Of a stretch of 64,000 nt of DNA, positions 1 through 64,000 are shown piece by piece (position 1 is the first letter of the stretch; the number at the start of each line of letters is the position of its first letter). The stretch lies in the NCBI GenBank assembly GCA_011033025.1, contig WFMF01000485.1, positions 1-64,000 of the forward strand, given 5' to 3'. This DNA comes from Beroe forskalii. Lineage: Eukaryota; Ctenophora; Nuda; Beroida; Beroidae. The notes below the pieces were generated by a model, which was given only the letters and a program-made list of their open reading frames with translations, was not told the origin of the DNA and ran no database searches. The position numbers were made by a program, and so were the translations under genes.

Positions 1-821
1 CTCATGGTTATGGTGATCCCAAACATAGAAAAAATTTAAAAGATTCCCCTTCTCTGACTGAATTTTAGACCATTCAATCCGAAACCGCCCGAGAACGTTG
101 AGATTTGCAGACTTGGAGTGTGATTGAAGTTGTCAGGTCGGCTATATCCCCTTTTGCTTGTTACCCGGAAACAAATTATAGTCGGGGCCCTGTAAATTTA
201 AACGAGAGTTCTTGATCAATTTATAGGTTGGACCCGAGTAAAATCCCTTTCCTCCTCCCAAATTTTATTTATAGCCCCCCCCAAATTTTGACCAGGGCAT
301 CACCCCCGAGCAAACCCCGGATCCTACTCACATCTTCCATCACCACGCCACCCGCCCCTTCCATTTCCATTAAAAAATAACACACCCAACAGAAAACGGT
401 GACCCCCTAATCGGGTGACCCCCTTGACCTACTTTTTTTCCCACATTAACCAAAACACAAAAGGGGTTTGTTTTTCAAACATAAATCTGCACTGACTAAA
501 GCCCAAACCTTTCCAAAGCCCATATGGACCCCCGGGAAACCCAAAAAGGGAAAAATGTTACAATTCTTTGCATTTCTGACGTCTCAGCCCAAAACCTTAT
601 AATTTTTTAAAAATTTTTAAAGTTTTTTTAAGTCACGACCTGGGCGTGGCGCCTTTTGCGCGGGGGCAGGCAACGTCTGAAAAAACCCTTTCCCCTAACC
701 AGGGCTGGGCCCCAGAGTGGGGCGCGCTTTTTGGTTTGGGGGAAAGAACACCAACATGATCCCTTTTTCCCTTTGCTAAACACGTATATCCCTGTCTGCA
801 CTTAGCCTTTAACTTTTTGTC
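1..821. other. No gene recognised; AC-rich sequence
   Basis: I see no domain, exon with good splice sites, or RNA gene here. Runs of C and A are common and the GC content rises after about 640. An open frame on the minus strand around 633-953 comes from this GC-rich stretch and shows no recognisable protein features. Confidence 0.5.
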
Positions 822-972
822 CCGTAGGGTAGCGCGGCGCGCGTACGCACACCTTTGCGGGCTTAGGAAGTATATCCCTGTGTGGCTCGCGCGGCGCGCT
901 TCCCCAGCACAGTGTGTCCTGTAGTTTGTAGGGAAGCGCAGGCGCGTACACACACTTATGCGGGCTTAGGAA
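822..972. repeat. Two GC-rich repeat units, about 105 bp apart
   Basis: A block running from GTAGGG through a GCGCGTAC core to TGCGGGCTTAGGAA occurs at about 824-869 and again, slightly diverged, at about 928-972. A related phrase, TATATCCCTGT, occurs at 785 and 871. This is a degenerate tandem or foldback repeat of unknown origin. Confidence 0.6.
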
Positions 973-1034
973 TGTGCATACTTAAAAAATGCAATAACTG
1001 ATTGAATAAACTAGCCACAAAAAACAATAAAATA

Positions 1035-1156
1035 ACCATTAAATGGATCCCAGGACATAGTGACTATGATGGGAATGAAATTGCAGACTCACTAGCAAAA
1101 ATGGGGAGTCATTCTGACAACCAACATAAACACATTAAAATACCACACCTACCTTA
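1035..1156 (+). pseudogene. LINE fragment: RNase H domain, 5' part of a split copy
   Basis: The frame reads KWIPGHSDYDGNEIADSLAK, the C-terminal active-site region of the RNase H domain carried by I-type non-LTR retrotransposons and some other retroelements (family knowledge). It stops at about 1156, where a second retroelement fragment in the opposite orientation interrupts it. The downstream part of the same polyprotein resumes near 1985. The upstream reverse transcriptase is not present, so the copy is 5'-truncated and dead. Confidence 0.8.
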
Positions 1157-1975
1157 GAGTACCTTAGAGTCCGTTTAGCCGGGATCACAGATGGGCGACG
1201 TCAACATGCGAGTCTTCCAAGCCTGCCATTCTGGAACATCTCTGAAGATTCCATTCAAGAAGGCTGTTGCTGTTTACAGCAGTGTATCCTGTTGTTGGAG
1301 GTGTGTCGGGAAAGCTCTCAAGAAATCTTCCCCCAGAGCCACTTTGAATGAGTCAAGTGTGGACTGTTCGTTTACAGATTTGGGAAGAAGGTTCCAGAGA
1401 AGGGCTGCTTTCACTCCAAAGGAGTTGTGGTAGTGGGGTTGCTATGGATCTTGGGCTTTAGAGTTGAGGCTGGGGACAGCTACCTCAGGCCTAGCCTTAG
1501 ATTCTTCTTGAAGCTCATGCCAATGTCGTTTGGAGCAGCTCCAGTAGCTATTTTTCCATGTGTGGATAATAGTGTATCGCTCTCTGCGTCTCTGGAGTGA
1601 CATGAGTTTAAGGGTCTTTAGGCGTTCCTGTAGTTTTGTCCTTTACAGCTACTGATTTTCCTTGTGAAGTTTCGCTGGATGTTTTCGATATCTCTGATAT
1701 CTTCAACTTTCTGGGTTCCAAACAGGGCAGCAGTACTCCAATTTACTCCTCACCATTGTCTTGTACAAGGTAATCATGAGTGTGGGAGTTCTTGTAATGG
1801 AATACACTGAGGACCCAGGCAGCCACTTTCCTTGTTGATATCAGCATCTTCTGATGTGTGGTGTCCATGAGCAGTCATTTGAGAGCAAAACACCCAGGTC
1901 TCTTACAGTTTTGCTGGGCTCAATGGTTGTGCCGTCTGACAAGGTGTAACTGAGGAACTCTTGGGTAAAAGGCAG
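1157..1975 (-). pseudogene. LINE reverse-transcriptase C-terminal fragment (nested)
   Basis: Minus-strand reading, broken by stops and frameshifts, gives blocks typical of the thumb and C-terminal region of CR1/RTE-like reverse transcriptases. In order these are VRDLGVLLSND near 1890, MVRSKLEYCCPVWNP near 1720, RLKTLKLMSLQRRRERY near 1590, and WNLLPKSVNEQSTLDSFK near 1380. The fragment lies between the two halves of a plus-strand RNase H-type LINE. The simplest reading is that it inserted into that older element. It has no catalytic core and cannot be active. The family assignment is by motif memory only. Confidence 0.75.
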
Positions 1976-1984
1976 GTTCCTTAT

Positions 1985-2350
1985 CAATCATTTCTAAGCT
2001 GAAAAACTATTACAATGAAGCTCACATAAATAGATGGCAAATCAACAATCTCCACTATGACTGTTCATATCCATTAAACTGTCTGCTTAAAAAATGCAAC
2101 TTCAACCTACCAAAACTGAGCTATATAATACTAAATCTGCCAACAAAATCCCTGCACATCCTGCTAAAAATAATCACAGGACATAACAACCTCAACAGCC
2201 ACTTACATAGAATGAACATGGCACTAGAACCTCTCTGTGAATTCAGTGACCTCCAAAACTCAGGGATAGACCCAATATTCTGCCCAGACGAAACAGCTAT
2301 GCATATAATAGAAGATTGCCCGCTTTCGCCATACAAGAATCACCACTTCA
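1985..2350 (+). pseudogene. LINE fragment: post-RNase H region, 3' part of the split copy
   Basis: One open frame reads LKNYYNEAHINRWQINN, then LLKIITGHNNLNSHLHRMN, then a degenerate Cys/His cluster (PLCEF, FCPDETAMHIIEDCP). This order follows RNase H in I-clade and related LINE polyproteins, where a C-x2-C...H-x4-C zinc-binding end is usual. One expected Cys is replaced by Ser (CEFS). With the fragment at 1035-1156 it makes one interrupted polyprotein end. Confidence 0.75.
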
Positions 2351-2920
2351 AAATTTCAGGGTGACACTAATAGAAATTTTAAACAGCAAACCCACTTCTA
2401 CAACACTGCAATATCTTAAAATTTTTTGACAAATCAGACTGCTTCAAAAAAGTCCCACAGTTCACAAAGCCTATATCCCCAAGAAGATAAAAATAAGACC
2501 ACCATTACCTACTGTTCCAGGCAGTATCCTGGAACTGGGCTTTGCCCATTGAGCCCAGTTAAAACTCAATCGATGGGAATATGATTTGTACAGTCTGGTC
2601 GGATCAGGCCACCCTGTGATCCACTAGACTAAGGGAGATGGTACATAGCCATCTTCGGCTGACAGCTGACCTAATCTGCAGGCAAGCCTTGACTTGCAGT
2701 CTGTTTGAAGCCATGGGCTGGTAGAACTCAGACCTGCGTGGTCCAGGACTGGGTTCTGCTCTCAGCTCAGGATATAACCCGGCAGTCGGTGCTAAAACCA
2801 CCAGGAGTTCACACCCTTGGCCTAGTGTATAGGGAAGTCTCCATGCTCCGCATGGCTGCCACCGGCCTGGTTGATTAAACCGACCATGGCCACTTTTACT
2901 ACTACTACTACTACTACTTT
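2351..2920 (+). mobile_element. LINE 3' untranslated end with ACT-repeat tail
   Basis: Sequence continues from the LINE coding remnant through a small hairpin (ACTGGGC near 2532 pairing with GCCCAGT near 2553) to an ACT trinucleotide tract at about 2897-2919. Non-LTR elements of several clades end in short tandem repeats instead of poly-A, so I place the element's 3' end here. No target-site duplication could be defined, because the 5' end is missing. Confidence 0.6.
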
Positions 2921-3604
2921 TGTGTTGCATTGCGTTGTTGTTTCTATATTCACATCCATTCAAATGGAGGGAGATTTCAGCCTTTTACTCTTCTTTTGTA
3001 TTTTTCTGTTTTTAGCATTAATTCATTATGTTTTACAATTTTGATATGAATTTCTAATTCTTGTAATTTTCATCCAGAGAAGTAGAGGACCAGTGGATGG
3101 ATCCAGGTTATTTGTGTCCTTTTACATTGCACATTAATGAGAGTGTTAGTAAGTGTTGAACTTTATTGCTTATAGCATTGACTGAAGGGGACTCTATAGT
3201 GAAACTATAAAATTGCAAAAATGGATTCAAATCAGAACTAATTTACACTGCAAGCTTTACTGCCAGTTTTGAGAATATAACATTGAAAATATGGCTTGAC
3301 TACAAAGATGACGGTATTTGTTCTACAAAGAAGACATTGAAAATGTATAGGTATATTATTTCTCCTCTTCAGAAAAAACATTTGGTAATTACCACTTTCT
3401 TCAGTTAGTTTCTTCAGCATTTTCCTGGCAAAATATTCCATGCAATAATTTTATTAAACTATCTTCTTTTGTTAGAATTCCTTCTTTTTGTGAGAATTGA
3501 ATATCTAATGAAATGCACAGATAATTTCCATCCATCATAGATCCCTCAGTGGTGAAATACCCTTTCTTCACACTTAGCTCTTCAAAAGTTGATAAAGACA
3601 TTCA
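2921..3604. other. No feature recognised
   Basis: AT-rich sequence. Two overlapping minus-strand frames of about 66 residues (3238-3601) have no recognisable motif and no supporting splice signals. Confidence 0.4.
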
Positions 3605-3890
3605 TGTAAGCATGTAGGGGTGCCCCCCCCCCCTCCGGACGTCCGCATTTCCATTGAAAATCTTTTGTGTCATCATTTTTATGCCCTTTTTTCTCAAATA
3701 TGGTGACAGAATTAACTTTATTATTTGACTCAATGTCGAAAATCTAAGTCAAAATTGTAAAAGATCGACTATTTTCAAGTGAAAAAAGACACTCAAATTG
3801 GCCAAAATTTTCATAAATGCTGACGTCCGCATTTGGTCAAACACCCCCTCCCCCCTCTTTGCAGACGTCCTTTATGGATGGCCCCTATGG
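3605..3890. mobile_element. Degenerate foldback element, copy 1
   Basis: The right end reads TTTATGGATGGCCCC, matching the right end of the better-preserved copy at 3982-4294. Both copies contain GCAGACGTC-type phrases and C-rich or G-rich tracts near their ends. The left end here is a poly-C tract followed by GGACGTCCGCATTT. No coding capacity. Confidence 0.55.
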
Positions 3891-3981
3891 AAATTCAGAA
3901 TGAAGCACACATGAATGGTTACTAGCTTGTTGTTTGGTTTAATTAGCCATTGGGCAGTTGAAAAACATGCAATGGACATAA

Positions 3982-4294
3982 GGGGCCATCCATAAAGGAG
4001 GTCCACAATGAGGGGGGTGTCTGGCTAATGCAGACGTTTGCAGACATAGGAGGAGGTGGGCATTTTGCCAAATGCGTTGTCGCAATATATGGAAATTTTA
4101 GTCGATTTGACAGGTATTTTACTAAAAAATCGTAAAATTTTGTGCCCAAAATTGATGACTGTAAAGAATTTTAGGAAAAATGCAGATGTCTGGGGGAAAG
4201 GGAGGGGTTTCCGGGATGCAGAAGATTGTGGACTAGGGGGAGGGAGGGGTCTAGAATGGCTTAAATTTTGCAGACATCCTTTATGGATGGCCCC
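3982..4294. mobile_element. Foldback MITE-like element, copy 2
   Basis: Terminal inverted repeats: GGGGCCATCCATAAAGGA at the left and TCCTTTATGGATGGCCCC at the right. The interior is AT-rich with G-rich subterminal stretches. At about 313 bp with no gene, it fits a miniature inverted-repeat transposable element. The superfamily is unassigned. Confidence 0.75.
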
Positions 4295-4464
4295 CAATGA
4301 CACTGGTTCCTTCAATTACAATATGTTAATCATTTGCTTTCTTTTCAATCATCAAATTTAATCACAGAAATCATGAATTTTGAAATAACTTACAATGTGG
4401 AGAAGTTAGATAAAAGTCTTCTTGTACAATAATGCAGCTGAGATTTTAAAATTTTTGACACTTT

Positions 4465-4690
4465 GCCCAGTACACGACATTTCATCTCAGGGCACTTCAT
4501 CTCCCTGTCTTGCCCTAAACATAACCCTAACCATAATTGGAACACTAACTCTTACCCATACCCAAACCTGAACCCTAACCTAGACTCTTACCTTAGCATA
4601 GAGTTGACATATTGCGAGATGAAGTGCAGTGAGATGAAGTGTCGCAAGATGAAATGTCCGTTCCCCACCAAATGTCCGTTCCCCATCAAA
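4465..4690. repeat. Inverted repeat with GAGATGAAGTG units and CCCTAA-like interior
   Basis: CATTTCATCTC/CACTTCATCTC near 4478-4504 is answered by GAGATGAAGTG, GAGATGAAGTG and AGATGAAATG near 4615-4657, making a foldback. The interior holds irregular CCCTAA/CCTGAA/CCATAA repeats, and the right end has two GTCCGTTCCCCA copies. Probably a small non-autonomous element. Confidence 0.55.
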
Positions 4691-7600
4691 GTTTCATGCC
4701 ATTTTCAGGCTGTTTATTTATATCACCATTATAACTCTCTTTTTCATTTAGGAAGTACAACCATATTGATGTCTCTCCATCTCGGTGAGTTTTTAAAGAT
4801 TATTTCGATCTTTTAAGTATAGTACCAACCTTATGTTTTCAGAGATTAATGTGGTGTTTTAGAGATGCAATATAGGAATTGAATCTTGGTTTTTCGTCAT
4901 CTCCTGGTTTAACCTGATAGGAGGCTCTTTATTGTCACTAGAGTTTTTAAAACACCCATTAGTACAGTAAGACTGATTAAAAATCAACATAAATATTACC
5001 CACATCAATGTGCTGAATTTATCTCATGGTTCATCACCATTTGCTTACTTACTACATTAGTAAAATAGTGTTCACCATTTCAAGCGGTCTCATGCAATCT
5101 AGCAGAAGATTGTATCTTTAGATATTCTATAAGTTATACCTATCAAATACGTGGATAGCAAGCAGTTTATACTTAAAATATAAGTAGAGAACTCTCATCT
5201 AAATCTTAAAGCTTTCTTGATTGAAGTGAGCCGAAATGTTATTGTGATATTGCCAGACTTTAAAGAATAAACTGTGTAGTTGTACTTGTAACTTTGTAAC
5301 GTAATATCTCTCTCGATCTCTCATGCGAAACTAAAAAATATAAAACTTTAAAAGCATTTCATACAGTACATATGATTTGCTTGAAAATTATTCCTTTTTA
5401 TGTCTTGTCACACGCTTGTTAAATCATTCAGACCTACCTTCAACGTTTTTAATGTTCAAACAATATAATATATATAATTATACTACTTGTGGTGCGAATG
5501 TTAAAAAGAAAAAGTGTCTGCATTCAAGACCACATTTAATGTAAGAAAGGATTTAGAGTTGCATGCACTACATAAATTACAATATATTAGAATATTCTTA
5601 TATCATGTGAGATATTATTCTGCAAAACAAAGTGCACACAGTTAACTCAGCTAGTGTAGGATTGAAGTATTATTTGGACAGAGTTTTGTAACATGGTGTC
5701 TTGGTTGGTGTAGAATTGATGGTTTATTGTACCAAAATAACTGGGCATTTCTAGAACATTCTTCTGTCATCCAAATAGATTTTTACCCCATGAAATCGGT
5801 ATGAAATTGCTTAATGACGAATGTAGCGTGGTAAAGTTTGGTGCTCTTCCTCCTTCTATACAGAATATAAATCCAAACTGACCGTGTTTTTTGCTCGGTT
5901 TCACGGGTGTTCTGACCAAAACAAATTCTTTGACGCCAGCTAATTCACGTTATGCTAAAAATGCTAAGTTGTTTGCACTAAGCATGCAATGTAGACGATG
6001 CTGCTCGCTCATTATCAGCATTTATATGTACAATATATATAAGTGTGCCGGTTTTCTTTCCTAATTAGACGAAAATATTCAAAAATTATACGGATTTATG
6101 TACGATCACATCAACACTTTTTTCTGGAATGGTAAATTGAAAGGAAGATATTTAATAGGTACGGTCTTGGTATGATCTTGCGATGCTATCAAAACAAAAA
6201 TTTACTCAAGTCCTTTTGCTGTATTACTTTCAGATACAGAAAAATCAGAAATATTTTCAAATCTCAGAGTTAGAGAATTCGTACACAGCAATATGTAATC
6301 CATTGTTATAAACCATCTAGAGATAAAATATCATATATTCATCCACAACCAGGAATGAGATTTAGAACACACAATTTAGACTTGTATCACATGTGTGGTT
6401 ATATAATATATCCCCGGACAAATACTACAAACATCCTAAAACACCGTCATTTCCATGACTTAGAAAGGGTATAATCACTGACATCACAGAGTCCATTGCT
6501 CGCAAGGGGACTCGTTCAGTAGACTTATTGTCGATGTTATGCTCTGTTCCAGTAAGCTCCAGTGGGGGATTTCGCGTTGTAAATCCCATTATATTATGTT
6601 CTGACGGTCCTTATTAACGTATTATATGTAAAGTCGTGTAATCATGGGAGTTTCTTGTGTGTACGATGCCTCTCGGATATATCCTTGTGTGGATTGTGGT
6701 TGAGTGGAGGTGGTTGGAGGTGGGTGGGTGTAAGTGAGTGTGGGTGGGTGAGTGAGTCGGACTGCCACCACAAGGGAAGGCTCTATAAGATGGCTCTGAG
6801 TTAGGACCGAGATGGGTTGGACCGAGGATGTGTATTCCATTTGACGTGTTGTACAATGCGTGGCTGGCATGGTGGTGGAAGGACGATGTTACACTAGGTC
6901 CATGATATGCTGTGTTACGTCTATTTTGTGGTTATTTTATGAGCATGCTTAGAAAAGACTGGTAGCTATACTCCCTGAAATAGAGTCAGGGCATTCACCA
7001 TTTTCACGGGGTGACTGGTTGCTGGGTCTTTCCTGGGCTCTAGTCAGTCAGAGTCTTCATTTAGTGCATTATATATAACATGAACTGGTGTGAGCATTTA
7101 AAAAACTGGTCATTAATCTTGAAACAATCACGTTCTCTGTGCTGGTTGTTATAAATGACACGAGGTTGTTTGTGTGGGAGCTTTCAAATATCATGTGCTT
7201 ATAATCATCTACAGCCTTGTTTTCATTAGACTGATATAAGTTCGGGTTCATAATTTCGTGACGAATATAGCAACCAACGATCTGTAAATATCTGTAATTT
7301 GTATCTTTGTTGATGGTACCTATTATAATTATAGACCACGAAATCTGTATCATGTGCCTTCTATAATTATATCCTGCTCTTTGTCGTATATGTTATCTTG
7401 AAGAGAACGAATTCGAAAAACGCAAAATAGAAATTGTTAAAGTGCATATTAAGTGCGGTTTTTCTCAAACCGCTGACCAGCATAGAATTAAAGAGATATT
7501 AAGAGCTGACCAGCCTTGAATTATAGAGATATAGCCACTAATTTTTTCTGATCCTTAGCCACCCTGGTCCACTGAGTCAAGTTAACAGTCTCCTTTGTAA

Positions 7601-8384
7601 ACTTAATAACTGCTGTGGCTTGTACCTTCAACCAAAGCTTATGTAAGATTATTATGAATCATATTCAAATTTATTAGATGAGTAGTGTAATATCCTGTGC
7701 CGGATAAGCTTTGATATGTTAATCTACAAACCAAGCTTTGATATACTATGTTAATCTACAAACCAAGCTTTGACATATTATGTTAAGATGTTAATCTACA
7801 ATTCAAGGGCAAAAAGGTTGAGGTGTGTTGGATTTGATGGTTGAATAAGAGTTCCCATAAGAACACGTGAAACTCCGAAATGAGGTTCTGGTAGAAGCCT
7901 TACTATTTCTTTGGATGTTTAGTGTACGTGGTTACCATTTGAAGTAGTACCTACCTGAATTATATTTTCTTTCTGATTAATAAGAATATTTCTTTCCGCA
8001 GAAAATGTCGTAAAACGGCATGTAGTTGTTTTGTTTATTAGTTGAAATTGCGGCGACTTGAAGTTACTTACTTCGATACTCCGAGAGATTTGAGGAGAAA
8101 TTTTAGGAGATTTTTTGGAGGGATTTTAGGACAGATTTTAGGAGATTTCCAGGATATTCAACACTGACTTGTAGACATGAGTCTACATAGACATAATATA
8201 AAGACAAGCAGTTTATTAAAATCCCTAAAAACTCCTACCGGATTTGGAGCGGAATTCGTTGAAATGTTTTTCTAATCAAGTTAAAGTATACTATCGACAC
8301 CCACACACATTACATTTTACCCTGATGACGTACAGTCTACATCGGAATATAGCTACAGCGAGTACGGAAAACAGGCGAATAATC
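4691..8384. other. AT-rich intergenic DNA with short local repeats; no gene seen
   Basis: No coding exon or RNA gene could be supported. Local structure includes a G/T-rich GGGTG/GAGTG stretch at about 6712-6760, a duplicated GCTGACCAGC...AGAGATAT phrase at 7470-7548, three copies of a unit containing TTAATCTACAAACCAAGCTTTGA at 7705-7800 (roughly 40 bp each), and TTTTAGGAGA repeats at 8100-8150. Confidence 0.5.
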
Positions 8385-8423
8385 GTCACTAACGCTCCAT
8401 GCTAACCCCTGATAATGACGTCA
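8385..8423 (+). promoter_or_regulatory. 39-bp dispersed motif, site 1
   Basis: Starts GTCACTAACG and ends in the full TGATAATGACGTCA block (GATA-type plus CRE-type site). Exactly 39 bp from the first G to the last A, like most other copies in this window. Confidence 0.6.
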
Positions 8424-9212
8424 TTCCTCAAGTAATATTCGTGTAGGACACCTATAATTGCATTGACACAACTACACCCGAATCAGCACTTGTTGAAATG
8501 TTTTCACTTTGTCCTGAGAATATTGAAGTATTGAGAAATTTGCATTGATTTTCGAGGGCTGTGTTTGTTAATAATATAATTGCTGTATATCAAAATTCAA
8601 AAGTGATGAAATGGATTTAGAATATTTAATAATGTGTCGGGGATTTTTGATGAAAATCTGATGGACAATGAATGAGACTGAGTAAATGTGTGAGGCTGGA
8701 TTTGTGCGACAAATGATGTTTTTTTCTCAACGTATTTCTGAGTATTGACCTTATTCAAAGTAAAATAAAAGTTACCGATTCAACGAATTCTTATCGACAA
8801 AGAAGATTGATTCGTGTCGGTTGAACTGGAAAAACGATAACTTGTAGGTTTTAAGATCCATGGTGTGCGAAGTAGTCCAAACCAAACTTTACCAAGAAGC
8901 CAAGTAAAATCTTCCATTTGTAGTCAGGAAAGTAGGATTTAGGATTGCTAGAATTCCCAAAAGTCATTATTACCAGCCTCCAAAACTGTCTTTTTGAACT
9001 GACATTATTTGACTAAATTTGAGTATATTTTGAGTATATTTGACAATAATTGAACTGACTATCTTTTTACGGTGCTCATATAAGCCTCGCATGTTTATAA
9101 ACATATATCCTACCCCAAAGAAGGGCTGATGAGGGTAATTAGCAGCCAGGCAGGAGACCCACTTAAATATCGATTACCTAATTAGGGTCCTGTAAGAGAC
9201 ATCACATTGTGG

Positions 9213-9213
<1 letters not shown>

Positions 9214-9243
<30 letters not shown>
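9214..9243. repeat. GA dinucleotide microsatellite
   Basis: About 30 bp of uninterrupted AG repeats, apart from the boundary bases. Confidence 0.95.
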
Positions 9244-9245
<2 letters not shown>

Positions 9246-9842
9246 TGTGCCAAAGTTGTGAATTGCAAATTGCCGCTTATTATGACACCTATAGTATATG
9301 TGATCACTGAGCAATAGGCAGGGGTTGTTATAGTGGTTTGAGTGACAAATAGCTCACAGCATGTCAATATTCCAGGTATGTAACAATGATTCAATGATGC
9401 CTAGACAGCCCGGTTCAAGCTTGAAGTAGATAAGTAACCAGCCAAACCATCTAGATTTATTCTAATCGGCGACAAGTGTCTTAGAGAAAAAAGGCCCCTA
9501 ACGAAAAATTGAGATTTTATTCATTTGTGGGCGTGATGAAGTTAGATGCTCTTAGTCCTGCCTTAAACCTCTAATGTGCTCATTCCATCCAGATTATGGA
9601 ACCAATTTACTTTAAAGTTGTAGATTTAAAGAGATAGGACTTTTTACGCGTTTGAAATCGCGATTTTCTGAGGATCTAACATGATAATTTGAAGAATTCT
9701 CATCGTTTGTTTTACCGGTTGCTCTTACACATAACGTTTATTATTTAAACTGTACTCTGCAGTGTAACTATGGCGACGCCTGAACTCAAACCTGACCTAT
9801 GTACTACCAAACACATCACACTGCAAAAGCAGATGGTTTGGT

Positions 9843-9881
9843 GTAATCAACTCACCACTCTAATCCCTGATAATGACATCA
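9843..9881 (+). promoter_or_regulatory. 39-bp dispersed motif, site 2
   Basis: Starts GTAATCAACTCACCACTC and ends TGATAATGACATCA. It carries one substitution in the CRE core (ACATCA for ACGTCA). Length 39 bp. Confidence 0.6.
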
Positions 9882-10127
9882 CGAATAGACACCTAATAGT
9901 ATATCCCCGACCACTTTATCATCACTAATATAAATAGCAGTTAAAATCACCTCCTTGCACTACAACTACTACAAATCCTTATCATGCCTTAATCATCCAC
10001 TAATCGGAGTCTAATTCGAGGAATTGTTTTTTAATCACCAATCACTCATTAACTCACTCCCACACCACCTTCCTTCAGAGGATCAGAATCTTTACAGAAA
10101 ATACGGTTGAAAAGTAGGTCATGTGCC

Positions 10128-10166
10128 GTAGTCAACTCACCATTAAAAACCCTGAAAATGACGTCA
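10128..10166 (+). promoter_or_regulatory. 39-bp dispersed motif, site 3
   Basis: Starts GTAGTCAACTCACCATT and ends CTGAAAATGACGTCA. The GATA part is changed (GAAAAT), the CRE is intact. Length 39 bp. Confidence 0.6.
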
Positions 10167-10622
10167 TTGGCCATTGCCAAGCCTCAACCCCCTGTTTCAC
10201 GCTGCACCTAATATAGCATTAATGATCTGTTCAAAGCGAATTAAGTGCACTCATCCGATATAAATATAATAGCGTGTACCACTAAAACGATCTAATCATT
10301 GATTTGTAATGATTTAAGAGCATTAGAATTAATTCAGTACGTCTCATTAGCACAGGTACAGTGAATATATGTATAAAGTTAGGCGTATCTTCAGCATATC
10401 AAGTGTCCATATCGAATAGCCCTCAAAGCTGATAGTTCATGATTTATCGTACCAAAAAATATTGCAGATTAGCCTTGTGTGGCAATTTTACAATAAAAAT
10501 GACCAATATTCCAATCAATCTTGATGTTGAAAAAGTGATGCAATATAAAGCTGATGGTTTCTCCATTTTGTTACATGTTGTCTGAGAATACTGAGAAAAC
10601 CTACCGAGGGTGACCAATCCAT

Positions 10623-10770
10623 AATCGGACGATTCATTCACAATTCTCTGTTCGAAGTTTCGAAGTTTTTTAAATCTGATTCTTAGTATTGTATTGAAAT
10701 CGGACGATTCATTCACGATTCTATGTTCGAATTTTCGAAGTTTTTGAAATCTGATTCTTAGTATTGAAAA
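10623..10770. repeat. Tandem duplication, period 76 bp, two copies
   Basis: ATCGGACGATTCATTCAC begins at 10623 and again at 10699. Both copies run through TCGAAGTTTTT to CTGATTCTTAGTATTG with a few mismatches. Confidence 0.85.
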
Positions 10771-11597
10771 CTTCGTCCTTCTAGCATTGAATAAGGTGCC
10801 ATATTTTGCAACCTGTGATAAGAAGGAGCTGGTAATATGAGATCATTATCATGGTTGAAATGATGAGTCCAGAAAATCATTGTTTTTCGGAAATGACTTG
10901 GGGCTGAGCATTTTTTCGGAAACACCTAAGCTTTGTTTCGGAAATGCAAAATAAAACGTTACTTAAATATGCATTGTACTTAAGTCATACTTAAGTAAAG
11001 TTTCGGAACAGACCCCAGAACATCACTTTGCTATTTTCCTGTGTCTCCGTCTTTTTCGCCTTACGAAGCGCCAGCTTCTATCAAACATAGAAACAGATAT
11101 AAAAACATAGAAATATCCTACATCTATAGAAATATATCCTTCATACATAGAAACATATCCTACATAGAGATCATGATTTTAGGTTCCGGATATGTATGCG
11201 ACACATAACATACACCATATAACCATTGGGTGCAATGCACAACAGTATCTCCAAACCTCCTCATTATCTCTCATCAGTGTTTGTAATATACGACTTGTCC
11301 TATATAATATGTGATTTGACCTACTTCTCTACTTCGCCCTCAGTTTTCCAGAACCAAGTACTCTAGAGTATATCACGGAATAATACATGAGATATATATT
11401 ATAACTGCGCCTTCAGTGACCAGTGTAAAGTACAGAGTTCATAGACCTACTGAAGAGAGCTCAGGGTGTATAAGTTTTTGAATATATACCTGAATATACT
11501 AATATAGTGATATACTTGTATGATGCAGGAGTGAGTCCACATAATATATATATCTCTTCCTCATATATCTCCTTATCTTGTTTAGAGCTGCTCTGAC

Positions 11598-11636
11598 GTC
11601 ATCAATGTGCTATTAAAAACCCTGACAATGACGTCA
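11598..11636 (+). promoter_or_regulatory. 39-bp dispersed motif, site 4
   Basis: Begins inside a full TGACGTCA (11594-11601) and ends CTGACAATGACGTCA, so a CRE-type octamer lies at both ends. Length 39 bp. Confidence 0.65.
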
Positions 11637-12386
11637 TTATATACCAACAATCCCTCTTAGGATATCTCTCTTTATATATAAACAATTTAAACAATTAAAC
11701 AATTGTAATTTTGTTCATATTGTACATTGGCAATGTAATCAAAGATAATATTTCTCTTAACAAACACACTGAAATGTTGAAATTAGGATTTGATGGGGAT
11801 TGGGTTAAAAATTTCACTAACAGAATTTGGGATTAAAATAGGCTAATACTGCTATAGGTATAAGGAGAGTCGTGTATGCTTCCTCAACAAAAGAGATATT
11901 ATATGCTAATTGTTGGTACCTGCAAGTAAGAGAGATATGCCTTGAACTTCACATATAAGAGGGTATATAATGTGGATGTGAACTTAGCCTGGACTGACAT
12001 GGACAGTTTCCATGTCAGATTGGAGACTGTAAACCTTTCAAAAGGCAACTTCACGTTTTATTTCTCCATATTTTGCCATCTTCATGTTTTATTTCTCCAT
12101 ATTTCTGCCATGTCTTCAGCAGTTCTCCTGTGACTGTGGCAGTTCCGTAGTTCCTAAAGTCTAAACCTATCATTCTATAAACCTGTACATGTGTTTTGTA
12201 CGTGTTTTGTTCTAAGCATGGTTTGGAATGATGAATTGATGGCGTTTAATACTTTAATATCACCTATTTTTGTGTCCCACTTGTAGACTTCATGGCACGT
12301 TCAAATCATCAGCTCCTGATTGCGTGAACTGATAAAAGGTATGCTAGTTATTTACAGATACCCACTTTCAACACAGAGTGATTCTC

Positions 12387-12425
12387 GTCATCAACACACC
12401 ATTCTAACCCCTGATAATGACGTCA
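12387..12425 (+). promoter_or_regulatory. 39-bp dispersed motif, site 5
   Basis: Starts GTCATCAACACACCATTC and ends TGATAATGACGTCA, followed by CTCTCA. Close to the consensus throughout. Length 39 bp. Confidence 0.7.
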
Positions 12426-12953
12426 CTCTCAATACATATAGTGTGTTGGCAGCTTGATGATCGGATTCCAAGCATCGTATCACGACACAATAATTGATGA
12501 AGTGTCCTGAGTAGTACCTGGCAATAGGTGTAGAAATCCCAAAATACGTGTCAAGTTGACTAGAATTGTAGCGCCGGGTATTTTATACGAATATTCCTTT
12601 ATGTTTTAAGAATATTCCGAGATAATATGATGATAATGTGGCGACGAGGTTGCCTCGAAAATCAATCCATTTAAATCTTTAGTTTTTGTCCGTTTATGGA
12701 AGTCACGAGACTCTGTTAAGAATTTGGACTCATTTTTATTTTACCAAAATAAAAAGTTGGTACGTAAATTCGAAAAGCAGTTAATCAAGTGAAAAATATC
12801 ATAATCATACAAAAAAGAGAAAAAAACTGGAAAAAGTGAAAAATATTCTGATGAAAATTCTGCCGTTCACCCTTGAACGGCTCCATGCAGCTTTCAGCCG
12901 ATCCTATTACCATTGAAATCAGAGTAACGCCTTCCTGAGAAAACAGGCGTTTT

Positions 12954-12995
12954 CACATCAACACTTCCCTTCTATAAACCCTGATGATGACATCA
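12954..12995 (+). promoter_or_regulatory. 39-bp-type motif, site 6 (42 bp, diverged)
   Basis: CACATCAACACTTCCC...ACCCTGATGATGACATCA followed by CTCTC. It is three bases longer than the other copies and the CRE core has ACATCA. Flanked by AGGCG at 12945 and CGCCT near 13003, which can pair. Confidence 0.5.
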
Positions 12996-13026
12996 CTCTC
13001 CCCGCCTATTATACGCCGCGCACAAA

Positions 13027-13094
13027 AATAGGCGGTTATTTTCAACAATTTGGCTGTGTGCACAATGTAAATGAGGTTATTGTGGCCGCCTATT
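13027..13094. repeat. AATAGGCGG hairpin element, copy A
   Basis: AATAGGCGG at 13027-13035 pairs with CCGCCTATT at 13086-13094. The left arm continues TTATTTTCAACAATTTGGCTG. The same arm and loop-side sequence recur at 22135-22211, 9 kb away, with differences, and the left arm alone recurs near 28926. A structured dispersed repeat of unknown role. Confidence 0.7.
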
Positions 13095-14396
13095 CATTCT
13101 GAGCATATATTAATGGATTGATGCGATTAATCAGCAAATCATTAGTAATTAGTAGATCATTAGCTGATGGCACTTGTTATATAACCACATACATGTAAAC
13201 GATCAATGGAATTTGTTACGCTTCTGAGATTCCTGGATTAGATTTGACAGGTAGTGGTGGATGGAAGGAAGTGGTTCAAATCTTTTAATTTCAATAAACG
13301 GCTTGTTAGCTTACTTTCATTCGACATTGACCAATCATCGCGCGGATTGACCGTAAACTTGTACAACGATTGGTCAGTTTCATGACGATTTTGAAGTCCG
13401 AGGGTAAGCTAATACGCCACTGATCTCACTAATAATTGGCAAAATAGCAGTAATAATTACAATATGTTAAAATTCCTAGTAATTATTAGTGGATTCGTGG
13501 AAAATAAAGAAATAAGTAAGTAAATAATTAGTATATTAGTTAATTGAATGAGTAATACAAATTTCCGTTTGGAGGTACAATGGCGTATTTAGAAACTGCT
13601 TCTAATTTGAGATTCCTTTAAATTTCAGGATACGAATTTTTAGGGCACTCATTACATATCTCAAAGTAGTTTGAAGTTATGGAAGTTACTTTCATGCATA
13701 TATAAATTCGTCTTACCCAGATTCAAGAGTGCCTGATTTCAATGAATTTATTGAATTTTTATATTATGAATGTAATGCAATCTTTCAGCACGAAAGTTTG
13801 TGTTTCGTATAAAGTTAATGAAAAATAGTTGAAGAAATTTAGTTAACAAAATTTTGAAAATAGAATAAAACGCTCGATCGAGCTCCAGCTTTTAGATGTT
13901 GCATATCTTAGCGAGTATTGATTCATTGAAAGCAAATGCGGGTACCTATATACTCAAAGCAATCGTAGAAAGAGAAATATACAAGCAAGCTTTATTATAA
14001 TTATTAACCGTATTGTATTCTCAAAACTATAAATGATGCCCTTTATAATATCAAAACATCCTAAATCGATAATTCGAAGTAGCTTTGGAGGTACGAATTG
14101 GAGGCACTAAATTATCGAATATTGCAGCTCGATTCTGCACCGTAATATAGATCGAAATAGATTAAATGAGCTGCTCAAAGCCAGCTCGCATTGCACCCTC
14201 GTATGAATTGAATGAATCCCCCTGAATATTATACTTATTAGTTACATTAAATCATATAATTATCAGTAAAATATAAATATTAACGCAGGGCAGGAATAGG
14301 ATGAATACTGGTTATATGGATGATTGATTCATGTCCTTCTTCCCGGTGTCTTGTTACCTTAACTTAGAGTCTTCTGTGGAGAATAGACCATTTCAT

Positions 14397-14435
14397 GTCA
14401 TCAATTCACCATGTAAAGCTATGATAATGACGTCA
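14397..14435 (+). promoter_or_regulatory. 39-bp dispersed motif, site 7
   Basis: GTCATCAATTCACCATG...CTATGATAATGACGTCA, followed by TGATGA. Length 39 bp. Confidence 0.65.
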
Positions 14436-15037
14436 TGATGACTCGTCTAGTGTTGCAGGACGACCTATTATCATTAACGATCACCCCTCAAGATGGAATG
14501 TTACCAGGATCCCCCTTCCTCGATCCTTTTCTTTGGTTGCAGTGCACTTTCTTAAGTAGCTTAGTGATTTAGTAGCTTAATGCTTTAATGATTAAGTAGC
14601 TTAGTGATAGATGATGTAGCTTAATAATTAAATAGCTTGTTTAAGAAGTTATCAATTCAAAATATTCTTCTTCGAAATCACATTGCGAATTTCGATAAAA
14701 AGATGAAATATTGTTCACTTTTCAATCCGAAAGAATGGATATCGGTTCAACGGCATATCCTCGTACAAGTGTTTTTTCTCTCTGATTCTTCCTCCTCAAA
14801 GTCCACCAATCTAGCTGTCTTCCACATAACAATTGACATTCAACATAACATATATTGTACGCTAGAACCTAGTATAACAAGACAACTTAAGACAGGAAGC
14901 ACACCTGAAATTCCTCCCTGAATAACCAGGAAACGGTTATTAGACTGACATAAGTACAGAAAACTGACTCAGGCACTACAGACTGCCGACCACAATACTC
15001 TTCAGAATGTGAGTATGAAAAGTAGGCGGATGATAAC

Positions 15038-15076
15038 GTCACAAGTGCACCATTCTAAGCCATGATAATGACGTCA
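15038..15076 (+). promoter_or_regulatory. 39-bp dispersed motif, site 8, within a TAGGCGG/CCGCCTA stem
   Basis: GTCACAAGTGCACCATTC...CATGATAATGACGTCA, length 39 bp. It is enclosed by TAGGCGG (15022-15028) and CCGCCTA (15084-15090), so the motif would sit in the loop of a possible stem-loop. Confidence 0.65.
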
Positions 15077-15221
15077 TTCTCAACCGCCTAAATATTTGGT
15101 GGATGTCCATGGGGCGTTTGTCGAGACAGCTCACGAGCTTGTTTTCCTCGGGCTAACTTTAGCTTCTTGTAATTAAGTACCTATCTCCAAGCAGTCTTGG
15201 TGGCTTCAACACGGCAATGAA

Positions 15222-15260
15222 GTCATCAATTTACCACTTTAAACTTTGATAGTGACGTCA
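15222..15260 (+). promoter_or_regulatory. 39-bp dispersed motif, site 9
   Basis: GTCATCAATTTACCACTTT...TTTGATAGTGACGTCA, length 39 bp. Only about 145 bp downstream of site 8. Confidence 0.65.
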
Positions 15261-15807
15261 GTTTCTTCCTGCTTAGGTTTGACAGACAGCGGACAGACGA
15301 CCCTAATTTACTTGACATAACATATTCTTCATGAACATACATAATATATTGTGATTTGTGTCGCAGTCTGAGACTCAAAGTCTATCAAGTATCACTACAA
15401 AACTGATTTGTTAAAATCATACGGAGAAGTCTTTCGGCTTTTTTGTGAAAATTGCAATGGAACTGCGAATATCATTGACAAACGCCAAGTCCGATGAATT
15501 GAGAGTCTTGGGATTCGTTGGGATGATAAATCTTTACAGAGTCGCATTTGTGTGTATGTATTTGTGTACAAGATTCCCAAAGACATACAACTCTCTGACA
15601 CACATACACATACACTCTGGCACACTGTGACACAATTAAGCAATTATTACACACACCACGGGAATACAGGATCTTGCTGCTAATTACTGGTCCATTGTTC
15701 TTACACCGCACAGTGCGCACTTAATTTGAAAAACAAAAGTCTAATTAAGCCTCATTACACCTGTGGCTACTGTAGCTCTACGAGTAGGAACAATAGGAAA
15801 TTCAGAG

Positions 15808-15846
15808 TGACGTCATTGTCATGGTTTGGAGTGGTGAGTTGATGAC
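15808..15846 (-). promoter_or_regulatory. 39-bp dispersed motif, site 10 (inverted)
   Basis: The only copy in reverse orientation: the plus strand reads TGACGTCATTGTCATGG...GAGTTGATGAC. Its reverse complement matches the consensus over the whole 39 bp. Confidence 0.65.
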
Positions 15847-16895
15847 GAAACACTGTCCAGTTTCTGAGCGCTGCCGCTGCCTACGAATCGTACCGATTAT
15901 ACTCGAGTGTGTGTAATTGGCGAGGTTTTGTTCTGTGGGTTTTGTTACCCTGGTGATCACGTGACCATGTCACGTGACGATCACGCGCGTGGTGGCGCGC
16001 AGGTTTCACGCACGTGCACGCCCACCCTGTCGCCTTGGTGAATATTGCGGTACAATGATATATTGTAATTTGTAGGTGTGTAACAAAGTGTGTTATAATA
16101 ATTACATTGTGTGGTCTCAGCAGCTGAATGTGATTATTATCGCAGAGAGTAAACAGAAACACTCTTTTATTTGTCTTTGAAGAGCTGTAGAGGCTTTCTT
16201 TTCAGAGAAAAATTACAATAATTGGTAATTAACTAGCAAGATGGTGGTTTTGATTGTGTTTTAGGTGATGAATGAACGCTTGACCTTGTGCGTGGAAGCC
16301 ATTGTCTTTTTAGCTTTTTCCTTGGAATGTTTCCAAAACAAAAGAAAGTTTATGGAGAACACAATATAGAGAGTACTTTGAAAATATTTCCAAAATCCAA
16401 CATCTGCCCACTCTAATCCTTAATTTGTATTTTACCTACGGTAAGCACTGAGCAGTCTGTACTAGAATTCTCGTATGTTTTATATGAGCTATCTTATAAG
16501 TACATAATTGCTCGTACCAACAGAGCTATTTTTACATAATTATGCATAATTATGCTCAATTAATACTTAAATTATTACACGTTAATTTAAAAGATCTACA
16601 TGCTATAATAAAAAGCACATATTTTATGATCACTTAAGTGACTGCCTTATTAAACGATCTTGAAACTAAGGTTTAAGGTGCACTTAATTAAGGGGTGAAA
16701 TTGAGTGATCTGAGATCTCTTAATTCCGCGCACTAAGGTATAATAATACACGTACATCATCATTATACATTAATTACACAAAATACACAAATCACATATT
16801 ATTATTTTTCCGGAGGGGAGTTCAAGACATACATAATGTACTTATTAATGTGCATGTGACATGTACCCCGCACGAGAGAGAAATAGCCAAGTGAC

Positions 16896-16934
16896 GTCAG
16901 TAAAACACCACTTTAAACCATGATAATGACGTCA
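16896..16934 (+). promoter_or_regulatory. 39-bp dispersed motif, site 11 (CRE at both ends)
   Basis: Begins inside a complete TGACGTCA at 16892-16899 and ends CATGATAATGACGTCA, giving two CRE-type octamers at a fixed distance. Length 39 bp. Confidence 0.7.
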
Positions 16935-17075
16935 CAACCAACCGAATATGATTCAAACGCCGTGTGGTTTGTCTCCCCTTTCGGCAGGGACTGTAGCCCT
17001 CAGAACCATACTATAACTTGTCATCGTACGGTGGGAGAATGGATGGTTGGTATTGTGTAGAGAGAGAGTGTGAAA

Positions 17076-17104
17076 CGTTATCATCACTTGTAGTGATGAT
17101 AACG
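17076..17104. repeat. Perfect 13-bp stem-loop
   Basis: CGTTATCATCACT, loop TGT, then AGTGATGATAACG: a perfect inverted repeat with a three-base loop. No U-rich tract follows. Possibly a cruciform-type or protein-binding palindrome. Confidence 0.85.
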
Positions 17105-18181
17105 TGATCAATTACTGTGGCACCGGGAAGGTAAGGGACTCGTTTTCATCCAAAGTCTTCAGTCCCCTTCCAGCTTTCTAGTAGTAGAAGATTATAATTC
17201 ATCAGCTGGTCTATGCGCACTTTGCCAATCACTGACTCACCTTATAGTCGAAATGGAGTGTTTTCCATGTCAAGGTGGATCTGAAGATGGGAATTTTCTT
17301 GCCCAATCTCGATCTATCTACTAAAAATGGTAACTTTCTGGCATTATCTGGCATTGAATTTCGAAGCTTAAGGATGATACCGTTCAAATAATACACCAGC
17401 TGTAACCGATATCTCACTCAAAATCTACTCAACTCACAGAAATGTAGCGAAATCCGCTAATGGTGTACATTATTAAGTTACGATTATTCTGTTGAAAATT
17501 AACAACGTACACCGAAATTGAAGATCATCCCACGGTACTATATTTAGGTTAATAAGGACACAATAAGCCTTACACGTTTCTTGGTGAAATCGTCGATTTA
17601 GTACTCATCAATTTGATCAAAATTGCGACATCCCTGGTAAACGAAGAGGCGAAATATATCATTCAGTGATGCTTAATAATTAGCAATTTGAACAACATGA
17701 AATTGATAGAACATTGAACTGATCACTAAATTAAAGTGAAAATGAGATGTCAATTACTGAAAACCAATTAGTAGAAAGTCCTTTCTGACTTCCCTTCCCT
17801 TCAAAAGAAATTTCTGATTCGTATTTCTCATAATTTCTCAAAGTTTTTGTCTCACGGTAGTCTTGTTTCCAATCTTGGCACCACACTTCTAGTGTCTACT
17901 CCTTGTCTACTCCTTTTCTACTCCTTGTACTGTTAAAGTCTACTCCTCGACCCTTTATCCCTCAAGAATTATACTACCGTTTCATCTCATCTCTGGGTAG
18001 GTACCCTTTTCATTTAATTTTTCTGTTAATTTGAGGTACTCGCCAGATAGGTTCAGGGGACAGGGTTACTGGACGTTAGGGCACTGTCCTTGGTTATATG
18101 GGACACACTCAATGTCGGTGGGTAGGTACCTGCTCGACTGTTGTCTGCTACTATTGCCACAGGTCGTCAGAGAAAATTTAT

Positions 18182-18220
18182 GTCACTAAATCACTATTTT
18201 AATCCATGATAATGACGTCA
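18182..18220 (+). promoter_or_regulatory. 39-bp dispersed motif, site 12
   Basis: GTCACTAAATCACTATT...CATGATAATGACGTCA followed by CTCTCA. Length 39 bp. Confidence 0.65.
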
Positions 18221-18844
18221 CTCTCACCAGATCTATTCTCCTCCACAAGTCGTATACCAATTATACGGTGATCAAGTTACACCAGGTCTTGTCTATCTCT
18301 AAACATGTATCTCTACTTCTCATGATAAACTTTCATTGATACAAACCATGTCTTGCCACCAGTTAACATTTCAGTCTACAGACCCATCTGTACATAACTC
18401 TATTCTACCTTTGTTAAAGTATTGTATATCTACAATCCACTCTACACTACACTCAGTAGTTTTCTTTATTTCTTTATTTAGATTAAGCTTGGTTTTTACT
18501 GACTACTGCTTCTATGCTGTGCCTTTTTAATTTTCTTTTAATCTTTTTGTTATTATGTAGGGTATCTATTGGTGTTGACGCGACGTATTATTCCCTTAAG
18601 AAAAGGTTAGCAGGACTCTGAAATGAAACCCTAATCGTGATTGCCCTATATTTCGTGCCGAAAGTAGATAGGTCTTTTCGATATTTCATAGGTTTAATAA
18701 GCATTAGTTTTACCTATTTAACAGTTATCCCTAAGGTAGCTGGGAATATCCTGGGATAGTTCAAATCGTTGAAATGCTTTTCCAATTCTGAACTTCCTAA
18801 TCCTGTCGACGGAAATTGCAACTTTAGACTTACAGTTCCTCCCT

Positions 18845-19235
18845 TCCCCAAGTACTTCCTGGGATAGTTCCAAGGAGAGTTCCAAGGAAATGCTCTAATC
18901 TCAACCTCTGATACTCCCTAATACCTATACTGATAGTAGATAGTCCCTAACTTATACTCAAAATAGAATACCTATCCACAGATTTCCACAGAGTTCCATA
19001 GAGTTATTATCTAGTTTTACTGTTTTAATTCATTTGAATTTGAAGAGCAATCGCCTATCGAATCCTCCCTTAATTTACCTGCCAATTTTGAAAATTTACA
19101 AACCCTGGAAATGCTCTACATACCCTAATCTCTAACCCCGATAAGTACTCCCTATATACCGCACTATGTACTGATACTCCCTATACTGTATACCTCAAGA
19201 AGTTCCTGGGATAGTTCCAAGGATAGTTCGTAGTT
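18845..19235. repeat. Diverged duplication of a CT-rich segment
   Basis: Phrases such as CCTGGGATAGTTCCAAGGA, GGAAATGCTCTA, CTCTAACCCC/CTCAACCTC and GATACTCCCTA occur at 18850-18940 and again in shuffled order at 19105-19230. An old local duplication of noncoding sequence. Confidence 0.6.
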
Positions 19236-19383
19236 CCGGATAATTAGATACAGAGTACAGTAAGACAGTAAGACAGCGTATTATATGTGAGTGGTCATAT
19301 TAGGTCCGTGTAAATAGTCCATCTAACGTCAAATTACAACCTTCCCTCGCAAAGAGGAGTGACTCTACAAAATCATCCTGAGT

Positions 19384-19634
19384 CACGTGACTTAGCGTCG
19401 CTGACCAATCAGCGTGCAGTATCAGAGCACGTGTCACGACACCAGCCAATGAGGGTTCGCTGAGTTGGTCACGTGACAGGTTTAACAAACCGCATCATTA
19501 GTTCGGTTCTTGACATACAATTACTTCTCATTACAGGAACAATAGCCTCCGTGGGTTACTGATCACGTGATCGGGCAATACTGCCGCCCCATTGGTGGAT
19601 GGGGATCACGGGGTATTGCCATGGGGATCACGTG
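19384..19634. promoter_or_regulatory. Cluster of CACGTG E-boxes and CCAAT boxes
   Basis: Five CACGTG hexamers (19384, 19428, 19470, 19564, 19629), most as TCACGTGA or TCACGTGG, plus CCAAT at about 19405 and 19445 and ATTGG near 19591, all within 250 bp. CACGTG is the classic bHLH-ZIP site and CCAAT the NF-Y site (established knowledge). No exon follows that I can recognise, so a promoter or enhancer role is inference. Confidence 0.45.
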
Positions 19635-20140
19635 GTATTTCCATGACAACACGTGTTTCGAGTAGAGATTGTTCTTATTAAAATATACAGTTCTCTGACT
19701 TGGTCGAGGGAGATGCGCGGCGTCCTTATAATTAAAACTGGGATACAGAGTACCACAACCTCATAAGACACTTCATTGGTACCAATGCGTCCTGTGAAGT
19801 GAGGTGGGACAAAGGAGTGAAGTGGGACGAGATGGGATTTGAAATCGGGCAATAGGGTATTAAGATCCGAAGTGAAATCGGGCAATTGGCGATTAAGTTC
19901 CGAAGTGAAATCATTAGGAAGATAATCATTGTTATGAATCTTGCGTTAGATCTAGGTGACCAATGCATACTGTGAGGGAGTGAAATGGGATAAGATAGGA
20001 CTATTATAGGAGAGGACAGAATTAGGATTTGAAATCGGGCAAATAGCGATTATTAGTAGGCTCGATTATTAGTACTTATTATAAATTTAAATAAGATTTA
20101 ACGCTCAAGGTTTCATTTTCTCTGCATCTCCAGTGTTCTG

Positions 20141-20234
20141 TTCTATAAAAAGTCCACACACTCCTAGCTTTACTCAATAAATCTCCGGTTCTATAAAAAG
20201 ATGATGGAAACGTCAGAGGGTTCTATAAAAAGTG
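20141..20234 (+). promoter_or_regulatory. Three repeated TTCTATAAAAAG TATA-like boxes
   Basis: TTCTATAAAAAG occurs at 20141, about 20190 and 20221, two of them followed by GTCCACAC or GTGCACATTC and then GCTTTACTC. The repeated unit looks like a tandem core promoter, but no downstream transcript can be shown. Confidence 0.4.
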
Positions 20235-20364
20235 CACATTCTTGCTTTACTCTCCATCCTCTCCTCTCTCTCTGCCCGCACAATAGTTAATTGCCAGACA
20301 ATAGGGCCGTAAATACGGCAACAAAAGCAGGCACACGAGCATGATATACCTCGGACAATGACAC

Positions 20365-20403
20365 GTCACAGAAACACCATGTTAAGCCCTGATTATGACG
20401 TCA
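20365..20403 (+). promoter_or_regulatory. 39-bp dispersed motif, site 13
   Basis: GTCACAGAAACACCATG...CCTGATTATGACGTCA followed by CTCCC. Length 39 bp. It lies about 130 bp after the triple TATA-like repeat. Confidence 0.6.
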
Positions 20404-20690
20404 CTCCCTCCTGTAACAAAAGTAGCAGGAGGTGCGAGGAGCGTGGTGGTTGGAGCCAGGCCTGTCTGCAACCTGCATTACAGTGGTCATTTCCTGTTAG
20501 TTGCTCTTCTCGTGTGTTTGACTTGGTGAGGGCTTAGTAACACTGCTAGAAGGAACTTATTATATACTGACCTAATCAGTGATCAGTGATCACCCATGTA
20601 AAATAGGTACGCTATTTAACATTTAAGATATTCGCATAATATTATTAGCGAAATTTTGAAGGTTCGCCTCAATATAATATTTCTTTTCTA

Positions 20691-21050
20691 CCTTATTACA
20701 GGAAATATCGCCTACAGAAAAATGAGCCTACATGTCATTAAGCTACATGAAATTAAGCCCTTTTTTGAGGCCCTAGGGCTTAATTACATGTAGGCCTAAT
20801 TTGATGCATTCTTAAATACATGCAGCCAAATTATCATATGTTGAGATAGAAATTTCATGAGATAGAAATTTCAGCCTTGTAAGCTTGTATGCAAATAATT
20901 AAGACTTTACATGTTACGAATTAGGAATTTTTGGCTTTATTTGACACTTTGATAGTTTATATTACTCTCCAATTACCACTTAACACAATTAATTACAATT
21001 GGGGAATTTTCAGAGACGATGATTACAATGACAAAATAACCTATAGAATA
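20691..21050 (+). mobile_element. Partial tandem copy (first 360 bp) of a TA-flanked element
   Basis: Starts after TA with CCTTATTACAGGAAAT and matches 21051-21410 almost base for base. It then stops, and the next full copy begins directly. The period is exactly 360 bp. It contains the inverted repeat TACATGAAATTAAGCCC / GGGCTTAATTACATGTA. Confidence 0.85.
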
Positions 21051-21845
21051 CCTTATTACAGGAAATATCGCCTACAGAAAAATGAGCCTACATGTCATTA
21101 AGCTCCATGAAATTAAGCCCTTTTTTGAGGCCCTAGGGCTTAATTACATGTAGGCCTAATTTGATGCATTCTTAAATACGTGCAGCCAAATTATCATTGT
21201 GGAGATATAAATTTCATGAGATAGAAATTTCAGCCTTGTAAGCTTGTATGCAAATAATTAAGACTTTACATGTTACGAATTAGGAATTTTTGGCTTTATT
21301 TGACACTTTGATAGTTTAAATTACTCTCCAATTACCACTTAACACAATTAATTACAATTGGGGAATTTTCAGAGACAATGATTACAATGACAAAATAACC
21401 TATAGAATAGATTATCACAGCATCATGAGAATCTTATCAGTTACATCAAATTAATGATCGAATATGTTTCCACAAAACACCACATAATAGCTGATTATCA
21501 TTATGGCCTTGATTCTTGAAAACATTGGACGCTATGTAAATTCAGGTATGAAGGTTTGAAAGTATGATGGAGTGTCAAGAAGTGAGCTCCAAGATGTGTC
21601 TATTGCATTATTGATAGTCTTGGCAATACCAGTGGCTTTCCATCCGGCATCAATTCAAAGCTTAATCAATACTGAATAATAAATAATTGAAAAAAATCAA
21701 TGTTTTCGAACTTATTATGTTCAAATTTGCTTGAAAAATTAGTCCTCATGAAATTAAGAATACATGTCATTAAGGTGCATGAAATTAAGCCCTTTTTGAG
21801 ACCTTAGGGCTTAATTATATGTAAACTTAATTTCCTGTAATAAGG
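21051..21845 (+). mobile_element. TA-flanked TIR element (795 bp, non-autonomous)
   Basis: Ends are CCTTATTACAGGAAAT and ATTTCCTGTAATAAGG, preceded and followed by TA, the target-duplication type of Tc1/mariner-like elements (established knowledge). Both ends carry a subterminal hairpin, AAATTAAGCCC...GGGCTTAATT. No transposase gene is present. A third, truncated copy in reverse orientation lies at 63059-63803. Confidence 0.85.
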
Positions 21846-22134
21846 TATTTCTTTTCCTTTGCGGTCAGCAATTATAGATCGAAGGGATTCCCTTCACGAT
21901 CTCAAAGCACTACCTAATTGCTGAGGCACAAGTCACACTTTATATTTTCACATTTTATACGATGTACTCCTGAACAGACCTGGAAGAATGCAGGTTTTAT
22001 GGTCGTTATATATCCTTTTGTCTCGGCCATATATTGACCATATAGTTACAGCATGACAATTCAAATGACTCATGGTAAACCCAGGCAAAACATGAAATGA
22101 GCTGCCTCATGAGCCTATTTATACCCTTGCGAAA

Positions 22135-22211
22135 AATAGGCGGTTATTTACAACAATTTAGCTGCTCAAATACTGTTAATGACGTCATATTTGATATTGC
22201 GACCGCCTATT
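22135..22211. repeat. AATAGGCGG hairpin element, copy B
   Basis: AATAGGCGGTTATTTACAAC at 22135 pairs with GACCGCCTATT at 22201-22211. The loop holds GTTAATGACGTCAT. Related to the copy at 13027-13094. Confidence 0.7.
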
Positions 22212-22879
22212 CATATTGTGAGCCTATTTAGGCGCATGTAAGTTTCTCAATATCCGGGTTGCACGTCATTTTGAGTAATTCACGTGTCAATGAATATGAA
22301 AGCCCATTTGAAGCAAATAGGCTTCTGGATTGCATTCATATTCATGCTTTTTGTGAACAATCTAAAGTCTCTTGAACGTTGTAATGATTTGTAATGATGA
22401 CGAAAGTTTTTGAATTCCGATATACGTGTGCTTTGCAAATTGCATAATGTCATTGAATAATCTGACAGAAAAATCACGAAGCACTTTCTTGATTCGAGGT
22501 TTTTGTATTCTAATAAATCACTTGCTTTTGAGGGTAAGTGCTAGCTTTTTATGGTTTGATTACTATTTGTTCGCCTCTTCTGAATAAATTCAATTCTTTC
22601 ACTCACAAGGCACAGTTCAGAAATTGTACTTGAAATTTCTATTTTATTTTTTTTTTGGGACACTAAAAAATCTTTTGTCCCCCCCTTAGTAATGATTCTT
22701 TTAAAGCCTTGTCCCCGGTTAGAAGTTAGACCTTGCTATGATTTCATGACCCAACTGCTCCTCAATTTCCCTTCTTCTTCCCCAGTCCCCTCCTCGTTTT
22801 TCCCTCCTGTTCTTGCCCTTCCCCAATGGATTCTAGTCCCCCCCAACTGACCTAAACTGCCCCCTATTGGGCCCCTCTG

Positions 22880-23325
22880 CCCCCCCTTTGCCCCTCTACT
22901 GCCCCTGGTGAACTTTTAACCCCTACCCTGTGACCCTCTACTGACCCCTGGAACTGACCCCCTGGTGAACCCTACTTACCCCTGGTGACTCCATGGTGAA
23001 CTCCTACTAAACCCCTGCTGAGCCCCTACTGACTCCCTGGTGAATTACTACTAGTACTAACCCCCTGGTGACCCCCACTAACCCCTACTGACCCCCTAGT
23101 GATTTCTTGCCGTACTGGCCCTGGTGACCCCACTATCCCCTGATGACCCCCTATTGAACCCCTGGTCCTGCTGACCCTCTACTGACCTACATACTGAACC
23201 CCTGCTGACCCCTGGTGAACTCCTATACACCATGCCCCTGCTGACCCCTGGAACCCCTACTGACCCCTTGGTGACCCCCACTAACCCTAGGGGTCCCTAC
23301 TGACCCCCAGGTGACCCCAAATTTC
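22880..23325. repeat. Degenerate CCCCTGGTGA / CCCCTACTGA minisatellite
   Basis: Dozens of short units of 10-16 bp such as CCCCTGGTGACC, CCCTACTGACCC and CCACTAACCCC. Upstream, 22680-22880 is C-rich and similar but more degenerate. No gene. Confidence 0.85.
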
Positions 23326-23904
23326 TAACTTACTTACTTGTGTTAGTTATGTTTGTCATAACTAACTTAGGTACCTAATTAATAGGTGAAGCGTCATGAT
23401 AAGGAGTTCACAAGGGTCGGCGGAGTTCAGGGAAGGGGGCGAAAGAAGGCCATTGAACTATAATCTTCCCTAGGTCATATAAATGCATCGACAGTCAATA
23501 GAATCGAGTGTTTCATATGAACAGAAAATAGTTCCAGGTGTGGAACCTGAAGGGAATCAGGGATAAAAGCAATATGACTAGACTATTCTGGAATTGATTT
23601 ATGTGACTATAAAGCTATAGAGAAGAAAATGACAGTAAGGGATGGTCACCAATTGAACTACATGTCCTAGACTTTTAGAAACTTTCAAAGTTCTTACTTT
23701 CTTTGATTATATAAAAAAATGCATGGAGCTTGAGCCTTCTTGAAGCAAGGGCAAATTTCAACTGTTTCAACGACCTCAATTGACACATTTGATTGTTCCA
23801 CCAATCAAATTAGTGGGAAAATGTTGGTCATAGATTGTAACAACTTTTCTCTCACAACTTTCAACTAAAATGCTTCAGGAAAACCAGGATAAAAATGAAA
23901 AAAA

Positions 23905-23971
23905 CGGCCAACCGGCCAACGGCCAATTGGCCGAAACGGCAAATTTTTTAGACGGTTGGCCGTTGGCCGGT
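23905..23971. repeat. CCGGCCAACGGCCAA inverted repeat
   Basis: CCGGCCAACGGCCAA (23912-23926) and TTGGCCGTTGGCCGG (23956-23970) are perfect reverse complements around a short AT-rich loop. It immediately precedes a Helitron-like unit. Confidence 0.85.
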
Positions 23972-23984
23972 GGACCCCCCCCCT

Positions 23985-24384
23985 ACGTAACGGCGGAAAC
24001 ATCTTCGGAACGCGTGCGCATTACGATTTGTGCGGGTTACCATGGTGACACGTGCACGGAGAATTGCGCGCGCTCGTGTTAATGGTGTTTTGATTACGTT
24101 GCGCGATCTCTAATTACAACTTTTGAACGGATCGGAGTTTTTTGATGCGGTAAAATTTTTTTAGTTGATTTGAATTGCATTGGTTGAAATTTGCGAGCTC
24201 TGAGTGCAGAGCTGTGTAATGCTGTTTTGATTTTGTTGCTTCGAAACTCTTGATGTGATTGGGATTTTTTGATGCGGTAAAAAGTATTTAGTTGATTTGA
24301 ATTGTGGGGTTTGAAATTTGCGAACGAGGTGCTGCGTAGCAACATGCCAGTGGTAATGTATATCAGGCCCAACGGGCCTGCTAG
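23985..24384 (+). mobile_element. Helitron-like unit, 5'-truncated, ends CTAG
   Basis: The body matches the 296-bp units at 50.4-51.0 kb: GTAACGGCGGAAACATC, ACCATGGTGACACGTGCAC, TTTTTTGATGCGGTAAAA. It ends with hairpin AGGCCCAACGGGCCT, then G and CTAG. A terminal hairpin followed by CTRR, with T next, is the 3' signature of Helitrons (established knowledge). The body is partly duplicated internally. Confidence 0.75.
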
Positions 24385-25187
24385 TCTATTATAATTTCGT
24401 AGAGCACGTGAATAATGTTTGTGCTTCCGCACCGAATTAAATTGAGCTTGCAAGACAATATCAAGGAAAACGAATACAAACGGGAGAAAGGAGGTGCTGT
24501 TGCTATGGAAACCAATTTTAGTGCACGTGCAGATTATGATCAGTTCTATGCAAGTCACTTTCATGCAACTACTTTTAAATGCTGTGCTGTTAAGGCTTTT
24601 GAAAATTTTTGGCGTTTACTTTACTTCAACTCAAGTTCAAGATCTCAAGATGGAGAATGGACATAACTTGAATAACGGAGGATATTTCAGATGGATTGTT
24701 ATCATAAAACTGTGGCAGAGTTCGGTCTATAATCAATGCTTAGTCGGTGATAACAGTAGTAACTGTAATTTTGAAATTGAACGCTTAGAGCAATCTAAGG
24801 TTTACAAAAGTGTACAATTTATTCGAGTTGAATATAGGTGAAGCAGATTACCAAGAATTGATCCTGGCCCGGGTCAATATGAAAAAAGTTGTCCAATGTC
24901 AGTAATCAGTATGGGAATCAGTTGTCAGATTTAACATCATCCTGCGGAACAAAAACGGAACAAAAGTCACATGATTTAGCACAATTACTGAGACTAATCG
25001 TCGAACTATTTTTTCACCCTGCTCCTTCATAAAATTCGTTGCGTATAACTATTGATCTGATTGCAATTTTTTGATGCGGTAAAAATTATCCAATCAATTT
25101 GAATGGTAGTGTTCAATATTTGCGAACGAGGTGCTGCGTAGCAGCGCCGAGTGAGCTGTGTGTCTGCAGGCCCAACGGGCCTGCTAG
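24385..25187 (+). mobile_element. Second Helitron-like unit, joined head-to-tail
   Basis: Begins TCTATTATAATTTCG directly after the CTAG of the previous unit. It ends with AGGCCCAACGGGCCT G CTAG at 25169-25187 and the next base is T. The interior (for example 24640-24800) matches 54.7-54.87 kb. Apparent small reading frames here have no recognisable protein and follow repeat sequence. Confidence 0.75.
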
Positions 25188-26085
25188 TAATTAATATAAT
25201 ATAATAACGGGTGATGACTAATTATCTGGAATTATTTCAATGTATTCTTGTGGGCAAACCAAGATCATGCTAGAGCTCAAATATGATTATTCTGGACCTA
25301 AAAAGTCTGCTGATTCAGAATAACATCATGAGAAAATTTGAAGACCCTGTTTTCTCATGCTACTGGCCTATTAGTTTGAGAAGGTACAAAAAAATCTTGC
25401 ACAAAATCTCAATGACAATAATTATCTCCAAAAGTGTTATTTAAGCCTTACTATGGGATGATTCTGAGAAGGAGGGTCTCAAGAGTGACTGCAGTAAGTA
25501 GCATCACTAACTTATCCAGTGGTGACCCTATGGAAGCTAAAACGTGTTTAAAATCGTCAATTCTAGGATGATGTCACTTACATAAAACTTTGATTTTGGG
25601 TAATTGTTAATCCAAAATTCTGCATACCAATAAATGGAAGTGGTCTAAAGACATGAGTTATGTTTAATGAGGTCCCTGCCATCAAATCTGAGTGTTCAGA
25701 CCACCTAGGTCCTGTTCTAAGACTTTCTTAAGGCCTGGTGTAGCAAAAAAAACGCACACCTTTTTTCAGAAATTTGGCGTGATTTTAGCTCTAAAATCCA
25801 AGAATTTTCTTGATATTCAACGAAATATGCCTGTTGAGGTCTTCATGAGTGTCTCAGCTAACGAATTTCATGACAACTGATGGGAATGCTCGACTGTATG
25901 CAATTTTCCAATCATATGTAAGGAAGTCAATCTTTGAATTTGTGCAAGATTTTTTTGTACCTTCTCAAACTAATCGGCCAGTAGCATGGGAAAACAGGGG
26001 TTTCAAATTTTGTCATGATGTTATTTTGAATTAGCAGACTTTTTAGGTCCAGAATAAGCGTTGATACTAAAAGGTGGAACCACCC

Positions 26086-26247
26086 GAAACCACCCAACCC
26101 ACCCGAAACCACCCCCGAAACCACCCAACATAACTCCGAAACCACCCGAAACCACCCGAAACCATCCGAAACCACCCGAAACCACCCAACCACCCGAAAC
26201 CACCCAACCCACCCAACCCAGCCAACGGTGGGTTGGGTGGTTTCGGG
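26086..26247. repeat. CCGAAACCAC minisatellite, segment 1
   Basis: Ten-base units CCGAAACCAC, some extended with CCAACC. Interrupted at 26248 by a 1.1-kb TIR element and resumed after 27370 with GGTTTCGGG. Confidence 0.95.
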
Positions 26248-27370
26248 GCAGTATTAACGAAGACCGACCGGGATAAGTGGAACCTTGTCGGAACTTAGTC
26301 GGAACCTTGTCGGAACCTAATCGGACCTTACTCGGAACCTTGTCGGAACTTAGTCGGAACCTAATCGGAAATTGATAACGGAAATTGAAGGCGGAAATTG
26401 AAACGAAAGATTCAAAAACATCAAAAAAATCAATTAAATCAATATTAAATCAATACAGTAATAACTGATTATACACAATCTGATACACAGTTGTACGGTT
26501 ATATAAATTTGATAAAATGCACGACTTAAGGCAGCAGTTTCCCATCCTCCTTCAGAGACTGGTAGCTCCTCTTGATGGGAGACTCTTCCAACTTCTCCTT
26601 GCACAGCTTGTTCAGAAGCTTCACTCTCTTCTCTGCCTGGAAAAGGGTGCCAAAAGATTCAGGATCTGTCTCCATGAGCTCCACAATGAATCGGCGATCG
26701 TAGAAGGATGACTTCTTTATCTGTACACTGCTGCAGGCATCCAGGAGGCGTTCTCCAGATTGGACTTTCTGTCTGACTTGGTGGTAGGCAGTCACGTCGT
26801 CTGTGAAGGATGTAGCCAGCCTCTGTCTCCTCTTCTTCGCAGGTTCTTCTGAGGGGTTGTGTCCGGGATTGCGCCAGCATCGAGCAGGTCTTTAGTCAAG
26901 AGCTGGAAGGGGTCAGGTTCATCTTGCAGCATGTTGAGGATGTCAGCGCCAGAGGGCAGGTTGGGATCAGAGGTGTTGTCATCAATCTGTAGAGGTGGCA
27001 GTGGGAGGTGGTCGGAGGCGGAGGATGGAGGATTAGGTTGGGCTTGAGAGGGAGGAGGAGTAGATGGAGGTTGAGAAACTGATAGTTTAACATCCCTCTA
27101 TTTATATCAAATTCAGTGTGGTATTAGGTTACGTTTTGAGATGCAATCAGACCTGCCATCTGATTAGTTGCCCTAATTACAGCTAATTTGGGTTCCGACT
27201 AGGTTCCGAGTAAGGTCCGATTAGGTTCCGACTAAGTTCCGACAAGGTTCCGAGTAAGGTCCGATTAGGTTCCGACTAAGTTCCGACAAGGTTCCGATTA
27301 AGGTCCGACTAGGTTCCGACTAAGTTCCGACAAGGTTCCACTTATCCCGGTCGGTCTTCGTTAATACTGC
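26248..27370. mobile_element. 1.12-kb TIR element with subterminal GGAAC repeats
   Basis: Left end GCAGTATTAACGAAGACCGA and right end TCGGTCTTCGTTAATACTGC are perfect inverted repeats. Inward on both sides lie tandem units of CGGAACCTTGT/CGGAACTTAGT type, with more copies on the right (27195-27335). It sits inside the CCGAAACCAC array. One small protein remnant is encoded on the minus strand. The superfamily is unknown to me. Confidence 0.85.
26526..27091 (-). pseudogene. Small DNA-binding-like protein of the TIR element, frameshifted
   Basis: Read from 27091 downward, the first frame gives a Ser/Pro-rich N-terminal segment (PPSTPPPSQAQPNPPSS), then an acidic stretch DPNLPSGADILNMLQDEPD and DPFQLLTKDLLDAGAIPD. 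Near 26850 the sense frame shifts by one base. The second frame continues with a basic cluster EEPAKKRRQRLATSF, then TAYHQVRQKVQSGERLLDAC and IKKSSFYDRRFIVELMETD, ending near 26526. The order of disordered acidic part, basic NLS-like KKRRQR and a helix-rich part that could be a helix-turn-helix fits an accessory transposon protein. I do not recognise the family. The frameshift makes this copy inactive unless an unseen intron removes it. Confidence 0.5.
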
Positions 27371-27960
27371 CGGTTTCGGGTGGTTTCGGGTCACTCACAT
27401 TTAAGTAAAATTTTGGGTCGTTTCGGGCTGGTTTCGGGCTGGTTTCGGGATGGTTTCGAAATTTTAGCATAAATTGGGGAACTTAAAACACCGAAATCAC
27501 CCGAAACCACCCGAAACCACCCAAAACCACCCGAAACCACCCGAAACCACCCAAAACCACCCGAAACCACCCAAAATTCATATTTTGGGTTGGTTCGGTG
27601 GGTTGGGTCGTTTCGGGTAGTTCCAAACAAAGGTAAAATTTTGGCTCGTTTCAAAATTTTTGCATAAATTGGGGAATTCTAACCACCGAAATGACCCAAA
27701 ACGACCCAACCCACCTGAAACTATCCAAAATCTATATTCTGGGTGGGTTCGGGTGGTTTCGGGTAGTTCAAATTTAAGTAAAATGTTGGTTCGTTTTGCG
27801 CTAGTTTCGAAATTTTTTGCGTAAATTGGGGTATTCAAACCACCTGAAACCAGCCGATTCCACACAAAATATGAATTATGCACTTTGTGCTGTTTCGTAT
27901 GGTTTCGAAACAGCCCGAAACAACCCAAAACAACCCACAACAATCCGAAACCACCCAAAC
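27371..27960. repeat. GGTTTCGGG array with three longer units
   Basis: GGTTTCGGG/CCGAAACCAC repeats combined with a unit of about 190 bp that recurs three times, containing AAGTAAAATTTTGG, GTTTCGAAATTTT and GCATAAATTGGGG (27401, 27630, 27770). Long open frames here are repeat artefacts. Confidence 0.85.
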
Positions 27961-30100
27961 GATGAATTTTGGGTTATGGTGGACTGACGGTTTCTAAACT
28001 GGCAATTGTGATCATGTCAATCATTCTCCTCCGATATGTGCATTTTGATACTCTGTCGATTTTACGTTAACTTAGTGTGTATGTACCATTACTCCAATCT
28101 CCATTATATGATGTATAGCTCTGTTACCAAATCAAATGAGTAAATTTGGTAACTTTCCGAAATTTAATGATCACATGCAATGATGAATCATGAACTGATC
28201 ATGTGCCACGTGCAAGGTGCATGGATTACGTTTACGAGCACAATTGCATGGAAGTAGTGGCATAAAGCTCTGCAAATTCTCAAATTTTACGTAGTCATAG
28301 ACCAGAGATTGTGAGACATCTGAAATCCGAAATTTATATCAACGGCCATGCTGAAATTCAGCTTGCTGTAGGTACGATATAAGTTATTGGATCATGCTGA
28401 AAATCAAAGAGAGGCTTGCAAAAGAGATGAAATATCACACACAAACTCGTCCACAAGTTAGGTATAGTTTTTTATTTTGTTACAATTACATGCGCTGTTT
28501 TTTAATTAGTTAATTGCCAAAACCTCGATACCATGTCCGTATTACCCGACATACAATTAAAGGGCTGCCTGTAATAACTTATCATTGCACAATACACAAG
28601 TAACATTTGATACACGTCTGTAAGTGTACATTGTGGGGATTTCTATAGTCCCACCGCCCACGTGATTATATATCAAGTAACAACAAAATATAATGTTGGA
28701 ATGTAGTATTTGAACATTTTCATAAAGGTGAATAAGATGAATAAGATGAACGTACGGTCGAATTACATGCAAAAAGGTGAATATAAGTGCACGGGCTGTC
28801 TGAGCAATGAAAGTACTGTAATGCAATGAAATGAAGGATTCTTACGCAACCAATGACACATTCGCGATATTTCCCTAACTGCCGCTGAACTTGCCCGGGC
28901 ATGTTATGCGTCGCGCGCGAAAAATAGGCGCAAGAATTGTTACTGTTACTGAAAGTGTCAGGGGCATATTGTTCGTGTGGGACTTACTATTTGTGCGCGA
29001 TGTTACCCTCGGCAAAATCTTCCATCATTTCAAACAAATGTCAGATGTTTCGTTGTGAATTATATTTTGAATGTTTTAATGAATCAGAATTTGCACACAC
29101 TCGAACTCAAGTAAAAATGATGCAATCATAATAAGTGATAGTGTTGTTTTAAGAACATTTTGGGTCAAAAAAGTGTTACCACGCATGGTTTTCAAAAGTA
29201 TAAAGCACTTTTGCTCCTTTACTCTTTTACAGTAAAACTTCTCAAACGTTGAATGGTCGTTTGGTTTGCCGTAGACTACAGCCCCAGTGTGGACGATTTT
29301 CTTTACAAGAACTACCTATTTCTCTGTAGATTAAAACCACCATTATATATGCAATTACCCGGCCACTGAGGATCTTTTGTGAGCCATTTCACCCTTTCAA
29401 CTTATTTTACAATCTGATGCTTCTGACCTATGATTTATGAAGATACATATCAATAACGAGCCAGGCCGTCGGGCTCGTTCTTCGTAGCTCAAGCTGCCAC
29501 AGGTCATCAATAAGTCAATACACGTCTTGTTCCTGATTAACGATTTTAAGTCGAGCTCAGTGTTCAACCCATGTTAATAGAGATAATATGATAATGCTGT
29601 TATTTCTCCGAACCTCGCTCTTGCATTGAATAGTCGTTGTATTTTGCCACAAGAACTTTCTGTTGGTTTTAAAATTCTTTGAAGATTTATACTCAAACTT
29701 TCAACATTTCTTTTCTAGAAGGGTAAATCTCTCAAATAAGCTCCCGAGAATTATATGTATTGGATAATGGATATATCACAGTCAATTCATTGGCCCAGAC
29801 TATTATTCAGTGTCACATGAATATAAAATCTGCCGCAAAATTCGCTCTCCAGGTATTATACATATTATTGATACACTTATGGATTGGGTCACGCTGAATT
29901 TGAGCAGAGCCGTGGACACTGGACATATCCATGAGGAATCTCAATTCTTACTTGCACACACGAAGTGAAATAGCCCATGTCAGTGTCAACTGTGCAACAT
30001 GCTGGAGGATGGAAGTCACGCTACTGATACTGTACTACAGTTATACCATCCGAGTTGGAAACTTTTGCCATGGGCTTTCCTTGAATTCACAGTGTATCGG
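27961..30100. other. No gene recognised
   Basis: Unremarkable AT-rich sequence. GCGCGAAAAATAGGCG at about 28916-28933 is a partial copy of the AATAGGCGG element arm. Several frames of 60-107 residues lack recognisable features. Confidence 0.4.
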
Positions 30101-30104
30101 GTTG

Positions 30105-30915
30105 ATTCACGTGGGTTGGGTGGTTTCGGTGGGTTGGGTGGTTTCAGGTGGTTTCGGGGCTATATTGGGTGGTTTCGGGTGGGTTGGGTGGTTTCGGGTG
30201 GTTCCACCTTTTAGTATCAACGAAAATGTTGTAACAGAGGTGCTACACTTTTAGACGATAATCAGATTTTCCAACCTTATCCAGACCAATTGAAAAAATT
30301 TATTGACAGGCTATAGTATCAACAGTCGAAACTGGGTGGTTTCAGGTGGTTTCGGTGGTTTCGGGTGAATCGGTGGTTTTGGGTGTTTTGGGTGGTTTCG
30401 GGTGGGTTGGGTGGTTTCGGCTGGGTTGGGTGGTTTCGGGTGGGTTGGGTGGTTTCGGGTGGGTTGGGTGGTTTCGGGTGGGTTAGGTGGTTTCGGTGGG
30501 TTGGGTGGTTTCGGGTGGTTTCGGGTGGGTTGGGTGGTTTCGGGTGGGTTGGGTGGTTTCTGGTGGGTTGGGTGGTTTCGGGTGGGTGGGTTGGGTGGTT
30601 TCAGGTGGTTTCGGGTCGTTCCACATTTTAGTTAAATATCAGCTGGTTTCGGGCTGGTTTCGTATTTTTTGACAAAATTTTATAGTAAAAACAATGTTTT
30701 TGGGTGGTTTCGGGTGGGTTGGGTGGTTGCGGGTGGGTTGGGTGGTTGCGGGTGGGTTGGGTGGTTTCGGGTGGGTTGGGTGGTTTCGGGTGGTTTCAGG
30801 TGGTTTCGGGTGGTTTCGGGTGGTTTCGGGTGGTTTCGGGGCTATGATGGGTGGTTTCGGGGGTGGTTTCGGGTGGGTTGGGTGGTTTCGGGTGGTTTCG
30901 GGTGGTTCCACCTTT
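30105..30915. repeat. GGTTTCGGGTGGGTTGGGT arrays, two blocks
   Basis: Units of GGTTTCGGGT and GGGTTGGGT fill 30105-30205, 30335-30620 and 30700-30915. They are the reverse complement of the 26-kb array. GGTTCCACCTTTTAGTATC follows the array at both 30190 and 30903, and its inverse begins the 26-kb array. Confidence 0.95.
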
Positions 30916-31026
30916 TAGTATCAACGCCAGAATAAGCACATCTGAGCTCTAACATGTTCTCGATTTGCCCACAAGAATACATTGAAATAATTCCAGATAA
31001 ATAGTCATCACCCGTTAGATTGATCA

Positions 31027-31145
31027 AACACCCTAAGGATACGTTATATCAATTATCGAACTCGCCTTCGGGTCGAGCAATAATTCGAATTATCACAATA
31101 GCTTCACTCGTGTGATAATTCATATAAACGTATCCTTAGGGTGTT
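31027..31145. mobile_element. 119-bp foldback MITE with 4-bp target duplication
   Basis: AACACCCTAAGGATACGT at the left and ACGTATCCTTAGGGTGTT at the right. Flanked by ATCA on both sides (31023-31026 and 31146-31149). The interior holds TCGAACTCGCCTTCGGGTCG and AATTATC/GATAATT pairs. Confidence 0.75.
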
Positions 31146-31216
31146 ATCAACTTATCACCCTCCCGTGGTAATAATTAGGGCGTGATAGTTATCATTATCA
31201 TTAGCATGTACTCATC

Positions 31217-32127
31217 ATGGTACTTCGAAATAGCGTTCACTTAGAGGGATTGGAGGAACCTGGAGACAAGAAATTTCGAAGAACGTATGTCAAACAGCTG
31301 GAAAAGGCGAAGAACAGTGTTTTTGGAGAGATCAGCAAGGAGATATGCAGCAATCCTGATAACCATGCCTACGTATGTCAGCATTATTTCCAGAGTAAGA
31401 AGACTATAACTAAGGAAAAACTCGGTCTATGGCTTGAAACAGTTTGCACGATTCTGGATGATTTCTGCCTCCCATGGCTAGTGAAAGCTGATGATGACAT
31501 CGAGGCGCTGAACAACGAGAAGATTACCGATCAGAACAAGATCATCGAACCAACTAATCAAGAAGCAGGAGGAACAGCTCTCGGAAGTGAAGACTACGGT
31601 AGCTACAGAGATGAAGTCTTACTCTGCCGTAGTATCAAAGACTTGCACGGCAGCACTTGTGCCTTAAAAAGCTCCAGGCAGCCGTGCAAAAGCAAGAGAC
31701 TCTAGTGAACGGAGTAAGAATATCATCGTGTAGGGAAAACAGGAAGAGGAAGAGGAGCAACTGCAGAGCAAATTCGAATAAATCTTGGCGGAGATTGACG
31801 AAAAGCCTGGTATTGAGAACTGTGCAAGAGTTGGGATGAAGAAGGAAGATTCGGTCAGACCTGTCAGGTTTTCGCTGAATAGCTCTGTCCACGTGCAGCA
31901 GATCCTGAAGAACGCACGAAAGCTTCGCACTAAGGACGGGTACAGATCGATCTACATCAGCCCTGATCGGTCTCTGGAACTCTGGAAGAGCGAAGAGCTT
32001 ACAAGAAGCTCATTGAGGAACTAAAGCTGAAAAGATCAAAGGAACTCGACAAAGTTAATGTTATCAGGAACAATAAGATTGCCAGTTTCTGTAGAGACAA
32101 TATGCCAGATGCATCTGGCAAGACTTG
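31217..32127 (+). pseudogene. Retroelement ORF1-like gene, frameshifted
   Basis: An ATG frame at 31217 runs 162 codons (MVLRNSVHLEGLEEPGDKKF...). The sense continues in a second frame (LKKLQAAVQKQETLVNGVR near 31660, then a Lys/Arg-rich piece). A third frame gives EDSVRPVRFSLNSSVHVQQI, LKNARKLRTKDGYRSIYISP and DRS. After another shift comes AYKKLIEELKLKRSKELDK and then NNKIASFCRDNMPD before a stop at 32127. The RPVRF...ILKNARKL...YISPDR...EERxAYKKL pattern resembles the conserved C-terminal part of ORF1-type proteins linked to invertebrate non-LTR elements (family memory). The N-terminal 100 residues are unassigned. At least two frameshifts show a dead copy. Confidence 0.55.
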
Positions 32128-32429
32128 AGAAGTTTCAGATTTCAGATTTCACTTTGTTTTTATTTGCAAGGGGCCATGTTATTGCGTGTCAAGCTTGCTT
32201 CACTTTCATGTGTTTGATATCCCGTCAGACTTTATTGAAAGGAAAGACATCACGTAAATAAACGGTGACACGATCTGATGAGACACGGTAACGTATTACA
32301 ATTCAACGAAATGGCGCGAAATGTACAACGAACTGAGTCCAACAACTTGGCATAAACGCGCGCGCAAGAATTTGACAAGAAATGTCACGTGCCAATGTAC
32401 GTTCCTGGTGGTCATGAATAATATTTCCG

Positions 32430-32720
32430 ATTTTTACCTGTATAAAAATGGGCGTGGCCGAAAGTCGGGTTGGGTGTGGTCCTAGAAGTTCGGGACCAAA
32501 AATAAACTAAGTACAATCCTACGGTTTATATTAGACTAACCACTTTCCAAGGTGATTAAAAGAAAGTATCAGGGTCAAAAATCGATTTTTCCGATTTTTG
32601 CCTGTATAAGGAAGCCCAAAAAAAGGGCGTGGCCATGCGCAGGGGTAAGATGAACGACTTTCGGGCCAAAATTTTTTCTGGGGGTTATTGACCCCCTAGG
32701 TCAACATTTAAAACAATACT
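32430..32720 (+). repeat. Two diverged units with TATA-like and GGGCGTGGCC phrases
   Basis: CCGATTTTTACCTGTATAAA...GGGCGTGGCC at 32430-32460 recurs as CCGATTTTTGCCTGTATAAG...GGGCGTGGCC at 32595-32635. Both are followed by ACTTTCGGG/AAGTTCGGG and CCAAAATT/CCAAAAAT. Possibly part of a longer dispersed repeat. Confidence 0.6.
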
Positions 32721-33377
32721 CCTAATTATTTGACGAAAAAAATGATTTCTGAACCTCCCTAATGAATATACTCTTACTACGAGTAGGACTGCGTGTTGTA
32801 TCATAATGCCAAGGTAACATCAAGCACCGCGGGCGAGGCAAATTTAAGCGCATGCATACGGAAGTCGGAAACAACGTACAAACAAGAACTGTGTCGGCGA
32901 GTGCAATTCTTGTTCTAAAGGAGCAATTAAAACCGAATTAGAGAAAACAAGACCATGCAGTCAAAGAGTCAACCGGCCAACGAAAAATCCCATGAGCACA
33001 AAAAATTGAGAAGGCTTAGATTTTAGAAAATCTATAAAGGCGTTCAATCCGGACAAGTGTCGTCAGACCCGAGTGGAAGGAAATGCTGTCGTATGGCTGA
33101 AGGAAAGAGCTAAAACCTTGACATAGGCGGAGTATAAGGCAGAAGTCAGACATATCTAGAACTAGCCAAATAGGGTCGGGTGATAATACAGTTAAATAAC
33201 TCATGGATCATGTGTTATCAAAAGTTGTCTAAATCAGCTAACGTCTCGTGTGATAATTTTCGATAACACACTCCCATTTGCTAGTTAATCCTCAATATAA
33301 TTTCCGAACTCCGAAGAGTAAAATTATAAGATTATATTACAGGAGAACAGTCTGATTCCAAACTTTGGGATTTTCAG

Positions 33378-33465
33378 GACCCGATCATCCAAAGAGAATG
33401 ACATGAAAGATCTCCAGATGGACGAGGGCAATTCTATGAGTTCATGGAATGATAGTGCAGAAAGA
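33378..33465 (+). CDS. Possible plus-strand exon (29 codons), weak
   Basis: A pyrimidine-containing acceptor (GGGATTTTCAG) is followed by an open stretch TRSSKENDMKDLQMDEGN then SMSSWNDSAER and a good donor, AGA|GTAAGTGG. Only one frame is open. It lies 72 bp from the last minus-strand coiled-coil exon but on the opposite strand, so it would belong to another gene or be a chance match. Confidence 0.25.
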
Positions 33466-33536
33466 GTAAGTGGAGATTTGTGGGGGCATCCCAGTCCTTA
33501 CTGATCCAAGAAGATCAAGAAGACGGTAGCACTCAC

Positions 33537-33605
33537 CTCTACTTGAAGCCCTTCAATCTCAGCCTGCAGACTTTCCACTGTTTGCTTGGGAGCCTCCAAC
33601 TCCAT
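33537..33605 (-). CDS. Coiled-coil gene, exon L (last seen)
   Basis: 69 bp, 23 codons, phase 0 at both ends. Acceptor TTTTTTTGATCAG, donor GTGAGTGC. The peptide KQTVESLQAEIEGLQVE has leucines and charged residues in heptad spacing. It continues the coiled coil from exon K. No downstream exon was found before 31 kb. Confidence 0.75.
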
Positions 33606-33838
33606 CTGATCAAAAAAAGAGATTTATATCGATTATCGCATCTCGAAATACTCAACACTCAAAATATGAATGAAGAGACCTACCTAAGTACCTAGATCAA
33701 TGAGACCCCACAGCTCTAGCTGGATGGACTATATTGATCGAAATTATCGCTTTCAATCGAAGAGCTGCACTGAATAATTTCATAAAACATTGAAGGCTTG
33801 TTTATACTTTTATAAGCGGTATTTCCAACAAGTCTCAC

Positions 33839-33993
33839 CTCTCCAGTGTGAGCTGCAGCAGCTTCCAGTTTGGACGAAACCTCCTTTTCCTTCAGGAGGG
33901 CCACTTCAGTCTTCAAACCGTCCCTCTCAGCAGTAAGCACACTCAGTTTAGAGGGCAGGTCTGAATTCTGAGTTTCCAGTTCAGTCACGTAAT
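33839..33993 (-). CDS. Coiled-coil gene, exon K
   Basis: 155 bp. Acceptor CATTTCGTCACAG, donor GTGAGACT. The first two bases complete the Asp codon left open by exon J. The peptide runs DYVTELETQNSDLPSKLSV then LTAERDGLKTEVALLKEKEV and ends AAAAHTGE. Typical amphipathic coiled coil with Leu/Val at a/d positions. The phase match to exon J supports the structure of the 42-bp repeat exon. Confidence 0.85.
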
Positions 33994-34080
33994 CTGTGAC
34001 GAAATGAGTTCAGTAAGACTTCAAACTAAGCATCGCTTATTCAGCATCGCTGATTCAGCTCTTGGATTTAGCATCTCACC

Positions 34081-34610
34081 TTACAGTTGCTCTAACTCAG
34101 CTCGTAGGCTCAGCACCTTTTTTACAGTTACTCTAACTCGGCTCGTAGACTCAGCACCTTCCTTAAAGTTACTCTAACTCAGCTCGTAGGCTCAGCACCT
34201 TCCTTAAACAGTTACTCTACCTCAGCTCGTAGGCTCAGCACCTTCCTTAAAGTTACTCTAACTCAGCTCGAAGACTCAGCACGTTTTTTACAGTTACTCT
34301 AACTCAGCCAGTAGACTCAGCATCTTCCTTACAGTTACTCTCACTCAGCTCGTAGGCTCAGCACGTTTTTACAGTTACTCTAACTCAGCCAGTAGACTCA
34401 GCATCTTCCTTACAGTTACTCTTACTCAGCTCGTAGACTCAGCACGTTTCTTACAGTTTCTCTTACTCAGCTCGTAGGCTCAGCACCTTCCTTAAAGTTA
34501 CTCTAACTCAGCTCGTAGGCTCAGCACCTTTTTTACAGTTACTCTAACTCAGCTCGTAGGCTCAGCACCTTCCTTACAGTTTCTCTTACTCAGCTCGAAG
34601 ACTCAGCACC
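34081..34610 (-). repeat. Decayed copies of the 42-bp exon repeat inside the intron
   Basis: About a dozen units of 41-50 bp. On the minus strand they read GTGCTGAGCCTACGAGCTGA then GTTAGAGTAAC and a T/A-rich linker. Each resembles the coding repeat at 34615-34782, but TAG and TAA stops and small indels have accumulated, so they are intronic. Confidence 0.85.
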
Positions 34611-34614
34611 TAAC

Positions 34615-34782
34615 CTTGTAGCTTCTCAAGCTCAGCTCGTAGGCTCAGCATCTTACCTTGTAGCTTCTCAAGTTCAGCTCTTAGGCTCAGCATCTTACCT
34701 TGTAGCTTCTCAAGCTCAGCTCGTAGGCTCAGCATCTTACCTTGTAGCTTCTCAAGCTCAGCTCGTAGGCTCAGCATCTGAG
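34615..34782 (-). repeat. 42-bp minisatellite, four coding units with duplicated 5' splice sites
   Basis: Each unit encodes 14 residues, MLSLRAELEKLQGK, and contains CTACAAG|GTAAG. GTAAG donors fall after 34741, 34699 and 34657. In the fourth unit the equivalent site is GTTAG (near 34614) and the frame stops there. Because 42 is a multiple of three and of two heptads, use of any donor keeps both the frame and the coiled-coil register. Confidence 0.9.
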
Positions 34783-34870
34783 CCTGGGCGTCCAGCAGGG
34801 CAGCATCTGTACTGGACACCGAAGAGAGCTGCACTTCAAGGGTCTGAAGCTGACACTTCTGCTGCGCGAT
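34741..34870 (-). CDS. Coiled-coil gene, exon J (repeat-bearing)
   Basis: 130 bp to the first donor. Acceptor CCCGTTCTTCAG. The peptide begins IAQQKCQLQTLEVQLSSVSS, continues TDAALLDAQAQ and enters the repeat MLSLRAELEKLQ. It ends in phase 1, which exon K completes. Longer forms of 172 or 214 bp are possible by using the donors of repeat units 2 and 3, adding 14 or 28 residues. Which form is used cannot be told from DNA. Confidence 0.85.
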
Positions 34871-34977
34871 CTGAAGAACGGGTGAATCAATTATTAACAC
34901 TCTATCAGTATGTAATTATAAGGACAGGTGACTCGTTTAGTATGTAAACTCAAGATAAATTGGTGATTTACTTTCGT

Positions 34978-35056
34978 GGTTATTTGGTAGCTTTAGGTAT
35001 TTGGCAGCTTCAGGTATTTGGCAGCTTTAAGTATTTGCCAGTTTTTAAGTATTTGG
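34978..35056 (+). repeat. Short GTATTTGGCAGCTTTA repeats
   Basis: Four to five imperfect copies of a 17-18-bp unit such as TTTGGCAGCTTCAGGTAT. Confidence 0.75.
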
Positions 35057-35206
35057 TCAAACGAGCGAACCCCACAAGACTGCTACAGGAATCTGGTAAA
35101 AATCCCATGGGACTGCCGCTGGTCTCCTCCCTTACTTCTAACGGCTCTATAATCTTATAATGTATTCTATTCTGTAGACTGGCAAAAACAGAATCTATTA
35201 AATCGT

Positions 35207-35410
35207 GGCTAGGTAGCGCAGTGGTTTAGGGCGTCGTACTTTCAATCGAGAGGTTGGTGGTTCGATTCCGGGCCGTGCCTACCGTGTTAAGGGTGAGAAC
35301 TCTCACCTAAACAGCCACACGGTTCACTCAGCCGATCGTACAGGAAACTGTGCGGGAGGGTTAAATGAGGAGCTGCCCATTGCAGCGAAGTCTCGGGCGA
35401 AGAAAGTATG
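35207..35410 (+). mobile_element. tRNA-derived SINE
   Basis: The head resembles a tRNA: A-box-like TAGCGCAGTGG (35214-35224) and a perfect B box GGTTCGATTCC (35259-35269). The cloverleaf is imperfect, with mismatches in acceptor and anticodon stems, so a functional tRNA is unlikely. A non-tRNA body follows to about 35400 (ACAGCCACACGG, GGAGCTGCCCATTGC). It sits in the intron between exons I and J. Confidence 0.65.
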
Positions 35411-35550
35411 GATTACACTTCCTTAACCGTCACTGGCTTGATTACTTGAACCCTTCGATTCCTGTCATTGGCTGTTACAGCTGTTGGAATAGAAGTAAAA
35501 CCTTCAAAATAAATTTTGTTGACAATAAAACCACCTTTTCCCGGACTCAC

Positions 35551-35649
35551 GGTGCTGTCCTTGTCAAGCAACTTCTTCTCCAGAATGTTGACTTGCTGCA
35601 AGTTCCTTTCCAAGTCACTGTACTGATCACGAGACTCCTGCAGCTCTTC
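35551..35649 (-). CDS. Coiled-coil gene, exon I
   Basis: 99 bp, 33 codons, phase 0 at both ends. Donor GTGAGTCC. The peptide EELQESRDQYSDLERNL then QQVNILEKKLLDKDST is strongly amphipathic. Its acceptor, CCTCCCCAG, is the end of the last unit of the 24-bp minisatellite that fills the upstream intron, so the real splice site lies within the repeat. Confidence 0.85.
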
Positions 35650-36880
35650 CTGGGGAGGGAGTCACGTGATACGCTGGGGAGGGAGTCACGTGATACGCTG
35701 GGGAGGGAGTCACGTGATACGCTGGGGAGGGAGTCACGTGATACGCTGGGGAGGGAGTCACGTGATACGCTGGGGAGGGAGTCACGTGATACGCTGGGGA
35801 GGGAGTCACGTGATACACTGGGGAGGGAGTCACGTGATACGCTGGGAGGGAGTCACGTGATACGCTGGGGAGGAGTCACGTGATACGCTGGGGAGGGAGT
35901 CACGTGATACGCTGGGAGGGAGTCACATGATACGCTGGGGAGGGAGTCACGTGATACGCTGGGGAGGGAGTCACGTGATACGCTGGGGAGGGAGTCACGT
36001 GATACGCTGGGGAGGGAGTCACGTGATACGCTGGGGAGGAGTCACATGATACGCTGGGGAGGGAGTCACGTGATACGCTGGGGAGGGAGTCACGTGATAC
36101 GCTGGGGAGGGAGTCACGTGATACACTGGGAGGGAGTCACGTGATACGCTGGGAGGGAGTCACGTGATACGCTGGGGAGGGAGTCACGTGATACGCTGGG
36201 GAGGAGTCACGTGATACGCTGGGAGGGAGTCACATGATACGCTGGGGAGGGAGTCACGTGATACGCTGGGGAGGGAGTCACGTGATACGCTGGGGAGGGA
36301 GTCACATGATACGCTGGGGAGGGAGTCACGTGATACGCTGGGGAGGGAGTCACGTGATACGCTGGGGAGGGAGTCACGTGATACGCTGGGGAGGGAGTCA
36401 CGTGATACGCTGGGGAGGGAGTCACGTGATACACTGGGGAGGGAGTCACGTGATACGCTGGGAGGAGTCACGTGATACGCTGGGGAGAGTCGATACGCTG
36501 GGGAGGGAGTCACGTGATACGCTGGGGAGGAGTCACATGATACGCTGGGGAGGGAGTCACGTGATACGCTGGGGAGGGAGTCACGTGATACGCTGGGGAG
36601 GAGTCGTGATACGCTGGGGAGGGAGTCACATGATACGCTGGGAGGGAGTCACGTGATACGCTGGGGAGGAGTCACGTGATACGCTGGGAGGGAGTCACGT
36701 GATACGCTGGGGAGGGAGTCACGTGATACGCTGGGGAGGGAGTCACGTGATACGCTGGGGAGGGAGTCACGTGATACGCTGGGGAGGGAGTCACGTGATA
36801 CGCTGGGGAGGGAGTCACGTGATACGCTGGGGAGGGAGTCACATGATACGCTGGGGAGGGAGTCACGTGATACGCTGATT
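35650..36880. repeat. 24-bp minisatellite with TCACGTGA core, about 50 copies
   Basis: The unit contains AGTCACGTGATACGCTGGGG plus GAGG. Most copies are 24 bp, some 22-23 bp by loss of G or GG, and a few carry TCACATGA. Every intact unit has a CACGTG E-box, and on the minus strand ends in CTCCCTCCCCAG, a pyrimidine tract plus AG. Long open frames across the array are artefacts of a stop-free repeat. Confidence 0.97.
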
Positions 36881-37060
36881 GAGCGGCCTGCAGTACTAAA
36901 GAAGTAAAGAGGAGTGTTGCAAGGAGCAGCTGTGCTGTGGACAGTGTAGCTGATCAGGGACAGTGGACGACGAGATGAGTTCAGTGAGGGGTTCGGTGAG
37001 GGGTTCAGCAAGAAGTTCAGGACGCTGTGGACATGTCGTGGAGAACGAGGACAGACTCAG
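36881..37060. other. Unique spacer between two minisatellites
   Basis: About 180 bp of non-repetitive sequence with GGTTCGGTGAGGGGTTCAG phrases. No splice-bounded coiled-coil peptide was found, though the minus strand is open (PELLAEPLTEPLTELISSS). Its status is unclear. Confidence 0.4.
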
Positions 37061-38490
37061 GAGAGCAGACCCACAGGAGGGAGAGCAGACCCACAGGAGG
37101 GAGAGCAGACCCACAGGAGGGAGAGCAGACCCACAGGAGGGAGAGCAGACCCACAGGAGGGAGAGCAGACCCACAGGAGGGAGAGCAGACCCACAGGAGG
37201 GAGAGCAGACACACATGAAGGAGAGCAGACCTACAGGAGGGAGAGCAGACACACAGGAGGGAGAGCAGTCCCACAGGAGGAAGAGCAGACCTACAGGAGG
37301 GAAAGCAGACCCACAGGAGGGAGAGCAGACCCACAGGAGGGAGAGCAGACCCACAGGAGGGAGAGCAGACCCACAGGAGGGAGAGCAGACCCACAGGAGG
37401 GAGAGCAGACCCACAGGAGGGAGAGCAGACCCACAGGAGGGAGAGCAGACCCACAGGAGGGAGAGCAGACCCACAGGAGGAGGAAACCCACAGGAGGGAG
37501 AGCAGACCCACAGGAGGAGAGCAGACCCACAGGAGGAGAGCAGACCCACAGGAGGGAGAGCAGACCCACAGGAGGGAGAGCAGACCCACAGGAGGGAGAG
37601 CAGACCCACAGGAGGGAGAGCAGACCCACAGGAGGGAGAGCAGACCCACAGGAGGGAGAGCAGACCCACAGGAGGGAGAGCAGTCCCACAGGAGGAGGCA
37701 GACCCACAGGAGGGAGAGCAGACCCACAGGAGGGAGAGCAGACCCACAGGAGGAGAGCAGACCCACAGGAGGGAGAGCAGACCCACAGGAGGGAGAGCAG
37801 ACCCACAGGAGGGAGAGCAGACCCACAGGAGGGAGAGCAGACCCACAGGAGGAGAGCAGACCCACAGGAGGGAGAGCAGACCCACAGGAGGGAGAGCAGA
37901 CCACAGGAGGGAGAGCAGACCCACAGGAGGGAGAGCAGACCCCAGGAGGGAGAGCAGACCCACAGGAGGGAGAGCAGACCCACAGGAGGGAGAGCAGACC
38001 CACAGGAGGGAGAGCAGACCCACAGGAGGGAGAGCAGACCCACAGGAGGGAGAGCAGACCCACAGGAGGGAGAGCAGACCCACAGGAGGGAGAGCAGACC
38101 CACAGGAGGAGGGAGCAGGCCCACAGGAGGAGCAGACCCACAGGAGGGAGAGCAGTCCCACAGGAGGGAGAGCAGACCCACAGGAGGGAGAGCAGACCCA
38201 CAGGAGGGAGAGCAGACCCACAGGAGGGAGAGCAGACCCACAGGAGGGAGAGCAGACCCACAGGAGGGAGAGCAGTCCCACAGGAGGGAGAGCAGACCCA
38301 CAGGAGGGAGAGCAGACCCACAGGAGGGAGAGCAGACCCACAGGAGGGAGAGCAGACCCACAGGAGGGAGAGCAGACCCACAGGAGGGAGAGCAGACCCA
38401 CAGGAGGGAGAGCAGACCCACAGGAGGGAGAGCAGACCCACAGGAGGGAGAGCAGACCCACAGGAGGGAGAGCAGTCCCACAGGAGGGAG
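37061..38490. repeat. 20-bp minisatellite, about 70 copies
   Basis: Unit GAGAGCAGACCCACAGGAGG repeated over 1.4 kb with rare substitutions and deletions. No stop codon occurs in several frames, hence very long open frames on both strands (plus-strand Gln/Arg/Gly-rich, minus-strand Leu/Ser/Cys-rich). With no splice signals or codon logic, I treat it as intronic satellite. Confidence 0.97.
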
Positions 38491-38649
38491 TACCAGTTTG
38501 TTGGTGTTACGTCAGTGTGGGAACATGTTGATATTTTCATGTAGGTTGAAACTTTAAAATTACTAGCAGACCCCGTGGCCTCTGCTCACCGTTCACAATT
38601 TTTTCGCTTCAGCAATTCATACAGTACGATTTTTTCCAAAAACCAATAA

Positions 38650-38877
38650 GGATTTGGTTGTGATGGTTTTCAGGCGTTTTTAAGGCGTTCTTTACTGTAA
38701 AACGGTTAAAACTACTATAACGTCACTTCAAAATATACAGCATTCACGTTAAAAATGCTGCATAATGCTTCGAAAATGTGCCGTCGCGGCAATTTCAACC
38801 GTCGCGTTCTTTTTCATATTATGGGTTTTACAGTAAAGAACGCCTGAAAACCACTGCGGACCATCACAACCAAATCC
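38650..38877. mobile_element. Foldback element with about 50-bp arms
   Basis: GGATTTGGTTGTGATGG...TTTACTGTAAAAC at 38650-38703 is matched in reverse by GTTTTACAGTAAAGAACGCC...CCATCACAACCAAATCC at 38825-38877. Each arm has one short indel. No gene. Confidence 0.85.
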
Positions 38878-39698
38878 ATTTTTGTTCTCGGAAGAAATAT
38901 CACCCTTTTTTGTGATTAGATATTGACATTTGGCGCCATATCGCACGTACAAAAATCGCGGTACTTAGCATTACTGATGACGCCACAATTACGTCATAGA
39001 ATGAGATAAGCTATCGGAAACCCATTCATTTACCTGATTAGGACAAAACCAAAGAGGATCCTGGAAAAGCGAATATGATCCTTAGTTTTCCTAATTGGTT
39101 TGTTGGTTTCAAGTCCAATAGCACATCTCATTAAGAGATGGCAATTTCACAATTGTTCCACTACTGATCACCATTTTTTTTTCAAATCTTTGAAAAATTT
39201 TCGCTGATAGAAAAATTTTTATCCTTGCTCTGGGCTTGGCCTTATCCACCCTATGGGAAATGGATTTCAACTTTTGTGAAGGTGTGAGGTGACATGTCTA
39301 AGGGTCTAATTGGTTGAATGATAACCCACGTGACATGTCTAAGGCATAGCTTCCGAATTCTTTTTAGAGGACGCCGTCTCATGCCCTCTTTTTGGGTCTT
39401 CCACCGAGCCCTCCTCTTTGGTTTCCAATTGTATGATGTAGTCGACCAATACTTTTTGCATCGATTTTATAATTATCCACTTTGGATGCGTAGTAATAGG
39501 CGGGCATAAGGTGCATAAAATGAAAAATAGGTTAGAAATATGGACGGGCTAGAAACTTAGAAAGGCAGTTTTTCCATGAGAGTGATTTGGTGATCAATCC
39601 ATCAAAAAATCTAGCATCAACTTCCTCAATCTACTGTGTAAAGTTTGATGGAAAAGGGGCAATTTTGAGATAGAAAATAATAACATATTTTTTACAGA

Positions 39699-39814
39699 AT
39701 GCAGACACCAGAATATGTTAGAAAAGTTTCATTGCAGATACACAGTAAGTCATAATAATATGACTTACTGTACATCTGCAATGAAACTTTTCTAACAATT
39801 TCTGGTGTCTGCAT
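39699..39814. mobile_element. 116-bp near-perfect hairpin (MITE or small-RNA precursor-like)
   Basis: Arms of about 56 bp begin ATGCAGACACCAGAA and end TTCTGGTGTCTGCAT, with only two short mismatch sites, and the loop is a few A/T bases. The shape equals an ideal small-RNA precursor but also a palindromic MITE. It lies in an intron of the coiled-coil gene. Confidence 0.85.
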
Positions 39815-40674
39815 GATTAATGTGTTACCCCAGCACAGCTTTATGTTTAAGGAGGCGGGGGGTCCGAGTTCGATTTTCGGGTTTTTGATGTTTCTGATAG
39901 AACAGATAACAGAATGCCAGCTACCAGTAGGTTTTTTAACCAATGCAAAAATATTGTTCCTTGCCAAAGTTATGAATTTTTGAAATCGAGGGTTCGCCTG
40001 TAACTGGGAAACGGACTCAAGGTCGGTGGACTCTGGGTCGGGAGATCCCCACAGGGTGGACTCTAGGTCGGGAGCCCCTTTAGTTTGTATACACTACCTA
40101 CTTACCTAAAGCTATTCACTTATACGGTGAATCACTCGGCTAACCCTGATGACAGAGCCCGGATAGATGGTCCAATCATGTGATCTGCTGGAGTGCTGGA
40201 TCATTGCTGAGACACCGAGGGACTCAGGACACAGGGTGTCATCATGTGATGACAATATCCCATAACGCTTGTTATGTTGGCTGATGGGCTTATATCTCAA
40301 TATCTCATGTCATCGGAGGGGATGCGTGATACGAGAGGTTCTCAGGTTCATGCGAGGGCGACCCCATGCTGATTCCCACTTAGGCAACCAGATCCAGAGA
40401 TGTATCCATCAACATGTCTACTACTCCAAAGAACATTTGGACACCTGGTTGCAGCCAATGCAGTCATCAACGGAAACCCTCCTCCTTCTTTCCACCCTGC
40501 TCCCACCACCAACCCTCCCTCCTCCTCTCAAACCTGCTCCCTCCACCAACCCTCCCTCCTCCTCTCAGCCAACCCCTCCTCTCCCTACAGACACCTCCAT
40601 CGGGAGCATCCAAGGCAGCAGGCATGGATCCAGCCCGGAATTTTTTGGGGCGTGCAAATTTATAAAGTATTACA

Positions 40675-41200
40675 AGCAGGGGTCTGGGGGCGGCAGCCCC
40701 CAGAGGCCTAAGTTCTGGAGTATAACGAAATGGCAAGTCAATAGTGCTTGGGCATTGTTTTCAATTTAACAGCACTGTTGAGTAGTGTTGAACTGTTGTT
40801 GCTGTCATACAAAATCCCAATAAACATAAAATCAAAAGAGCAGCAGGGGTCTGGGGCGGTAGCCCCCAGAAGCCAGAGGTCTGGAGTATAAAGAAATGAC
40901 AACTCGATAGTGTTTGGGCATTGTTTTTCAATTCAACAGCGCTGTTGTTGCTGTCGCACAAAATCTCAATAAATATAAAATCAAAAGAGCAGCAGGGGTC
41001 TGGGGGCGGCAGCCCCCAGAAGCCAAAGGTCTGGAGTACGGAGGAATGACAACCAAATACTTAAATAGTGTTTTGCCATGGTTTTCAAACAACTCGATCG
41101 CTGCGATGTACACAATCTCAATAAATATATTTACACTTTTACAATAAAAAAAACAGGGGTCTGGGGTCAGCAGCCCCCAGAAGTCAGAGGTCTGGGAAAT
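40675..41200. repeat. Four tandem units (147-165 bp) with GC-rich hairpins
   Basis: Each unit starts CAGGGGTCTGGGG and contains the palindrome CTGGGGGCGGCAGCCCCCAG or a variant (40684, 40851, 41000, 41161), then AGAAGCCAGAGGTCTGGAGTA and an AT-rich tail. The block is bordered by GGGGCGTGCAAATTT near 40647 and by AAATTGCACGCCCC near 41466, and further out by GCAGGCATGGATCC / GGATCCATGCCTGC, all inverted. Related modules occur at 56.8-57.35 kb. Confidence 0.85.
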
Positions 41201-41544
41201 CAATTGCATTGTGCCTGTTATTTGCTTCCTACATATTCGTTGTTGGAGTTTTTGTTTCGTCTGTTTTGTTTCCTTTCCCTTTGGCTAGCTATAGAAATAT
41301 GGTTGATCATATTACAGCTACTGTGTACTGTTGTATGTAGACAAAGATATCATTATGAGAGGTATTGAAATTTAGAATATGCTTTTAGAAGTAAGAAATG
41401 AATGAAATTTTTGAAATAAGTTTATTTTTGGCATCTTGAATTCATCACAAGCATTAAATTCTTAAAAATTGCACGCCCCCATGCACGCCCCCAAATTTCT
41501 GATGGGGGCGTGTGCACGCCCCCGTGGATCCATGCCTGCAAGGC

Positions 41545-41665
41545 AGACCCTCAGACAAGCAGACATGCTCCTCTACTACGACAATGCTTCTGACGAGAGA
41601 ATGGCGATCATTCTTGCCACCAGCGACAACCTCACCGTCCTTCAAGTCCTCACCCAAAATCTTCT
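41545..41665 (+). other. Possible coding remnant, unassigned
   Basis: The plus-strand reading MLLYYDNASDERMAIILATS, then DNLTVLQVLTQNLLPT, has protein-like composition. It lies just outside the inverted repeat that borders the hairpin-module block. A Pro/Ser-rich frame at 40440-40640 lies at the other border. They may be one sequence split by the insertion. No family recognised. Confidence 0.2.
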
Positions 41666-42276
41666 ACCTACCAATAAGCTTTACATCATACCTTTTCCTC
41701 AGCTGTCATTACCTTTTACTTCAATTGAGAGTATCCCCACGCAGGTGACCGGGCATCCACTTCTGTCAAACCAGTACCACAATTGATCTTAGACCTGACT
41801 CGTCTTTAAAAGCAAAGGTTGGCCTGTGCCCGGGCTATGAGTCATTTGCTGGTAGCGTGGAATACTTTCTGTCCTATTAAAAAATCACCAGATCTGGGAT
41901 GGGGGGCCTTCTGGCCACATCCACGCTGCCCCGCGGGAGACAGAACCTCTGTTAGGTAAAAAGCTTATCAGCGGGATCCTGTTTTCTCGCGGGCATATTG
42001 GAGATCTCAGCTCTGATAGTGATTTTGGGACTCTGAGGTTTAGAATTTTTTTTAACTGTAGGAGATACATTTTTGGCGAATTACGTTAGGAATTCGTGCA
42101 CGCACTGCTATTACAGGTTAGCCTGCAATTTCGAAAATTCATTACTTTGGCTAGGAAAAATATTTTTCATGGGGTAAAAACCTAATGGTAGCTGGGCGTA
42201 TCTTCTAACAGAAACCTGAAACATCAAAAACTGAAAAACGACGTCAGACTCCCCGGCCTCCTTAATAATGGTCAAC

Positions 42277-42315
42277 GTCATCAAGTAAATGCTGTAAACC
42301 ATGATAATGCGATGT
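42277..42315 (+). promoter_or_regulatory. 39-bp dispersed motif, site 14 (distant copy)
   Basis: ACGTCATCAAGTAAATGC then TGTAAACCATGATAATGC. The 3' CRE is lost (GCGATG). About 22 kb from the other copies, inside an intron of the coiled-coil gene. Confidence 0.5.
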
Positions 42316-43047
42316 GATAATCAGTTGGCGGCGGGCCTGTAATCACAGTATATTTCACGGGGAAGGCAAAGTGTTAGCCGTTATTACTTTATTAGACGAC
42401 AAACGCAATATATCACAGTTTGCTCGGAGCACCGCCGAGCAAGCTCTATTGACTAAATAAAACTGAAGAAAAAGTCTCGGGAACTAAAAAATAAAGTGAT
42501 AATCTTCTTTCCACTGATGCCCAGGCCTCCGCATGCTTAGGAACAGCAGAGTTTACTTGAGCGTGTTTGAAGGAAGCTATGCAGGAGTGACAGCATTGTC
42601 ATGCTCTACAGTGGGAGAAAGTCCTCCTCCATCAGCTCACCTGCAGCGTACAGATTTGCGAGATAAAGCCACTAGCGCTATTTACTTTCTTGAGGGGCGA
42701 GGTGTTCACAGAGGGATCCTAGTTTTGATTTCTACTTTATTAAAAGTCAAATTAATTGTAATTGTTATTCTAATTGTAAATCAGAAGTGGCGGGGCTACG
42801 AAATCATTGCATATACTATGTTCTATACCTTTCAGCCATGTTTTCATAATAATTCACAATGCATATTTTCTGAATATTTATAACAGCTACAGTCTGCACT
42901 GGAATCACTTGAACTCTTGAATAATTTTGTGCTGTATAAATTTTCTAAAATGATTAATTTGATATTCCTGGACCAATTAAGGGTTTCGTGCCACAACAAT
43001 TCAAAGGGCAGGGAATTAATCAATTTACTGCACAGTAAGACAGTAAC

Positions 43048-43122
43048 TCAATGAATTCATATGAAATATAACATTTTACCATTAGAATTGTAAAATGTTA
43101 TATTTCATATGATTTCATTGAG
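43048..43122. repeat. 75-bp palindromic hairpin
   Basis: Arms contain ATATGAAATATAACATTTTA and its reverse complement, around a loop CCATTAGAATTG. Also present in the right arm at about 62753-62829. It lies immediately 3' of exon H. Confidence 0.85.
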
Positions 43123-43149
43123 TAATAGACCCACGCCGCTGTCCCTCAC

Positions 43150-43293
43150 CTCAAGCTCCACAACTTTGTTCTTCAGGTCAATGTTAGGGTTGAGGGGGGT
43201 GGGAGGGGCGGCCCTCTGTTTCGCCAGCTGCAACTGTAGGCTGTTGTTCAGTCTGTCACGGTCCTCAACTTCTTTCTTGAGGCGTGTCACCTC
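43150..43293 (-). CDS. Coiled-coil gene, exon H
   Basis: 144 bp, 48 codons, phase 0 at both ends. Acceptor AATTCACTCTTCAG, donor GTGAGGGA. The peptide EVTRLKKEVEDRDRLNNSL, then QLQLAKQRAAPPTPLNPN and IDLKNKVVELE: two coiled-coil parts separated by a Pro-rich hinge. Identical in the right-arm copy. Confidence 0.9.
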
Positions 43294-43853
43294 CTGAAGA
43301 GTGAATTAGAAATTGCAGTTAACCCTAACCCTCAGCTCTACTCAGGGTCGTCGAGTCGAAACGTCCAGTCGAGTCGAAACGTCGAATCGAGTCATCAAGT
43401 CCAATCTGAATCATGAATCATTGAGTCATGTTGTCGAGTTGAGCCGAGTCGCCGGGATCAAGACAAGAAAGGGCACCCTTAATGAAAAGAGCTCTTCAAG
43501 ATAACGGACTGATAACTGGTAAGGAAGTTTGTCCCCCAGCGGGGGACAAATCCTCCTGGACTGCGTGAGGAAACCTGATAGCTCCCAAGACTCAGGATGT
43601 CCCCAAGCTTGTCCCCGTGACTATCAAGCAATGCTCAGCTTATAGATAATTCACGATAGAAGTTTGCACTGCAATCAAGGCACATTACAGGCAAATTCTG
43701 ATTTTCAAAATCGCATAACTCAGACTAGCAACAAGATTATCTCATTCGGTAAAGTTTTCTGGTACCGATGCTCTCTATCATTTCTAGCCAAGAACTCAAT
43801 TTTGGCCATCGACGCCCTGAACACCCCCTTGCCCCCTTAAGTTTGATGATTAC

Positions 43854-43971
43854 CTCAGCTCTGCTTTGACTGATGTTGGAGAATTGGGAGAGTTGGTTCA
43901 AAGTCTCCCGTTCCTGTTGGTGTCTCTTCTCCAAGTTTCTCATCTCGTGTGTCAATTTAGCTTTATCGTCA
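43854..43971 (-). CDS. Coiled-coil gene, exon G
   Basis: 118 bp. Acceptor TTGTAAACGTTTTTCAG-type, donor GTAATCAT. The first base completes a Ser codon with exon F. The peptide is DDKAKLTHEMRNLEKRHQQE, then RETLNQLSQFSNISQSRAE. The right-arm copy has one extra codon (ETLSNQLS instead of ETLNQLS), a 3-bp in-frame difference. Confidence 0.9.
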
Positions 43972-44009
43972 CTGAAAAACGTTTGTAAAATAGAATTTAG
44001 ATCAGATAT

Positions 44010-44085
44010 GCGGGGAGATAGCTCAATTGGTAGAGCACTGACCGGCAATCAGAAGTTTTGGGTTCAAGCCCCGCTCGCTCGCCCG
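44010..44085 (+). tRNA. tRNA-like sequence (probable pseudogene or SINE head)
   Basis: A box TAGCTCAATTGG and B box GGTTCAAGCCC are at correct spacing, with a D-stem GCTC/GAGC. The anticodon stem pairs only CTGA/TCAG around CCGGCAA, giving a possible GGC (Ala) anticodon but C instead of the nearly invariant U33. T-stem and acceptor stem have mismatches. It lies in the intron between exons F and G. A functional tRNA-Ala is unlikely. Confidence 0.5.
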
Positions 44086-44274
44086 CTCATTTTCAGATCA
44101 CCGAGTTTGTATGTGTGACTACAGGCAGGCAGAATTACAAATAAATAGAATTTAGGAAGTAAATATTAGGGTATGAGACAGTTTTTGGGCTAAATTCCTG
44201 GAATTTTTCTTGAGGGCGTTTTTGGAAAACCAAGCCTTGAGGGCCATATAATCCCATGGAATAAATTAACCCAC

Positions 44275-44444
44275 CTTCTGTCCAGCATATCTTGCTTCAT
44301 CATTTCAATGCTGTGTTGCAAGTCAGAAATAACATCATTTGCAGCCTGCACTCGCTTCCTCAAATTGTCTTTAGTTTCTTCTGAGGTTTTGTTGGTTATC
44401 CAGTTGTCATCTCCTTCCTTGCTCTTCAGGATAGCCAGCAGCGT
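44275..44444 (-). CDS. Coiled-coil gene, exon F
   Basis: 170 bp. Acceptor CAACTCTTTCAG, donor GTGGGTTA, which is weaker than consensus. The peptide TLLAILKSKEGDDNWITNK, then TSEETKDNLRKRVQAANDV and ISDLQHSIEMMKQDMLDR leads into the coiled coil. It ends with two bases (AG) completed by exon G. In the right-arm copy the acceptor reads TTTGAG. Confidence 0.9.
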
Positions 44445-44989
44445 CTGAAAGAGTTGATAAGGATGACGTAACAAAGCCAAGAATTTAGAAGCTCATTTTT
44501 TTTAAATATGCATTTTTCAATTCATTTTTATGCATGAAAAGTTCGAGATAGCAAAAATTTTAGATTAAATCTGACATCAAATTTAATTCTCTTAACTTTT
44601 CAATTCCTTTAATCATTGAGATAATTGACATTATTAATTGAATCACTTTGAAACAAAACATTGCGAAAAAATAGGCAAAACGATAAACAAAGTATTGATA
44701 ATACGGGGACATCCCGGGCCCACTTGTACGCCATTATTCCGAATATGCGATTAATTTGTTTACAGCCCATTTCACCGGTTTTTGAAGTAACTATTCAGAC
44801 GTTATTTGTTATGCTAGGTACAACAAAATTTTGTCTTTAGAAGCCCTTATATTCTACGATCTTTATTCCTGTATGGCCGCTCACGACGAAGCAACGAGCC
44901 TATTTTTAAAGACTGCCAGAGAGTGACAAACAATATCATAAGATTACCTATAGATCACGAAATTATGACAAATTTCAGATTAAATGTGT

Positions 44990-45132
44990 ACCACCAAAAC
45001 CGTTGGACGGTTGGTCTAGTAACCCCCCGCTGGTTTGGATGTGATCAGCCCATTTTGTCTCTTTTCAGGTTCCGTTGTCACATCCAAACCCGCGGGGGGT
45101 TACTAGACCAACCGTCCAACGGTTTTGGTGGT
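44990..45132. mobile_element. 143-bp foldback MITE with about 54-bp arms
   Basis: Arms begin ACCACCAAAACCGTTGGACG and end CGTCCAACGGTTTTGGTGGT. They contain a CTAGTAACCCCC block and TTTGGATGTGA. Absent from the right arm of the inverted duplication, where homology breaks at the same point. Confidence 0.85.
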
Positions 45133-45157
45133 GATATCTTGACAGATGTATGTAGTT

Positions 45158-45285
45158 TGAACCCATGTTACTTGCCCAAAGGCAGTTTCGACCCACGTAA
45201 CTTGCCCTCACGTAGTCCGAACCCTTGTTACTAGCCCACACGCAAGTCTAACCCACATAAATCACCCTGAGGAAGTCCAAAACTA
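45158..45285. repeat. Degenerate 33-bp tandem repeat, four units
   Basis: Units resemble CGACCCACGTAACTTGCCC followed by TCACGTAGTC, with several mismatches per copy. Confidence 0.7.
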
Positions 45286-45328
45286 AGTTATTCTAACTTG
45301 AAATTACTAGAATTGATATATGTCTTAA

Positions 45329-45664
45329 TTTCTACAAAACGTCCGTGTGTACTCACGTGCTTAAATATAGCAACCAGATCTAATTTCACGTGCATTAGTC
45401 GTATTTGAACTCATTTCAACGTAACCAAGTCGAAAATCCCGTGTAAATATCAATTTCTTCAAATCCCCTAATTTCTACAAAACGTCCGTGTGTACTCACG
45501 TGCTAAAATATGGCAACCAGATCTAATTTCATGTGCATTAGTCGTATTTAAACTCATTTCAACATAATCAAGTCGAAAATCCTGCGTAAATATCAATTTC
45601 TTCAAATCCCCTAATTTCTACAAAACGTCCGCGTGAACTCACGTGCTTCACTAGTCCATCGTAT
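45329..45664. repeat. 143-bp tandem repeat, two full units plus a partial
   Basis: TCTACAAAACGTCCG starts at 45331, 45474 and 45617, exactly 143 bp apart. Units contain ACTCACGTGCTT, CAACCAGATCTAATTTCA and AAGTCGAAAATCC. A related single copy is at about 53690-53790. Confidence 0.9.
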
Positions 45665-45667
45665 ATA

Positions 45668-45912
45668 TCCCCGTTATTCGGACCCCCGTTATTCGGACCC
45701 CCGTTATTCGGACCCCCGTTATTCGGACCCCCGTTACTCGGACCCCGATATTCGGACCCCTTCGTTATTCGGACCCCGTTATATTCGGACCCCCGTTATT
45801 CGGACCCCCGATATTCGGACTCCCGTTATTCGGACCCCCGTTATTCGGACCCCCGTTATTCGGACCCCCCGTTATTCGGACCCCGTTATTCGGACCCCGT
45901 TATTCTGACCCA
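45668..45912. repeat. 15-bp minisatellite CCCCCGTTATTCGGA
   Basis: About 16 units with small variants (CCCCGATATTCGGA, CCCCGTTACTCGGA). The reading frame through it is an artefact. Confidence 0.95.
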
Positions 45913-45929
45913 CATAATCCGATGAAAAC

Positions 45930-46650
45930 TCTATGAGTTGGAGATGTAAAAGTAGCGCAAAATAGCGTTCTATCACAAAATAATACGCTATTTTAGTGGT
46001 TTTACGCGATTTTGATGACGTCATCACAGCACCCAAATAAGCTCAAACCAACGTCCCATATAGCCTATAAGACAATTCCGCCTTAGTACAACATACTTTG
46101 ACCGGGCTCATCTCAAGATAAACTGCAGTTCTTGACATATCACTCGTTTAAGTTTTTCTCCTAAAATTTTGAAATTGATTTTTCACCGTACCTTAGAAAA
46201 TCGCGTATATCTCGATGAAAAATCGAGATAGCCCAATGATCCGTATGATTTTCTGAAAGCTCTTAAATTTCCAACTAACGATTTTGCAACATTTTTGAGC
46301 TATCTCAATTCCCTTCTTGGTGAAAAATGCGCATAAAGATGGCCTATTCTCGCTAAAAGCAATAAAATTTCGCTAAGTTGATGACGTCATGGTGACGTGA
46401 AAATGACGTCACCAGAACTTCTCTTATAGCCTATAACATTTTCCCATCTTAGATAAACAAAACCTGATCTCGATCATGGCTCTACCATTTCCCGTTCTTG
46501 ACATCTCGGCTTTCCAAATTTGCTCCCAATTATCATGCTATTATTATTATATATTATAAATATTATATCACCCTGTGACACTCAAATCTCTAACTTATAC
46601 CCCTGGCCAGTTTTCTTTTTACCAGGAAGTTACCGCCCTGGCCAGGGCGG
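45930..46650. repeat. Dispersed repeat with TGACGTCA sites, ends in an 18-bp palindrome
   Basis: Related sequence is found at 47395-47610 plus 48835-49330, and inverted at 59101-60010. Shared phrases are GATTTTGATGACGTCATCAC, AAAATCGCGTATATCT and TTGATGACGTCAT...TGACGTCACCA. Near its right end are CCCTGGCCAGTT and the perfect palindrome CCGCCCTGGCCAGGGCGG (46633-46650, repeated at 49461-49478). Confidence 0.75.
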
Positions 46651-46689
46651 AATTTGGATTTTTATGTCCACTTTGGGGTCTTTGGGGGA

Positions 46690-48720
46690 TTGAATTTCAA
46701 AATAGGGCCGAAAATTCACAATTAAAATGGTACCATTTCAGAAAAGGGTCGAAAATCATCAACAAAAATAGTACCATTTGAGGAAATTCATTAAATTTTC
46801 TAAAAATGGTACAATTTCAGATAAGGGTTGAAAATCCTCAACAAAATGGTACCATTTCCGAAAAGTTCCAAAATCTTCAGCAAAAATGGTACCATTTCTG
46901 AATAAATTTCAAAATCCCTCAAAATATGTCACCATTCTAGTTAACTCGTGAAAGTTCGCACGTCAGTAAAGTCAGTAAAGTCTACAGTAATTCAGCTTTC
47001 AAAATTTGACACTTCGGCCATTTTCACGATTTACAGCCACTTAAAAAACCCCACTATTGGGCTAAATATGGACTTTTTGACTATAATTGGCCACAAATAC
47101 CATAAGGTTGATAACTGTTTTTTCCCATGTAACTGCATTCCAGAGAGTGTACTAGAACCAAATAATGATGCATTTATACACAGAGCCTTCCCAAAGTCCA
47201 ATTGTGCCAGAGGATTTTCTGAATTTTGATCAGTGTCTCGGGGGATGGGGGTCCTCCCAGAGTAAACTTACTAGTTAACTCGTGAAAGTTTGCACGTCAG
47301 TAAAGTCTAATCCAACTAAGAAAATCCATCTCTCAGAATTTTGAACTTCCGCCATTTTCATGATTAACAGCCTCTTAAAAACCCCCATTATTGGGAAACG
47401 TGACGAATTAAAACGTAATCCAATGAAAACTCTTAGGGTTAAAGATGTTCAAAGTAGCACAAAATAGCGTTTTATTGCAAATATTTTAGTGGTTCTACGC
47501 GATTTTGATGACGTCATCACAGCACCGAAATAGGCCTACACCAACTTCCCGTATAGCCTATTAAGCAATTCCGCCTCAGTACTTCAGTAGAACAAACTTT
47601 GAACGGGAGGGGGGCCAACCCCCCAAAACCCCCCAAAATTAAGCCCCCCTATTGGCAATTTGTTATATCCACTGGGGATAAATTAAACCCCCAAAATTAA
47701 ACCCCTATCGACAGCAAAATGGGTCTGAAATGGGTCAAAATTAGGCAACAAAAAGGGTACCCTTTGAAAAAATTGCCAAAATCGCAAACAAAAAGGTATC
47801 ACTTCGAAAAGGTGCAAAATCGGACACAAATTTGGTACCATTTCAAAGGGTACGCCTGAAAACTCAGAATCGGAGAAGGTACCAATTAAAAATGATGCCA
47901 AAAATCAAAAACAAAATTGGTACCATTTAATTTAAGGTCTGAAAACCTGAAACAAAAACGGTACCATTTTAAAAAGGTGCCTAAATCAGAAACAAAAAAT
48001 GGCACCATTTCAAAAATAATAAAATGTATCCCACAATCAGACGAACAATGAGTTTAAAACAGATCAATTCAACATCTCCATTTACAATCCAGGTAGAATA
48101 TTTTCATTACATCATCAGTACCTATATAAATGGGGATAAAGTCAGTGTCAAATCCAGTAAAAAAGTACCAAAAATCACGAACAAAATGGTACCATTTCAA
48201 AAAGGTTCCGAAAATTATGAACAAAAATGGTACCATTTGGAAAATGTGTCAAAATCCGGAAGCTAAAATGGTACCATTTCAAGAAAGTACCAAAAATCAC
48301 GAACAAAAAAACCTGAAACAAAAACGGTACCATTTAAAAAAGGTGCCAAAATCAGCAACGAAAAATGGTACCATTTGGAAAATGTGTGAAAAATCACGAA
48401 CAAAAATGGTACCATTTCAAAAAGTACCAAAAATCACGAGCAAAAATGGTACCATTTCAAAAAGGTTCCAAAAATTATGAGCAAAAATGGTACCATTTAG
48501 AAAATGTGTCCAAAAGTGGAAACAAAAATGGTACCATTTCAAAATAGTACCAAAAATCACGAACAAAAATGGTACTATTTGGAAAAAAGGGGGTCAAAAA
48601 TCAAACACATAAATGGTACCATTTCGAAATGGTGCAAAAAATCAGAAACAAAAAAGGTGCCATTTGAAAAAGATGCCAAAAATCAGAAACAAAAATGGTA
48701 CCATTTGAAAAAATGTCCTT
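46690..48720. repeat. AAATGGTACCATTT repeat array (left arm)
   Basis: Roughly 30-45-bp units, each with the self-complementary AAATGGTACCATTT (GGTACC core) followed by CAAAAAGGTNCCAAAAATCA-like spacers. It is interrupted at 46920-47640 by other repeats. Open frames reading MVPFQK-type peptides are artefacts. Confidence 0.92.
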
Positions 48721-49460
48721 TTTTCACAGTTAAGGTTGTTTTGACACTGAAAATTAAGCCCCCCAAAATTAAACCCCCTATTGGCGATTTTTCATATCCA
48801 CCAAAATTGAGGGGGTTGCCCCCCCCCCCCTTGAACGGTCTCAATTCAAGATAAGTTGTCGTTCTTGTCATCTCACTCGTTTAAGTTTTGTCCTAAAATT
48901 CCGACATCGATTTTTAACCGCACCATAGAAAATCGCGTATATCTTATTGAAGATCAACTGACTTGGACATAGGTGACATCTCGATGAAAAATCGATTTTC
49001 TGAAAGCTCTTTAAATTTGCTAAAATCATTCGAAAATCAGTGAGCTATCTCCTTTCCTCTTGGTGAAAATGCGCTCGAAAATGGTCTGTTTTCGCTAAAG
49101 AAGCAAGAAAATTTCGCTAAGTTGATGACGTTATAATGACGTCATAAGGACGTCACCAAAACTTTTATTATAGCCTAATACGTTTTCAACAAAACCTGAC
49201 CTCGATCATGTCTCTTCTATTTGTGGTTCTTGAGATCTCATCGATTTAAATTGGGTCCCAAATTATCATCATATTAAACTCCTGTGACACCAAATTCTCT
49301 AACTTAAAGCCCTGGCCAGTTACGTTACTGTAGCGCGTGATTTAAGTATACGTATATCTATAAGAACGGTTGTTATAGACCTAAAATTTTACGACGAGTC
49401 GTTCTAGATAGGTCTCGACTCTCTTCTTCTTTTCATTTTCCTGATATGCAGGGGGTTACC

Positions 49461-49478
49461 GCCCTGGCCAGGGCGGGA
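49461..49478. repeat. Perfect 18-bp palindrome, second copy
   Basis: CCGCCCTGGCCAGGGCGG, identical to 46633-46650. Both are preceded by GTTACCGC context and by CCCTGGCCAGTT upstream, so it probably marks the end of a dispersed element. Confidence 0.85.
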
Positions 49479-49527
49479 ATAATGAAAAACATAATATGGA
49501 ATGTCAAGCTGATCAAACATGACAGAC

Positions 49528-49634
49528 CTCAATATCAGTTTCAGAGAGATTGGCCTGATCCACGACCTGGAAAATTCCTTCACTGCCATGGTCTGTAGCA
49601 ATAGCCTTCTTTTTGTTTTTCTTACTTTTTTTCT
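49528..49634 (-). CDS. Coiled-coil gene, exon E (Lys-rich tract 2)
   Basis: 107 bp. Acceptor GATTTCTTCAG; donor GTCTGTCA, a weak GT donor. Together with the last base of exon D it starts EKKSKKNKKKAIATDHG, then SEGIFQVVDQANLSETDIE. The Lys-rich tract resembles those in the N-terminal third of kinectin and RRBP1. The acidic part leads into exon F in phase 0. Confidence 0.8.
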
Positions 49635-49780
49635 CTGAAGAAATCAATTGCATACAAAGCTCAAGATTTAATAGTTAAATAGTTGGTTTGTTGAAATTTT
49701 CATATTACATTTGATAATTTCCATTGAACATCTGGAAACTCTGAGAGTTGACTGCTTGGTTAACAGAAGAAAGGCTGTAC

Positions 49781-49943
49781 CTGGCGCAGGGGGAGCACTA
49801 CTTGTCACTGGTTGGTAGACCTCCACCTCAATCTCTGGGTCAGCAAGTTCAGGAGTGCCAAATGACGAAGTGGGTTCCATCGCTTCTTCCAACAAGGAAA
49901 CTGCTTCCTCTTCTTCCTCCTCAATCACCTCTTCTGATGGCTC
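49781..49943 (-). CDS. Coiled-coil gene, exon D (acidic)
   Basis: 163 bp. Acceptor ATCGCTGCACAG, donor GTACAGCC. The peptide EPSEEVIEEEEEEAVSLLEE, then AMEPTSSFGTPELADPEIE and VEVYQPVTSSAPPAP: acidic and Pro/Ser-rich, probably disordered. It ends in phase 1 and is completed by exon E. Confidence 0.85.
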
Positions 49944-50415
49944 CTGTGCAGCGATGTGTTTTACGATAACCAGATTGTTAGGGCTCCTAATCCTAGTTCG
50001 TGTTTCAGGAGGAAATTAAGATTTCAGAAAAATCTAAGATTTGCATTTTATTGACCACACTTAAATACTAAATCAAAATCATAATTTTGAAGAGGCCTCT
50101 GCTTTCCCAGCAGGACTGACACACTAGGAGTTCAAAACCCGCGACTTTTTGAAAAGTTGTCTCCGTTTTTTGCAAGGGCTTTAGATTTTTTGTAATTAAT
50201 GCTCAAAGTTGAAAAAAGGCCAAGAAAAACAGAATAACGTTCAAGGTTACAGTAATAGCGCACATTTCCGTGAAATCAGTATACTCAACCTCTCAATAGC
50301 GCACATTGCTATGGCTATATTTTGTAGCACACGCTAAAATGCATGGGCATTTATTTAACATTGATTGATTAAAAGCCCCCTTGGGGGATTCCTGCTTTTA
50401 CAGGCGAAATACAAA

Positions 50416-50711
50416 TCTCTAATATAATTTCGCAACCTCTGTTTTTTGTTTGTCGTAACGGCGGAAACATCTTCGGAACCCGCGCGCATTACGATTTGTG
50501 CGGGTAACCATGGTGACACGTGCACGGAGAATTGCGCGCGCGCTCATTTCTGTTAATGGTGTTTTGACTACGTTGCGCGATTTCTAACTTTTGAACGGAT
50601 TGGAGTTTTTTGATGCGGTAAAAATTTTTTAGTTGATTTGAATTGCATTGGTTGAAATTTGCGAGCTTTTAGTGCAGAGCTGTGTTTTAGCTGGCCCAAC
50701 GGGCCTGCTAG
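50416..50711 (+). mobile_element. Helitron-like unit 1 of array (296 bp)
   Basis: Begins TCTCTAATATAATTTCG after an A and ends with a GGCCCAACGGGCC hairpin, TG and CTAG. The 5' TC, the 3' hairpin plus CTRR, and an A/T insertion site are the Helitron hallmarks. No Rep/helicase gene, so non-autonomous. Confidence 0.85.
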
Positions 50712-51007
50712 TCTCTTATATAATTTCGCAACCTCTGTTTTTCTGTTTGTCGTAACGGCGGAAACATGTTCGGAACGCGCGCGCATTACGATTTGTGCGG
50801 GTAACCATGGTGACACGTGCACGGAGAATTGCGCGCGCGCTCATTTCTGTTAACGGTGTTTTGATTACGTTGCGCGATCTCGAATAACTTTTGAACGGAT
50901 CGGAGTTTTTTGATGCGGTAAAATTTTTTATTAAATTTGAATTGCATTGGTTGAAATTTGCGAGCTCTGGGTGAATTGTGTATTAGATGGCCTAACGGGC
51001 CTGCTAG
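50712..51007 (+). mobile_element. Helitron-like unit 2, directly joined (296 bp)
   Basis: Starts TCTCTTATATAATTTCG immediately after the CTAG of unit 1, has the same 296-bp length and ends GGCCTAACGGGCCTG CTAG. The hairpin has C-to-T in the stem, which still pairs as a G-T wobble. Confidence 0.85.
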
Positions 51008-51498
51008 TCTCTAATATAATTTCGCAACCTCTGTATGTTGTTTGTCGTAACGGCGGAAACATCTTCGGAATGCGCGCGCATTACGATTTGTGCGGGTAAC
51101 CATGGTGACACGTGCACCATTTCTGTTAATGGTGTTTTGATTACGTTGCGCGATCTCTAATAACTTTTGAACAGATTGGAGTTTTTTGATGCGGGAGCCC
51201 TCCGGGAGTACTGTGGGAGTACTCCGAGAGTACTCCCGGGCACTCCCATAGGACTCCCGGGGGACTCCCGAGGCACTCTCAGAGTACTCCCGGAGTACTC
51301 CCGGAGTACTCCCGGAGGACTCTCGGAGTACTACCGGAGGACTCTCGGAGTACTCCCGGAGGACTCTCGGAGTACTCCCGGAGGACTCTCGGAGTACTCC
51401 CGGAGGACTCTCGGAGTACTCTCGGAGTACTCCCGGAGGGCTCCCGGAGGACTCCGGGGAGTCTCCCGCAGTAATTCCCTCGTATGACCAAAAATTTT
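51008..51498 (+). mobile_element. Helitron-like unit 3 with a minisatellite replacing its 3' half
   Basis: Starts TCTCTAATATAATTTCG and follows the other units to TTTTTTGATGCGG at about 51195. It then turns into a GGAGTACTCCCGGAGGACTC array to about 51475. No hairpin or CTAG end is present. Confidence 0.8.
51196..51478. repeat. GGAGTACTCCCGGAGGACTC minisatellite
   Basis: Units of about 15-22 bp built from GGAGTACTCCCG and GGAGGACTCTCG. GGAGTACTCC is self-complementary, so the array is rich in short palindromes. Confidence 0.9.
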
Positions 51499-51809
51499 TC
51501 TAATATAATTTCGCAACCTCTGTATTATGTAGGTCTGTAACGTTTTTTTGTCCTTTTGTAGACACATTTTGGGGCACCCACGTGAAGTATGGATATAGGC
51601 ACATGCGTTGCTATGGTAACATATTGTGCGCACGTTCATTTCTCTTTAATGCTGTTTTGAATACATTGATCTGTGATAACTTTTGATCTGATTGGAATTT
51701 TTTGATGCAGTAAAAAGTATTCATTTTCAATTAATATGAAAATTTGCAAACGAGGTGACGCCTGGCAGCACCAAGTGAGCTGTGTATTTGCAGGCCCAAC
51801 GGGCCTACT
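51499..51809 (+). mobile_element. Helitron-like unit 4, second subfamily
   Basis: Starts TCTAATATAATTTCG. The interior belongs to a second subfamily (TTTTTGTCCTTTTGTAGACA, ATTGTGCGCACGTTC). Ends AGGCCCAACGGGCCT A CTAG. Confidence 0.8.
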
Positions 51810-52127
51810 AGTCTCGAATATAATCTGCCATTCACTGTATTATTTTGTACGTGGTAACGTTTTTTGTCCTTTTGTAGACACATTTTGAGGCTCCCACGTG
51901 CAGTATGGATATAGGCGCACGCATTGCTATGGTAACATATTGTGCGCACGTTCATTTCTCTTTAATGCTGTTTTGAATACATTGATCTGTGATAACTTTT
52001 GATCTGATTGGAATTTTTTGATGCAGTAAAAAGTATTCATTTTCAATTAATATGAAAATTTGCAAACGAGGTGACGCCTGGCAGCACCAAGTGAGCTGTG
52101 TATTTGCAGGCCCAACGGGCCTACTAG
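51810..52127 (+). mobile_element. Helitron-like unit 5 (318 bp)
   Basis: Starts TCTCGAATATAATCTGCC right after the previous CTAG and ends AGGCCCAACGGGCCT A CTAG. Nearly identical to unit 4 over the shared interior. Confidence 0.85.
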
Positions 52128-52310
52128 TCTCGAATATAATCTGCCATTCACTGTATTATTTTGTACGTGGTAACGTTTTTTGTCCTTTTGTAGACACATT
52201 TTGAGGCTCCCACGTGCAGTATGGATATAGGCGCACGCATTGCTATGGTTACATATTGTGCACGCATGTTCATTTCGGTTTAATGCTATTTTGAGTATGT
52301 ACATAGTTAC
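52128..52310 (+). mobile_element. Helitron-like unit 6, 3'-truncated
   Basis: Starts TCTCGAATATAATCTGCC and matches unit 5 to about 52290, then runs into unrelated sequence without hairpin or CTAG. Confidence 0.8.
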
Positions 52311-52975
52311 ACGGCCTAGGTGTGAGTGCAAAGCACCGGATCGGTTGAATTACAAAACTTTAGGTGGTTAACCAAATATGTCTTACCAAAGTGTTAACAT
52401 GAACTGTGTGTTGACCAAGCATGCTAACGAGAGTTAACAAATCTTTTAAAATTTTAACCGTTTTTACCCTTTATCAGAAATCAAATTTTTATGCGTGAGA
52501 TAACTTGACTTATTTGTAAACTTTCATAATGTTCAGATTTATGCTGTAATTGTCGTTTCCTATTGTCGTTTAACCTTTTATTAAACTGCTGATAACGATT
52601 TTTAGGTATGATGTTAATTTTAATGATTTACTGCGATATTTAATCGAATTTATTAATTTTGGCAGTTAATTTGTGATACGAAATGGCAATATGACGGCAG
52701 GCGCGGATTGCTGAATGGTAATTTAGCATAGCGCTAAGTTTGCCACCAGCATTTGCTGGATTTTTTTGCGCGTGTGCGGTGCGACGCAGCGCGAATTGGA
52801 TCAGCTCCTTGCCGTATATTGCCAGTTCGTTAGTCTTTTTTTATCATGTGCAACTTTTGAGAGAAGAGAGGGGGATGTTATATCTTTTAAATACTAACGC
52901 CCGTTATTCTGATCTCAGGTATTTAATGTCTACTTTTGATTTCTACTGATTCAGGAATTCAGCCATAAGTGCATT
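52311..52975. other. No feature recognised
   Basis: AT-rich intronic sequence. A 69-codon plus-strand frame at 52740 has no splice or domain support. Confidence 0.4.
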
Positions 52976-52979
52976 CAGC

Positions 52980-53125
52980 CGCTTCAAGGGCGGCTATCAG
53001 AACATTAGTCACTTACCTCCTCATGTGCTCGACGTTCTGATAGCGGCAGGAGGACCTCCTGCAGCTATCAGAACATCGAGCACAGACTTTTGCCGTCCGA
53101 GGGGCAGCTATCAGAACATAAGGCT
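52980..53125. repeat. Foldback with four GCTATCAGAACAT copies
   Basis: GGCTATCAGAACAT (52993), the inverse GTTCTGATAGC (53033), GCTATCAGAACATCGAGCAC (53064) and GCTATCAGAACATAAGG (53108). ATGTGCTCGACGTTCTGATA pairs with the third copy, making a stable stem. Confidence 0.75.
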
Positions 53126-53529
53126 GAAGACCCACTTCTTACTTTATTACCGTCATTTCAACAACAAAAGTGAAAAGAAACAATTATTTAATCAACAATA
53201 ATTGCAATAATGAAAGTATAAATCATTGTATCGTGAGGACTGGGAGAAAAAACACAATTAAACATTAACTTATTCATATCAAAGAAGCAGCATGTTCATA
53301 AGTAGGCGAATGCGTCAGCAAACTGCAAACGTAACAAAACTCGCATGAAATGAAATAAAAGCTTCGCGCGAAATCTCAGATCATCACAACGAAAAACGAA
53401 ACATGCGCGGCTTTCGTGAACGGATGATCACACTTGAAACCTACGTGCCTCCACAAAGTTATGCATATATACGGTTATTCATCAGTTATTCATGATTTCT
53501 TCCTCTTTTATTTCAGAGATAATGGGGGA

Positions 53530-53790
53530 GGGAAATTAAGCGCCTGCATATGGGAACAACAGACAACAAGAATTGTGCCGGCAGGCGCAATTCTTGTTGA
53601 GTTCAATGACAGTCCTATCAAAAGTTATGAGCATTTGAACGAATGCAATTTTACAGTACTTTCAGCTGAAATTCGCAAAATCACTTTTATTTTTGAGAAA
53701 ATCCCGTGTAAATACCAATTTCTTCAAATGCCCTAATTTCTACAAAACGTCCGTGCGAACTCACGTGCTTCACTTGTCCATAATATATAT
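53530..53790. repeat. Dispersed repeat with AACAAGAATTG hairpin
   Basis: AACAAGAATTGTGCC...GCGCAATTCTTGTT forms an 11-bp perfect stem at about 53568-53601. A diverged copy with the same flank (AATTTAAGCGCATGCATA) lies at 32848-32916. The right part, from about 53690, shares TCTACAAAACGTCCG sequence with the 143-bp tandem repeat. Confidence 0.7.
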
Positions 53791-54011
53791 TTCCCATCCC
53801 TATTCACTGTGAGACATGGATAAACCATTATCAGTTCTTCAGTTGACCATCGTATCACAGAATAGGACTGCAGTTTAGGTTCAGAACTTCAGAAGATGCT
53901 TAAATTTTGTCTGCCAAGTTCTATACAATTATAAAGCACATAAAATTTTGCTATGATTCTGGTTCTGGATATAATTTCTTAATAAATTATATCCATTTAC
54001 TTTAATTTTAC

Positions 54012-54110
54012 CTGCTCATCATGATCTTCAACTTGTGATAGAGGTTCATTGGGTTCTGGTGTCAGAGATTCAGTTAGACCTGGATCCTCTTCTTCCTCTT
54101 GTCCATCATC
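54012..54110 (-). CDS. Coiled-coil gene, exon C (acidic)
   Basis: 99 bp, 33 codons, phase 0 at both ends. Acceptor TCGCACCCAG, donor GTAAAATT. The peptide DDGQEEEEDPGLTESL, then TPEPNEPLSQVEDHDEQ is acidic and probably disordered. Confidence 0.8.
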
Positions 54111-54157
54111 CTGGGTGCGAGTTCTTAAATGATTCTTGTAAAAGTGCTTATCTTATA

Positions 54158-54478
54158 TCTCTAATATAATTTCGCAACCTCTGTAATATTATTATCATCA
54201 TAGTTATGTACGTCGTAACGTCTTTTGTCCTTTTGTAGACACATTTTGGAGCGCCCACGTGCAGTTTTGGTATAGGCGCGCGCGTTGCTATGGTTACATA
54301 TTGCGCGCGCGTTCATTTCTGTTTACTGCTGCTTTGAATACGTTGATCCGTAACTCTTGATCTGATTGGGTTTTTTTGATGCGGTAAAAAGTATTTAGTT
54401 GGTTTGAAATTTGCGAACGAGGTGCTGCGTAGCAGCGCCGAGTGAGCTGTGTATTAGCAGGCCTAACGGGCCTGCTAG
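54158..54478 (+). mobile_element. Helitron-like unit (321 bp)
   Basis: Starts TCTCTAATATAATTTCG after A and ends AGGCCTAACGGGCCT G CTAG followed by T. The interior combines second-subfamily features (GTAGACACATTTTGGAGC) with GAACGAGGTGCTGCGTAGC, as in the 24-25-kb units. Confidence 0.85.
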
Positions 54479-54990
54479 TATTATATAAAGTGAAGTTTTG
54501 CGTTTTTTCCCCATCGCTGTAAATTCTTTTGAGCTTGCCAAGTAAATATCAAGAGAAATTAAGGCTAAAAGGCGCATATTGGTGCCGTTGCTATGGAAAT
54601 CATTTTTTGCACGTGCAGATTATAATCAGTTCTTTGAGAGCGCTTTCTATTACGCTACTACTGTTAAATGCTGTGCTGTAGTTTTTAAATATTTGACGAT
54701 TTCTAATCTTCAAATTCACGATCTCAAGATGGAAAATGGCCATAACGTGAATAACGGAGGATATTTCAGATGGATTGTTTTCATGAAATTATGGCCGAGG
54801 TCGGCCGATAATCAATACTTAGTCGGTGATAACAGTAGTAACTGCAGTTGTGAAATTAACCGTAAAGAGCAATTAAAGGTTTAAAAAAGTGTACAATCAA
54901 TTTGAACTGTGGGGTTTGTAATTTGCGAACGAAGTGCTGGGTAGTAGCGCCGAGTCAGCTGTGTGCATTTAGGCCCAACGGGCCTACTAG
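54479..54990 (+). mobile_element. Helitron-like unit, joined (512 bp)
   Basis: Follows the previous CTAG directly and ends AGGCCCAACGGGCCT A CTAG, then T. The interior from 54580 to 54880 matches 24500-24800. Its 54579-54884 open frame is repeat-derived. Confidence 0.8.
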
Positions 54991-55940
54991 TTCATATTAT
55001 AATATAGTAGTCTCGCGACAGGTTTAGACCGATTTAAAGGGTAGTACTATATGCGTAGAGTCCTGTTACCAAACGCGCTTTATATCATGTGTTTGTTATG
55101 ACACACTGTAATTTAATAATACCAATTTAAATACACATCTATGCAACCTTTACATTTGCGTTACAAAAATGTGCATATCTCTGAGGTTTTTTGAGCAAAC
55201 TTGATGAAACTTTCAGGATATTTAGAGCTCCATAAAAGCAACATCTCAGTGAAGTTTAGGTTCATTTTTGAGCTCCAGAAGCGGAGTTATGACCGAAAAG
55301 CCAGATTTCAAGCGATAACTTTAAAACAAAAGACCGGTTTATTTGCCATATCTCAACTTCTGAAGGTCAAAAATGTTAGCTACTCCAGGATAATATTGGT
55401 CATATGTTGCCCGTAATATCCTGAAAATTTGATCAAAATTGCTCAAAAACGGGTGAGTTATGCGCTTTTTTGTTATGTGTAAACAAGCATTTTGCTTATT
55501 ACCATATAAGGTAATGTGTGCTTGTTGCGTACAGGGTGTGTCTTGTGTACACCGTTCGACTACTATAGTACTTTAGAGGCTAAAACTCACCGCAGAAATA
55601 TGATTTAGAGCACTCGGCTCAGCTTCGCTTCGTCTCGCACTCAAAATCATTTAAATGTCTCCAGCTGCGCTGTCGACAATTAAATATTATATTGAGCCCT
55701 GCTTACGCAGGGCTCTATATTGTCTGCGTGTTCGTCTTACGCCTCTAAAGTACATATAGGAGCAATTTTGAGCACTTTCCACAAATCTGGACATGCTATA
55801 CACAAATCCAATTTCTCACCTTCCCAACCACGATCTCTGTCAACCCTCCTCAATGCCGTTTTGTAAGACAAAAGGTCAGTTTGGAGGTTTTTTCTCAAAG
55901 TAAATACAGGTATTTAACCACTGTTCAATTCACAAATTCC
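54991..55940. other. Intronic DNA, no exon seen
   Basis: Includes an inverted pair CTACTATAGTACTTTAGAGGC (55559) and GCCTCTAAAGTAC (55741), so a foldback element probably spans about 55559-55754. GAGCCCTGC/GCAGGGCTC around 55694 forms another stem. Confidence 0.5.
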
Positions 55941-55952
55941 AAAAATACTTAC

Positions 55953-56117
55953 AATGGCTATGGGCTCCTTTTTCTGTTTTTTCTTCTTTTCCTTCTTGTT
56001 TTTCTTCTTAATTGGTTGATCTTGGGGTTCTGTGACAGTGATAGGTATTTCCTCTGGAGTTGGTACCTCCTCTGGAGTCACTATGTCATAATTTGAGTCA
56101 TCTTCTTCTAGCACTTC
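55953..56117 (-). CDS. Coiled-coil gene, exon B (acidic, then Lys-rich tract 1)
   Basis: 165 bp, 55 codons, phase 0 at both ends. Acceptor TCATTCAATGCAG, donor GTAAGTAT. The peptide EVLEEDDSNYDIVTPEEVP, then TPEEIPITVTEPQDQPI and KKKNKKEKKKKQKKEP. Acidic repeats followed by a dense Lys tract recall the N-terminal regions of kinectin and RRBP1. Confidence 0.85.
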
Positions 56118-56300
56118 CTGCATTGAATGATAAATAAATAAAATGAATCATAACACGCTTAGACATTTTCAAATAATTTTCAGAAGAGGGAAATATTTTA
56201 GCCATTTAAGCTCAACCACCTCGAGTCCTGCACAACTCAACCTGATGGACTCCTCTCAGAGCTCAGTGTTAGAGGGACCAGGCCTACAAGCCATTCTTAC

Positions 56301-56330
56301 CAATGGATCACGGTAGTCAATCTTCGGAGC
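56301..56330 (-). CDS. Coiled-coil gene, exon A (first seen, 30 bp)
   Basis: Ten codons, APKIDYRDPL, in phase 0, acceptor GATTCCACAG and donor GTAAGAAT. Very short, but the phase and the strong splice sites support it. The upstream exon is not in the 7.7 kb that remains of the window, or was not recognised. Confidence 0.65.
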
Positions 56331-56432
56331 CTGTGGAATCAAAAGAGCGACATACATTTGGTGTAAGCTGTTATGGTGTGCAGCGGTATGTTATGGTATG
56401 GAGCGGTTCTGGGTAGAGCATATGGTGGAGTA

Positions 56433-56741
56433 TGATCACAGAAGACTGCAATCACTCGATAACACACAGTTTAAATACTGATCACAGAAGACTGCAATCA
56501 CTCGATAACACACAGTTTAAATACTGATCACAGAAGACTGCAATCACTCGATAACACACAGTTTAAATACTGATCACAGAAGACTGCAATCACTCGATAA
56601 CACACAGTTTAAATACTGATCACAGAAGACTGCAATCACTCGATAACACACAGTTTATACTGATCACAGAAGACTGCAATCACTCGATAACACACTTATA
56701 CTGATCACAGAAGACTGCAATCACTCGATAACACACAGTTT
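56433..56741. repeat. 46-bp tandem repeat, seven copies
   Basis: Units contain TGATCACAGAAGACTGCAAT then CACTCGATAACACACAGTTT. The last two intervals are 2-5 bp shorter. Copies are nearly identical, suggesting recent expansion. Confidence 0.97.
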
Positions 56742-56779
56742 GACCAATAAATTTCTAGCAAAAAGATCAAACTTCAAAG

Positions 56780-57352
56780 GCAGGGGTTTGGGGGCGGCAG
56801 CCCCCAGAAGCCAGACGTTGAATTGCTGTCTCAATAAGTCAATAGGATGTTTCCCTCATTTCAGGCTATTTTAAGTCTACCTTAATAAGATATTTGATCA
56901 CATTACACAAAAAAGTATCTATAAAAAAGGGCAATGTTCGGGGTCTGGGAGCGGCAGCCCCCAGAAGGCAAACATTTGGAACAAATTGCCATCTCAGTAA
57001 GACTTTTACCGTTATTCAGTCCAGGGGGATGCGACACAGGCGGCTGCCTCCCCCTTTTTGGACAGATGATATGAAAATTTTGTTTATTTTTTTATAAAAT
57101 CAGAGCTTTAGGCCAACAAAATAAAACATTAAACTGGTTTTGGAATTTGGGAGGTTTTGAATGTAACTCACCGTCCCCTTTTCAGAAATCTGGCTACGCC
57201 CCTGATTCAGTCATTCATGTCTAATTTTGATATATTAGCATATCAGTTCTTTGGTATTATGAGAAATATTTACAGAAACGGAAATAAAGCTTATTTTAGG
57301 CGGGGCCTGGGATGTGGGAGCGTTAGCTCCCAGAAGTCAGACGTTTGGAGCA
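56780..57352. repeat. Three dispersed hairpin modules, one with a compensatory change
   Basis: TGGGGGCGGCAGCCCCCA (about 56790), TGGGAGCGGCAGCCCCCA (about 56946) and TGGGAGCGTTAGCTCCCA (about 57314), each followed by GAAG(C/G/T)CA...ACGTTTGGA-like sequence. Same family as 40.7-41.2 kb. Confidence 0.85.
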
Positions 57353-57676
57353 AATCGAAATTGGAATTGCCGTCTCAGTATGATATTTGCCCTCATTTCA
57401 GTCCAATTTTTCACAGTATCACAATTAAAATTTGCACTTAATCTTCGCTTGTCCAAGACATAAGATAATCAATTTATCCAATTTAGATGAGAAATGATCA
57501 GAATAAAACAAAAGTTCCGAATAAAACAAAAGTTTATTTCGCATTTCATTCTACACTCCTAATTACTGAATATAATATATACAAGAAGAAAAAATCTGGT
57601 TTCAGGGTAATATGGAAAAATATAAGATTAGAATGTTCTAAATCTGATTTCAGGGTAGTAGGGGAAACTTTAGTAT
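57353..57676. other. No gene recognised
   Basis: AT-rich, with a duplicated CCGAATAAAACAAAAGTT phrase near 57510 and a repeated TCTG(G/A)TTTCAGGGTA near 57596 and 57643. Confidence 0.4.
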
Positions 57677-57678
57677 TA

Positions 57679-59098
57679 CAGGTGAATGGACCCTAAAATG
57701 ATGGTCATTTTTCACGATAAATTTTAAGGGACTTATAGGGGTCTGCAAACATAGTTTTCTCTGTTAATGATGAATATAAACTGTTGTTAAGATTTCCCGA
57801 CCAACAAAACAGAAATATTTAAGGTCTGACAATGTTTTTCATTTCATTGAAATTACCCCACTTTTTCAGCATGAACCCTAAAATGAAGGTTCAAATAATC
57901 AAAAATTATTTAATTTCTATTTGACTTCTGTTTTCAATATTTTGTGAAACATCCAAGAAAAACATTGTTGTTCCACAGCTGTTATGGATTATAAGCAATT
58001 TTCTTTATTTTTTATTCTGTTCCTAAAATATAGGTCAAAGGACCCTAAAATGTGGGTCACTTTGATCAACAATTGAAAAAAATGATACCCTCATTGAAAA
58101 GAAATAGCAGGGATATAATATTTAGGTTCTAATAATGGCATTAGGCTCATTGAAATGTTTTCAAACAAATTCTGGTTGTAATTTTCGTGTACATGGATTA
58201 CGTCACTACGATTCAGAAATGGAACACAAAATAATGCCTGTTTTATTGCAGGAGTTACATAAGAAAATAATCATAGCATAGTTTTGTGTCAATTCATCAT
58301 AAATTACAGAGACTGAAAATTTTGCTGCCTAAATTTCAAATATTTTGACTATTTTTCGTACAATTTTTATAATTTTTGGGAAAAATGCATATTTCATGCA
58401 TTTCATGCATCCTTTCATGTCAAATTTGACGTGATGCATTGTTTCATTTTAAATTTACACATTTACATGCCAAGAACATTGCTGTAATATTTTCAAGTTG
58501 ATTTCATTGCCAAAAATGACCAACATTTTAGGGTGCAAGTTCTCATATGTACCATCATTTTAGGGATCCTCAAAATTTTCAAAATTTACATAAATAAATT
58601 TCTTCCCAAGCTTATACAGTTTCAAATTCTCATCTATGAACTGAGATAAGTAGCTGACATGGATTAAGTTTTCTCTGCAGGTGATTTAACTCATTTATTA
58701 TGTTACCTTCATTTTAGGGTGCATCATACCACTATTTTAGGGACCTATAACCAAAATTTAACTTTTTCAGAAGTAATGCATCAAGTATCAGTGAAAACAT
58801 TTTGACATTCACTTAGATAATACAAAACTTCTTGAACCTACCTTGCAGACTTATCTCCAAAAATAATACACCACTGGGAAAATAAGTTTTCAGGAGCTAA
58901 ATTTGAAGAAACATTTTCTTCTATAAATTAGTTAAATGTCACAATTGAGCGATTTTTTTCGAGGAAATCATCACAGAATCCTAAAGCACCTGCTGAACTG
59001 GAAAGAGGAACAAATTTGTTAAAAATAGATCATTGGTTGATTCCTATTTGGCAACCTACATTTTAGGGGGCGCCATCATTTTAGGGTCCATTCACCTG
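57679..59098. mobile_element. 1.42-kb TA-flanked TIR element with repeated CCCTAAAAT
   Basis: Left end CAGGTGAATGGACCCTAAAA and right end TTTTAGGGTCCATTCACCTG, flanked by TA on both sides. At least ten further CCCTAAAAT/ATTTTAGGG motifs occur inside. No transposase. The empty site is visible in the related sequence at 49175-49187 (TAGCCTAATACG on the plus strand). Confidence 0.9.
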
Positions 59099-59179
59099 TA
59101 GGCTATAAAAGAAGTTCTGGTGACGTCATTATGACGTCATTATGACGTCATCAACTTAGCGAAATTTTACTGCTTTTTT

Positions 59180-59745
59180 AGCGAAAAAATGGTACCATTT
59201 ATGCTTCCGGATTTTGACACATTTTCCAAATAGTACGTACCATTTTGTTCATAATTTTCGGAACCTTTTTGAAATAGTACCATTTTGTTCGTGATTTTAA
59301 GTACTTTTTTACTGGATTTGACACTGACTTTATCCCCATTTATATAGGTACTGATGATGTAATGAAAATATTCTACCTGGATTGTAAATGGAGATGTTGA
59401 ATGATCTGTTTTAAACTCATTGTTCGTCTGATTGTGGGATACATTTTATTATTTTTGAAATGGTGCCATTTTTTGTTTCTGATTTAGGGCACCTTTTTAA
59501 AATGGTACCGTTTTTGTTCAGGTTTTCAGACCTTAAATTAAATGGTACCAATTTTTGTTTTTGATTTTGGCATCATTTCAATTGGTACCTTCTCCGATTC
59601 TGAGTTTTCAGGCGTACCCTTTGAAATGGTACCAAATTTGTGTCCGATTTTTTGCACCTTTTCGAAGTGATACCTTTTTTGTTTGCGATTTTTGGCAATT
59701 TTTTCAAAGGGTACCCTTTTTGTTGCCTAATTTTGACCCATTTCA
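59180..59745. repeat. AAATGGTACCATTT array (right arm, block 1)
   Basis: Inverted counterpart of part of 47690-48285. Followed by G-rich GGGGGGTTTAATTTTGGGGGG stretches (59763-59862). Confidence 0.9.
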
Positions 59746-60529
59746 GACCCATTTTTGCTGTCGATAGGGGGTTTAATTTTGGGGGGTTTAATTTATCCCC
59801 CAGTGGATATAACAAATTGCCAATAGGGGGGCTTAATTTTGGGGGGTTTTGGGGGGTTGGCCCCCCTCCCGTTCAAAGTTTGTTCTACTGAAGTACTGAG
59901 GCGGAATTGCTTAATAGGCTATACGGAAGTTGGTGTAGGCCTATTTCGGTGCTGTGATGACGTCATCAAAATCGCGTAGAACCACTAAAATATTTGCAAT
60001 AAAACGCTATTTTGTGCTACTTTGAACATCTTTAACCTAAGAGTTTTCATTGGATTACGTTTTAATTCGTCACGTTTCCCAATAATGGGGGTTTTTAAGA
60101 GGCTGTAAATCATGAAAATGGCGGAAGTTCAAAATTCTGAGAGATGGATTTTCTTAGTTGGATTAGACTTTACTGACGTGCAAACTTTCACGAGTTAACT
60201 AGTAAGTTTACTGGGAGGACCCCCATCCCCCGAGACACTGATCAAAATTCAGAAAATCCTCTGGCACAATTGGACTTTGGGAAGGCTCTGTGTATAAATG
60301 CATCATTATTTGGTTCTAGTACACTCTCTGGAATGCAGTTACATGGGAAAAAACAGTTATCAACCTTATGGTATTTGTGGCCAATTATAGTCAAAAAGTC
60401 CATATTTAGCCCAATAGTGGGGTTTTTTAAGTGGCTGTAAATCGTGAAAATGGCCGAAGTGTCAAATTTTGAAAGCTGAATTACTGTAGACTTTACTGAC
60501 TTTACTGACGTGCGAACTTTCACGAGTTA

Positions 60530-60780
60530 ACTAGAATGGTGACATATTTTGAGGGATTTTGAAATTTATTCAGAAATGGTACCATTTTTGCTGAAGATTT
60601 TTGGAACTTTTCGGAAATGGTACCATTTTTGTTGAGGATTTTCAACCCTTATCTGAAATTGTACCATTTTTTAGAAAATTTAATGAATTTCCTCAAATGG
60701 TACTATTTTTGTTGATGATTTTCGACCCTTTTCTGAAATGGTACCATTTTAATTGTGAATTTTCGGCCCTATTTTGAAAT
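60530..60780. repeat. AAATGGTACCATTT array (right arm, block 2)
   Basis: Inverted counterpart of 46690-46935, spaced as in the left arm. Confidence 0.9.
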
Positions 60781-61425
60781 TCAATCCCCCAAAGACCCCA
60801 AAGTGGACATAAAAATCCAAATAGGGGTTTAATTTTTCGGGGCTTATTGGGGTTTCGAGGTTTCCCCCCCCCCCTATACACATTTAATCTGAAATTTGTC
60901 ATAATTTCGTGATCTATAGGTAATCTTATGATATTGTTTGTCACTCTCTGGCAGTCTTTAAAAATAGGCTCGTTGCTTCGTCGTGAGCGGCCATACAGGA
61001 ATAAAGATCGTAGAATATAAGGGCTTCTAAAGACAAAATTTTGTTGTACCTAGCATAACAAATAACGTCTGAATAGTTACTTCAAAAACCGGTGAAATGG
61101 GCTGTAAACAAATTAATCGCATATTCGGAATAATGGCGTACAAGTGGGCCCGGGATGTCCCCGTATTATCAATACTTTGTTTATCGTTTTGCCTATTTTT
61201 TCGCAATGTTTTGTTTCAAAGTGATTCAATTAATAATGTCAATTATCTCAATGATTAAAGGAATTGAAAAGTTAAGAGAATTAAATTTGATGTCAGATTT
61301 AATCTAAAAATTTTTTGCTATCTCGAACTTTTCATGCATAAAAAATGAATTGAAAAATGCATATTTAAAAAAAATGAGCTTCTAAATTCTTGGCTTTGTT
61401 ACGTCATCCTTATCAACTCTTTGAG

Positions 61426-61595
61426 ACGCTGCTGGCTATCCTGAAGAGCAAGGAAGGAGATGACAACTGGATAACCAACAAAACCTCAGAAGAAACTAAA
61501 GACAATTTGAGGAAGCGAGTGCAGGCTGCAAATGATGTTATTTCTGACTTGCAACACAGCATTGAAATGATGAAGCAAGATATGCTGGACAGAAG
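61426..61595 (+). pseudogene. Inverted copy of exon F
   Basis: 170 bp, matches exon F with no frame change. The acceptor reads CTTTGAG instead of CTTTCAG, the donor AG|GTGGG is kept. One upstream residue differs (LFE versus LFQ, from the same base). Without the preceding exons A-E in this orientation it cannot make the full protein. Confidence 0.85.
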
Positions 61596-61782
61596 GTGGG
61601 TTAATTTATTCCATGGGATTATATGGCCCTCAAGGCTTGGTTTTCCAAAAACGCCCTCAAGAAAAATTCCAGGAATTTAGCCCAAAAACTGTCTCATACC
61701 CTAATATTTACTTCCTAAATTCTATTTATTTGTAATTCTGCCTGCCTGTAGTCACACATACAAACTCGGTGATCTGAAAATG

Positions 61783-61859
61783 AGCGGGGCGAGCGGGGCT
61801 TGAACCCAAAACTTCTGATTGCCGGTCAGTGCTCTACCAATTGAGCTATCTCCCCCGCA
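61783..61859 (-). tRNA. Inverted copy of the tRNA-like sequence
   Basis: Reverse complement carries the same A box and B box as 44010-44085, with one extra G in the acceptor region and CGCCCC instead of CGCTCGCCC at the 3' side, so pairing is slightly better (six of seven acceptor pairs). Still an unusual C33. Confidence 0.5.
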
Positions 61860-61895
61860 TATCTGATCTAAATTCTATTTACAAACGTTTTTCAG

Positions 61896-62016
61896 TGACG
61901 ATAAAGCTAAATTGACACACGAGATGAGAAACTTGGAGAAGAGACACCAACAGGAACGGGAGACTTTGAGCAACCAACTCTCCCAATTCTCCAACATCAG
62001 TCAAAGCAGAGCTGAG
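61896..62016 (+). pseudogene. Inverted copy of exon G
   Basis: 121 bp, three more than the left copy, giving one additional codon (ETLSNQLS). Acceptor GTTTTTCAG and donor GTAATC are intact. Confidence 0.85.
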
Positions 62017-62580
62017 GTAATCATCAAACTTAAGGGGGCAAGGGGGTGTTCAGGGCGTCGATGGCCAAAATTGAGTTCTTGGCTAGAAATGATAGAGGAG
62101 CATCGTACCAGAAAAACTTTACCGAATGAGATAATCTTGTTGCTAGTCTGAGTTATGCGATTTTGAAAATCAGAATTTGCCTGTATTGTGCCTTGATTGC
62201 AGTGCAAACTTCTATCGTGAATTATCTATAAGCTGAGCATTGCTTGATAGTCACGGGGACAAGCTTGGGGGACATCCTGAGTCTTGGGAGCTATCAGGTT
62301 TCCTCACGCAGTCCAGGAGGATTTGTCCCCCCGCTGGGGGGACAAACTTCCTTACCAGTTATCAGTCCGTTATCTTGAAGAGCTCTTTTCATTAAGGGTG
62401 CCCTTTCTTGTCTTGATCCCGGCGACTCGGCTCAACTCGACAACATGACTCAATGATTCATGATTCAGATTGGACTTGATGACTCGATTCGACGTTTCGA
62501 CTCGACTGGATGTTTCGACTCGACGACCCTGAGTAGAGCTGAGGGTTAGGGTTAACTGCAATTTCTAATTCACTCTTCAG

Positions 62581-62724
62581 GAGGTGACACGCCTCAAGAA
62601 AGAAGTTGAGGACCGTGACAGACTGAACAACAGCCTACAGTTGCAGCTGGCGAAACAGAGGGCCGCCCCTCCCACCCCCCTCAACCCTAACATTGACCTG
62701 AAGAACAAAGTTGTGGAGCTTGAG
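62581..62724 (+). pseudogene. Inverted copy of exon H
   Basis: 144 bp, translation identical to exon H, splice sites intact. The palindromic hairpin follows at 62753-62829 as in the left arm. Confidence 0.85.
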
Positions 62725-63058
62725 GTGAGGGACAGCGGCGTGGGTCTATTACTCAATGAAATCATATGAAATATAACATTTTACAATTCTAATGGTAAAA
62801 TGTTATATTTCATATGAATTCATTGAGTTACTGTCTTACTGTGCAGTAAATTGATTAATTCCCTGCCCTTTGAATTGTTGTGGCACGAAACCCCTTAATT
62901 GGTCCAGGAATATCAAATTAATCATTTTAGAAAATTTATACAGCACAAAATTATTCAAGAGTTCAAGTGATTCCAGTGCAGACTGTAGCTGTTATAAATA
63001 TTCAGAAAATATGCATTGTGAATTATTATGAAAACATGGCTGAAAGGTATAGAACATA

Positions 63059-63803
63059 CCTTATTACAGGAAATTAAGTTTACATATAATTAAGCCCTAA
63101 GGTCTCAAAAAGGGCTTAATTTCATGCACCTTAATGACATGTATTCTTAATTTCATGAGGACTAATTTTTCAAGCAAATTTGAACATAATAAGTTCGAAA
63201 ACATTGATTTTTTCAATTGTTTATTATTCAGTATTGATTAAGCTTTGAATTGATGCCGGATGGAAAGCCACTGGTATTGCCAAGACTATCAATAATGCAA
63301 TAGACACATCTTGGAGCTCACTTCTTGACACTCCATCATACTTTCAAACCTTCATACCTGAATTTACATAGCGTCCAATGTTTTCAAGAATCAAGGCCAT
63401 AATGATAATCAGCTATTATGTGGTGTTTTGTGGAAACATATTCGATCATTAATTTGATGTAACTGATAAGATTCTCGTGATGCTGTGATAATCTATTCTA
63501 TAGGTTATTTTGTCATTGTAATCATCGTCTCTGAAAATTCCCCAATTGTAATTAATTGTGTTAAGTGGTAATTGGAGAGTAATTTAAACTATCAAAGTGT
63601 CAAATAAAGCCAAAAATTCCTAATTCGTAACATGTAAAGTCTTAATTATTTGCATACAAGCTTACAAGGCTGAAATTTCTATCTCATGAATTTATATCTC
63701 CACAATGATAATTTGGCTGCATGTATTTAAGAATGCATCAAATTAGGCCTACATGTAATTAAGCCCTAGGGCCTCAAAAAAGGGCTTAATTTCATGTAGC
63801 TTA
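63059..63803 (-). mobile_element. TA-flanked TIR element, truncated reverse copy
   Basis: Starts CCTTATTACAGGAAATTAAG after TA and is the reverse complement of the 3' 745 bp of the element at 21051-21845. It ends abruptly inside the first subterminal hairpin, near AGCTTAA. It marks the outer border of the right duplication arm. Confidence 0.9.
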
Positions 63804-64000
63804 ACCCACTCATGCCCGCCCATAGATCGGCACCTACAATTTTTGTGAAAAATTGGTCATAGGGGTAAAATTTTACGCTGAATCTTTCCTGATAGGTCGC
63901 ATAACTCTAAAATTGACGGTTTTTGAGATAATGGCCTGGCACGTTTGTGGCCACTGGGGGCGGCCACAAACGTGGTTTTTAGAAAATGCTACAAATGTGG
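63804..64000. repeat. Window end with GGCCACAAACGTG inverted repeat
   Basis: CACGTTTGTGGCC (63940-63952) and GGCCACAAACGTG (63962-63974) form a 13-bp perfect stem. The start CCCACTCATGCCCGCCCATA interrupts the preceding element. Probably the edge of another repeat. Confidence 0.6.

What the first reader, a model, noticed from the sequence alone, without database searches (positions are those of the whole stretch)
8385..20403. Fourteen copies of a rigid 39-bp motif ending in TGATAATGACGTCA
Thirteen copies within 12 kb of otherwise unremarkable AT-rich DNA, plus one at 42277, share a start GTCA(T/C)CAA, a middle CACCATT/CACTTTAA and an end CCNTGATAATGACGTCA, with unrelated flanks. All but one are exactly 39 bp from the first G to the last A, and all but one have the same orientation. 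Seven carry CGTCA at the 5' end too, so two CRE half-sites lie 35 bp apart. The fixed length with a variable centre suggests a two-ended protein-binding or RNA-gene control element rather than an ordinary transposon. It could also be a very small repeat family.
Basis: seen in the sequence. Interest (0 to 1): 0.85.

Follow-up and report, generated by a model that had tools for sequence, protein, structure and literature searches.

The report
Ancient mobile-DNA remnant, core preserved
In what looks like a comb-jelly genome, a rigid 39-base motif that is the centre of a tiny mobile element occurs thousands of times, and in old copies it has stayed more intact than the DNA beside it, as expected of a widely used protein-binding site.

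Summary
In detail: 13 copies at 8385-20403 and a decayed one at 42277. The motif is genome-wide: at least 7,719 exact TGATAATGACGTCA in 216 Mb (reversed control 3), at least 17,705 with up to one mismatch (control 92). Of 100 listed from 1,949 paired-half matches, 89 are exactly 39 bp.

Young copies are the centre of a ~105-bp element with 27-bp terminal inverted repeats, a MITE. In older copies the arms have decayed and the core much less. With the 3' flank as anchor, divergence is 0.18 in the core's 3' half and 0.41 in the opposite arm (21 loci, p=1.6e-4). The core, not the transposon end, is retained.

The genome is most likely a ctenophore. Best reading: a MITE-dispersed, bipartite protein-binding site kept by purifying selection, like the CERP2/CELE2 MITEs of Caenorhabditis. 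Selection, binding and function are inferred. In young copies the core-versus-arm difference is not significant once CpG sites are removed (p=0.08).

The parts
8385..8423 (+). 39-bp core copy
   Evidence: 49.5 bits; exact 14-mer end
9843..9881 (+). 39-bp core copy (GACATCA end)
   Evidence: 50.6 bits
10128..10166 (+). 39-bp core copy with both arms resembling the inverted repeat
   Evidence: arm scores 17 and 28; 95% null 15.15
11598..11636 (+). 39-bp core copy with a full TGACGTCA at both ends
12387..12425 (+). 39-bp core copy
   Evidence: 56.6 bits
12957..12995 (+). diverged 39-bp core copy, both arms recognisable (ACAGGCG ... CCGCCTATT)
   Evidence: (33.2 bits)
14397..14435 (+). 39-bp core copy
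15038..15076 (+). 39-bp core copy between inner arms (AAAAGTAGGCGG to the left, AACCGCCTA to the right)
15222..15260 (+). 39-bp core copy
15808..15846 (-). 39-bp core copy, the only reversed one of the 13; both arms just above the null
   Evidence: 16 and 18
16896..16934 (+). 39-bp core copy with a full TGACGTCA at both ends
18182..18220 (+). 39-bp core copy
20365..20403 (+). 39-bp core copy
10838..10876 (-). decayed copy, 3' half TGATAATGATCTCA
12217..12244 (-). dead copy: 5' half and centre kept, 3' half lost
   Evidence: family D15
22132..22211 (+). related element with arms AAAAATAGGCGG ... CCGCCTATT and a different centre; carries only the 3' half of the core
   Evidence: D13
13024..13094 (+). 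relative with the same arms but no 39-bp core
   Evidence: D13
42277..42315 (+). decayed copy, 3' end broken (TGATAATGCGATGTGA)

Best explanation
The motif is the retained core of an old, very abundant miniature inverted-repeat transposable element in a ctenophore. The element (about 105 bp: 27-bp arm, 6-bp spacer, 39-bp core, 6-bp spacer, 27-bp arm, usually TA at both ends) scattered thousands of copies. The 39 bp were a ready-made bipartite binding site: two inward-facing half-sites, CGTCATCAA... and its inverted partner TGATAATGACGTCA, at a fixed distance. After insertion the arms decayed. The core kept both half-sites and their spacing because a host protein, or a dimer contacting about 39 bp, binds it and many copies serve as regulatory or chromatin-architecture sites. 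Shown: the intact element with arms, high copy number, rigid spacing, and slower decay of the core than of the arms in old copies. Inferred: that the cause is purifying selection, that the selected function is protein binding, and what the protein does. The 35-bp tandem arrays fit slippage between the two TGACGTCA(T) ends of one core (inferred).
For: Copy number at least 7,719 exact and 17,705 with up to 1 mismatch; reversed controls 3 and 92. Spacing: 89 of 100 listed of 1,949 matches are exactly 39 bp; in 262 kb, 91 of 97 partnered sites with a 3' half above 15 bits lie at zero shift, shuffled sequence gave none at exact spacing. Intact element: of 20 loci fetched by an arm pattern, 17 have the core in the searched form, L046 has it with a 1-bp deletion, L040 in the other orientation, L036 badly decayed. 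Anchored on a perfect 5' half: 36 loci keep the 3' half with at most 3 of 14 mismatches in 30, perfect in 14, at exact spacing in 29; two have lost it; their flanks match the arm consensus only 0.33 and 0.31 (shuffled 0.12 and 0.16). Anchored on the 3' flank: 21 loci show divergence 0.177 (core 3' half), 0.254 (core 5' half), 0.414 (opposite arm), 0.540 (outer 3' arm), null 0.57-0.60; paired p=1.6e-4 and 1.0e-3. The 14-mer abutting the core end has only 58 exact copies, many in an unrelated repeat, against 7,719 for the core end.
Against: In 15 deduplicated young copies, non-CpG divergence of the core halves (18/389) is not significantly below that of the 3' arm (20/240), p=0.08; all 20 copies give 28/519 and 27/319, p=0.09. 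So constraint shows only in old copies. Arms of weak-arm copies are still slightly more self-complementary than permuted pairs (30, 72 and 24 of 2000 permutations reach the observed value in three overlapping subsets), so some copies may have been born with other arms, which would exaggerate the contrast. Dead copies exist (12217-12244, 42277). No expression, accessibility, binding or methylation data, and no second species. No transposase with these arms was found: PF13358 gave 5 matches; 4 loci of about 3 kb were read and none has the arm.
Confidence: 0.6

Rival explanations
1. Ordinary MITE family without host function. The core looks conserved because successive waves of elements shared it as an internal part needed for their own mobility while their arms changed, or because searches with the core pick intact cores.
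For: Intact copies are a clear inverted-repeat element. A relative with the same arms and another centre exists (D13). Young copies show no significant CpG-corrected core constraint. Weak-arm copies keep slight arm complementarity.
Against: Searches anchored outside the core's 3' half, on the 5' half or on the flank, still find the core better kept than the opposite arm. For a transposon the ends should be the constrained part (general knowledge of TIR elements); in old copies they are the least conserved.
Confidence: 0.27
2. Chromatin-loop anchor site: the core is the binding site of a ctenophore architectural protein, the same as or parallel to CTEP1/CTEP2 of Mnemiopsis. (A special case of the best explanation.)
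For: M. leidyi has 4,261 loops with a sequence motif at over 75% of anchors, and over 90% of loop promoters carry a DNA-transposon insertion; in placozoans the loop motif lies in a Mutator inverted repeat (PMC12221973, passages). CTEP1 had 14,638 DAP-seq peaks there; copy number here is of that order.
Against: The published ctenophore motif is described as GC-rich with two CpG; the 39-bp core consensus is 33% GC and its two CpG lie 35 bp apart. The logo is in a figure that is not held. No contact data for this genome.
Confidence: 0.2
3. CREB/ATF-type bZIP sites spread by a MITE: TGACGTCA palindromes act as cAMP-response elements in pairs.
For: The core ends in TGACGTCA; 7 of 13 window copies have CGTCA, some TGACGTCA, at the 5' end too.
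Against: Conservation is one-sided: bases inside each half-site are conserved, those outside much less. A bZIP dimer would be expected to read the palindrome symmetrically and not to fix a 35-bp distance (general knowledge).
Confidence: 0.12
4. Promoter or processing element of thousands of small RNA genes (like the Ruby motif of C. elegans piRNA genes, recalled) or a structured RNA.
For: Many clustered copies with mostly unique flanks.
Against: Beyond about 35 bp from the core's edges no position in the range printed exceeds 0.1 bit in 98 unique copies. No Rfam family in the cluster. Folding z about -0.5 for core and for weak-arm copies, -1.3 for strong-arm copies. Median rank of the true arm pair 0.49, although the mean exceeds all 2000 permutations.
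Confidence: 0.04

Closest known systems
CERP2 and CELE2 MITEs of Caenorhabditis, bound by HIM-17 (PMC9757741; abstract and passages seen)
   Same: A MITE spread thousands of copies of a spaced motif pair; the motifs show conservation above neighbouring sequence at co-opted promoters; many copies lie outside active promoters.
   Different: There the motifs lie within the inverted repeats; here they are the centre between the arms. Spacing used there is 12-16 or 23-28 bp between short motifs; here a 39-bp rigid core. Sequences and phylum differ, and no binding protein or promoter activity is shown here.
Ctenophore loop-anchor GC-rich motif bound by CTEP1/CTEP2 (PMC12221973; abstract and passages seen)
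   Same: Same phylum (by my assignment); thousands of genomic sites; association of loop promoters with DNA transposons.
   Different: Described as GC-rich with two CpG; the 39-bp core is 33% GC. Identity cannot be tested from the text.
Placozoan Mutator TIR motif at promoter hubs (PMC12221973; passages seen)
   Same: A DNA-transposon sequence proposed as a domesticated architectural site.
   Different: There the motif is in the TIR of Mutator; here the TIR is what decays. Superfamily not assigned here.
CRE / CREB-ATF binding site (recalled)
   Same: TGACGTCA at the 3' end of most copies.
   Different: Extra conserved inner bases and a fixed partner half-site 35 bp away.

Membership tests
[quoted passage not shown]
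   27-bp arms, exact reverse complements in the young consensus; 695 arm matches with at most 1 mismatch, control 0
[quoted passage not shown]
   about 105 bp; counts
[quoted passage not shown]
   TA at both ends in 14 of 20 aligned copies, near-duplicates included; TA may be part of the arm; no empty site was sought
[quoted passage not shown]
   PF13358: 5 genome matches; 4 loci of about 3 kb read, none with the arm. Other transposase families not searched, longer elements not excluded
Co-opted MITE binding-site family (CERP2/CELE2 type) | Motif pair conserved above its flanks | tested here: met
   by comparison of copies within one genome; not significant in young copies; not tested between species
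Co-opted MITE binding-site family (CERP2/CELE2 type) | A host protein binds the motif and nearby genes need it | not testable with these tools
   no binding or expression data
Ctenophore CTEP1/CTEP2 loop-anchor motif | GC-rich motif with two CpG | tested here: not met
   core consensus GTCATCAATTCACCATTTTAAACCATGATAATGACGTCA is 33% GC; the arms are GC-rich with several CpG and remain possible
Ctenophore CTEP1/CTEP2 loop-anchor motif | Located at loop anchors | not testable with these tools
   no contact map for this genome
CRE (CREB/ATF) site | TGACGTCA palindrome as the recognition unit | tested here: inconclusive
   present at the 3' end; 5' end often only CGTCA; conservation one-sided
Small-RNA or structured-RNA gene element | Fixed-distance transcription signal or conserved structure | tested here: not met

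The most novel reading that the evidence does not exclude
The 39-bp core is the recognition site of an undescribed ctenophore DNA-binding protein that reads a rigid, two-ended site at more than ten thousand places seeded by one MITE family: a second, lineage-specific architectural or regulatory code alongside CTEP1/CTEP2, kept by selection on the core alone.
Probability: 0.3. Interest if true: 0.8.

Novelty: new member of a known kind. Interest (0 to 1): 0.55.

Why it matters
CTCF is absent outside bilaterians, yet ctenophores form sequence-determined chromatin loops, and DNA transposons are enriched at the promoters involved (PMC12221973, passages). A MITE family whose central 39 bp outlives its own ends is a concrete, countable candidate for how a whole binding-site network was seeded in an early animal lineage. 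It can be tested directly by bait capture, accessibility and contact maps.

Tried and rejected
Hairpin RNA or compensating arms: several window copies looked as if their flanks paired (for example CGAATA/TATTCG at 8385). Over 98 copies the mean pairing score exceeded all 2000 permutations, but the median rank of the true pair was 0.49, and in weak-arm copies the excess was slight. Folding scores are weak. Rejected as the general explanation.

RNA gene or promoter: Rfam gave only two tRNA hits, outside the cluster; no signal at fixed distance.

Tc1-like partner: PF13358 gave 5 matches; none of 4 loci read carries the arms; L153 has its own different inverted ends.

Coding context: Pfam on 4 window frames found nothing above a curated cut-off; stop-to-stop frames in 20 C1 stretches were listed but not identified. 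Position relative to genes is untested.

Literature: the core sequence was searched as text in four forms (2 papers on Pseudomonas metabolism and a halogenase, each holding only the shortest form, once). Ctenophore with MITE terms listed 12 of 1,348 papers; only 2 of those 12 mention ctenophores, and by title they are on fireflies and a myxozoan. Ctenophore with chromatin, DNA motif and transposable element listed 3 of 3. None of the titles or abstract openings listed describes this family. The library is open-access only.

A conservation test in young copies was first run without CpG control and looked strong; with CpG sites removed it was not significant, and I report the latter. Clustering on C1 was first computed on all places I copied (23 of 36 same orientation); the reverse-strand listing appears to stop near 2.16 Mb (one search shows reverse sites beyond it that one search does not list), so I recomputed it up to there.
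Full report
Observation. The 13 copies described at 8385-20403 are there, 12 on the + strand and one (15846) on the - strand, each fitting a 39-bp frame. The copy at 42277 is decayed, with a broken 3' end. Against dinucleotide shuffles the window holds 50 matches to TGATAATGACGTCA with up to 3 mismatches where 7.1 are expected, although some belong to other repeats at 46-49 and 59 kb that also carry TGACGTCA.

Genome-wide. The genome (216 Mb, 1,134 contigs) holds 7,719 exact TGATAATGACGTCA (reversed control 3) and 17,705 with at most one mismatch (control 92); the tool calls such counts lower bounds. GTCATCAA followed after 12-23 bases by TGATAATGACGTCA occurs 1,949 times (control 0); of the 100 listed, 89 are exactly 39 bp, three are 38, three 40, three 41 and two 42. 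A position weight matrix found 134 copies above 15 bits in 262 kb, which is the window plus 20 stretches of C1 picked for exact matches; no shuffled control was run at that threshold. Scanning with one half only, 91 of 97 partnered sites with a 3' half above 15 bits lie at zero shift, and shuffled sequence gave no partner at exact spacing. In the same scan 151 sites pass on the 3' half, so about a third have no good 5' half; on the 5' half 81 sites pass and 65 have a partner. Copies cluster: on C1 up to 2.16 Mb, 32 of 80 gaps between 81 sites are under 5 kb (40%, 17% expected) and one 26-kb stretch holds 17 (about 1 expected); orientation of close neighbours agrees in 20 of 32, so the one-way order in the window is local.

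Anatomy. Averaging 98 unique copies shows conservation from the C before GTCATCAA to the final A, a fall at each end, and weak remnants of AAAATAGGCGG on the left and CCGCCTATTT on the right, then nothing. Searching with one arm (GCACGAGAAATAGGCGGTT, up to 1 mismatch) gave 695 arm matches (control 0). Of 20 fetched, 17 show the core in the searched form, one has it with a 1-bp deletion, one in the other orientation and one is badly decayed. The whole is about 105 bp: arm of 27, spacer of 6, core of 39, spacer of 6, arm of 27, with TA at both ends in 14 of 20. This is a MITE in structure. A second element in the window has the same arms and another centre (13024-13094, and 22132-22211 which has half the core). 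Of the 98 copies, 24 have both arms above the 95% null, 67 at least one, 31 none; in the window 10128, 12957, 15038 and 15846 have both.

Is the core kept on purpose? Searching with the core selects intact cores, so I anchored elsewhere. (a) A perfect 16-bp 5' half occurs 878 times (control 0). I fetched 36 of the 38 places listed from C99 onward, leaving out two in a tandem pair. With the best of 15 shifts, 30 of 36 have at most 3 of 14 mismatches in the 3' half (random sequence: mean 7.3, minimum 2 in 3,000), 14 are perfect, 29 keep exact spacing, two have lost it. Their flanks match the arm consensus at 0.33 and 0.31 (shuffled 0.12 and 0.16). (b) The 14-mer just outside the core end occurs only 58 times (control 0). 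Of 40 fetched I dropped 13 near-duplicates and 6 of an unrelated repeat. In the other 21, divergence is 0.177 in the 3' half, 0.254 in the 5' half, 0.414 in the opposite arm and 0.540 in the outer 3' arm, null 0.57-0.60, paired p=1.6e-4 and 1.0e-3; the 20 with a recognisable core give 0.154, 0.243, 0.409 and 0.529. So in old copies the core decays more slowly than the arms. Against this: in 15 deduplicated young copies with CpG sites removed, core halves (18/389) and 3' arm (20/240) do not differ significantly (p=0.08); weak-arm copies retain slight arm complementarity; and dead copies exist. CpG observed/expected is 0.75 in the sampled DNA, so CpG loss matters moderately.

Arrays. In the list, 21 of 100 places lie in tandem runs, mostly at 35-bp steps (also 36 bp at C1:1189187, and 31 bp at C66:246278-246888). 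Because both ends of the core read TGACGTCA(T), slippage between them would give the 35-bp unit; this is inference.

Organism. Contig C1134 (13,339 bp) carries a fast-evolving cox1 that reads with TGA as tryptophan and AGA as arginine at positions that I know as conserved arginines; ctenophore mitochondria are thought to use that code (PMC6991124, passages). The one ctenophore mitochondrial genome whose size I read is shorter, 10,487 bp (PMC7687593, whole text). Two iGluR ligand-binding regions from the genome match best the solved receptor ML032222a (220-223 bits) and next 4zdm (187 and 174 bits), ahead of all other chains; that these come from Mnemiopsis and Pleurobrachia is recalled. With the full-length protein, chains named kainate receptor 2 rank first (240.9 bits), since the ML032222a entries hold the binding domain alone. 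I take the genome as a ctenophore, species unknown.

What it is like. The nearest case in print that I read is the CERP2/CELE2 MITEs of Caenorhabditis: a motif pair spread by MITEs, bound by HIM-17, conserved above its neighbours (PMC9757741, passages). In ctenophores, loop anchors carry a GC-rich motif with two CpG bound by CTEP1 and CTEP2, and over 90% of loop promoters hold DNA-transposon insertions (PMC12221973, passages). The core here is 33% GC, so it is probably not that motif, but the logo is in a figure I could not see.

Verdict. A MITE family in origin, with its centre retained as a rigid two-ended site. That the reason is protein binding under purifying selection is the best-supported inference (0.6). 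The plain-MITE reading remains at about 0.27.

Noticed in passing
42817-48279 and 59187-63058: Long inverted repeat (pieces of 2,187 bp at 99.0% and 1,645 bp at 98.0%) about 11 kb apart, with Rfam tRNA hits at 44012 and 61785 in its arms; could be a large recent inverted duplication or a big transposon with long inverted ends.
   Followed up: partly
59121-59151, 46382-46411, 49126-49155: Another repeat carries TGACGTCA close to further TGACGTCA-like words (an 11-bp unit TGACGTCATTA, 2.8 copies, at 59121) beside TTGATGACGTCA; it shares the octamer with the 39-bp core but not its structure.
   Followed up: no
L088 (C66:246250-246950); C14:196381-196558; C77:428746-429041; C88:171908-172016; C1:1189187-1189418: Tandem arrays built from the core with steps of 31, 35 and 36 bp.
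   Followed up: partly
L111:691-949: Two exact core ends and one with two mismatches lie within about 260 bp, in the locus of an iGluR match on C264; the last two are 70 bp apart, twice 35.
   Followed up: no
35650-36877 and 37060-38490: Two long minisatellites (24-bp unit x 52 and 20-bp unit x 72) give long open frames on both strands that look like repeats, not genes.
   Followed up: no
20689-21420 and 63043-63804: A 359-bp unit, two copies in tandem, recurs inverted near the end of the window at 98-99% identity.
   Followed up: no
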